DNA of 36,106 bases from Maribacter polysiphoniae (lineage in GTDB: Bacteria; Bacteroidota; Bacteroidia; Flavobacteriales; Flavobacteriaceae): the NCBI RefSeq assembly GCF_003148665.1, contig NZ_QGGQ01000013.1:1-36106 (forward strand), written 5' to 3'. The translations under genes were made by a program, and so were the position numbers. Numbering within the stretch: position 1 is the first letter of the stretch; every line of letters starts with the position of its first letter. Under the pieces are notes generated by a model. It did not search any database. It saw only the letters and a program-made list of their open reading frames with translations, and was not told the origin of the DNA. Positions 1 through 36,106 of the stretch are shown piece by piece.

Positions 1-65
1 TGTAAGCTTCCCTTAAAACCGAACTGTTTAAAAGTAGAATAATAATCTTAATTTTAAACAGTATT

Positions 66-332
66 ATGAGGAAGAGTAGATTTTCACCCACGCAGATCGC
101 GAAGATTTTAAAAGAGTTCGATAATGGCAAGACCGTTGCGGATATAACCCGTGAACACGGTGTGAGTTCGGCCGCTTTCTACAAGTGGCGTTCGAAGTAC
201 GCCGGAATGAGCGGCAAGGAGCTTAGGCGCATAAAGGAACTGGAAGAGGAGAACCGCAAGCTCAAGCAGATGTACGCCAACTTGGCTTTGGACCATCAAA
301 TGGCGAAGGAGATCATCGAAAAAAAGCTCTGA
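66..332 (+). CDS. IS3-family transposase OrfA (HTH protein)
   Basis: This 88-residue protein is the DNA-binding subunit of the IS3 transposase. Residues 1-50 form the HTH_Tnp_1 domain (pattern [15 protein letters not shown] ... [15 protein letters not shown]). Residues 52-85 form a leucine-zipper-like coiled coil ([20 protein letters not shown]). The gene ends just after an A_AAA_AAG heptamer at 320-326, aligned with the reading frame so that the ribosome can slip back one base and enter orfB. In the family, OrfA alone regulates transposition and the OrfAB fusion is the transposase. Length is normal for the family. Confidence 0.93.
320..326 (+). promoter_or_regulatory. Programmed -1 ribosomal frameshift site, A_AAA_AAG
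   Basis: The orfA codons are 321-323 AAA and 324-326 AAG, preceded by A at 320, which gives the canonical X_XXY_YYZ slippery heptamer. A -1 slip bypasses the orfA stop at 330-332. It joins an open frame ([18 protein letters not shown]...) that runs without a stop into orfB. The IS3 family is known to use exactly this signal. I did not verify a downstream RNA stem-loop. Confidence 0.85.
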
Positions 333-406
333 AGCCTTGCCGTAAGCGCATTATCGCCAAAGAACTTGTTCATTACGGTATCAGCAGGGCGTGCCGTGTC
401 CTAAAT

Positions 407-1195
407 ATGAGCAAGAGCGTCTATTATTATAAACCTTTGCCGAAAGACGACACCGAAATAGAGGATGCTTTGCTGCAAAAGACCGAAGAACATTCGGAGG
501 AAGGTTTTTGGAAGGCTTACGATCGTTTGCGCAATGAAGGGAAGCCATGGAACCATAAACGGGTCCATCGTATCTATAAGGCCCTTGGGCTGCCATTGAG
601 AAGAAAGGTGAAGAAACGTTTGCCCGCAAGGGTGAAAGAGCCCTTAGAGGTACCTGATGGACTTAACCACACTTGGAGTATGGACTTTGTGACCGATGTC
701 CTGGAAAACAAGAGACGCTTCAGGTCGTTCAACGTCATCGATGATTTTAATCGAGAAGCACTTCATATAGAAGTCGACTTTTCCTTGACCAGCAATCGCA
801 TTGTCTGGGTACTGAACCACCTTATCAATAAAAAAGGAAAGCCAAAGAGGATCCGCATGGACAACGGCCCGGAGTTCATAGCCCATATAACGAACGATTG
901 GAGCCAGATGCACGGGATAGAGTTCAAATATATCCAACCGGGCAAGCCGACCCAAAATGCTTATGTGGAAAGGTTCAATGGAAGCTATAGACGTGGGGTG
1001 CTGAACAAATATATCTTTGAAAACCTAGACCAAGTAAGGGAACAGACACAGATCTGGATGAACGATTATAACCATCATAGGCCCCACGATGCCTTGGGTA
1101 AAATACCGCCCGTAAAATACGCGGAACTTAATTCTTTTGGGGCTAGCCCCAAAAGAATTAAAAACAATAACTTTAATGAAGTTTTAGAAAACTAA
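407..1195 (+). CDS. IS3-family transposase OrfB (DDE integrase domain)
   Basis: This is the catalytic part of the IS3 transposase, with a retroviral-integrase fold. The three acidic residues are visible: Asp in WSMDFV, Asp in RMDNGPEF and Glu in AYVERFNGS, the last two at the 35-residue spacing of DDE(35)K enzymes. The listed start (407) is the first ATG in this frame, but the frame is open back to the slippery site at 320-326. The real product is therefore probably an OrfAB fusion of roughly 376 residues. An N-terminal HTH_21-like segment ([10 protein letters not shown] ... [18 protein letters not shown]) precedes the rve domain. No disruption is seen. Confidence 0.93.
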
Positions 1196-1220
1196 GCAGT
1201 TCTAATTAGGGGAAGCTTAC

Positions 1221-1244
1221 AAAAAAAACTGTTGAAACGTTCAA
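1221..1244 (-). terminator. Possible weak terminator after the acyl-transfer genes
   Basis: Read on the minus strand, a 5-bp stem (TTGAA / TTCAA) with a 3-nt loop lies at 1244-1232, followed by CAG and a run of eight T (1228-1221). It would end the 7558-1275 transcription unit. The stem is short. The IS boundary falls within the T run, so the insertion may have trimmed the original signal. Confidence 0.35.
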
Positions 1245-1274
1245 TTTTCAGAGAGATGGTCAAATTATGTAAGC

Positions 1275-2513
1275 TTATACCACTTCAACCATTACTTTAT
1301 TATCAATACCTGAAAATAAAAACCGATTATCATGAGTAGAGGATCTAAATAGTTTTAGATTTCTTTGCGATTCGTTTTTCAGATATAAAAATTCGAAGAC
1401 AATTGTTTTCAAAAATTCATTTTCAGCAGTACCGTAATTTATTTCAACAAAATCTTCGTTTTGATAATCTTCCGTAATTTCAAATAATGTATATCGAAAT
1501 TTTTCGATAGTCTTGTCTGGTTTGTTTTTTAGTTTATAGGTTATTCTGTGAAGTTTTTCATTCACATTCTTATCTCTCAAAAATTGTTTGAATTTGAAGA
1601 ATAATGCAATCGCCAAAGCAAGTACTTGGGCGATAAGGGATTTGGAATCATAAAGTATGTGATACTCAAAATCATATTTTTTTGAGCCCCATCTTACCTT
1701 GTAATCGAAATACCCTTTTGAAAAATCGAATATCTTTAGTTTTTGTTCAATGCACCATGCTATCAATTTCATTATAGTTACCGATCCCAAATGGAATTTT
1801 GAGTAGTCAATGTCAAAAACGGTGATGGCGTCAAAAAGAATTTCTTCAGAGAAGTAGCATAAGGTTACGCCAATAGGTAGGTTTCCATTATAAATAACAA
1901 AAAGGCCAGCTTTCTTTTCCAAAATCATCGGGTATGCTACTTCATGATAGAAATCCCACTCTTCTTTTTCTAAATTATTGTTCGTAACCTGTTTCTCATC
2001 GAATCTTTTGGTCAGTAACGCATTAAACGAGGCGAAAATAGATTCATACTCGTCCTTTGATATTTCACCATGGAACATTTTATAATTGATATCAAAGCAC
2101 GATTCCAATTTTCTTTTATACTTATTAAGTTTATATCGGCTACTTTTTTTAAACGTACCCACCATATATTCATTTACATCCCTATATGATTCCAGATCAA
2201 TCAAGAACCCTGGATATTGCTGTATTTGATATCTTTTAATCCTGTTTTTGGGCAATTCTGCTGTAGTGAAATATGTGGGGACATCATAGATCAATACAAC
2301 TTTTCCGACTATTTCTTCGACATCCGAATTTTCAATGGTATAAGAAATTCCCTTGGTATGTGTTTTTCCATAATTTATATAAAGTGGCAAGAATTGATGC
2401 TTTTCAAAGAAAAGGGTTTTTAAGAAACCAAAACGGGTAGCAGAAACCGATGGACTAAAATGTTTTGACCAAATGGTTGAAAACGTATCTGAAGTAAACG
2501 GGTTACTTATCAT
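1275..2513 (-). CDS. GNAT-fold acyl/aminoacyltransferase (FemAB/CelD-BcsL-like)
   Basis: A 412-residue soluble protein of the FemAB-like GNAT superfamily (Acetyltransf_6 / BioF2 type). The core signature is residues 105-290: IDLESYRDVNEYM, a basic SSRYKLNKYKRKLE helix, and the second GNAT fold with LFVIYNGNLPIGVTLCY followed by FHLGSVTIMKLIAWCIEQ and FDFSKG. In the family these enzymes transfer acyl or aminoacyl groups to amino sugars, peptidoglycan or exopolysaccharide. The start codon overlaps the stop of the upstream FemAB-like gene by 4 bp (ATGA), so the two are translationally coupled. It lies at the end of the carrier-protein cassette and may be a terminal transferase. Donor and acceptor cannot be read from the sequence. 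The C-terminal 120 residues are not recognised. Confidence 0.75.
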   Translation of the reverse strand: MISNPFTSDTFSTIWSKHFSPSVSATRFGFLKTLFFEKHQFLPLYINYGKTHTKGISYTIENSDVEEIVGKVVLIYDVPTYFTTAELPKNRIKRYQIQQYPGFLIDLESYRDVNEYMVGTFKKSSRYKLNKYKRKLESCFDINYKMFHGEISKDEYESIFASFNALLTKRFDEKQVTNNNLEKEEWDFYHEVAYPMILEKKAGLFVIYNGNLPIGVTLCYFSEEILFDAITVFDIDYSKFHLGSVTIMKLIAWCIEQKLKIFDFSKGYFDYKVRWGSKKYDFEYHILYDSKSLIAQVLALAIALFFKFKQFLRDKNVNEKLHRITYKLKNKPDKTIEKFRYTLFEITEDYQNEDFVEINYGTAENEFLKTIVFEFLYLKNESQRNLKLFRSSTHDNRFLFSGIDNKVMVEVV

Positions 2514-3577
2514 AGATTAATCGCTTTAAGCTCATTTGAATTACATCGATAAAAAGGGAAATATTTTGTATAAGCTTTAAATCGCAAGGAAGAACTTTCC
2601 TGACCTATTACCTGAGTAACCAAATCGTCGTAAACCTTCTGATTCACCACATATTTCCATAATTCAAAGTCTTTGTAATCTTTAGAGAATTTAGATTTAA
2701 AATGAAATAGCGAATCTTCCTGACCACCGACCCCACCACCTAAATTCAGATATTTGTATCCTTCCTGTGTCGCCCTAATTCTCATTTCATCAATAATCAA
2801 TTTGATCGCGTTCAAGGCCAGGTATTCTTCTTTCGCTCCAGAAAGGTGATATTGTACTATTTTGTTTTTTTTAATGAACATAGCTCCCCCAATGATCTTT
2901 TTGGACTCATCATGGGTTGCCAACAATATTTCTGTTTCAAAGTCTTTGGTTTTCAGTAAATCGACAAAATATTTCTTGGAGAAAAAGTATGATTTCTTTG
3001 CATTTACACGTTTCATGTTCTCATAATACATTTCAATGAAAATGTCTAGATCTTCCGGTCCCTCGGCTAACCGTAGACCACACTGTCTTCTTGCTTTATT
3101 GATATAGGTGCGCAATCTTTTGTCATAGGCTGATTTTTGGGTATCCAGATCTTTCGTGAGGTCAATATATATAACTTTCCCTGACATTGAAAGATCACCT
3201 AATCCTGTAAGTACGGAATTTTGATGTTCAACAAAAGGATTTAATCGGGAAAAAACCGAAATGATTTTTAATTCCTGGAATATCCTATTTAGCTCTTCTT
3301 TAAAAACCGAATTATCAAAATCAGTTGGGATATTCTTAATTGTGGGGCCTGAATAGCCATAAACAGAGGTTGCATCAAAGAAAGGAGTTCCCTCAATTTT
3401 GCGTAGTAATAATGGCAAAGATATCGTTTTATCGCTCTCTGAATATGTGATTAATACAGGTAACTCCTCTTTGTTTTTTGATAAATGATGATAGTCGTAG
3501 GTGTGATAGAAATCAGAATTTTTGGAAGATCTTATTAAAGGACACCAATCATTCTTTTTTTTAATAATTTTAATCAT
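2510..3577 (-). CDS. FemAB-like aminoacyl/acyltransferase (GNAT fold), copy 1
   Basis: A 355-residue FemA/FemB-like protein with two tandem GNAT folds. Recognisable segments are DFYHTYDYHHLSK near residue 22, DATSVYGYSGP near 69, the basic helix KRLRTYINKARRQ near 153, YYENMKRVNAKKSYFF near 184 and YLNLGGGVGGQEDSLFHFKSKFS near 278. FemAB proteins take aminoacyl groups from tRNA; related Bacteroidota proteins in polysaccharide loci are thought to modify sugars. Here an adenylating enzyme and two carrier proteins lie just upstream, so a carrier-bound donor is an attractive inference. It overlaps the next gene by 4 bp. A clear paralogue with the same motifs in the same order is at 9755-10786. 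Confidence 0.8.
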   Translation of the reverse strand: MIKIIKKKNDWCPLIRSSKNSDFYHTYDYHHLSKNKEELPVLITYSESDKTISLPLLLRKIEGTPFFDATSVYGYSGPTIKNIPTDFDNSVFKEELNRIFQELKIISVFSRLNPFVEHQNSVLTGLGDLSMSGKVIYIDLTKDLDTQKSAYDKRLRTYINKARRQCGLRLAEGPEDLDIFIEMYYENMKRVNAKKSYFFSKKYFVDLLKTKDFETEILLATHDESKKIIGGAMFIKKNKIVQYHLSGAKEEYLALNAIKLIIDEMRIRATQEGYKYLNLGGGVGGQEDSLFHFKSKFSKDYKDFELWKYVVNQKVYDDLVTQVIGQESSSLRFKAYTKYFPFYRCNSNELKAINL

Positions 3578-3678
3578 AGTGTACCTATGTAGCCTTTGAA
3601 GCTTAGCTCTTTTTGTAACCTGACCCGAACTAGGGAAAAGGCCACAGCTTCTCTTGAATGGCTATTAAATTGTAAACA

Positions 3679-4335
3679 TTAATTAACTTTCGGAATGGCC
3701 ATCACCTTTTCTTTAAACCTATAGAAAACCGTAGTGTCATCTTTTACATTTTTGTCAACGATCATACCTGCTTGGATAAGATTATTGTTACCCACCTCAA
3801 TACCTGGAATTACCAATGATCTTAGACCAAAATAGTTGTTATTTCCTACTTTGACAGATCCAGCAACGCCTGCAACGGAAAAAAAGTTGTTGTCCCCCAC
3901 CACACAATCATGACTGATAAAACAATACGATGTAAGAAAATTATAATTACCAATGGTCGCATGTTTCTCGAGAATACAGAATGGAAAAACTATATTACCC
4001 TCACCTATATCAAGGTCTTCCGGCATAACTACACTGTGATGGATGAAACTTCCGATTTTTACTTTTTTATCCAATAGTGTTTTGATTATCTTCTCTCGAA
4101 TACCAATATCCATTATTGCAATCAAGACCTCTTCATCTTCCTTGGGGGTAAATGAATCAATATTACTTAAAAGTGGTGCTTTGTAATTATATTTTTCCCA
4201 TTTCTCTTTCGAGTCATCAATATATCCAACTATTTTGATTTGTTGATCGACTCCTACTTTTGAATTATGATCTTCAATATAAAAAGTTACTTCAGCGCCT
4301 GCTCCACCTGCTCCTAGAATAATAACGTTTCTCAT
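3679..4335 (-). CDS. NeuD/PglD-type sugar O/N-acyltransferase (left-handed beta-helix)
   Basis: About 218 residues from the preferred start at 4335, where MRNVIILGAGGAGAEV gives the N-terminal Rossmann-like motif expected for this family. An in-frame ATG at 4371 would add 12 unlikely residues. Residues 90-205 carry hexapeptide repeats (IGEGNIVFPFCILEKHATIGNYNFLTSY, VGDNNFFSVAGVAGSVKVGNNNYFGLRSLVIPGIEVGNNNLI), which form a left-handed beta-helix. A His in FISHDCVVGD is the probable catalytic base. Family members (PglD, NeuD, PerB) acetylate amino sugars with acetyl-CoA. It follows the second carrier protein by 132 bp and precedes the FemAB-like gene by 101 bp. The substrate is probably an amino sugar of this polysaccharide. 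Confidence 0.85.
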   Translation of the reverse strand: MRNVIILGAGGAGAEVTFYIEDHNSKVGVDQQIKIVGYIDDSKEKWEKYNYKAPLLSNIDSFTPKEDEEVLIAIMDIGIREKIIKTLLDKKVKIGSFIHHSVVMPEDLDIGEGNIVFPFCILEKHATIGNYNFLTSYCFISHDCVVGDNNFFSVAGVAGSVKVGNNNYFGLRSLVIPGIEVGNNNLIQAGMIVDKNVKDDTTVFYRFKEKVMAIPKVN

Positions 4336-4467
4336 AATTTTTTTTTTAGTTGTACCGTTAGTTAAGCACAAGTATATATGTATTTATTGAAATACAAGTA
4401 TTTACGTAATTTTTAATTTAACTAAAATCTAGTATAAAGCGATCGATGCTATATTCGTTCACTTAGA

Positions 4468-4683
4468 TTACATTTTACTTTCAATTAGCTCCTTCAGCTC
4501 CAAAATGGTACCTGAGCCCTCAATTTCCCCTGCTGACAAGGCAACGCCGTATTCCGCATCGCAAATCGCGATAATCGATAATATGGTCAATGAATCCCAA
4601 GCCTCGAACGATTCAAGCTCATCGCTAAGTTCTACGGTTTCTTCTTCAAGGATTTCAGCAATCGATTCTATAAAATTTTCCAT
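4468..4683 (-). CDS. Acyl/peptidyl carrier protein 2
   Basis: A 71-residue acidic four-helix carrier protein. Ser31 in EAWDSLTILSII is the predicted phosphopantetheine attachment site; the canonical DSL triad is intact. The helix II/III pattern (CDAEYGVALSAGEI) is that of stand-alone carrier proteins. It follows the KAS III gene by 3 bp, so the two are very likely co-translated. With carrier protein 1 it gives the cassette two separate acyl docking proteins, one perhaps for an activated starter and one for the acceptor or extender. No phosphopantetheinyl transferase is encoded in this window, so the host enzyme would be needed. Confidence 0.9.
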   Translation of the reverse strand: MENFIESIAEILEEETVELSDELESFEAWDSLTILSIIAICDAEYGVALSAGEIEGSGTILELKELIESKM

Positions 4684-4686
4684 AGT

Positions 4687-5757
4687 TTAATTATCGTAAT
4701 CAATAGTTTCACAAAAATCCAAATTGCCCATTTCCAAAAGAAATGACGCCCAACCCAACCCGGCTCCAAACCCGGCTAAACAAATTAAATATGAATTCGT
4801 CAATAGTTTTTCTCCTAAATTGTACGTAATCGTGGTTGGAATGGAAACACCACTGGCGTTGCCAAAATTCTCGACAATATTGTTCGGCATTTTAGTATAA
4901 GGCACTCCCATTTTATCAGCAAGCTTTTTCAACATAAATTTATTGGGCTGATGAAACATATAATAATCTACTTCGTCCTTGTTCTTACTTGCCTTATCCA
5001 GTAAGTTCTCGATCATGGGAGGAACTTCTTTTTGAACAAAAGTAAAAATGTCATCTCCTTTCATTACTAAATGATCCAAAGACCTTGAATTTCCACTTTT
5101 GTCGGTTTTTAGTTCTGCTGTCTCTGGCGTGGATGGCATCTTAAAACCGCCTGCTGGAATTATCAGGGATTCAGCACCTTTTCCATCAACATTTACGGTG
5201 CCATATATGACATTGTTAGAGGGGTTGTTTTCAACAATGGTGATGGCCGCGGCATCACCGGTAATTGGCCTGCTACCCCGATCCTTAACAGAAACTTTAC
5301 GGCTCATGATGTCGGCATTTAATACAACCACTTTGTTCACCTCATCCTGTTCCAATAGCATAAATGCCTGGTTTAATCCGACGGGATATCCTGAACAGGC
5401 TTGATTGATGTCCAGACAGATCATATCCCGTTTTAGATCCAGCTTGCCTTGGATGATATGACTGGTTGCTGGCACAAAATGATCAGGGGATTGTGTTACT
5501 AAGACCATGGCATCAACATCTTCCTTTTTTAAAAGATTGTTGTCAAAAAGATAATTCAAGCCGTAAATGCATAAATCCGACACCGTTGTCCCTTCTTTAA
5601 CCACTCTACGTTTACCATAACCCATAATCAACTTGAGCTTCATGGATTGACCTCTTGAGAAGTCATAATTATCTATTTCGTCGTCAAAGTTTACCTCGTT
5701 TTCAGGTAAAACAGTTAGGATCCCCGTAATTTTTTTATTGTGAAATTTTAGGTTCAT
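4687..5757 (-). CDS. 3-oxoacyl-ACP synthase III-like enzyme (KAS III / FabH family)
   Basis: 356 residues with the thiolase fold. The KAS III triad is complete: Cys121 in DINQACSGYPVGL, His269 in YYMFHQPNKF and Asn300 in ENFGNASGVSIP. The glycine-rich C-terminal strand (FGAGLGWASFLLEMG) is also present. FabH enzymes condense an acyl-CoA starter with malonyl-ACP. Related KAS III-like proteins instead transfer acyl groups to sugars or amines (the CerJ type, which as I recall has lost the Asn). The retained Asn here favours true condensation. The start overlaps the stop of carrier protein 1 by 4 bp, and carrier protein 2 follows after 3 bp. It is not in a housekeeping fab operon. No ketoreductase or dehydratase lies nearby, so any beta-keto product would stay as it is or be reduced by host FabG. 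Confidence 0.88.
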   Translation of the reverse strand: MNLKFHNKKITGILTVLPENEVNFDDEIDNYDFSRGQSMKLKLIMGYGKRRVVKEGTTVSDLCIYGLNYLFDNNLLKKEDVDAMVLVTQSPDHFVPATSHIIQGKLDLKRDMICLDINQACSGYPVGLNQAFMLLEQDEVNKVVVLNADIMSRKVSVKDRGSRPITGDAAAITIVENNPSNNVIYGTVNVDGKGAESLIIPAGGFKMPSTPETAELKTDKSGNSRSLDHLVMKGDDIFTFVQKEVPPMIENLLDKASKNKDEVDYYMFHQPNKFMLKKLADKMGVPYTKMPNNIVENFGNASGVSIPTTITYNLGEKLLTNSYLICLAGFGAGLGWASFLLEMGNLDFCETIDYDN

Positions 5758-5987
5758 TCCGTAACACCATTATTAATTAGTAATCGATATATACTATCGA
5801 CATTTGAGAAATTTTCTGGTAAAATTTCTGTTCCATCAATTGATATTCCATATTCTTCGTCTAGCGAAGCTACTAAACTTACAATATCAAACGAATCCAG
5901 CATACCTTCTTCTATAAAATTATTGGATGCGGCAAAGTCGAACTCAGGTCTAATTTCCGTTAAAAAGTCTATTATTTTTTTCTTCAA
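5754..5987 (-). CDS. Acyl/peptidyl carrier protein 1
   Basis: A 77-residue carrier protein with Ser32 in GMLDSFDIVSLVASL as the predicted phosphopantetheine site. The residue after Ser is Phe, as often in DltC-like and NRPS-associated stand-alone carriers, not the Leu of fatty-acid ACPs. It lies 50 bp after the adenylating enzyme and overlaps KAS III by 4 bp. That position suggests it receives the adenylated substrate and passes it to KAS III or a transferase. This order is inference from layout; loading has not been shown. Confidence 0.9.
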   Translation of the reverse strand: MKKKIIDFLTEIRPEFDFAASNNFIEEGMLDSFDIVSLVASLDEEYGISIDGTEILPENFSNVDSIYRLLINNGVTE

Positions 5988-6037
5988 AATAAATTAAATA
6001 TAATTGATTAATAAAGCTACCATTCTTTTGACAACTT

Positions 6038-7558
6038 TTATGTATTATTGATTTTTTTGTTTAATAAAGCCCTGTCTATTTTCCCAGTTGTTGATTTAGG
6101 TAAAATGTCCATTTTAATATATCTGGTCGGAATCATATGTTTAGACAATACATTCGATAATCTTGATCTGAAATCCTTAACGGATATTTCATTTTCAGAC
6201 TCGTAGATTAAAACAATTTCATTCTTCGCTTTGTCAAAAAATACGCCTGCATTTATGGTGTCAAAAACACTTAAAATGTAATGTTCTATTTCACCTAAAT
6301 CAATTCTATAACCAGATAGTTTTATTTGAAAATCCTTTCTACCTATGTAAATATATTCACCTTTTTCATTTAGTAAGGCAATATCACCGGTTCTGTATAT
6401 TCTTTCAGGAACTGATTTGTTCAATGGGTTTTGAACAAAAACAGCGTTCGTTTTTTCTAAATTATTCCAATAACCAAGTGCAAGTGAAGATCCCCTAACA
6501 CATAGCTCACCTTTCTCTCCAACCTTACAAAGTTCATCCTTTTCATTCAAGACTATAATGTCGGTATTTCTACATGGCTTACCAATAGGTAGGGATTCAT
6601 TTTCATTGAAGGTTTCATCAACAATATGGCAAACACATGTTCCTGTTATTTCAGTAGGACCATACATATTTCCATAAACGACATTTTTATCTAAATTCTT
6701 TATCCAATAACCCAAGTGTTTGGGGGGCATTACCTCACCACCAAATAACACCTTTTTTACCGTTGGGATTTTAATCGAACCAAGAAGCTTAAGATTTGCG
6801 ATATTCACCAAAACCGATGGAACCCAAAATATAAAATTAATATTATTCTCATTTATATAATCCAACAGGGTAGCGGGAAACATGAACTTCTGCTCAGGAA
6901 TAATAAAAAGTGTTGCCCCTTTAAAAATCATTAGATAGATATCTAATGTGGACATGTCAAATATGAAAGGGGTCTGATTACCAATTTTTTCTTTTTCAGT
7001 AATATCAAAAGTGTCAGCTACCCAATTTATATAATCGATAATGGATAAATGTGAAATAACCACTCCTTTTGGTACACCCGTAGAGCCAGAGGTATGCAAT
7101 ATATATGCGGGGTCAGTATCTATGCATTTTAGATAATTAAAACTTTCGTCAACATCCTCCTCTTGATCTAATTCATCAAGGTTGATCACCTCAATATCTA
7201 AATCGCATTTTTTTATATTCGCAATGAACCTATCATTGGTTATAATGCATGACGGGTTTAATGCTTTTAAGATTGCTTGAATCCTTGGGATGGGATTTTT
7301 CGTATCTAATGGCGTATAGCAATTACCACTGTACATCGTACCTAAGAATGAAGCAATGGCATCATTGGTTTTAGGTAAATAAATAGCAACAGGACTATTT
7401 ATTGAACTGTTGATTTTGGTTATTTGGGTTGCAATAAGTTTTGCTTTACATCTTAACTCGTTAAAAGTCAATTGGGAGGTACCGTCGACAAGTGCTAATT
7501 TATCAGGAAATGAATCAACAGTATTTTCAAAATATTCAATTAAATTAATCTTTATCAT
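6038..7558 (-). CDS. Amino-acid adenylation enzyme (DltA / NRPS A-domain-like), free-standing
   Basis: A 506-residue ANL-superfamily enzyme that would activate a carboxylic acid as acyl-AMP and load it on a carrier protein. Core motifs are A3 (HTSGSTGVPKG, residues 155-165), A4 with Asp201 in FDMSTLDIY, A5 (NMYGPTEITG, 297-306), A7 (YRTGD, 388-392), A8 (GRKDFQIKLSGYRIDLGEIE, 406-425) and A10 with Lys493 in STTGKIDR. The Asp that binds the alpha-amino group is present, so an amino acid is likely. The FDMSTLDIY and LFGGEVMPP segments resemble DltA. The DltA Cys thought to select D-alanine is Gly273 here, so a different substrate is possible. There is no fused carrier or condensation domain; carrier protein 1 follows after 50 bp. 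Confidence 0.9.
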   Translation of the reverse strand: MIKINLIEYFENTVDSFPDKLALVDGTSQLTFNELRCKAKLIATQITKINSSINSPVAIYLPKTNDAIASFLGTMYSGNCYTPLDTKNPIPRIQAILKALNPSCIITNDRFIANIKKCDLDIEVINLDELDQEEDVDESFNYLKCIDTDPAYILHTSGSTGVPKGVVISHLSIIDYINWVADTFDITEKEKIGNQTPFIFDMSTLDIYLMIFKGATLFIIPEQKFMFPATLLDYINENNINFIFWVPSVLVNIANLKLLGSIKIPTVKKVLFGGEVMPPKHLGYWIKNLDKNVVYGNMYGPTEITGTCVCHIVDETFNENESLPIGKPCRNTDIIVLNEKDELCKVGEKGELCVRGSSLALGYWNNLEKTNAVFVQNPLNKSVPERIYRTGDIALLNEKGEYIYIGRKDFQIKLSGYRIDLGEIEHYILSVFDTINAGVFFDKAKNEIVLIYESENEISVKDFRSRLSNVLSKHMIPTRYIKMDILPKSTTGKIDRALLNKKINNT

Positions 7559-8064
7559 AGTAGCACATTAAATACAAATAATATTTCAAACGTTAATGGG
7601 TTAATTTTCATATAATTCAACGGAATATTTACTTCTATCGTATGTTCTTTGGATTCATTTCCATCAATTAATCTATATTTTCAATAAGTTAAAGGATTAA
7701 GAAACCCATCCTTTAATTGTTTCGGCATTAGGTAGAATATCATTAAATTCCCCTATTCGTGGTTGAACAAAATCGATCCTTTCTTTGATGAAATCAATAT
7801 ATCTATATAACAAGAATAGATAGAATATGTTTGAAATTAATAATTATACAAAAACACCCAATTTGAATGTTCTTGTATAATTAAGAGACTGTTTTGAAAT
7901 TTACCGGTTTTTTTCTTGTAGCCTTTTTTGCGGACAATTCCGTTAAAATTTTAAACCGTAGCTATGCTATGCCTGTAAATTTCACCTTTTCTGCATCGAA
8001 AAAAGGCTATTGGATTTCTTACGAGAAATTTCAAGACAGTCTCTGATAAAATCTATAAAAGTAC
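7559..8064. other. Gene-free stretch with a MITE-like repeat
   Basis: 506 bp between the adenylation gene and the SnoaL-like gene. The distal third is the inverted-repeat element at 7884-8044. The rest (7559-7883) is AT-rich and holds the upstream region of the adenylation gene; I see no ORF and no convincing promoter of the TTTG/TAnnTTTG type, only loose TTTG matches near 7587 and 7595. Confidence 0.6.
7884..8044. repeat. MITE-like element, 161 bp with 19-bp terminal inverted repeats
   Basis: The left end reads AGAGACTGTTTTGAAATTT and the right end, on the other strand, AGAGACTGTCTTGAAATTT, so 18 of 19 bases match. A second, inner inverted match, GTAGCCTTTTTTGCGG against a TAGCCTTTTTTCG segment, makes most of the element self-complementary. 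It has no ORF. The size and structure fit a miniature inverted-repeat element or a REP-type hairpin. No clear target duplication is seen (TAATTA before, GATAAA after). It sits about 20 bp past the stop of the SnoaL-like gene and, if transcribed, would form a long hairpin between that gene and the acyl cassette. Confidence 0.7.
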
Positions 8065-8550
8065 TTATTTACTATACTGTAAATACTTTTCCGGGATAGG
8101 GAATTCTGGTGTTGCACGTTGCCAATACATACTAAGAATCCACCATCTCTCTTTATAGTAAGCTAATTGAATGCTGTGTACATTTTTGACATAAGACTTG
8201 CCAGCTTCCATATCTTCAAGGCTATGAAAAGATTCGCAAGTACTTATGCAATGGGCAATATTGCCATACCTTTCTTCAACTCTACCTATTTCCCTCTCAT
8301 AAAAGCCAGAAGTTCGTTTGGTTTCCATCCAATGTCCAATCCTACTTATGTATTCGTCAGGTGATAAAAACTGAGGTCTTAAATTACCATTCGCATCATT
8401 TTCATAACTGATTAATTTTCCATCAGGATGAAATAAAAACCGATAGAATTCCCAATCACGGGCTTCTCCTGGTTCACCACCTATACAAGCATAGGAGGTT
8501 TTAATAATATCATCCATGGTCTGAACACTTTTTAAATACTCTTCTTTCAT
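8065..8550 (-). CDS. SnoaL/NTF2-like protein of unknown function
   Basis: 161 residues that look like a cone-shaped alpha+beta NTF2-like fold (SnoaL / DUF4440 type): an N-terminal helix (EEYLKSVQTMDDIIKTSYACI), the strand region WEFYRFLFHPDGKLISY, a helix SPDEYISRIGHWMET, and a C-terminal sheet (AHCISTCESFHSLED ... VHSIQLAYYKERWWILSMYWQRA). Such proteins range from enzymes to ligand binders, and the sequence does not show which. It has no signal peptide. It lies between the MITE-like element and a long gene-free region and may be unrelated to polysaccharide synthesis. The family call is by fold pattern only. Confidence 0.7.
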   Translation of the reverse strand: MKEEYLKSVQTMDDIIKTSYACIGGEPGEARDWEFYRFLFHPDGKLISYENDANGNLRPQFLSPDEYISRIGHWMETKRTSGFYEREIGRVEERYGNIAHCISTCESFHSLEDMEAGKSYVKNVHSIQLAYYKERWWILSMYWQRATPEFPIPEKYLQYSK

Positions 8551-9127
8551 AAAAGTTTTCTTAGTTAATGTTAAAATTGTTTTAAATTGTAAATGTAATT
8601 AATAAAGTAGAATAATCTACCTATAAGGTTTATTGCTATTCTCTAAAATTAAGCGCGTTTTGAATATTCATGATACATTGCTGAATTTTGTTGTCTAAAT
8701 CAATATTAGGTCTGTTTTTTATACTTTATATAAATTTCTAATTCTTGACAAAACAACAATTTCTTATTGACAGGACACATTTTTTCAGGCAAAACCCCTA
8801 AAACAATCGACAAGCCTCCTATAATCCTAAAAGATTAAATCACTTCATAGTTTAAGTATTGAGAATAAGATACAGGTTCTTATGCAATTGCATCCTTTTT
8901 TTTGTTTTTTTTCAATCAATAAGAACCCATTATACGTATCAATCTCAAAAGTCGTATGAAAATTGGAAAAAGAAAGAATAAACTATCCCGGAGTTCGTGT
9001 TCTGATCTTTTTTTGCATTGCCCCAAATGCACGGCATTCATGAATACCTTTAAAAAACAATAGACATGCCCATGAATAAAAAACGAACGAAAAAATGCCA
9101 GGCTGAAATTCTTTTTAAAATCGGCCT

Positions 9128-9215
9128 GTCATTCCGAATGAGGCACGAATAGGAATCGCACTGGAATATGGTTATGTGATTTTCCCTCACTCGTTCCTCC
9201 CTCCATCGAAATGAC
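9128..9215. repeat. Dispersed REP-like palindrome
   Basis: Bounded by GTCATTCCGAATGAGG and CCTCCATCGAAATGAC, which are imperfect inverted copies. The inner part, TATGTGATTTTCCCTCACTC then GTTCCTC..TCGAAATGAC, resembles the 5' part of the 101-bp repeats at the right end of the window (TGTGATTTCTCAGTCGTTCC, then TCTTTCGAAATGAC). This kind of intergenic palindrome is frequent in flavobacterial genomes. Confidence 0.6.
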
Positions 9216-9216
9216 A

Positions 9217-9252
9217 TGGTCTTATGTGATATGGTCTTATGTGATATGGTCG
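9217..9252. repeat. 15-bp tandem repeat, about 2.4 copies
   Basis: ATGGTCTTATGTGAT occurs twice in a row, followed by ATGGTCGT, directly after the REP-like palindrome. The unit shares TTATGTGAT with the palindrome itself at 9172-9180, so it probably arose by slippage of that sequence. Confidence 0.8.
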
Positions 9253-9404
9253 TCCTCTTTAGTAACACCTTGATTTGCTACTAAAATAGCTATGCCTTGG
9301 CTCATTTGCCCAGAATTCAACTGCTCACTAAAACCGTGGTGTACGATACTTTTTTTAAGGTCTATTTCTTTTTTGTATCGCCCAAAAAAGAACCAGGACC
9401 GAAC

Positions 9405-9429
9405 AACCAAGGTACAGTGTACCTTGGTT
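9405..9429. repeat. Perfect 11-bp inverted repeat with a 3-nt loop
   Basis: AACCAAGGTAC, then AGT, then GTACCTTGGTT. The stem is perfect, but neither strand has a T run after it, so it does not look like an intrinsic terminator. It lies in the gene-free region and shares CCTTGGTTTG with the short repeats at 9267 and 9567. Confidence 0.8.
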
Positions 9430-9754
9430 TGGAGGGGCCAGCTGTAGCCATGGCTAGTAGACTAACATTATCCATGATATATAAACTGTAATGCCACAGC
9501 GCCCAGGCCGCTTTCACTTACGTGAAATGCTCTTTGGACGCCTTCCTTTCACCATCTTATGGAAATACTTTGGTTTGCTATGAAAATAAAAATAGGCCGT
9601 AAAACCTATCGACTAGCTTTTCGAACCAAATGGGGACATTGATTTGCAATGAACTGTCCGAAACTTGATATGGAATATTCAGGGGCGATCTCCTTCTATA
9701 GTGCAGCTGTTTGGGCCGTTAGAATTGTTTTTTTACAGTTTTGTCAAAGTTTTA

Positions 9755-10786
9755 TTATTGGTTAACACGATAACGGGGAAAATACTGCAATGTTTCATCG
9801 GAATAATGAATATCATTTCGCTGTTGAACCAAATCTTCGTAGATAGTTGGATTTACTTTATATTTCCAAACTTTGAATGGTAATGTATATTTGGAAAACC
9901 CTGATTTAAAATAGAATAATGAATCTTCCTTAGCACCAACACCACCGCCAAGATTCAAATAACTGTAGTGCTCCTGCTTTCCTCTAATCCGCATTTCATC
10001 TATGAGTAATTTAATAGGATTTAAATCGAGATATCGTTGACTGGCTCCGGAAAGATGATATTGGATTATCTTATTTTTCTTTATGAACATGGCCCCTCCG
10101 GCAACATCACCGGTCTTTATGCTAATGGCGAGTAATACCTCAGTCTCGAAATCTGAACTGTTGATTAAATCCAGGAAATACTTTTTGTCAAAGAAGTACG
10201 CCTTGTTGGCTTTTACCCGCCTCATATTTTCATAGTACAATTCAATAAACGAATCCAAATCAGCAGGTATATCGGCATTTTTTATTTTGTAAATAGTTCT
10301 GGATTTGTTGATATAAGTCCTAAGTCTCCTGTTATAGAGTTTCCATTGCTTATCAATTGTTTCATCCAGGTCTATATAGACCACGCTCCCGAGCGATTCC
10401 GTATTGCCCAGTTTAAGCAAACAACTTTCTTGGTATGGTATAAATGCGTTTAATCTGGAAAAGACTGAAATAATTTTTTGTTCTTTAAAACACTGATTCA
10501 ATTCTTTTTGAAATAAATTGATGTTAAAATCAGAGGGTGTGTCATTGGTAATGGGGCCGGGATACCCATAAACTGAAGTAGCATCTTTATATATCGAAAG
10601 ATGTATCTTTCTGAATAGCAAGGGTAAAACAATAGATTTGCCATTTTCGGAATAGTGGATTAAAACAGGTTCCTCTCCATTAGCCTTGGCTGCGTGATGG
10701 TAGTCGTAGGTATGGTAAAAATCAGCGAAATCGCATTTTTTTACTAGATTGTCCCAAATTTCCTTCTCCCTTATGATTTCAATCAT
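9755..10786 (-). CDS. FemAB-like aminoacyl/acyltransferase (GNAT fold), copy 2
   Basis: 343 residues, clearly paralogous to 2510-3577. Shared blocks in the same order are FYHTYDYHH, DATSVYGYPGP, ISVFSRLN, RRLRTYINKSR, ELYYENMRRVKANKAYFF, AGGAMFIKKNKIIQYHLSGA, LIDEMRIRGKQE and YLNLGGGVGAKEDSLFYFKSGFS. By eye roughly half or more of the positions are identical. It should have the same chemistry as copy 1 with a different acceptor or donor. It is separated from the rest of the acyl cassette by about 1.2 kb without genes, the SnoaL-like gene and the MITE-like element. It is the next gene after the phosphoglycosyl transferase at 11041-11646. A candidate -7 box lies 34-41 bp upstream. Confidence 0.8.
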   Translation of the reverse strand: MIEIIREKEIWDNLVKKCDFADFYHTYDYHHAAKANGEEPVLIHYSENGKSIVLPLLFRKIHLSIYKDATSVYGYPGPITNDTPSDFNINLFQKELNQCFKEQKIISVFSRLNAFIPYQESCLLKLGNTESLGSVVYIDLDETIDKQWKLYNRRLRTYINKSRTIYKIKNADIPADLDSFIELYYENMRRVKANKAYFFDKKYFLDLINSSDFETEVLLAISIKTGDVAGGAMFIKKNKIIQYHLSGASQRYLDLNPIKLLIDEMRIRGKQEHYSYLNLGGGVGAKEDSLFYFKSGFSKYTLPFKVWKYKVNPTIYEDLVQQRNDIHYSDETLQYFPRYRVNQ

Positions 10787-10819
10787 AAAATTGATCTAAG
10801 CTTTGTTAAGATTTGGCTG

Positions 10820-10827
10820 CAAAAATA
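10820..10827 (-). promoter_or_regulatory. Candidate Bacteroidota -7 box upstream of FemAB-like copy 2
   Basis: On the minus strand the octamer TATTTTTG fits TAnnTTTG exactly and would start a transcript with a leader of roughly 27 nt. No TTTG is found at the -33 position, so this is a half-match only. Confidence 0.3.
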
Positions 10828-10921
10828 ATTAAGTTGATTTTGATCGCATGCATGTCTATTGTAGCACCTATTCAAAAGATATGTACCGTAGTGGTAGTAC
10901 TATTATCACAAATATCGTGGT

Positions 10922-10962
10922 TTAAGCGTATTATATCATAATATTTCGTTAAAAACGCTTAA
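10922..10962. repeat. Nested palindrome, possible operator or hairpin
   Basis: TTAAGCG at 10922-10928 pairs exactly with CGCTTAA at 10956-10962. Inside, TATTATATCATAATA is itself a near-palindrome. It lies between the phosphoglycosyl transferase 1 stop and FemAB-like copy 2. It has no T run on the minus strand, so it is more likely a protein site or RNA hairpin than a terminator. Confidence 0.35.
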
Positions 10963-11040
10963 TCTATCGCTAATAAACAAATATTACATGAACAAATAAT
11001 GTCAATTATAAGCTTTGACCTTACGTAGACCAATATTTTT

Positions 11041-11646
11041 TTAGGAGTTTCCTTTCCATGGTTCAAAGATATCGTGTTCACTGGAGGCAATTCCGTCTCG
11101 CTTGAATACTTTATAAATGGTTTTCAACAGAATTTTTACGTCGGTACCAAAACTCAGATGATCAACATACCACACATCATAGATCCATTTTTCTTCCCAG
11201 GTTATGGCATTTCGTCCATTTACCTGCGCCCAGCCAGTGATACCCGGCTTTACCAAATGTCTCCTGGCCTGTTCTTCATTGTACAATGGAAGATAATTAT
11301 CCAACATTGGTCTAGGTCCTACGATTGACATATCCCCTTTTAAAACATTGATTAATTGAAGCAGTTCATCCAAGGAGTAATTTCGAACAAATCCACCAAT
11401 TTTCGTAATACGTTCAGCTTGATTACGCGTTTCACCACCCTTGTCTTTCGGATCTTTCATGGTCTTGAACTTGATGATGGTAAAATATTCGGCATTTTTC
11501 CCAGGCCTTTTTTGAAGGAAAAATGGTTTTCCGTTATTGGCAAACAGTAGTAATATGGTCAATATGATGATGAGCGGTGATAATAGGAGCAATGCTGTAA
11601 ATGATATGGTTAAATCGAGAATTCTTTTAAAAAACCTTTTATACAT
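11041..11646 (-). CDS. Initiating sugar-phosphate (phosphoglycosyl) transferase, copy 1
   Basis: A 201-residue monotopic phosphoglycosyl transferase of the PglC/WcaJ superfamily, lacking the long WbaP-type N-terminus. It would move a sugar-1-phosphate from a UDP-sugar to undecaprenyl phosphate at the inner membrane, the first step of repeat-unit synthesis. It shows an N-terminal re-entrant hydrophobic helix (residues 11-36), KFKTMKDP at 59-66, the catalytic Asp93-Glu94 in SLDELLQLINVLKGDMSIVG, PRP, and PGITGWAQVNGRN. UDP-sugar specificity cannot be read. About three quarters of its residues match the copy at 13090-13698; the C-terminal 25 residues diverge. Confidence 0.93.
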   Translation of the reverse strand: MYKRFFKRILDLTISFTALLLLSPLIIILTILLLFANNGKPFFLQKRPGKNAEYFTIIKFKTMKDPKDKGGETRNQAERITKIGGFVRNYSLDELLQLINVLKGDMSIVGPRPMLDNYLPLYNEEQARRHLVKPGITGWAQVNGRNAITWEEKWIYDVWYVDHLSFGTDVKILLKTIYKVFKRDGIASSEHDIFEPWKGNS

Positions 11647-11962
11647 TGTATTCTATTTTAGATGTTCCTTTATTTAAAGCTCCACGAGAATATCATCCAA
11701 GATATGCAGATACCTTGAAAATCACTATTTTAAAAGGCAAAGAAAATAAAATCGTTTTTTTTCTGGCTAAACTATGTCCATTATTAGCGCAACGACAATT
11801 TATTAAGATGAATGAGATTTTACTCGTGTTAATTTCCTATAAGTGATATTTATTTTTAATAATCCATTAATTCAGGAATTGTCCGTCATTCATTTTGTTT
11901 GTGGTGATTTTTGAAATTTACGGACGGATTCTGAATGCAAAAATTCAAAATGCAATCGGGGA
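11647..11962. other. Intergenic region between the VOC gene and phosphoglycosyl transferase 1
   Basis: 316 bp. The part next to the transferase start (about 11647-11690) resembles the equivalent stretch upstream of the second transferase (13699-13745), so the duplication includes leader sequence. An imperfect inverted repeat with arms at 11871-11887 (TTCAGGAATTGTCCGTC) and 11923-11935 (GACGGATTCTGAA) lies just downstream of the VOC gene. It has a long loop and is not a classical terminator. No gene is seen. Confidence 0.5.
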
Positions 11963-12748
11963 TTAAAGCCAAATACCTTCTGGAATTGGTTTTTCCTCCA
12001 CTATTTCAATCAGCATATGATCAGGTCCTCGAACATAAAAACTTTTTAGTCCATGAATTGGATCTATTTTAATATCGTGCACAATTTCTACACCTGCCGA
12101 TTTCATTTGTCTAAAAACGGGGTCGATATTTGCGAAGGAAAATCCGATATGATCGAATGCGGTACCATCTGTAGGTTTGAATTCGGCAGGAAACCAAGAT
12201 CTTTCTTCAACGGGCCTACCATTCACCATGATATTAATATTGTCTACGTGTAGCTTGTTCCATTTAAATAATCCGTTACCCCATGGTTGTGCACTTTCAT
12301 GTTCTGGGAGCAAGCCAAGGTGCAATTTGAACCAATCCATGGTCTCATCAACATCAGAAGCCAAAAGGTGTATGTGCTCAAAAGTATGGTTCTTGTTTCC
12401 GGTAAAGACCTCAACAACCTCATTGTTGGGGCCCAAAAAGTACATCCAATGGCCATCGCCAAGTGGGTTAATGGGAGTATGTACGGCTATCCCTTCTTTA
12501 ACTCGCCAGTCGAACTCAGATTGACCATCCACACCCGACCAGCCAATATGCCATAGACAGGAACCAATGTGGGTTTCAGGGGATTCTACGACCTGATCGA
12601 GTAACAAAAAGGATTTCTCGGTAAAAAGAGCATCTGTCTTACCTCGGTACTTCACCTTTTTGGCCCCAAAGTATTTTTGATAGTAGGCAATAGTCGTATC
12701 AGGATCCGTTACATTAAGGTGCACGTGGTGGAAGTTTGCTTTATCCAT
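11963..12748 (-). CDS. Two-domain VOC metalloenzyme (extradiol dioxygenase / glyoxalase-like)
   Basis: 261 residues built from two vicinal-oxygen-chelate domains. Domain 1 (about 5-117) starts FHHVHLNVTDP and has possible metal ligands His8, His67 and Glu113. Domain 2 (about 122-252) starts FEHIHLLASDV with possible ligands His125, His200 (FDHIGFSF) and Glu248 (MLIEIV). The layout is that of catechol 2,3-dioxygenase-type proteins, where only domain 2 binds iron. Here both halves keep the H-H-E pattern by my alignment. Ring cleavage is not an expected step in polysaccharide synthesis, so the role is unknown. The gene sits between two duplicated phosphoglycosyl transferase genes and may be passenger DNA. 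Confidence 0.82.
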   Translation of the reverse strand: MDKANFHHVHLNVTDPDTTIAYYQKYFGAKKVKYRGKTDALFTEKSFLLLDQVVESPETHIGSCLWHIGWSGVDGQSEFDWRVKEGIAVHTPINPLGDGHWMYFLGPNNEVVEVFTGNKNHTFEHIHLLASDVDETMDWFKLHLGLLPEHESAQPWGNGLFKWNKLHVDNINIMVNGRPVEERSWFPAEFKPTDGTAFDHIGFSFANIDPVFRQMKSAGVEIVHDIKIDPIHGLKSFYVRGPDHMLIEIVEEKPIPEGIWL

Positions 12749-13089
12749 AGTTGTTTTGTATAAAGAGGTTTACAAATAAATCGGATTATTAATATAGTGA
12801 TTATTGTAAAACCTTTGGGAATTCATTTTTTTGAAAACTTTCCATAGTTTCTACCTCCTTTAATCTACATTTTGGTAGGGTATGGCCCTTAAAATATTAC
12901 ATCGGCCCTTTCTTACTATTCGCTGTAAGACATTCTAGTCAATAACCAATGGGTGTAGTAATAATATCCATTTAATGGATTTAGGTCGTACGATGGGATA
13001 AAGCTTTGTGAGCCATGATGTACGGCTCCGATTGTGCTTTGTCAAATTGATTGTCAGAGACCTTTGACAATACCTTAAACTTGGTTTAT
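12749..13089. other. Intergenic region upstream of the VOC gene
   Basis: 341 bp without an ORF of note. TTTATTTG on the minus strand near 12771-12778 matches seven of eight positions of a -7 box, without a -33 element. Next to the phosphoglycosyl transferase 2 stop there is a short hairpin, TTGTCA..TGACAA (about 13049-13068), lacking a T run. Nothing else is recognised. Confidence 0.4.
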
Positions 13090-13698
13090 TTAAGAGTTAC
13101 CAGTCCATGCCGCCCAAGCATCTCCTTCCTCTTCGGTATAAATATCGGCTCGTTTCAATACTTTTTGGATGGTCTTCAACAAGATTTTCACATCGGTACT
13201 AAAACTTATATGGTCAACATACCACACATCAAGTTCAAATTTTTCTTTCCATGATAGGTTATTACGCCCATTTACTTGGGCCCAGCCCGTGATACCTGGC
13301 TTTACCAAATGCCTCCTGGCTTGTTCTTCATTGTATAAGGGAAGATAGATGATCAAGAGCGGACGAGGTCCTACGATAGACATGTCCCCTTTTAAGACAT
13401 TGATTAACTGAAGTAGTTCATCCAGAGAATTATTTCGGATAAATTCACCAATTTTTGTAACGCGCTGCGCTTGATCGAGTAATTCACTATCCTGATCTTT
13501 GGGATCTTTCATGGTCTTGAACTTGATGATAGTGAATATTTCGGCATTTTTCCCTGGTCTTTTTTGCAGGAAAAAGGGTTTTCCGTTATTGGCGAACAGC
13601 AGTAAAATGATCAAAATGATGATGAGTGGTGATAATAGGAGCAATGCTATTACTGAGAGTATTATATCGATAATTCTTTTAAAAAAGTTGGTATACAT
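13090..13698 (-). CDS. Initiating sugar-phosphate (phosphoglycosyl) transferase, copy 2
   Basis: A 202-residue PglC/WcaJ-type monotopic transferase with the same layout as copy 1: hydrophobic re-entrant helix 11-36, FANNGKPFFLQKRPGKNAE at 35-53, KFKTMKDPKD, catalytic Asp93-Glu94, GDMSIVGPRP and PGITGWAQVNGRN. Upstream and coding DNA align with 11041-11690, so this is a relatively recent tandem duplication. The segments that differ are around residues 69-80 and the C-terminal tail, which may affect substrate choice. It follows the WbuB-like gene by about 200 bp and, from its place right after the FucNAc genes, may be the one that starts this repeat unit. Confidence 0.93.
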   Translation of the reverse strand: MYTNFFKRIIDIILSVIALLLLSPLIIILIILLLFANNGKPFFLQKRPGKNAEIFTIIKFKTMKDPKDQDSELLDQAQRVTKIGEFIRNNSLDELLQLINVLKGDMSIVGPRPLLIIYLPLYNEEQARRHLVKPGITGWAQVNGRNNLSWKEKFELDVWYVDHISFSTDVKILLKTIQKVLKRADIYTEEEGDAWAAWTGNS

Positions 13699-13899
13699 TG
13701 TAATCTATTTATTAGGTGTTCCTTTTTTTTATAGTGCCCCAGCCATATCTTCCATTATATTTCGAGAGTTATAAAGCTACTTATTCATAACGCAAAGAAA
13801 TACAAAAAACCTTTTCTGCCCTTACCAAATTAAAAATTGGTTTAACGGCAATTTTTTTGATGAACCAAGTTGTATCTGATTATTTCCCTGAATTTTCTT

Positions 13900-15114
13900 T
13901 CAATTTAAGGTGGCGATAGCCTTAATAATTGTAGTATAAGCTTTGTTAGGTTGTAAGTTTGCCTTCATATATTCATAACCATTTTTACCAAGTTGTTCCC
14001 TAAGTTCTTTACTTTCATATAGCTTAACTAATTTTTCTTTTAACTCCTGTTTATTACCTGCCTCAGCCCATAATCCAGAATTGGTTTCCTCCAACATTTT
14101 TCCGAAATCCGTTTGAAGGTCTAAGGAGGCTAGCACAGGCTTTTTTGCCCCATAATAGGACAATACCTTTGACGGAAAATTGGGAATGGTAAAATCCTCA
14201 CTTAGCGAAATCAAACCAATATCAGCTGCTCTTAACAGTTGGTAATAATCTCTCTTGGGAATTGAATTTTTGAAAATCATGTTTGTCATTTTATTGGTTT
14301 TCACCATGTTGGCTATTTTTCCCTTTTCGGTACCATTACCAATAATATAAAAAACCAAATCTTGAATTTCAGAACAGGATTTTGCCAATTCCACTATGTT
14401 TTCCAACTTTTGGGGCCTACCAATATTTCCACCAAAAATGACTATAAACTTATCACTTAGCCCATACTTTGATTTTATTGACCCAACATCCCCATTAACA
14501 TCAAAATTAGGTAGACGTTCCCAATTTGGAAGTAGATGAAGCTTGTTCATGTCTAAATAAGGATTATGCTTTTTTACATACTCTACATTTGCTGGGGACA
14601 TGCATCCTATACTATCAGATTTCTCATATAATTTGATTTCCTTTTTTCTGAAATAGGAATGAATTAACCCATTTGTCTTCATCATTTTAAGATCCACTGC
14701 ATTTTGCGGAAAAATGTCCCTTAAAATTAAATAAAGCTTTCCTTGTGATTTTTTCTTTATCCATAATCCAACATCAATCAAGGTTATTGGCGGGGTAGGC
14801 AAAAGTATCAAGTCAAAATCAAGCGGAATCTTATTCTTTTTCAGTACATTTTTATATTGATATGGTAGCATTAGATTGGCTATTCCTTTTTGCAATAGTC
14901 CAACATTGAATAATTTATTGGTCTTCACCCTAAGTACCTTTACACCGGCTTCTATTCTGAGGCCAATTTTGGATTCGTCCAAGGCCGGAGCCAGCACCAA
15001 TATATCATGGCCTTTATGGTGAAATTCCTGTACCAAATCTGTCCAAAGAGTATTACCCTTTTCAGCATTACTGAATTGCAATGCAAGAAATATTATCTTT
15101 TTTACTTCGACCAT
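13900..15114 (-). CDS. wbuB: WbuB-type GT4 glycosyltransferase (probable L-FucNAc transferase)
   Basis: 404 residues, GT-B fold, glycosyltransferase family 4. The N-terminal domain starts KIIFLALQFSNAEKGNTLWTDLVQEFHHKGHDI. The linker DIFPQNAVDLKMMKTNGLIHSYFRKKE is characteristic of the WbuB/WcaI-like group. The donor domain begins KFIVIFGGNIGRPQKLENIVELA, and the acidic motif region is ISLSEDFTIPNFPSKVLSYYGAKKPVLA. WbuB homologues regularly follow fnlABC and transfer L-FucNAc; here it overlaps fnlC by 13 bp. The function is therefore an inference from both family and context. Confidence 0.85.
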   Translation of the reverse strand: MVEVKKIIFLALQFSNAEKGNTLWTDLVQEFHHKGHDILVLAPALDESKIGLRIEAGVKVLRVKTNKLFNVGLLQKGIANLMLPYQYKNVLKKNKIPLDFDLILLPTPPITLIDVGLWIKKKSQGKLYLILRDIFPQNAVDLKMMKTNGLIHSYFRKKEIKLYEKSDSIGCMSPANVEYVKKHNPYLDMNKLHLLPNWERLPNFDVNGDVGSIKSKYGLSDKFIVIFGGNIGRPQKLENIVELAKSCSEIQDLVFYIIGNGTEKGKIANMVKTNKMTNMIFKNSIPKRDYYQLLRAADIGLISLSEDFTIPNFPSKVLSYYGAKKPVLASLDLQTDFGKMLEETNSGLWAEAGNKQELKEKLVKLYESKELREQLGKNGYEYMKANLQPNKAYTTIIKAIATLN

Positions 15115-16235
15115 ACTACTCTGTTAATATAATCAACATAAGAGATAATAATTCGAACTACTTTTTCACTCACATTGGGCATTGAGTAATCACTGACCGG
15201 CCTAAAATTCCGATTCGGATTTCTTTGCTGTACTTCTAAAGCGGTTAACGCTTGTAATATCCGCTCTGGATTCATACCAACCATCATTACGGAGGCCTCT
15301 TCCATGGCTTCCGGGCGTTCATGTGCCTCTCTAATATTCAAGGCCCTAAAATTTAGAATTGAGGATTCTTCCGAGATTGTACCACTATCAGATAATACTG
15401 CAAACGAATTATATTGTAATGCATTATAGTCAGAAAAACCTAAGGGTTTTAAAAATTGAATATTTTTATGTGCTTTGATTTTTTTGGCATCCAACATGTT
15501 TCTTGTTCGTGGATGCGTTGAAACAATTACTGGGTAATCATACTTTTCGGCAATCTGGTTCATGGAAGAAATAAGTCCCTCAAAGTTTTTAGGATTGCTT
15601 ATGTTTTCTTCCCTATGGGAAGAAACAACGAAAAATTTTCCTTTCTTTAGGTTTAGTTTTTCAAGGACCTCGGAAGCTTCGATTTTTTGTTTGAATTTGT
15701 ACAGAACTTCGAACATAGGGCTTCCGGTCTTGATGATACGATCAGCAGGCAAACCTTCCCTTAAAAGATATTCACGGGCGATATCGCTATAGGTAAGATT
15801 AACATCGGCCACGTGGTCCACTATTTTTCTGTTGGTTTCCTCAGGTACACGTTGGTCAAAGCATCTATTCCCAGCTTCCATATGAAAAACAGGAATTTTT
15901 CGTTTTTTCGCAGGAATGGCACATAAGCAAGAATTGGTATCTCCTAAAACCAAGAAGGCATCGGGATTTATCTCCTCTAATACAGGATCAATTTTAATTA
16001 AAATATTTCCAACCGTTTCCGTGGCATTTTTACCAGCTGCGTTTAGAAAATAATCCGGCTTACGAATGCCAAGATCGTCAAAGAATATTTCATTAAGTTC
16101 GTAGTCGTAGTTTTGTCCTGTGTGCACCAAAGTATGGTCAATGGCATCATTGGCATCCAATGCGTTCAATACACAAGCAAGACGAATTATCTCGGGTCGG
16201 GTGCCTACTACAGTTAATACTTTTAGTTTTTTCAA
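15102..16235 (-). CDS. fnlC: UDP-HexNAc 2-epimerase, UDP-L-FucNAc synthesis (FnlC/WbjD)
   Basis: 377 residues, GT-B-like fold of non-hydrolysing UDP-GlcNAc 2-epimerases. It shows VVGTRPEIIRLACVL (residues 9-23), HTGQNYDYELNEIFF, VLGDTNSCL, HMEAGNRCFDQRVPEETNRK, SSHREEN and the SDSGTISEESSIL loop. The NYDYELNEIFFDDLGIRKPDYFL segment and position after fnlB identify the FnlC/WbjD branch, which converts UDP-N-acetyl-L-pneumosamine to UDP-N-acetyl-L-fucosamine, instead of WecB. It lies 26 bp after fnlB and overlaps wbuB. Confidence 0.92.
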   Translation of the reverse strand: MKKLKVLTVVGTRPEIIRLACVLNALDANDAIDHTLVHTGQNYDYELNEIFFDDLGIRKPDYFLNAAGKNATETVGNILIKIDPVLEEINPDAFLVLGDTNSCLCAIPAKKRKIPVFHMEAGNRCFDQRVPEETNRKIVDHVADVNLTYSDIAREYLLREGLPADRIIKTGSPMFEVLYKFKQKIEASEVLEKLNLKKGKFFVVSSHREENISNPKNFEGLISSMNQIAEKYDYPVIVSTHPRTRNMLDAKKIKAHKNIQFLKPLGFSDYNALQYNSFAVLSDSGTISEESSILNFRALNIREAHERPEAMEEASVMMVGMNPERILQALTALEVQQRNPNRNFRPVSDYSMPNVSEKVVRIIISYVDYINRVVWSK

Positions 16236-16261
16236 TGTAATGCTATTATGATTGGTTAAAT

Positions 16262-17398
16262 TTAAACATCTTCAAAATAGGTGTCTGCATCTTCAGGGTC
16301 ATAGGGTTCATTTATCCAAAATAAAGTGATCAATTCCTTATCCCCGATATTCTTAATGTTATGCGTATGCCAAATGGGCATATCAACATATGCCGGTTTC
16401 TTACCATCCAAATAGTAATCTATCACTTTATCAGTACCTATTTTCCGTAACTGGATTAACGCCTTACCACTGATTACTGCAAAACGTTCTGCTTTTCTTG
16501 TGTGAAAATGGTTGCCTCTTGTTATTCCAGGGACTGTTGTGGAGTACGAAAATTGCCCACTGGTTTGAGTACGTGCAATTTCTACAAAACTTCCACGGTT
16601 ATCGGTATGCTTGGTGTATTTAACAGGGTAATGGCTTTCGGGTACATAACATCGGAAAGTGTTGAACAATGCTTTTTCAAAGGTATCCTCCAAGTTGGGA
16701 AAGACTCCATTCTCCATGTAGTTTTTCTTATAACCAAACAATAGGGACAGGATTTCCGAAACCTTCTTCGTGTAGGTTGGGGCAATATCTACCTTATAGC
16801 TGTTTATGCCAATCTCGGTTGCATTCGCCTTATGATGCATCACAGCTATAAAAACCTGGACCAATTCATTGATGTATATGAGGCCTACCTCACCATCATT
16901 GATAATGGTCGGTTCTTCATTACGGGCCACTTTATGGCAAAATGTAGCTACCACCGAATTATAATTTGGCTTTCCGAAAGGACCAAAGACATTGGGAATC
17001 GTCAATGAAGAGAATTCCCCTCCATTTTTGGCAGCCCAATCCATAAATAATTGTTTTCCTTCCTTCTTGGACTTTCCATATAGATTGTCACGTTCTTCCT
17101 GAGAGGAAGAAGAAAATAAAATGTGGGGCCGGACATCCCGAGTCGTGCAGGCCTGCAGTAGTTTAGAAACTAATTCCAAGTTGGTGTCGTATATGACTTG
17201 AGGGTTTTCATGCCTGTTCATTGCAGCGAGGTGCACAATTATATCGCATTGTGCCACAAAATTTTCCAATTGTCCACTTTCAGTGAAGAAAGATCTTTCA
17301 AATGGGATAAGGACCACGGAGTCGTCCAATGAAAGGGTAGTGTAGAGGTGGTTACCCACAAAACCAGCTTGTCCGGTTATACCGATTTTTTTCTTCAT
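16262..17398 (-). CDS. fnlB: UDP-4-keto-6-deoxy-HexNAc reductase/epimerase (FnlB/WbjC/CapF)
   Basis: 378 residues with two domains. The N-terminal SDR domain (1-245) has GITGQAGFVGNHLY and the Tyr107-x3-Lys111 pair in DNLYGKSKKEGK. The C-terminal cupin domain (255-375) has RGSFVEIARTQTSGQFSYS, RGNHFHTRKAERFAVISG and the WHTHNIKNIG metal region. In CapF the cupin epimerises C3 and the SDR domain reduces C4, giving UDP-N-acetyl-L-pneumosamine. Length and both domains are complete. It lies between the cupin gene and fnlC. Confidence 0.93.
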   Translation of the reverse strand: MKKKIGITGQAGFVGNHLYTTLSLDDSVVLIPFERSFFTESGQLENFVAQCDIIVHLAAMNRHENPQVIYDTNLELVSKLLQACTTRDVRPHILFSSSSQEERDNLYGKSKKEGKQLFMDWAAKNGGEFSSLTIPNVFGPFGKPNYNSVVATFCHKVARNEEPTIINDGEVGLIYINELVQVFIAVMHHKANATEIGINSYKVDIAPTYTKKVSEILSLLFGYKKNYMENGVFPNLEDTFEKALFNTFRCYVPESHYPVKYTKHTDNRGSFVEIARTQTSGQFSYSTTVPGITRGNHFHTRKAERFAVISGKALIQLRKIGTDKVIDYYLDGKKPAYVDMPIWHTHNIKNIGDKELITLFWINEPYDPEDADTYFEDV

Positions 17399-17449
17399 CT
17401 AAGCTTGATATTTCTAATTTGCAACAAAGAACAACAATTTAATTTGCAA

Positions 17450-17878
17450 TTACCATTTAGTATCCCATTTTTCGATAGGGTAACGAAAATCATCGTTTTT
17501 AGATTCATCTAAGCTGAAATTCGAAAACACTTGTAATGCGGAATTTTCCTCAATAGCCTTGAATCCTGTTGCATAACCGCCAGATATTTCCAATACCATG
17601 GGATTTTTAGCCGCTAAGACAAATCTTTTGATTTTTAATAGGGGTGAGGGATGCTCGAAATTATCCACTTGTACTAGATGTACTGCGAAAGACCCTGTAT
17701 GGCAGTAAAACCATTTCATCTCTTTTTTATGGGCTTGCCAAGCTCTAATGGTATTAACATTGCTAGGTCTAATTTCGTAGAAACGAACAATCGACGCCAT
17801 ATCAAATGCGTTGAAAAAGTCAAGTTTGCCACGTGCATCTGTAAAATTAGTCCCTTGTATTAGCTTGTGGTAAACCAT
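17450..17878 (-). CDS. Cupin-fold sugar isomerase/epimerase-like protein
   Basis: 142 residues with an RmlC-like jelly-roll: DARGKLDFFNAFDMASIVRFYEIRP, the central RAWQAHKKEMKWFYCHTGSFAVHLVQ strands, and a C-terminal NPMVLEISGGYATGFKAIEENSALQVFSNF pattern typical of dTDP-4-keto-sugar 3,5-epimerase relatives. It lies exactly between fnlA and fnlB, starting directly against the fnlA stop codon. Similar small cupins sit at this place in other Bacteroidota fnl clusters as far as I recall. It may assist the C3/C5 epimerisation of the FnlA product. The His-Asp pair of true RmlC enzymes is not clear, so the exact reaction is unknown. Confidence 0.75.
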   Translation of the reverse strand: MVYHKLIQGTNFTDARGKLDFFNAFDMASIVRFYEIRPSNVNTIRAWQAHKKEMKWFYCHTGSFAVHLVQVDNFEHPSPLLKIKRFVLAAKNPMVLEISGGYATGFKAIEENSALQVFSNFSLDESKNDDFRYPIEKWDTKW

Positions 17879-18883
17879 TTAAAGATTTTCTTTAATATAA
17901 TCAAGATTTAAAAGGGTTTGTTTTAATTCTTCATTAGTAAGTTGTATGGTATTATGGGAGTGGTAATCTTCAATGACACTGGTTTTAGTCTTACCTTCAG
18001 AGAAATAACGGCTGTAATTCAAATCCCTATTATCTGCAGGAATCCTATAGAATTCCCCCATATCCTCGGCTTTTTGCATTTCTTCACGGGTACATAGGGT
18101 TTCGTAAAGTTTCTCACCATGTCTTGTGCCAATGACCTTGATTTCGTTATCCGCTTTAAAAATACTTTTTATTGCATCTGCCAAGTCTCCAATGGTACTG
18201 GCAGGAGCTTTGTTGACAAAGAGATCCCCTTGGTTCCCATGCTTAAAGGCAAAAAGTACCAAATCCACGGCATCTTCCAAAGACATTAAAAAGCGCGTCA
18301 TATTTGGATCTGTAACAGTAAGTGGTAGTTTTTCTTCTATTTGCTTTACAAATAAAGGAATCACAGATCCTCTAGAAGCCATGACGTTGCCGTATCGGGT
18401 TAAACAAACAATAGTATTGTCATCCTGAATATTCCGTGAAGCGGCTACCGCCACTTTTTCCATTAAGGCCTTGCTTATACCCATGGCATTGATGGGGTAA
18501 GCGGCTTTGTCCGTACTTAAACAAATAATCCGTTTTACTCCATTAGCAACAGCTGCATCAATGGTATTTTGGGTACCAAAGACATTGGTTTTAGCTGCTT
18601 CTATGGGAAAAAACTCACAAGAAGGAACTTGTTTTAATGCAGCAGCATGAAATACATAATCTACCCCGCGCATGGCTTTTGCAATGCTATCGTAATCCCT
18701 AACATCACCTATGTAAAACTTTACCTTATCATTTTTGAGTTGGTTACGCATATCGTCTTGCTTTTTTTCATCTCGAGAAAAAATGCGAATTTGCTTAATA
18801 TTGGTTTCTAAGAACCGATTTAACACCGCGTTCCCAAAAGAACCAGTGCCGCCGGTTATTAATAATGTTTTGCCTTTGAACAT
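17879..18883 (-). CDS. fnlA: UDP-GlcNAc 4,6-dehydratase/5-epimerase (FnlA/WbjB/CapE)
   Basis: 334 residues of the short, soluble polysaccharide_synt_2 SDR family. It shows TGGTGSFGNAVL (10-21), STDKAAYPINAMGISK (123-138), and RYGNVMASRGSVIPLF. The TDK residues and a Met134-x3-Lys138 pair, where most SDRs have Tyr-x3-Lys, match the CapE/FnlA branch and not PseB-like proteins. It would convert UDP-GlcNAc to the 4-keto-6-deoxy-L-arabino-hexulose, the first step to UDP-L-FucNAc. The C-terminal DNRDLNYSRYFSEG segment is also typical. It starts 4 bp after the upstream glycosyltransferase stop and abuts the cupin gene. Confidence 0.93.
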   Translation of the reverse strand: MFKGKTLLITGGTGSFGNAVLNRFLETNIKQIRIFSRDEKKQDDMRNQLKNDKVKFYIGDVRDYDSIAKAMRGVDYVFHAAALKQVPSCEFFPIEAAKTNVFGTQNTIDAAVANGVKRIICLSTDKAAYPINAMGISKALMEKVAVAASRNIQDDNTIVCLTRYGNVMASRGSVIPLFVKQIEEKLPLTVTDPNMTRFLMSLEDAVDLVLFAFKHGNQGDLFVNKAPASTIGDLADAIKSIFKADNEIKVIGTRHGEKLYETLCTREEMQKAEDMGEFYRIPADNRDLNYSRYFSEGKTKTSVIEDYHSHNTIQLTNEELKQTLLNLDYIKENL

Positions 18884-18887
18884 GTTA

Positions 18888-19961
18888 TTATTTTTCAGTT
18901 ATGAAGTTAATTAATCTGTTTTCGAATATTTTATAGTCCTTTTTAACATTATTTAAAAAAGCGAGACAATTGTCAATAAATACCTCGTTGTTGAAAGTTT
19001 CTTTATATTCGATTAATTTATTAGGTAACTCTTCGTATTTATCAACGATGATTCCGAATTTATATTTTTCAATAATCTTTCTTTGTTCAATAGTTTGAGC
19101 GTTCACAATACATGGAATATTCAATAACGCCGATAAATAGAGCCTATTGCTTGTTACACCATTATTAAATTTATTTCTACTAATAAGAATATTAATAAAG
19201 TCGGTTTTAGCCAATAATTGTTTTTCTTCTTCCTTTTTATATGGTCCATAAAAATGTACGTTTGAAACTTTATTTTCATTGATGTACTGTTTTAACGCCT
19301 CCAAAGTGGGGCCAAAACCAATAAATGTCATATGGAATCTTTTATCGTTTTTCAACTGATTAATAACCTCTTTATCAGAGTTGTAGTCCTTTATTTGGCC
19401 AATTGTATCAATATTTAAAATTTGGTCATTGAAAAATGTTTTGTTATTACTTACATTTTTCAATCTGTTTTCAATTAATTTAATATCAATATTATGGCTT
19501 AGTAGATAATCTCTATTTTTCGGCAACCATTCTTTAAAACCATTGGATGATATACAGACAGTATTGGCATTTAAAACCAATTTCCTGAATCTATTATTAA
19601 AAAATGGTAATACTTTCGAATAATCTCTTATATCTAGAAGAAAATTGTTTTTATATTTTTTCGTTATATACCTACTAAGTAAAATTCCTAATTGGCAAGA
19701 AAAAACAATAATTTTATCGTATTCATTTTCATTTATTTTTTGAATTATAAAATTTCGATACTTAAAAAAACCAGAAGCCCTAGTATAAATTGATTTTCGA
19801 TTTTCTTTTTGACTAAAAGCTAAACAACCTTCTTCTTTTATTCCAGCTCTGTCCCAGATAATTAGGTCGTATTCAAGGTTCTCTTTTTCCAGTAACTGTG
19901 TGTAATATTTTAAGTAAGGAGAGGTATAGGTGTTATTGGGAAAAAGAAGTGCAATCCTCAT
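18888..19961 (-). CDS. Glycosyltransferase, GT4-like, low similarity
   Basis: About 357 residues from the ATG at 19961 (MRIALLFPNNTYTSPY); an ATG at 19973 adds four residues (MVYR). It has a GT-B pattern: N-terminal domain to about 175, with KIIVFSCQLGILLSRYITKKY, then a second domain with FHMTFIGFGPTLEALKQYI, VHFYGPYKKEEEKQLLAKTDFINILI and a C-terminal SNRLYLSALLNIPCIVNA. The usual E-x7-E motif is not obvious. It is strongly AT-rich and Asn/Lys-rich compared with fnlA just downstream, which suggests separate acquisition. The sugar donor is unknown. Confidence 0.75.
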   Translation of the reverse strand: MRIALLFPNNTYTSPYLKYYTQLLEKENLEYDLIIWDRAGIKEEGCLAFSQKENRKSIYTRASGFFKYRNFIIQKINENEYDKIIVFSCQLGILLSRYITKKYKNNFLLDIRDYSKVLPFFNNRFRKLVLNANTVCISSNGFKEWLPKNRDYLLSHNIDIKLIENRLKNVSNNKTFFNDQILNIDTIGQIKDYNSDKEVINQLKNDKRFHMTFIGFGPTLEALKQYINENKVSNVHFYGPYKKEEEKQLLAKTDFINILISRNKFNNGVTSNRLYLSALLNIPCIVNAQTIEQRKIIEKYKFGIIVDKYEELPNKLIEYKETFNNEVFIDNCLAFLNNVKKDYKIFENRLINFITEK

Positions 19962-20106
19962 TCTATAAACCAATTTAATTTTATTTAAGGGATGATTAAA
20001 AGAACTAATATATGGAATATTTTATTTTATAAAGAAATATTACTTCTAATAGTAATGTTTTATGGTTATTCTACCGAATGGTAAATCAAAACCAATTTTT
20101 TAGGGG

Positions 20107-20790
20107 TTAATTTTCATAAATACGTTCTCGAAGCCAATCGATATCATTTTTCACCACTTTCGCAGGAATACCAGTGGCAATAGAATTTGAAACTACGCTT
20201 TTGGTTACTATTGAATTGGTGCCAATAATGCAGTTGTCCCCAATTTCGACACCTTTCAGTACTATAGAATGTGCTCCTATCCAAACATGGTTTCCTATTT
20301 TTATGTTTTGTGCCGGGTTAATTCTTTTTTTTGTAAAATTATCTATTATGCTATGGGAGTCCCCAGTCCTGAACTCTATACTACTTGAAAACATACAATC
20401 CTCTCCAATAGAAATTTTCTTGTGTGGCTCAGTTACCGCCAAATGAGCAGATTCAATAGTTGTATTGTTTCCTATTTCTATTTTGCAAGAATGATCTTCA
20501 AAATAAATTTCTCCGCCATTATACCGACAATTTTTTCCAATTTTTAGTATGTGGTTACTACCTCTCATATAAATTAACATATCTGATAAAATAGCCCCAT
20601 GCTCAATAACAATAAGGTTATGGTCACCATTAATATCGTACTTTACGTTAATCAATACCCCGTTGTTCCTTAATGAATTATTTTTTCCTGTGATAGGTTT
20701 TTTATATCTACGGATAATTCTTTGTATTCTTAATGCAATATTATATAACAACATATTATTCTTTACTCTTGTTTTTATCTTTTGTTTCAT
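20107..20790 (-). CDS. Hexapeptide-repeat acyltransferase (WbbJ-like)
   Basis: 227 residues. A basic N-terminal helix (about 1-38) is followed by hexapeptide repeats from about 45 to 205: LIVIEHGAILSDMLIYMRG, IGNNTTIESAHLAV, ISIGEDCMFSSSIEFRTGDSH, IGNHVWIGAHSIVLKGVEIGDNCIIGTNSIVTKSV, and the closing GIPAKVVKNDIDWL. This is the left-handed beta-helix of CoA-dependent sugar O-acetyltransferases; His in RTGDSHSI or WIGAHS is the likely catalytic base. It would O-acetylate a repeat-unit sugar. It is the first gene after the candidate terminator at 21073-21097, so it may start its own transcription unit. Confidence 0.87.
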   Translation of the reverse strand: MKQKIKTRVKNNMLLYNIALRIQRIIRRYKKPITGKNNSLRNNGVLINVKYDINGDHNLIVIEHGAILSDMLIYMRGSNHILKIGKNCRYNGGEIYFEDHSCKIEIGNNTTIESAHLAVTEPHKKISIGEDCMFSSSIEFRTGDSHSIIDNFTKKRINPAQNIKIGNHVWIGAHSIVLKGVEIGDNCIIGTNSIVTKSVVSNSIATGIPAKVVKNDIDWLRERIYEN

Positions 20791-21282
20791 CTAACGTTTT
20801 TTTAGAGCCATTTTTAAGAATAATTAATGAAAAAACAAACGAAATTCTTGTTTGAATGTATAATCAGAACCCTATTCGAAGCCTACAAAAAGATGATAAC
20901 ATCTTGGGGAAATTTCAAATTTCCAATAAATAGCTTTTTGTGATTCTGAAATTAATATACAAAATAATTGATTTCATGTCATCAGCTTTATTGAATGTAG
21001 TAAAGTTGAATCTAATATATTATTTTTTATTAATAGTGAGTAATAGTTTAGGTGGAGAGTATATATTATTTTAAAAAAAGGACGAAATCATCCTTTTATG
21101 AATTATTTTAATTTACCTTGTGGTAAGATTATTTGAAGTGAAGGTAATGCTTGTTTTATTTTTCTGTGTAATATTACGATTAACTGATTATAATTTCGAT
21201 TATTCTTCCTTATTAACGGTTTAAATGATTAAAAACAAATTATTAATTGGTTTTCTTGACGGTAAGGTCATTTTCTAAATAC
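20791..21282. other. AT-rich intergenic gap with a candidate terminator
   Basis: 492 bp between the glycosyltransferase at 21283-22479 and the acyltransferase gene. It contains one clear hairpin with a T run (21073-21097). No ORF or strong promoter match is seen in the remainder, although a promoter for the 20790-13900 genes is expected here. Confidence 0.55.
21073..21097 (-). terminator. Candidate intrinsic terminator of the wzx-wzy operon
   Basis: On the minus strand, AAAAGGA, an 8-nt loop (TGATTTCG), TCCTTTT and further T residues give a 7-bp stem with seven T in a row. It is about 185 bp past the stop of the last gene of the 27549-21283 operon. The stem is AT-rich, so strength is modest. 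Confidence 0.5.
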
Positions 21283-22479
21283 TTAACTTAAAAATTTCAA
21301 TATCTTATCAGTCTGGATAACGTTGTTTTTATTGTTCATTACAAAATCTTTTGCATTACTTCCATATCCTTGTAACTCTTCTTTGGGTTTTGAAAGTAAA
21401 TATTTTAATTTTTCATAAAACCCTTCAAGGCTTTCTTCTTCTATAAGATATACATAATCCAGATATTCATCTGGCATCCCTGGGAGTTTAGTCGTAACCA
21501 TAGGAGTCCCTGAAACCATGTACTCCATATTTTTCGAAGGGAACGAATATTTGGTGAACTCTTCACTTGTAGGTCGAGGATTTATCAATAGTGTTGCTTT
21601 TAGTTGGTCAGCAACGACCGATGCGTTGGGAACCATTCCTTTATATACTATTCTAGAATCTTTGTTTGAATAATATTCCATATCTTTTACCATTTCTCCA
21701 TTACCGTAAAGGTGTAATCTGGCTTCAGGATCTTTTAGTTTCAAAAAGGCGAGAATCAAAGTTTTTATACCATATTTTTCATATAGGCCACCAGCATAAA
21801 TAATGATTTTATGTTTGTCTTTTTGCTCCAAATTATTTTTTGCTTGCCCCATATTAACATCCACAAGACCTTCCATGATCATAAAGGGCCTGTTTTTAGG
21901 ATTTACAATCGGGTTCATTTGTTTGGTCAAGAAAATATAGCCATTGAATCTATACAACATGTAGGATGCAATTTTAGAATAGAAAAAATTTGTTATTGAT
22001 TTATTGTTGTTGGTAACCATTAAACCTGGCAAATCAGTAACGATGGTGATGTTTTTTGTAAAAGTGAGTTTACTTGCCAAGAGGGAGGCTGTGGCAATGG
22101 ATACGTTTAAAACATCGCAAAGTATCACTTTCTGTTGTCCCATACGAAATAGAGACCAAAAGAAAACCTTAAAAAAGGTGTATAAAAACACCCCTATATT
22201 TTTAAAGAAAGGAATATTGATCATTGGGATATAATTGTACCTTATATTTTTAATATGCTCAGAAGACAGTAGCCAAATTTTTCTATTGTGATTGCTTGGC
22301 ACAACAGGGATGGCACTAAGAGTTTCTATAGAGCATTTTTTTTTGTGTGATGAAAAACCCTCTGCCAATAGCCTGTGAAACTTTTGTGCGGCCTGTTCCG
22401 GTTTTTGGTTGGCCGTATTAAAAATATAGTCCAACAATTTCTCTGAGCATAAAGTACTTACATAAAGTATTTTTAACAT
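21283..22479 (-). CDS. GT4-family glycosyltransferase
   Basis: 398 residues with the GT-B fold. Visible features are the N-terminal KILYVSTLCSEKLLDYIF, a hydrophobic helix near residues 97-115, a central NLEQKDKHKIIIYAGGLYEKYGIKTLILAFLKLKDPEARLHLYG (start of the donor domain), and NPRPTSEEFTKYSFPSKNMEYMVSGTPMVTTKLPGMPDEY, where the acidic donor-binding motif of GT4 retaining enzymes lies. The start overlaps the wzy stop by 7 bp, so it is the last gene of the tight operon. The donor sugar cannot be inferred. Confidence 0.87.
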   Translation of the reverse strand: MLKILYVSTLCSEKLLDYIFNTANQKPEQAAQKFHRLLAEGFSSHKKKCSIETLSAIPVVPSNHNRKIWLLSSEHIKNIRYNYIPMINIPFFKNIGVFLYTFFKVFFWSLFRMGQQKVILCDVLNVSIATASLLASKLTFTKNITIVTDLPGLMVTNNNKSITNFFYSKIASYMLYRFNGYIFLTKQMNPIVNPKNRPFMIMEGLVDVNMGQAKNNLEQKDKHKIIIYAGGLYEKYGIKTLILAFLKLKDPEARLHLYGNGEMVKDMEYYSNKDSRIVYKGMVPNASVVADQLKATLLINPRPTSEEFTKYSFPSKNMEYMVSGTPMVTTKLPGMPDEYLDYVYLIEEESLEGFYEKLKYLLSKPKEELQGYGSNAKDFVMNNKNNVIQTDKILKFLS

Positions 22480-23663
22480 TGCTTAAAATTTGTATAGTAT
22501 TTGTTGATAACACCCTTGAAAAGGCAAAATAAAACAAAGGAAGAAAAGATGCCCTCCATAATCGGTTCAACCATAAAAAGTAAGAAAAACGCTATGGAGT
22601 AAATTAATATTTGAGCATTTAATGCAATGAACTTAGGTTTTAGGGTTATGGTTTTTTTAATTTGATTAAATGATCTAATTGAATAAATAATCAATAAAAA
22701 GAATGGGATGAATCCTGATACCCGTAATACATCCAGCCACAGATTATGTGAATAGCCAAATTCGTTAACATCCCATCCCAATGGTTTTTTAAATAAATAT
22801 TGGATGGATTTAGACCATCTTTCTGTTCTTCCTCCTCCACTAGCAATATCACTACTTCCTTTACCTATCCTATTTGAAAAAGAAGTAAGCCAATCAGCTT
22901 CCACATCAAAAGAGACCCGGGACAGAACGTAAAATATGACGATTCCTAAAACACCAATCAAAATCATATTTTTTTTGATGGATTGTTTAGGGAATATATA
23001 AAAGAGCGAAAGTAAAGTTGTAATTAAAAAAACGCCTAATTGCGTTCTACTTCCCAAACGAATGGCGCATATTAACGAGAGTATAAAAATAATTACAGCT
23101 ATTAGGTTAAATAAAACACCTTTTTTTGCTTGACTTGAAATAAGTAAGGCAGGGATACACATATTGAAAGTTAAAAAGGCGCCCATGGCGGTAGCGGAAA
23201 CTGGCATATCATTCCAAAACATGGGAATATTTCTTTCCAATTGGGTAAAACCGCCTTCCGAGAAATTTAGAAGCACCGAAATCAAGGCGGATAAAGAAAA
23301 AATAAAACTAACACTAAATAATAATAAAAAAATTATCTTGGGCTTGAGCCTATTTCTAAGTAAAAATTTGCCCAATAAATAAAAAAACGGTGGTGTTGCG
23401 GCATAGATGACTATAAATTGTTTTCCCTGACCACTACTTTCGGCTACAAAGGAGTAAAATAGCGCATAAATTATTGAGAATAGAGATAATAAGAAAAAAT
23501 CCATATCCATATTTTGGGACAAGAATTGTCCTTGAACAACCACAAATGCTACCAAGATAAACCCTATAGCATATCCATAATTGAACGGATTTAATAGATA
23601 TAGTATCAATAGGCCTAAAACCAGAAATCCTATGGAATTAATATGTGTTAATAGCGCTTTCAT
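22473..23663 (-). CDS. wzy: O-antigen/capsule repeat-unit polymerase (Wzy-like)
   Basis: A 396-residue integral membrane protein with about ten hydrophobic segments. A periplasmic loop near residues 255-320 (FSNRIGKGSSDIASGGGRTERWSK) leads to HNLWLDVLRVSGFIPFFLLI, the Wzy_C-type motif shared by O-antigen polymerases and ligases. It would polymerise lipid-linked repeat units on the periplasmic face. The call rests on this motif, the topology, and its place between glycosyltransferases in an operon that begins with wzx. A WaaL-type ligase is the main alternative. Confidence 0.85.
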   Translation of the reverse strand: MKALLTHINSIGFLVLGLLILYLLNPFNYGYAIGFILVAFVVVQGQFLSQNMDMDFFLLSLFSIIYALFYSFVAESSGQGKQFIVIYAATPPFFYLLGKFLLRNRLKPKIIFLLLFSVSFIFSLSALISVLLNFSEGGFTQLERNIPMFWNDMPVSATAMGAFLTFNMCIPALLISSQAKKGVLFNLIAVIIFILSLICAIRLGSRTQLGVFLITTLLSLFYIFPKQSIKKNMILIGVLGIVIFYVLSRVSFDVEADWLTSFSNRIGKGSSDIASGGGRTERWSKSIQYLFKKPLGWDVNEFGYSHNLWLDVLRVSGFIPFFLLIIYSIRSFNQIKKTITLKPKFIALNAQILIYSIAFFLLFMVEPIMEGIFSSFVLFCLFKGVINKYYTNFKQC

Positions 23664-23688
23664 ATTTTAATAATATATTGTTGAAACA

Positions 23689-24954
23689 CTATTCATTAGA
23701 TAGTATATTTTGGTATATTTTGAAAATTGTTTCCAAATTAACACTTCTGTCGTGCCGTCTTTCAGCTACCCTAATGCCTCCCAAGGAAATTTTAATTGCT
23801 AAATTCTTATTAGTGAACAACCTTTTTATCGATTGCGCTAACATTTCTACTTCTTCAAACCTATAAAGTAACCCTGTCTCGCCATGTTCTACCATGTCGG
23901 GTACTCCACCAACATAAGAGGCTATACATGGAGTGCCCAAAAATTGTGCTTCACCAAGGGAATTAGGACTATTCTCAATGCTGGAGGGACAAATAAAAAT
24001 ATGACAATTTATATATTCTTGCACCATTTGTTCTGCATTTAAAGGACCAGTGAATACAATATAATCCATTAAATCATATTTCTTGATCAACTTTTTAATG
24101 TATTTTCCATACCCTCCCAACCTCAGTTTATCTTTAATGGATTGAGTTCTGGTAATATCGTTACCAGCAATACGTATCTTAATGGATGGAAAGATGTTCT
24201 TTAACAAATGAACAGCTGCCAAAACTTTATGTAGACCTTTCAATGGGTAATTGGTTTGACTTAAAAAAATGGTATGGTCCTTTTTAGTGTCTATGCTCCA
24301 TTTGGGAGAATTGTAAAAAACATCCCGTAACGACTCGTTACAAAAATGATATTGACATTCTGGATTAATGGTCTTTACATGGTCATGGTCCCATTGGGTC
24401 CGTCCAATAACATTAGTTATTCGTTTTAAATACTCATATTCTACTTTATGCCCCCTATTTTTAAATTTATTTCTAGCATTTAGAATGGAATCTCTTCTCA
24501 AGAAATCTCTAAAGGTAATATTCAATAATATTTGATTAGTAGGAATACCTCCCGTATAATATCTTGAGATTATACTGGTCATTCCTTGTATTGAGATCAC
24601 ATATTTTAAAGATGGGTGGCTTTTCACCAATGCCAGGCCATGTGCCCCCTCTGTGCCGTGAATGTGAACCAAATCTGGATTGATTTGGTCAATGATTCTT
24701 TCCCATTGAGTTACCAAGGCCTTATCGTATTCAGTATTTGGTTTACTTCCCTTTAGTAAATAATAATCTATCCCATTGATTTTATTATGGTATTCCTGTA
24801 AATGAATTGTTGAAGTAGCAACAAATAGGTTAACATCGCTTTTAGAAAGGTCCTTGGCTAGGCCATACATCCATCCACCCACCACAGGAGTTTCAAGACC
24901 CAATGCTTTTGTTAAATCAGGAAAAACAGTATTGGTAATCCAGAGTATTTTCAT
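23689..24954 (-). CDS. GT4-family glycosyltransferase
   Basis: 421 residues, GT-B fold. The N-terminal domain has VVGGWMYGLAKDLSKSDVNLFVA and a His in DLVHIHGTEGAHGLALVK, the acceptor-side motif. The donor domain starts near residue 225 (HTIFLSQTNYPLKGLHKVLAAVHLL). The classic E-x7-E region is SSIENSPNSLGEAQFLGTPCIASYVGGVPDMVEHGETGLLYRF. It is a canonical retaining GT4 enzyme and the best conserved of the cluster's glycosyltransferases. It starts 8 bp past the stop of the upstream gene and is followed by wzy after 25 bp. Confidence 0.92.
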   Translation of the reverse strand: MKILWITNTVFPDLTKALGLETPVVGGWMYGLAKDLSKSDVNLFVATSTIHLQEYHNKINGIDYYLLKGSKPNTEYDKALVTQWERIIDQINPDLVHIHGTEGAHGLALVKSHPSLKYVISIQGMTSIISRYYTGGIPTNQILLNITFRDFLRRDSILNARNKFKNRGHKVEYEYLKRITNVIGRTQWDHDHVKTINPECQYHFCNESLRDVFYNSPKWSIDTKKDHTIFLSQTNYPLKGLHKVLAAVHLLKNIFPSIKIRIAGNDITRTQSIKDKLRLGGYGKYIKKLIKKYDLMDYIVFTGPLNAEQMVQEYINCHIFICPSSIENSPNSLGEAQFLGTPCIASYVGGVPDMVEHGETGLLYRFEEVEMLAQSIKRLFTNKNLAIKISLGGIRVAERRHDRSVNLETIFKIYQNILSNE

Positions 24955-24962
24955 GAAGACTT

Positions 24963-26075
24963 TTATTTAAATAATAAGCTTTTTAATACTTTGATTTGGT
25001 AATACGAGTTGTATTTTTTATCAATTACGTTATATGCATTCAATCTTATCTGTTCTCTTTTTTTCGAACCCAAATTGATCCAAGATTCAATCTTAGAACA
25101 AAGGTCCTTAAGATCATCCTTTTTGAAAAATTCCCCATTAATTCCACTTTCAATTGCTTCAAACTCTGGCCCATGGTTGGAAAAATCATTACTCGTAATT
25201 ATAGGAGTGCCATAAGTGAATGCATGTAGAGTAGTTAGTCCAATTAGTCCTGGAGTAATACAAACGTCACTATTATACAGTAATTCCCCAATCTCATTTT
25301 CATCATAGCAGGGACCATAAAACCATACACAATCTGTAAGCTTATTTTTTTTGACGAGATTGGGAATACCATTATTATCGATATCTTCGCCGATTATAAT
25401 TAGGTTACATAATATTCCATCTTCACGTAATATTTTAATGGCATCAATTAATAAATCTACCTTTTTGGATTTTTGAATTCTTCCAATATAAATTAAAACA
25501 GGATCGTTATTTTTGAAATGTATTTTGAAAATATTGCTAGCCGTCAACTTTTTTCTTACAACCAATTGATTTTCATAATCCAAAGAATTATAGATAGGAA
25601 TCAACTTATCTTCCTTAAAGCCTTCTTTAATCATTATATTTTTTGAAAATTCACCATATAATAAAATCTTATGACACAAACGGTAGAAGTTTTTTTCAAT
25701 AAATTTACCCGTTGGGGTTGCGTTTCCCTTCATACCATGAGTCCATGCATATACTCTCTTCCGTAGGGGAACGGCCAATAAAGCCAAAACCCAATTGGAA
25801 AGGGAGCCAGGGGTACCTGTAACGATATAATGTTTGTAAGGACCAAAAATAAGTTGCCAAGCCCCTTTTTGCCATTCAAAACCGGTATAAGGAATATAAG
25901 TATTTTTTAAGGTTTTTTTGTACCCTTTAAGCTCTGTGTAGTCCATTAATTTGATAGGAACACCAATAGAATCTCCAAAGTAAAAATCACATTGTAGTTC
26001 CTTGTCCATTAATTTAAATATAGGGGTTCTATAATGAGGTCCAATATTGAAAATACAGCAAATCTTATTTTTCAT
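24963..26075 (-). CDS. GT4-family glycosyltransferase
   Basis: 370 residues, GT-B fold. The N-terminus, KNKICCIFNIGPHYRTPIFKLMDKEL, and YIVTGTPGSLSNWVLALLA are typical of GT4 enzymes acting on lipid-linked substrates. The donor domain begins VLIYIGRIQKSKKVDLLIDAI. The usual acidic motif is replaced by TPGLIGLTTLHAFTYGTPIITSNDFSNHGPEFEAI, in which the first Glu is Gly, so donor binding may differ; some GT4 proteins do have this variant. It lies 37 bp after wzx. Specificity is unknown. Confidence 0.87.
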   Translation of the reverse strand: MKNKICCIFNIGPHYRTPIFKLMDKELQCDFYFGDSIGVPIKLMDYTELKGYKKTLKNTYIPYTGFEWQKGAWQLIFGPYKHYIVTGTPGSLSNWVLALLAVPLRKRVYAWTHGMKGNATPTGKFIEKNFYRLCHKILLYGEFSKNIMIKEGFKEDKLIPIYNSLDYENQLVVRKKLTASNIFKIHFKNNDPVLIYIGRIQKSKKVDLLIDAIKILREDGILCNLIIIGEDIDNNGIPNLVKKNKLTDCVWFYGPCYDENEIGELLYNSDVCITPGLIGLTTLHAFTYGTPIITSNDFSNHGPEFEAIESGINGEFFKKDDLKDLCSKIESWINLGSKKREQIRLNAYNVIDKKYNSYYQIKVLKSLLFK

Positions 26076-26112
26076 TATTCAATATTATAATTTATCAATA
26101 TTATTATATGTT

Positions 26113-27549
26113 TCATTTTCCGAAAAACTCTTTTGCTTTTAAAATAAGACTTGAGAGTTCTTGGATTTTAAATAACCGAAGAAGTCCATAGTAAATTGGA
26201 AGAGCCAGTATTGGAGCAATAAACAATTGTATTAAACTACTTTCTATAAAAAATATACAGCAATAAACCATTACAACCATTAAAACTCCTGCGAGAATAA
26301 TAAGTTTTATATCATTGAGTTGTGAAAAAGCACCATACCCCATAATTTTTCCAGGATAATAGGTATTTATAAAAAAGTGGATCGTTGTCGACATCAGCTC
26401 TGCCAGGGCTATATAGATTATTCCAAATTTTAATGCTGCTATTAAAAATATGATCCTTATTAAGATTTTGCTATATTGTTGTTTTAATGCCAAATCTGTT
26501 CTGCCTATAACGTAAAGCAAATTTACATTGATGCCGGAAATTATTGTTATTAGCCTAGCAAAGCAAAAAATTTGCAAAATCGTAACTGCAGGTAGCCATT
26601 TTTCTGTTAGTAAAACTCTAACAAGAGGATCAGCCATAATGGCTAAAAATAAGAACAGTGGAATTACAAGTATCGCGGTTGCTTTGATTATATTTCTTGT
26701 TTGGTGGATTAAAATTTCTCTTTGTTCCTGAACTTTTGATAATCCAGGCAATAAAACACTTTCCAAAACTGAACTTAATATACCATAAACTACATCTGTA
26801 AATTGGGTTCCGCGCGTATAGTACCCTAAATCTTTAGTACTTATGAGTTTTGCAATGAATAGTGCATAAAAATTATTTACCGTTACACTTAATAATGAAG
26901 ATATTAAAAGTTTTGAACCATAAGAGAACAAATTTGACAATGAAGTTTTGGAAAACACCCAATTAGGTCGCCATTTTAATACTAACCACACCAAAATTGC
27001 GGTTAGAATAGATCTGATTAATATTTGAGCGACCAAAGCCCAAACACCATAGCCGTCATAGGCCATGAATACCGCAATTCCTCCTGAAATTATAGTAGTG
27101 ACAAAATTCAATTTGGTCAAGGTCTTGAAATCAAGGTCAATAGTAATGAGAGTAACTGGGACTGCAAATAATGCATTGATAATTAAGAACAATGCCAAAA
27201 TTCGGAGCAGAATCGAAAGCTGTTCAAGTTCATAAAAATTTTCTACATAAGGCGCCAACAGCCAAAGTGCAATATAGCATACAATACTTATGAAGATATT
27301 AAATAAAAAAACCGTTGAAATATCATCCTTTGTCCTAGATTGTTTTTGTATTAGAGCTTTGGTAAATCCACTATCAATAAAAACGTTGGAGATAGCGGTA
27401 AAGACTAGCAGAATTCCTATGATTCCATATTCTTTAGGGGAAAGAATTCGAGCTAATATAATTCCCAATATAAATTGCACTGCTTGTACAGAAATACGCT
27501 CTATGGCGCTCCATGCCATCCCATGAAACATTTTTGTACTAAGACTCAT
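26113..27549 (-). CDS. wzx: Repeat-unit flippase (Wzx, polysaccharide transport family)
   Basis: A 478-residue membrane protein of the MOP superfamily (Polysacc_synt_3 / WzxC type) with about 12-14 hydrophobic segments. The N-terminus, KMFHGMAWSAIERISVQAVQFILGIILARILSPKEYGIIGI, is the family signature, and KLISTKDLGYYTRGTQF is a second conserved block. It would flip undecaprenyl-linked repeat units to the periplasm. It is the first gene of a tight five-gene operon (wzx, GT, GT, wzy, GT). A good Bacteroidota promoter match lies about 50-85 bp upstream. Confidence 0.92.
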   Translation of the reverse strand: MSLSTKMFHGMAWSAIERISVQAVQFILGIILARILSPKEYGIIGILLVFTAISNVFIDSGFTKALIQKQSRTKDDISTVFLFNIFISIVCYIALWLLAPYVENFYELEQLSILLRILALFLIINALFAVPVTLITIDLDFKTLTKLNFVTTIISGGIAVFMAYDGYGVWALVAQILIRSILTAILVWLVLKWRPNWVFSKTSLSNLFSYGSKLLISSLLSVTVNNFYALFIAKLISTKDLGYYTRGTQFTDVVYGILSSVLESVLLPGLSKVQEQREILIHQTRNIIKATAILVIPLFLFLAIMADPLVRVLLTEKWLPAVTILQIFCFARLITIISGINVNLLYVIGRTDLALKQQYSKILIRIIFLIAALKFGIIYIALAELMSTTIHFFINTYYPGKIMGYGAFSQLNDIKLIILAGVLMVVMVYCCIFFIESSLIQLFIAPILALPIYYGLLRLFKIQELSSLILKAKEFFGK

Positions 27550-28108
27550 ATTTCTTAAAATAAATTAGAGGGGTGAGCATTAATTTTATAAAAAATTAGA
27601 AACAAATATCCTTTGTTATATGCTAATTAACAAATTTATACTGTGAAACGTAGTTTTAAACGGTAAGATATAATTTTCTTTTATACTTGAAAATATTAGT
27701 TCAACTCAGATTTTCATATTACAATTAAAAGTTGACAAGACCTGTTAACTTTATACAATACTGCCATATTAAAATGTTTTATTATAGTTGGCAGTAAAAA
27801 ACAGCTTTAATGTAATTTCAATTAATAAGAAGTATAAGTCGAAGCGCTCGTATTTATCCTATAAGGTCCAATAATTAGTGCTCAACAAATATTGTATGAT
27901 TAAATTAATATGAAGAAACAAACTTTTAAAAGGTAAAAAATACTTCTTAGATCTATTTTGAGATGAACTAAATATCAGATATTCAGGAAGGAATAATTCC
28001 CTTTTGCCACCAAATTGTTTCGATGGTACATTAATTAACTTTCCTAATCATATAAAATTGTAAAATCCATTATCAACATCTATTTTAACATTCTAAACTA
28101 GATGAATA
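27550..28108. other. Intergenic region upstream of wzx, up to the IS
   Basis: 559 bp, AT-rich. It holds the candidate wzx promoter (27603-27634) and, upstream of it, a hairpin-forming sequence AAAGTTGAC..GTTAACTTT (27728-27752, one mismatch) that could be an operator. No gene is seen. The original distance to the beta-helix gene upstream was enlarged by the IS. Confidence 0.5.
27603..27634 (-). promoter_or_regulatory. Candidate promoter of the wzx operon
   Basis: On the minus strand a TTTG (27634-27631) is followed, after 20 nt, by GATATTTG (27610-27603), which fits seven of eight positions of the Bacteroidota -7 consensus TAnnTTTG. The resulting leader would be about 45-50 nt. Confidence 0.45.
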
Positions 28109-28186
28109 TGATCTTCTCCCGTTGAACCGGGCAGTTCAGGACTAGAGGATTATGGGCGAATAAATGTTTAACATTAAATAGATTAT

Positions 28187-28459
28187 TTGCTTATGAAACG
28201 ATCAAAGTATTCGGAATCGCAGATCGTCTTTGCAATCAAACAGGTAGAAACAGGGACCCGTATCCAAGAGGTCTGCCGCAAGATGGGGATCAGCGAGGCC
28301 ACCTTTTACAATTGGAAGAAGAAATACGGGGGTCTCGGGGTCTCGGAACTTCGCAGGTTGAAGAATCTGGAGGAGGAGAACTCCCAACTCAAGAAACTGG
28401 TCGTGGACCTTAGCCTTGACAAACAGATATTCCAGGACGTGCTGAAAAAAAAGTTTTAA
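28187..28459 (+). CDS. IS3-family transposase OrfA
   Basis: 90 residues. The N-terminal HTH (KRSKYSESQIVFAIKQVETG ... CRKMGISEATFYNWKKKYGG) is followed by a leucine-zipper region (LRRLKNLEEENSQLKKLVVDLSLD). The first codon may be the ATG at 28193 (MKRSKYSES), since MLMK is unusual for the family. The frame runs over the slippery heptamer A_AAA_AAG at 28447-28453 and stops at 28457-28459. A -1 slip there enters VLRPSRKRGMVANIRMEY, the N-terminus of OrfB. Confidence 0.92.
   Translation: MLMKRSKYSESQIVFAIKQVETGTRIQEVCRKMGISEATFYNWKKKYGGLGVSELRRLKNLEEENSQLKKLVVDLSLDKQIFQDVLKKKF
28447..28453 (+). promoter_or_regulatory. Programmed -1 frameshift site, A_AAA_AAG
   Basis: The orfA codons 28448-28450 AAA and 28451-28453 AAG are preceded by A, in the canonical phase. 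The -1 frame is open into orfB. It is the same signal as in the left IS. Confidence 0.8.
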
Positions 28460-28479
28460 GGCCGTCCCGAAAACGAGGG

Positions 28480-29316
28480 ATGGTCGCCAATATTAGGATG
28501 GAATATAATATCTCCATTCAGCGTTGTTGCAAGCTGGTATTGCTGCATAAGAGCGTGTTCTATTACAAGGCCAAGGGCAGGAGCGAAGAACTGTTGCGCA
28601 TGCACATGAACGAGATAGCCTCGGTAAGGGGACGTTATGGGTTTTGGCGCATCCATATCCTTTTGAGAAGGGAAGGCTTCATGGACAACCACAAGCGGAT
28701 GTACAGGGTTTATTGCGATGAAGGGCTGAATCTTAGGAGTAAGCGGCCCTAACGCAACCGTTCCGCCGCACATAGACAACCGTCCGAAGGCAATGCCTCC
28801 AGTTTACATGAATGTTGTAGTATGGATTTTGTCTGCGACCAACTCTATAACGGAAGCCGTTTCAGGGCCTTGACTGTAGTGGATAACTATAGTCGCAGGT
28901 GTCTTGCCATCCATGCGGGAAAGTCGCTTAAGGGAAGTGATGTCGTACAGGTCATGGAAACGATTACCTTTGGAAATGAAGTGCTCCCAAAACGTGTCAA
29001 AGTGGATAACGGAAGTGAATTCATCAGTAAAATATTGGACAAGTGGGCATATGAGAACGAAGTGGAGCTGGATTTTTCAAGGCCTGGAAAACCTACAGGT
29101 AATCTATTTATTGAAAGCTTCAACGGTTCGTTCAGGGACGAATGCCTGAATGCAAATTGGTTCTTTTCCTTGGAAGATGCACAGGAAAAGTTCGATATTT
29201 GGAAGGAGGATTACAACGGTTTTAGACCACATAGCTCGTTGGGGGACATGTCCCCCAACGAGTATATCGAAAAGAATGAAAATAGCCCGGATTCTCTAGT
29301 TATGACCGGTACCTAA
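28480..29316 (+). pseudogene. IS3-family transposase OrfB, broken by an in-frame stop
   Basis: The frame from 28480 encodes the N-terminal half (YKAKGRSEELLRMHMNEIASVRGRYGFWRIHILLRREGF) and stops at TAA 28750-28752. It continues in the same frame (RNRSAAHRQPSE ...) into the DDE domain from 28822: MDFVCDQLYNGSRFRALTVVD, KVDNGSEFIS and LFIESFNGSFRDECL, so all three catalytic residues are present. Only one base change is needed to restore the gene (for example AAA or CAA to TAA). The copy is probably inactive unless the stop is read through. Confidence 0.88.
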
Positions 29317-29447
29317 ATTTGGGAGGAGGTCAAAAATGTAGATAGTTGGACATCGGCAATTTTAATGATAAATCAATCAGGATATAGAATAAAATAGATT
29401 ATTTTATTCTATTATATAACTTCCTTACGTATAAATGAACCAGTATT

Positions 29448-29474
29448 AAAAATCTCTATGAAATGAGATTTTTT
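29448..29474. terminator. Bidirectional hairpin terminator after the beta-helix gene
   Basis: AAAAATCTC, an 8-nt loop and GAGATTTTTT form a 7-9-bp AT-rich stem with T runs on both strands. On the minus strand it lies just past the stop of the lipoprotein gene at 29480. On the plus strand it would shield that gene from IS transcription. Confidence 0.6.
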
Positions 29475-29479
29475 TATAA

Positions 29480-31225
29480 TTACTCAAAAATACAATTAGT
29501 AAAACTTATATTGTTTGGCTTACCGTTCGCTAATGAAACTAACGTTGTGGTGTTTTTGAAGGTTGAGTTAATAAATCCGTTGCCTGAATTGTCATTGTAT
29601 ATTGCAACTATCGTACCTATGTTAGTGAATGAACCTCCAACGAAAATATTATCATTGCCCGGTGCGCTATTAACGCCCCCGATATTAGTGTTTCCATTGA
29701 ACTGTACCAATGTAGCGGCATTTTCAACTATTAAATTCTCGAATCTGTTGTTGTAACCTAATTTCACCACATCACTATCTGGTGAAGGGGTAAACCCATC
29801 GTTATCATCAGTAAAGGTTACTGCTACGTTCACATCGGTCATGTAAATATTACGAAAGGTATTGCCGTTAGCCCCATTCCTTAAATCAATATTTGTATGC
29901 CAATAAGAACCACTTGTACCCTGCCCAATCATCCTTATATCTTCATATAGATTCCCGGTGACATCCTCAAAATTCAAATCTAAATTTGTATAAACGGTTT
30001 CACAACGCCTAAAAATGTTATTCTTGGAGTTCCACTTGCTGGTTAACCCGTGCCCCCCGTGTGCCAATCCAGGTGCACGTTCAACCCTTGAATCCTCCAC
30101 GATATTATTACTCGTATTAGTAAGAATAACATAATAATCACATGGATTTGTGACATTATCTGCTCTAACTTCTAAATATTGAATCAAATTATTTGTGCCA
30201 CCATATACCTTAAATGCTTCTGCTGTAGCATTTGCTATATAGCTATTTTTAATAGTGTTGTAGCTTCCACTCACCCTTATGCCAAAACCATCATAACCCG
30301 AAGCACCTTGATTTCCTAGGTCAATTGCTATTATGTTATTTAATGTGGAATTACTACCACTTAAAATAAGACCTAAAGAATAATCTTTAATTTGTATGTT
30401 TTCAAGTACAACATTATTACTTACTGTTATCCCTGTTCCAGTTCCATCCCCGTTTAACAAAGGCATTATTGCTGCATTAACAACGTCTCCATAGGAAAAA
30501 GTGGAACCGTTAATAGCAATTAAATCTTCAGGTGTAGAAGTATAACCAATAAACTGAATAGGATTGTCAGCGGTTCCCGAGTTCGATATCGATAGGCTTA
30601 AAGCGCCGTAATTACCAGCCTTAATATAGACAACATCACCTGCTTTGGCAGCGCTAAATGCGTGTTGTATGTTCCAGGCAGTTGCTTCAGATGCACCATT
30701 ATTGTTACTTTTGCCCGAAGTTGTGACGTAATAGACATTGTCTCCTGTAATAGGCGCACGGTTTGCTGATGTACCAACTGTAACAATAACATTTCCAGTA
30801 TCTGTACTTACCGATTCATCCTCATTGACAACTTCTGTAGTATAGGTAAACGTATCAACGACCTCTGAAACTGAAGCGTCAGTTGTCTCAGTTACTTGTT
30901 CAACAACTTCTAGGTTAGGGGTATAGGTCAATGTATTATCGGTGTTGATTTCCACGGTACCGTTCGAAGGGGTAGACGTTTCCGTTATCAAGACTTCTTC
31001 TTGATTTTCGAAGGCATCATTGGCTAAAACATCCAAAGTAATACTGCCTGGTGAGCTAACCTCAAACGTATCATCAATAATCAATTGGCCTATGTCCAAC
31101 GTATTTTGGGTTTCCGATAGTACATAATCCGTCATTAAATCGGAATCCTTGGAGCATGAGGAATGTAAAATAAATACAAAGATAAGTACTAGCACCTTTA
31201 GTGGGGATGGGGTGTTAAATTTCAT
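29480..31225 (-). CDS. Right-handed parallel beta-helix lipoprotein
   Basis: 581 residues. A signal peptide ends in the lipobox LHSSC, with Cys24 as the lipidation site. Residues 40-155 form an Ig/cadherin-like domain of the kind with LDVLANDAF and TLTYTPN. From about 160 to the end the chain is a parallel beta-helix: VYYVTTSGKSNNNGASEATAW (start cap), then many strands with NxI/NxF turns (NNVVLENIQIKDYSLGLILSG, NTIKNSYIANATAEAFKVYG, NNIFRRCETVYTNLDLNFED). The fold is that of PL6/pectate-lyase-like and chondroitinase-B-like proteins. No catalytic set can be assigned with confidence. It could be a lyase, an epimerase or a surface-anchored polysaccharide-binding protein. Context suggests action on this locus's own polymer. 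Confidence 0.82.
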   Translation of the reverse strand: MKFNTPSPLKVLVLIFVFILHSSCSKDSDLMTDYVLSETQNTLDIGQLIIDDTFEVSSPGSITLDVLANDAFENQEEVLITETSTPSNGTVEINTDNTLTYTPNLEVVEQVTETTDASVSEVVDTFTYTTEVVNEDESVSTDTGNVIVTVGTSANRAPITGDNVYYVTTSGKSNNNGASEATAWNIQHAFSAAKAGDVVYIKAGNYGALSLSISNSGTADNPIQFIGYTSTPEDLIAINGSTFSYGDVVNAAIMPLLNGDGTGTGITVSNNVVLENIQIKDYSLGLILSGSNSTLNNIIAIDLGNQGASGYDGFGIRVSGSYNTIKNSYIANATAEAFKVYGGTNNLIQYLEVRADNVTNPCDYYVILTNTSNNIVEDSRVERAPGLAHGGHGLTSKWNSKNNIFRRCETVYTNLDLNFEDVTGNLYEDIRMIGQGTSGSYWHTNIDLRNGANGNTFRNIYMTDVNVAVTFTDDNDGFTPSPDSDVVKLGYNNRFENLIVENAATLVQFNGNTNIGGVNSAPGNDNIFVGGSFTNIGTIVAIYNDNSGNGFINSTFKNTTTLVSLANGKPNNISFTNCIFE

Positions 31226-31722
31226 GGGGAATATAAGATTAAGTATTATGATAATTTATATTTGGGTTAGTAAAACTATTTAAAAATTTAATTACATCGA
31301 TGAAAATCATCTTATTTTCGATGAACTGCATATTTTGTGATATTAGTACTTGTACGCTTACATTCTCCTTCTTGGATGTTCGAAGATCCTTTATTCGATG
31401 AACTGCACATTCTTTTAACATTCGGTAGCAAAAATCGGGGTTTCACCAAGTGCGGATTGTAAAACAGATATATATGTCCATTCAGCCATTAACAAATTTG
31501 TACTGGCTGAAAGATGGCACATTTTAATGTGTTCTTCCACTTTTAAGAGTAAAGGGATTGATTAATTTCTAATTCTGACAAAAAAGAAAAAAGATAAATA
31601 TATGAATTGGAAGTATTGAATAATGCAGCTTGTAAGTAATGAAAAATCACAATAATTGGTATAGAAAAACCCTGACGCTAAGGTCAGGGTTGTACATTAA
31701 ATGTTTGTTGGTGTGAGGTGAC
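31226..31722. other. Intergenic region upstream of the beta-helix gene
   Basis: 497 bp. It contains the terminator of the dehydrogenase operon (31663-31691) and a 14-bp direct repeat, TTCGATGAACTGCA, at 31317-31330 and 31394-31407, 77 bp apart. No ORF of substance and no convincing TTTG/TAnnTTTG promoter is seen. Confidence 0.5.
31663..31691 (-). terminator. Intrinsic terminator of the nucleotide-sugar operon
   Basis: On the minus strand, AACCCTGAC, a 6-nt loop, GTCAGGGTT and a run of T. The 9-bp stem is perfect and it lies about 30 bp past the stop of the TviB-like gene, so it ends the 35351-31723 operon. Confidence 0.85.
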
Positions 31723-33003
31723 TTAAAGCCTAGCATCCACACGCTCTTTTAAAATGCCTTTGACATCATAAAGCACTCCGTTCTCAGAGAGCATGGCCCT
31801 AAGACCCATTTTAAGGAACTCCTTATGGGCCACCGTTAAAACAACCGCATCATATTTTTCACTGGGCATTTCTCTCGTTGTTTCAATGTCATATTCATGT
31901 TTCACCTCATTCGGCGAAGCCCAAGGGTCATATACCGTCACATCTGCACCATAACTCCTTAAATTGTTTATGACGTCAACCGCTTTGGTATTGCGAACAT
32001 CCGGACAGTTTTCTTTGAAGGTTACGCCCAACACCAAAATTTTAGACCCCTTAATCTTGATATCTTTTTGTACCATTAATTTGATGACCTCGGAACTGAC
32101 GTATTTCCCCATCCCATCATTCATTCTCCGCCCTGTCAATATAATCTCAGGGTGATACCCATATTGTTGTGCTCTTTGGGCTAAATAATAGGGGTCAACC
32201 CCAATACAGTGCCCGCCGACCAATCCTGGTTTAAAAGGGAGAAAATTCCATTTGGTGCCTGCAGCCTCCAATACGTCATGGGTGTCTATGCCCATAAGGT
32301 TAAAGATCTTGGCCAGTTCATTGACAAAGGCGATATTGATGTCGCGTTGGGAATTTTCTATAACCTTGGCGGCTTCTGCTACCTTTATAGTAGGGGCAAG
32401 GTGGGTTCCTGCGGTTATAACAGATGCGTATAAGGCATCGACCTTCTTACCAATATCAGGAGTGGATCCCGAGGTGACCTTCAATATTTTTTCCACGGTA
32501 TGTTCCTTATCCCCCGGATTGATCCGTTCCGGGGAATACCCTACAAAAAAGTCCTTGTTGAATGTTAAGCCACTAATATTTTCCAAAACCGGTACGCATT
32601 CTTCCTCGGTAACTCCCGGGTATACGGTAGATTCATAAATTACTATGTCTCCCTTCTCAAGTACTTTGCCAACGGTTTCACTTGATTTGTATAAAGGCGT
32701 CAAGATTGGTCTATTGGTACTATCAACCGGAGTAGGGACCGTAACAATATAGTAATTACAATCCTTAATTTCCTCTAAATCATTTGTACAGTACAAACCT
32801 GTTTCCATATTTGGGGTTTTCTGTAATACGGCTTGCAGAATATCATCTTCGACTTCAAGGGTATTGTCCTTACCTGACTGTAATTCCTTGATTCTTTCCG
32901 TATTAATGTCAAATCCAATGACAGGATACTTTGTTGCAAATAAACGCGCAAGTGGTAATCCTACGTAACCTAGACCGATTATCGCAATTTTAGGTGTATT
33001 CAT
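31723..33003 (-). CDS. tviB: UDP-N-acetylhexosamine 6-dehydrogenase (TviB/WbpO-type)
   Basis: 426 residues in the three-domain UDP-sugar dehydrogenase layout: NAD domain with IIGLGYVGLPLA (8-19), central domain, and catalytic Cys266 in LVGGHCIGVDPYYLA. The C-terminal domain has GVTFKENCPDVRNTKAVDVI. The block SPERINPGDKEHTVEKILKVTSG is typical of the HexNAc-specific TviB/WbpO/Cap5L branch and absent from UDP-glucose dehydrogenases. It would make UDP-GalNAcA from the UDP-GalNAc supplied by the epimerase two genes upstream. UDP-GlcNAcA or ManNAcA is an alternative. It is separated from ugd by 10 bp and followed by a terminator. Confidence 0.9.
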   Translation of the reverse strand: MNTPKIAIIGLGYVGLPLARLFATKYPVIGFDINTERIKELQSGKDNTLEVEDDILQAVLQKTPNMETGLYCTNDLEEIKDCNYYIVTVPTPVDSTNRPILTPLYKSSETVGKVLEKGDIVIYESTVYPGVTEEECVPVLENISGLTFNKDFFVGYSPERINPGDKEHTVEKILKVTSGSTPDIGKKVDALYASVITAGTHLAPTIKVAEAAKVIENSQRDINIAFVNELAKIFNLMGIDTHDVLEAAGTKWNFLPFKPGLVGGHCIGVDPYYLAQRAQQYGYHPEIILTGRRMNDGMGKYVSSEVIKLMVQKDIKIKGSKILVLGVTFKENCPDVRNTKAVDVINNLRSYGADVTVYDPWASPNEVKHEYDIETTREMPSEKYDAVVLTVAHKEFLKMGLRAMLSENGVLYDVKGILKERVDARL

Positions 33004-33013
33004 ATACTATTTA

Positions 33014-34342
33014 TTATTTTTTGCCAATTTGGAAATATTCAAATCCAATATCCAGCATCATTTGACCATTATATTGATTACGACCATCAAAAATGATGGG
33101 TGTTTTAAGCTGTTGTTTTAATTCCTCAAAATCCGGAGAACGGAATTCCTTCCATTCGGTCAATAAAATCATTGCATCAGCCCCCTGAAGGGTTTCGTAT
33201 TTAGAATTGCAATAGGAGACATTTGGAACATTCTTTAAGTAAAAATGTTGGGCTTCATCCATGGCCTTTGGATCGTACGCATGTATATGTGCCCCTCGAC
33301 TAGCCAAGTCTTTTATGATATAGATGGCAGGGGCTTCCCGCATATCGTCAGTTTGGGGTTTAAAGGCCAGTCCCCATACGGCAAATGTTTTTCCCGTTAG
33401 ATCTTCACCAAATCGATCCACTACCTTTTTGGCGATGACCATCTTTTGCCTATCATTAACGTCTTCAACGGCACTGATCAATTCAGCTGTATACCCATGT
33501 TCTTGGGCAGTTTTTTTAAGAGCTTTTACATCCTTGGGGAAGCAAGAACCTCCGTAACCACTTCCGGGATAGATAAAGCTATAACCAATTCTACTATCGG
33601 AGCCTATACCGATACGCACTTTGTTGACATCGGCACCAACCAATTCACAGATATTGGCAACTTCATTCATGAATGAGATTTTTGTGGCCAGCATGGCATT
33701 GGCGACGTATTTGGTCATTTCAGCCGAACGTACATCCATGGTGATCAGCCGATCCATACTGCTTCTAAAGAAAGGACTGTATAAGGTGCGCATCTTTTTG
33801 GTGGCTGTTTCATCATCGGAGCCAACGACCACGCGATCAGGTTTCATAAAATCATTGATGGCATCCCCTTCCTTTAAAAATTCAGGATTGGAGACCACAT
33901 GAAATTCAATGTTCAGTTTTCTTTTTTCAAGTTCATTTTGGATGGTAGCCCTTACCTTATCCGCTGTGCCCACTGGTACAGTTGATTTATCGACCACAAT
34001 CAGGGACTGTTGCATATGTTGGCCAATCTCTTTGGCAACTTGCAATACATATTGTAAATCCGCAGAACCATCATCCCCCATAGGGGTACCTACAGCAATA
34101 AAGGCTATATCACATTTCTTAAGATGTTCCGCTAGATGGGTGCTGAAATTAAGGGTTTCGCCTTTGATGTTCCGCTTTACCATGGCTTCTAGTCCGGGCT
34201 CATAAATAGGAATGACCCCTTGTTTAAGACCATCTATTTTTTTCTCGTCTACATCAATACAAGTTACTTTATTACCCATTTCCGCAAAACAGGTTCCACT
34301 TACCAAACCAACATAACCAGTTCCGATTACCGTTAAATTCAT
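33014..34342 (-). CDS. ugd: UDP-glucose 6-dehydrogenase
   Basis: 442 residues. The NAD-binding motif is VIGTGYVGLVSGTCFAEMG (5-23). The catalytic Cys267 is in GSGYGGSCFPKDVKAL. Other conserved blocks are VDKSTVPVGTADKVR, NPEFLKEGDAINDFMKPDRVVVG and GLAFKPQTDDMREAPAI. It oxidises UDP-Glc to UDP-GlcA, a repeat-unit sugar or a precursor of other uronic acids or pentoses. It lies 4 bp after the epimerase and 10 bp before the TviB-like gene, so all three are one operon. Confidence 0.96.
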   Translation of the reverse strand: MNLTVIGTGYVGLVSGTCFAEMGNKVTCIDVDEKKIDGLKQGVIPIYEPGLEAMVKRNIKGETLNFSTHLAEHLKKCDIAFIAVGTPMGDDGSADLQYVLQVAKEIGQHMQQSLIVVDKSTVPVGTADKVRATIQNELEKRKLNIEFHVVSNPEFLKEGDAINDFMKPDRVVVGSDDETATKKMRTLYSPFFRSSMDRLITMDVRSAEMTKYVANAMLATKISFMNEVANICELVGADVNKVRIGIGSDSRIGYSFIYPGSGYGGSCFPKDVKALKKTAQEHGYTAELISAVEDVNDRQKMVIAKKVVDRFGEDLTGKTFAVWGLAFKPQTDDMREAPAIYIIKDLASRGAHIHAYDPKAMDEAQHFYLKNVPNVSYCNSKYETLQGADAMILLTEWKEFRSPDFEELKQQLKTPIIFDGRNQYNGQMMLDIGFEYFQIGKK

Positions 34343-34346
34343 CTTT

Positions 34347-35345
34347 TTATTTTAAGTTACTCCAGTACCAAGATACTGCTTCTTTTAATCCTTTTTTTAT
34401 ATCGAATTGTGGGTTGTATCCCATCAATAATTTTGCTTTTTCAATGGAGGCGAGACTATGGGGAACATCCCCTTGTCGGCCAGGACCGAATAGAACAGGT
34501 ATATCTTCTATTTTCGCATCAAAAATACTTAAGAATTTCTTAAGGAGGGAAATTAATTCATTCAGATCGGTTCGTTCCCCATAGGCTACATTGTATACCG
34601 TGTTTACAGCTTCTTTATGAGTGGTGGTCATCGATCGAATGTTCATTTCAATAACATTGTCAATGTACGTAAAATCCCTGGAATAGGTGCCGTCCCCATT
34701 AATCGTAGGTGATTCGTGTCGCATTAATTGCATCACAAATTTAGGAATGACAGCTGCATAGGCACCGTTGGGGTCTTGTTTGCGACCAAAAACATTGAAA
34801 TATCGTAGGCCAATGGTTTCCAAACCATAGGTCTTACTGAATATATCGGCATAAAGTTCATTCACATATTTGGTAATGGCATAGGGCGATAATGGTTTAC
34901 CTATAATTCCCTCTACTTTGGGCATATTTTTAGAATCCCCGTAAGTCGATGAACTTGCTGCATAAGTAAAGCGCTTTACTTTGGCGTCCCTAGCAGCAAC
35001 CAACATGTTTAAAAAACCCGAGACATTAACAGCATTGGAAGTAATGGGGTCATTAATCGATCTAGGAACAGAACCCAAGGCGGCTTGATGTAACACATAA
35101 TCGATACCATCGCATGCCTTATGGCAATCTTCCAAATTTCGTATATCGCCTTCTATCAATTTGAAATTGGGATCAGCATGTAAATGAGCTATATTCTCCC
35201 GTTTTCCCGTGGCAAAATTATCCAAGCAAGTAACCCTGTTTCCATTGGCGATGAGTACTTCACATAGATTGGAACCTATAAAACCAGCTCCTCCAGTAAC
35301 TAAAATATTGAAGTGGGGATTTAACTTTAGATTTGAAATATCCAT
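34347..35345 (-). CDS. wbpP: UDP-GlcNAc/GalNAc 4-epimerase (WbpP/TviC-type SDR)
   Basis: About 332-334 residues; starts at 35351 and 35345 are both possible, the second giving MDISNLKLN. An extended SDR: ILVTGGAGFIGSNLCE (16-31), SSSTYG, and Tyr157-x3-Lys161 in SPYAITKYVNELY. The segment LGLR-like RYFNVFGRKQDPNGAYAAVIPKFV is typical of the group-3 epimerases (WbpP, TviC), which prefer N-acetylated sugars. It would make UDP-GalNAc, or UDP-GalNAcA if it acts after the dehydrogenase as TviC does. It is the first gene of a three-gene operon with ugd and tviB. Confidence 0.9.
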   Translation of the reverse strand: MDISNLKLNPHFNILVTGGAGFIGSNLCEVLIANGNRVTCLDNFATGKRENIAHLHADPNFKLIEGDIRNLEDCHKACDGIDYVLHQAALGSVPRSINDPITSNAVNVSGFLNMLVAARDAKVKRFTYAASSSTYGDSKNMPKVEGIIGKPLSPYAITKYVNELYADIFSKTYGLETIGLRYFNVFGRKQDPNGAYAAVIPKFVMQLMRHESPTINGDGTYSRDFTYIDNVIEMNIRSMTTTHKEAVNTVYNVAYGERTDLNELISLLKKFLSIFDAKIEDIPVLFGPGRQGDVPHSLASIEKAKLLMGYNPQFDIKKGLKEAVSWYWSNLK

Positions 35346-35587
35346 AAGCATTTAAAAACTTTAGGGGCAAAGGTGTAAAAAAGAAATTTAAAAAGCAGAT
35401 TATTTTATTTTAAGTCTTATTTAAATCCGATAAAATGATTGTTGCAAGGGAATATTAAGCGTTATTGAATAAGCTATTTATAAATATGACATTTGAAGTT
35501 GTTTTCACTTGTTTTAAATGGGTAACGCTTTAAATTGAAGAATAGTGCAATAGCTACTTTTTTATCTAGTAAATCAATAGGTCGGGA

Positions 35588-35688
35588 TAATGTGATTTCT
35601 CAGTCATTCCTCTTTCGAAATGACTACTATGATATTTCTTAATATCAATGATTTAAAATAATGTCCGGTCGAGCGCAGTCGAGACCTA
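35588..35688. repeat. 101-bp direct repeat, copy A
   Basis: Begins TAATGTGATTTCTCAGTC and ends GCGCAGTCGAGACCTA. It matches copy B at 36006-36106 with two differences. It contains the small palindrome GTCATT..AATGAC and the left arm of the 24-bp inverted repeat. Confidence 0.93.
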
Positions 35689-35739
35689 TTAGTCAGGTGG
35701 GGCATCAAATTAACCTCTCGATTGCGCTCGAGGGGACAT
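35661..35739. repeat. Inverted repeat with 24-bp arms (REP-like)
   Basis: Arms at 35661-35684 (core GGTCGAGCGCAGTCGAGA) and 35716-35739 (core TCTCGATTGCGCTCGAGG) match at 21 of 24 positions around a 31-nt centre. The CGAGCGCAGTCGAG core resembles dispersed hairpins seen in many flavobacterial intergenic regions. Confidence 0.85.
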
Positions 35740-36005
35740 TGTGGGCTATGTAAGACCGTTTTCTTATGTCAAACACGGGGCATTTATGGTTGTGTTCAGT
35801 CGTCGCACATTTTTAGCAATTGGATGTACTAGTTCTCGGTACCCCAGAGTATTCGTGGCTATCGAAAATCACTGGAACTGACGACTTTTGTCATTCTGAA
35901 ACCTTCGACGAGATTATCTTGAGCGAAGTCGAATGACTCAGGACAGGCTATATGGGGAATCACATCTTGATTATACAAGGAGGGTTATTGGTTTTTCGCT
36001 CACCG

Positions 36006-36106
36006 TAATGTGATTTCTCAGTCGTTCCTCTTTCGAAATGACTACTATGATATTTCTTAATATCAATGATTTAAAACAATGTCCGGTCGAGCGCAGTCGA
36101 GACCTA
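36006..36106. repeat. 101-bp direct repeat, copy B, cut by window end
   Basis: Matches copy A at 99 of 101 positions up to the last base of the window, so it probably continues beyond it, perhaps with the rest of the inverted-repeat unit. Confidence 0.93.

What the first reader, a model, noticed from the sequence alone, without database searches (positions are those of the whole stretch)
1275..7558. Carrier-protein acyl-decoration cassette inside a polysaccharide locus
Seven genes on one strand encode an amino-acid adenylating enzyme, two stand-alone carrier proteins with intact Ser sites, a KAS III with complete Cys-His-Asn triad, a NeuD-type acyltransferase and two FemAB/GNAT-fold transferases. 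ATGA overlaps and a 3-bp gap couple ligase-side and transfer-side genes. Families are recognised from motifs. The proposed pathway is inference: activate an amino acid, load it on a carrier, optionally extend it by one condensation, then transfer it to an amino sugar. It would be a hybrid of Dlt, NRPS and Fab chemistry serving glycan modification. I do not recall a described system with this exact gene set.
Basis: partly seen in the sequence, partly recalled or inferred. Interest (0 to 1): 0.78.

Follow-up and report, generated by a model that had tools for sequence, protein, structure and literature searches.

The report
Thioester assembly line decorating a polysaccharide
A bacterium's surface-polysaccharide locus carries a small production line that probably activates an amino acid, passes it between two carrier proteins through a condensing enzyme and attaches the product to an amino sugar; related bacteria keep the line but swap the enzyme that feeds it.

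Summary
The gene set is real: ligase (LIG), ACP1, KAS III, ACP2 and a NeuD/PglD-type acyltransferase in order on one strand, then two FemAB/GNAT-fold genes. The unit is widespread but uncommon: KAS relatives occur in several phyla, partly in MAGs. In sampled family genomes every ligase sits beside a KAS (7 of 7); the two KAS loci without it carry a FkbH gene and carrier. Three more relatives carry an ACP/ligase/Fe-ADH/LuxE-LuxC set. Best reading: exchangeable loaders charge a first carrier, KAS III extends the starter on ACP2, NeuD acylates UDP-QuiNAc4N. Whether KAS condenses or only transfers is unsettled: the window's subgroup has no ketoreductase or N-capping gene in the cassette (0 of 14 loci). 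Closest published case found: Flavobacterium psychrophilum wfpC-G. New variant of a known kind. The FemAB genes look like neighbours (matches in 9 of 34 relatives), not core.

The parts
6038..7558 (-). LIG: stand-alone amino-acid adenylating ligase, presumed loader of ACP1; specificity residues read as DMLFLGMGTK
   Evidence: Pfam AMP-binding; NCBIfam AA-adenyl-dom 333.3 bits over cut-off 317.4; code alignment (code positions recalled)
5754..5987 (-). ACP1: loader-side carrier protein, Ser32 in LDSFD
   Evidence: PP-binding; DltC-like at weak score; Ser kept in all 24 ACP1-like ORFs aligned with it
4687..5757 (-). KAS III of a distinct clade; Cys121-His269-Asn300
   Evidence: trees
4468..4683 (-). 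ACP2: second carrier protein, Ser31 in WDSLT
   Evidence: PP-binding; Ser kept in all 31 ACP2-like ORFs aligned with it; an ACP2 match within 120 bp after KAS in 29 of 34 relatives (counted)
3679..4335 (-). NeuD/PglD-type hexapeptide N-acyltransferase
   Evidence: PglD_N and Hexapep over cut-off; TIGR03570 129.7 bits, under cut-off 160.8; PDB relatives include UDP-N-acetylbacillosamine N-acetyltransferase, VioB, perosamine N-acetyltransferase
8065..8550 (-). NTF2/SnoaL-like fold protein, constant partner in the window's ligase subgroup; role unknown
   Evidence: AlphaFold best model mean pLDDT 86.6, but the five models range 86.6 to 59.4; Foldseek top hit SgcJ E 2.8e-6, TM (query) 0.61, many NTF2-like folds; present in 8 of 8 assessable loci with the same ligase code, window included
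2510..3577 (-). FemAB/GNAT-fold transferase, neighbour rather than core
   Evidence: Pfam FemAB 34.5 bits over cut-off 24; similar gene at 9755-10786
1275..2513 (-). GNAT-fold transferase resembling FemX, MprF and ATE1; neighbour rather than core
   Evidence: Acetyltransf_6 over cut-off; model mean pLDDT 77.2, residues 1-59 under 50; Foldseek MprF/FemX/ATE1, E down to 1.7e-7 but TM (query) only 0.24-0.38
9755..10786 (-). Second FemAB-like gene, polysaccharide-locus neighbour
   Evidence: weak FemAB/Acetyltransf_6 under cut-off; recurs in related loci
15102..18883 (-). Context: WecB-like epimerase and FnlA-type genes (UDP-L-FucNAc supply, inferred)
   Evidence: TIGR00236 252.2 over cut-off 210.15; TIGR04130 551.9 bits, under cut-off 730
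26113..27549 (-). Context: Wzx-like flippase
   Evidence: NF007773 205.8 bits, under cut-off 273

Best explanation
This is a thiotemplated acyl assembly line for one amino sugar of a surface polysaccharide. LIG adenylates an amino acid (which one is unknown) and loads it on ACP1. KAS III takes the starter from ACP1 onto its Cys and condenses it with malonyl on ACP2, giving an acyl group two carbons longer on ACP2. The NeuD/PglD-type enzyme moves the acyl from ACP2 to the 4-amino group of UDP-QuiNAc4N, made by the PglF- and PglE-like enzymes encoded just past the window. The NTF2-like protein may act on the beta-keto intermediate. In relatives a GNAT or formyltransferase would cap the amine before condensation and a FabG-like SDR reduce the ketone. 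Shown by sequence: gene order, active-site residues, co-occurrence, loader swaps, sugar genes. Inferred: every catalytic step, substrate, malonyl use, acceptor. That KAS extends rather than only transfers I put at about 0.55; that the set makes and transfers an acyl group for a glycan amino sugar, about 0.8.
For: Ligase over the amino-acid adenylation cut-off, Asp kept. Cys-His-Asn kept in window plus 27 relatives. Co-occurrence: ligase in 7 of 395 family genomes, each time beside KAS; KAS in 9 of 397; the two without a ligase match, G258 and G377, have FkbH + ACP (L043, L024). Of 31 loci with at least 1.6 kb upstream: ligase 25, ACP/ligase/Fe-ADH/LuxE-LuxC 3, FkbH 2, another KAS 1 (counted). 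The other loaders sit among ligase loci on the KAS tree, 2 loader changes, branch support 90/96. Just before ACP1 a GNAT lies in 6 and a formyltransferase in 3 of 25 ligase loci, as expected if a free gamma-amine would cyclise after condensation (chemical reasoning). FabG-like SDR within 2.5 kb downstream of KAS in 13 of 34 relatives. L043, KAS 71% identical: FkbH-ACP-MaoC-SDR-KAS-ACP2-NeuD. PglE/PglF-like genes at C13:38.8-41.9 kb. wfp precedent on the same sugar.
Against: In the window's subgroup (14 ligase loci with neither a cap gene before ACP1 nor an SDR within 2.5 kb after KAS; window, the rest) a free amine would be expected to form a lactam after condensation; so extension is least certain exactly here. 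The FabH CoA-sandwich Trp (recalled position) is missing in the 32 cassette rows that cover it, but the first KAS of wfp-like clusters lacks it too, and the DR motif that holds the partner Arg (recalled) is mostly kept, so this does not prove a carrier-bound starter. L043's MaoC and SDR sit upstream of KAS and could act on glyceryl-ACP instead. The ligase code names no substrate. No ACP2 or NeuD match follows KAS in L019, none of ACP1, ACP2 or NeuD was found in L021, L017 has NeuD upstream, and L028, L031, L038 show no transferase match within 3.5 kb downstream. Four loci of 10 kb or more show no glycan marker. G377 is not named, whose unmatched genomes are mostly unlisted; its lack of LIG is seen only around L024.
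Confidence: 0.55

Rival explanations
1. Transacylation: KAS III only hands the starter from its loader carrier to ACP2, the carrier that NeuD recognises, so the sugar receives an unextended aminoacyl (or other starter) group. This is the role I recall being proposed for the KAS III-like CouN2/CloN2 between two carriers in aminocoumarin biosynthesis.
For: Explains why the window subgroup has no ketoreductase or N-cap in the cassette (0 of 14), why loaders swap while KAS-ACP2-NeuD mostly stays, and avoids lactam formation.
Against: The His-Asn pair used for malonyl decarboxylation (recalled) is kept in the window and 27 relatives; ketoreductases follow ACP2 in other members of the same KAS clade; V. 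cholerae's tetronate pathway, as recalled, needs no KAS. The CouN2 analogy is recalled; the paper search for it returned nothing useful.
Confidence: 0.25
2. Convergent line: KAS makes acetoacetyl-ACP2 from acetyl-CoA, while LIG/ACP1 hold an amino acid; an N-acyltransferase joins them and the transferase delivers N-(3-hydroxybutyryl)-aminoacyl. In the window an NTF2-like aldol cyclase could instead give a 3-hydroxy-2,3-dimethyl-5-oxoprolyl group.
For: Both acyl types exist in glycans: N-[(R)-3-hydroxybutyryl]-L-alanyl on 4-amino-4,6-dideoxyglucose, and 3-hydroxy-2,3-dimethyl-5-oxopyrrolidine-2-carboxyl on Qui3N of Plesiomonas shigelloides O54 (PMC3210612, passages). Gives the NTF2-like protein a role and needs no ketoreductase in the window; SDR and GNAT in relatives would fit.
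Against: A formyltransferase takes the GNAT slot in 3 loci, leaving KAS/ACP2 without a partner; FkbH-type starters have no amine to acylate; the FabH Trp for CoA is missing (weak); the aldol-cyclase role is speculation by fold.
Confidence: 0.15
3. The cassette makes a small diffusible or lipid product (natural-product-like) and sits in polysaccharide loci by chance or linkage.
For: L020, L022, L033 and L042 have no glycan marker around them (neighbours scanned).
Against: 21 of 28 long loci have a strong polysaccharide marker against 0 of 20 control stretches; a NeuD match within 3.5 kb downstream of KAS in 22 of 34 relatives, 25 with AAC(3)-like ones (counted); PglE/PglF-like genes in the same locus.
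Confidence: 0.05

Closest known systems
Flavobacterium psychrophilum O-polysaccharide R-group genes wfpC-wfpG (PMC6519341; abstract and passages seen)
   Same: ACP, KAS and PglD homologue predicted by the authors to put an acyl made FAS-style on UDP-D-Qui2NAc4NH2, in a locus with L-FucNAc and pglE/pglF genes
   Different: two KAS genes and a ketoreductase are described there and no ligase in the passages seen; the window has one KAS, two carriers, an amino-acid ligase and an NTF2-like gene, and no ketoreductase in the cassette
Dlt D-alanylation (DltA/DltC)
   Same: stand-alone ligase plus carrier; LIG has full-length similarity to DltA (314 bits) and ACP1 a weak one to DltC
   Different: below both DltA cut-offs; no DltB or DltD among the proteins scanned; KAS III and PglD-type transferase instead
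Aminocoumarin pyrrole-carboxyl transfer, CouN/CloN (recalled)
   Same: ligase, first carrier, KAS III-like protein, second carrier, transfer to a sugar
   Different: antibiotic pathway with an acyl dehydrogenase; no homology test was run here
Vibrio cholerae O1 RfbKLMNO tetronate pathway (recalled)
   Same: ACP, ligase, Fe-alcohol dehydrogenase, LuxE-LuxC fusion for acylating a perosamine; the same domain set precedes KAS in L019, L020, L022
   Different: no KAS III or second carrier as recalled; homology to the Rfb proteins themselves not tested; not the loader in the window
FkbH/FabH-like pairs of tetronate antibiotics (PMC7489565, passages)
   Same: a FabH-like enzyme takes an acyl (glyceryl) bound to a stand-alone ACP, as proposed for L024 and L043
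   Different: there it closes a tetronate ring and releases a polyketide

Membership tests
Amino acid adenylation domain (NRPS A-domain type) | TIGR01733 score over curated cut-off | tested here: met
   333.3 bits against 317.4
Amino acid adenylation domain (NRPS A-domain type) | Asp binding the substrate alpha-amino group | tested here: met
   Asp201 in FDMSTLD, kept in all 24 amino-acid-type ligases aligned, window included (position from recall of the GrsA code)
Dlt D-alanylation system | DltA score over curated cut-off | tested here: not met
   302.4 against 559.85 (TIGR01734) and 314 against 476 (NF003417)
Dlt D-alanylation system | DltB/DltD membrane transfer proteins in the cassette | tested here: not met
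   none among the ten proteins scanned
KAS III (condensing) | Cys-His-Asn triad | tested here: met
   window and 27 relatives; L043 and L051; L041, L042, L044, L045 not looked at for this, L039 frame-broken
KAS III (condensing) | decarboxylative condensation activity | not testable with these tools
   needs purified proteins
NeuD/PglD/VioB N-acyltransferases | TIGR03570 cut-off | tested here: not met
   129.7 against 160.8 bits; so I call it NeuD/PglD-type, not a member by that model
NeuD/PglD/VioB N-acyltransferases | PglD_N domain and hexapeptide repeats | tested here: met
   both over Pfam cut-off; PDB relatives PglD, VioB
wfp-type carrier-protein R-group synthesis | ACP + KAS + PglD homologue with PglE/PglF-like acceptor genes in one locus | tested here: met
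   published set; wfp sequences themselves were not compared
wfp-type carrier-protein R-group synthesis | second KAS and ketoreductase in the cassette | tested here: not met
   none among cassette genes; other KAS III-like genes of the genome are 25-27% identical and on other contigs
FemAB family (gene 2510-3577) | Pfam FemAB over cut-off | tested here: met
   34.5 against 24 bits
FemAB family (gene 1275-2513) | Pfam FemAB over cut-off | tested here: not met
   Acetyltransf_6 over cut-off, ATE_C under cut-off, no FemAB; fold resembles FemX/MprF/ATE1
CouN2/CloN2-type transacylation | acyl hand-over without extension | not testable with these tools
   needs carrier mass spectrometry

The most novel reading that the evidence does not exclude
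A modular, plug-in assembly line for glycan decoration: one KAS III clade with its ACP2 and PglD-type transferase accepts starters from exchangeable loaders (amino-acid ligase, FkbH glyceryl, RfbKLMN-type hydroxyacid), each with its own carrier, and builds C2-extended acyls such as N-capped gamma-amino-beta-hydroxy (statine-like) groups on bacillosamine-type sugars in several phyla. No such sugar substituent appeared in the passages read.
Probability: 0.35. Interest if true: 0.75.

Novelty: new variant of a known kind. Interest (0 to 1): 0.55.

Why it matters
It would show that surface-glycan acyl groups can be built by a hybrid of NRPS-type loading and type II fatty-acid chemistry with exchangeable starter modules, which would explain part of the chemical variety of bacterial surface antigens and let unknown sugar substituents be predicted from gene order. 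The loader swaps also offer a natural set for testing what a KAS III accepts from a carrier protein. It extends the published F. psychrophilum case rather than starting a new principle.

Tried and rejected
Loss of the FabH Trp as proof that KAS does not use CoA: missing in the 32 cassette rows that cover it (L036 lacks that part) but also in the first KAS of wfp-like clusters, so not used as proof. Reading the substrate from the ligase code: DMLFLGMGTK and DNLFLALVDK match no specificity I recall; left open. FemAB genes as the final transferases: not core, since matches occur in only 9 of 34 relatives and stand beside an FkbH cassette too. NTF2-like role: no Pfam or NCBIfam match, one PDB sequence match at E 0.028 to glutathione peroxidase 7, taken as chance; fold only. 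Paper searches; one search gave the wfp paper, another the tetronate precedent, the others no direct precedent for this gene set (0 papers at 5 of 6 terms; 0 papers at 5 of 6 terms). Passages of PMC6309461 and PMC3068675 were looked at and gave no gene-set precedent. These cover only the open PMC library, so absence in print is not shown. Phylum draw at E 1e-80 found only the own genome of 395; class draw at 1e-60 found 6 others of 395, at 34-37% identity, 3 of them with KAS-ACP-KAS-SDR order. The first glycan-context tally counted 24 of 33 loci with any marker; I report 21 of the 28 loci of 10 kb or more with a marker over 60 bits (recount), dropping five loci under 6 kb; L025, L038 and L040 have weak markers only and count as misses; 4 of the 21 (L021, L027, L030, L037) rest on the aminotransferase marker alone. 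The control stretches come from one genome only; the same marker search does find the sugar genes past the window edge.

Full report
What is there. The seven minus-strand genes lie as described, and their families are confirmed by Pfam and NCBIfam. From the 5' end: LIG (6038-7558), ACP1 (5754-5987), KAS III (4687-5757), ACP2 (4468-4683), a NeuD/PglD-type acyltransferase (3679-4335), a FemAB-family gene (2510-3577) and a further GNAT-fold gene (1275-2513). ACP1 and KAS overlap by 4 bp, KAS and ACP2 are 3 bp apart, and the two GNAT-fold genes overlap by 4 bp. Carrier serines and the KAS Cys-His-Asn triad are intact.

(a) A gene at 8065-8550 upstream of LIG has no Pfam or NCBIfam match. An AlphaFold model from 11 aligned sequences (best mean pLDDT 86.6, but the five models range down to 59.4) matches NTF2/SnoaL-like folds. 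It occurs in the window and 8 of 34 relatives (L013, L014, L016, L017, L018, L023, L034, L044), and in 8 of 8 assessable loci whose ligase has the window's code, window included; the ninth such locus, L015, is cut off upstream. (b) The acceptor sugar: the window is G000:C13:1-36106. Past its end lie a DegT aminotransferase at C13:38.8-40.0 kb, whose best solved relatives are 1o61 and 4ztc (named 'aminotransferase' and 'Aminotransferase homolog'; that these are Campylobacter PglE is recalled), and a PseB/FnlA-like dehydratase of 644 aa (PglF-like by length and neighbourhood, my inference) at 40.0-41.9 kb, followed by export- and Wzc-like genes. With FnlA- and WecB-type genes in the window this resembles the sugar set of the F. 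psychrophilum O-antigen locus, UDP-L-FucNAc and UDP-D-Qui2NAc4NH2.

Distribution. One pattern-based scan of the species-genome collection with the KAS protein gave 28 loci: mostly Flavobacteriaceae and other Bacteroidota, plus MAGs filed as Acidobacteria, Gastranaerophilales, Curvibacter and Lachnospiraceae. MAG binning could misplace some of these; the Paenibacillus locus (plasmid record of an isolate) does not have that doubt. The unit is uncommon: KAS at E 1e-60 or better in 9 of 397 sampled family genomes, own included, and at 1e-80 only in the own genome of 395 in a phylum draw. In a tree with wfp-like and housekeeping KAS III, 13 cassette KAS, including those of L028, L033, L038 and L051, form one clade with 100/100 support; Curvibacter's L037 was placed only in the tree.

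Co-occurrence and loader swaps. LIG (E 1e-90) occurs in 7 of 395 family genomes, own included, each time at the KAS locus. Of the 9 genomes with KAS, the two without a LIG match, G258 (listed without a match) and G377 (not among the matches; most unmatched genomes are not listed), have a FkbH gene and a carrier upstream of KAS (L043, L024). Over the 31 loci with at least 1.6 kb upstream, LIG is the loader in 25, an ACP/ligase/Fe-ADH/LuxE-LuxC set in 3 (L019, L020, L022), FkbH in 2, and L033 has another KAS (counted by me). L026, L029, L036 and L039 were dropped because the contig ends there. L031 has both LIG and FkbH. The domain set was scanned in L020 and matched in L019 and L022 by sequence; its likeness to V. 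cholerae RfbKLMN is recalled. On the KAS tree (29 labelled rows) the two other loaders sit in a group of 16 with ligase loci, support 90/96, and 2 loader changes suffice. An ACP2 match follows KAS within 120 bp in 29 of 34 relatives, and a NeuD match within 3.5 kb downstream in 22 of 34, 25 with AAC(3)-like genes (counted). L019 and L021 have neither after KAS.

Tailoring genes. Just before ACP1 there is a GNAT match in 6 of 25 ligase loci (L028, L030, L031, L032, L040, L051; L031 and L051 weak at 35 and 50 bits) and a formyltransferase in 3 (L035, L042, L045; L045 weak at 53 bits). A FabG-like SDR lies within 2.5 kb downstream of KAS in 13 of 34 relatives. Eight of the nine N-cap loci also have an SDR nearby (L042 has none; in L051 it is upstream). 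In the 14 ligase loci of the window's type (window, L013-L018, L021, L023, L025, L027, L034, L041, L044) neither was found. L037 and L038 are the two remaining ligase loci: no cap match in that slot, but SDRs. L043, with a KAS 71% identical to the window's, has MaoC and SDR genes between its loader carrier and KAS.

How it most likely works. LIG is an amino-acid adenylating enzyme by family score and keeps the Asp that holds the amino group. Its 10-residue code does not name a substrate. The conserved trio loader carrier, KAS, second carrier, with loaders that differ chemically but each come with a carrier, suggests that KAS accepts a carrier-bound starter and hands a product to ACP2. The intact His-Asn pair, the reductases in kin and the wfp-like kin favour C-C extension with malonyl. 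N-capping genes in one slot make chemical sense because a free amine at C4 of the new acyl thioester would cyclise. The weak point is the window's own subgroup: no cap and no reductase in the cassette. There the housekeeping FabG, the NTF2-like protein, or plain transacylation must fill the gap. I therefore hold extension at about 0.55 and transacylation at 0.25; the convergent N-(3-hydroxybutyryl)-aminoacyl or oxoprolyl route, whose products are known in other glycans (PMC3210612, passages), at 0.15.

Glycan context. Of the 28 loci of 10 kb or more in the set, 21 hold a polysaccharide marker above 60 bits, 17 without counting the aminotransferase marker (recount); 0 of 20 evenly spaced 20 kb stretches of the window's genome do, while the same search does find the sugar genes past the window. 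The markers come from this window plus two genes of relatives, and the control is one genome, so the contrast is indicative, not exact. L020, L022, L033 and L042 show no marker; of their neighbours scanned only a phosphomannose-isomerase-like gene in L020 is a sugar-precursor type, and L042 has a glycoside hydrolase and a TonB receptor-like gene. A more distant relative on a Parabacteroides distasonis plasmid (KAS 30% identical) lies in an annotated polysaccharide-type locus: flippase, glycosyltransferases, acetyltransferase, two carriers, AMP-binding protein, KAS III, SDR.

FemAB genes. The 1275-2513 protein models as a GNAT-type fold whose best matches are MprF, FemX and ATE1 (TM scores low, 0.24-0.38 by query length). 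FemAB-like matches occur in 9 of 34 relatives, in tandem beside ligase and FkbH cassettes alike, so they are probably polysaccharide-locus neighbours with their own, perhaps aminoacyl-tRNA-dependent, job.

Comparison. The closest published system found is wfpC-G of F. psychrophilum (abstract and passages read), where the authors predict an ACP-bound 3,5-dihydroxyhexanoyl moved by a PglD homologue to UDP-D-Qui2NAc4NH2. The window shares acceptor type, carrier logic and transferase, but starts from an adenylated amino acid on a separate carrier. It is not a Dlt system (DltA cut-offs missed, no DltB/D among the proteins scanned). FabH-like enzymes that take glyceryl-ACP are known from tetronate antibiotics (PMC7489565, passages). 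Verdict: new variant of a known kind.

Noticed in passing
window 66-1195: A transposase-like helix-turn-helix ORF and an integrase-like ORF on the plus strand (IS3-type by eye, from recall) stand at the very start of contig C13 beside the cassette's end; the contig may break at this element.
   Followed up: no
window 28822-29316: A 164-aa integrase-like ORF (by eye), possibly a second insertion-element remnant in the locus.
   Followed up: no
window 11041-11646 and 13090-13698: Two similar sugar-phosphate transferase (WcaJ-like) genes within 2.7 kb, with a VOC/glyoxalase-like gene (11963-12748, by eye) between; the VOC-WcaJ-FemA2 group recurs in L013, L017, L018, L024 and, without FemA2, L034.
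   Followed up: partly
L038:6278-16638: Lachnospiraceae MAG locus with three KAS III, several carriers, two ligases and SDRs in tandem; one KAS has lost His and Asn of the triad.
   Followed up: partly
L062, L063, L067: KAS-ACP-KAS-SDR order in distant genomes of the class, the set published for wfpC-F, with KAS 34-35% identical to the window's.
   Followed up: partly
L029, L032, L033, L035, L040, L045, L051: Metallo-beta-lactamase-fold genes (L029, L032, L035, L040, L045, L051) and AAC(3)-like Antibiotic_NAT genes (L032, L033, L035, L051) accompany several cassettes; roles unknown.
   Followed up: no
window 29480-31225: Lipoprotein-like ORF that looks by eye like a parallel beta-helix protein, inside the polysaccharide locus; not analysed.
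   Followed up: no
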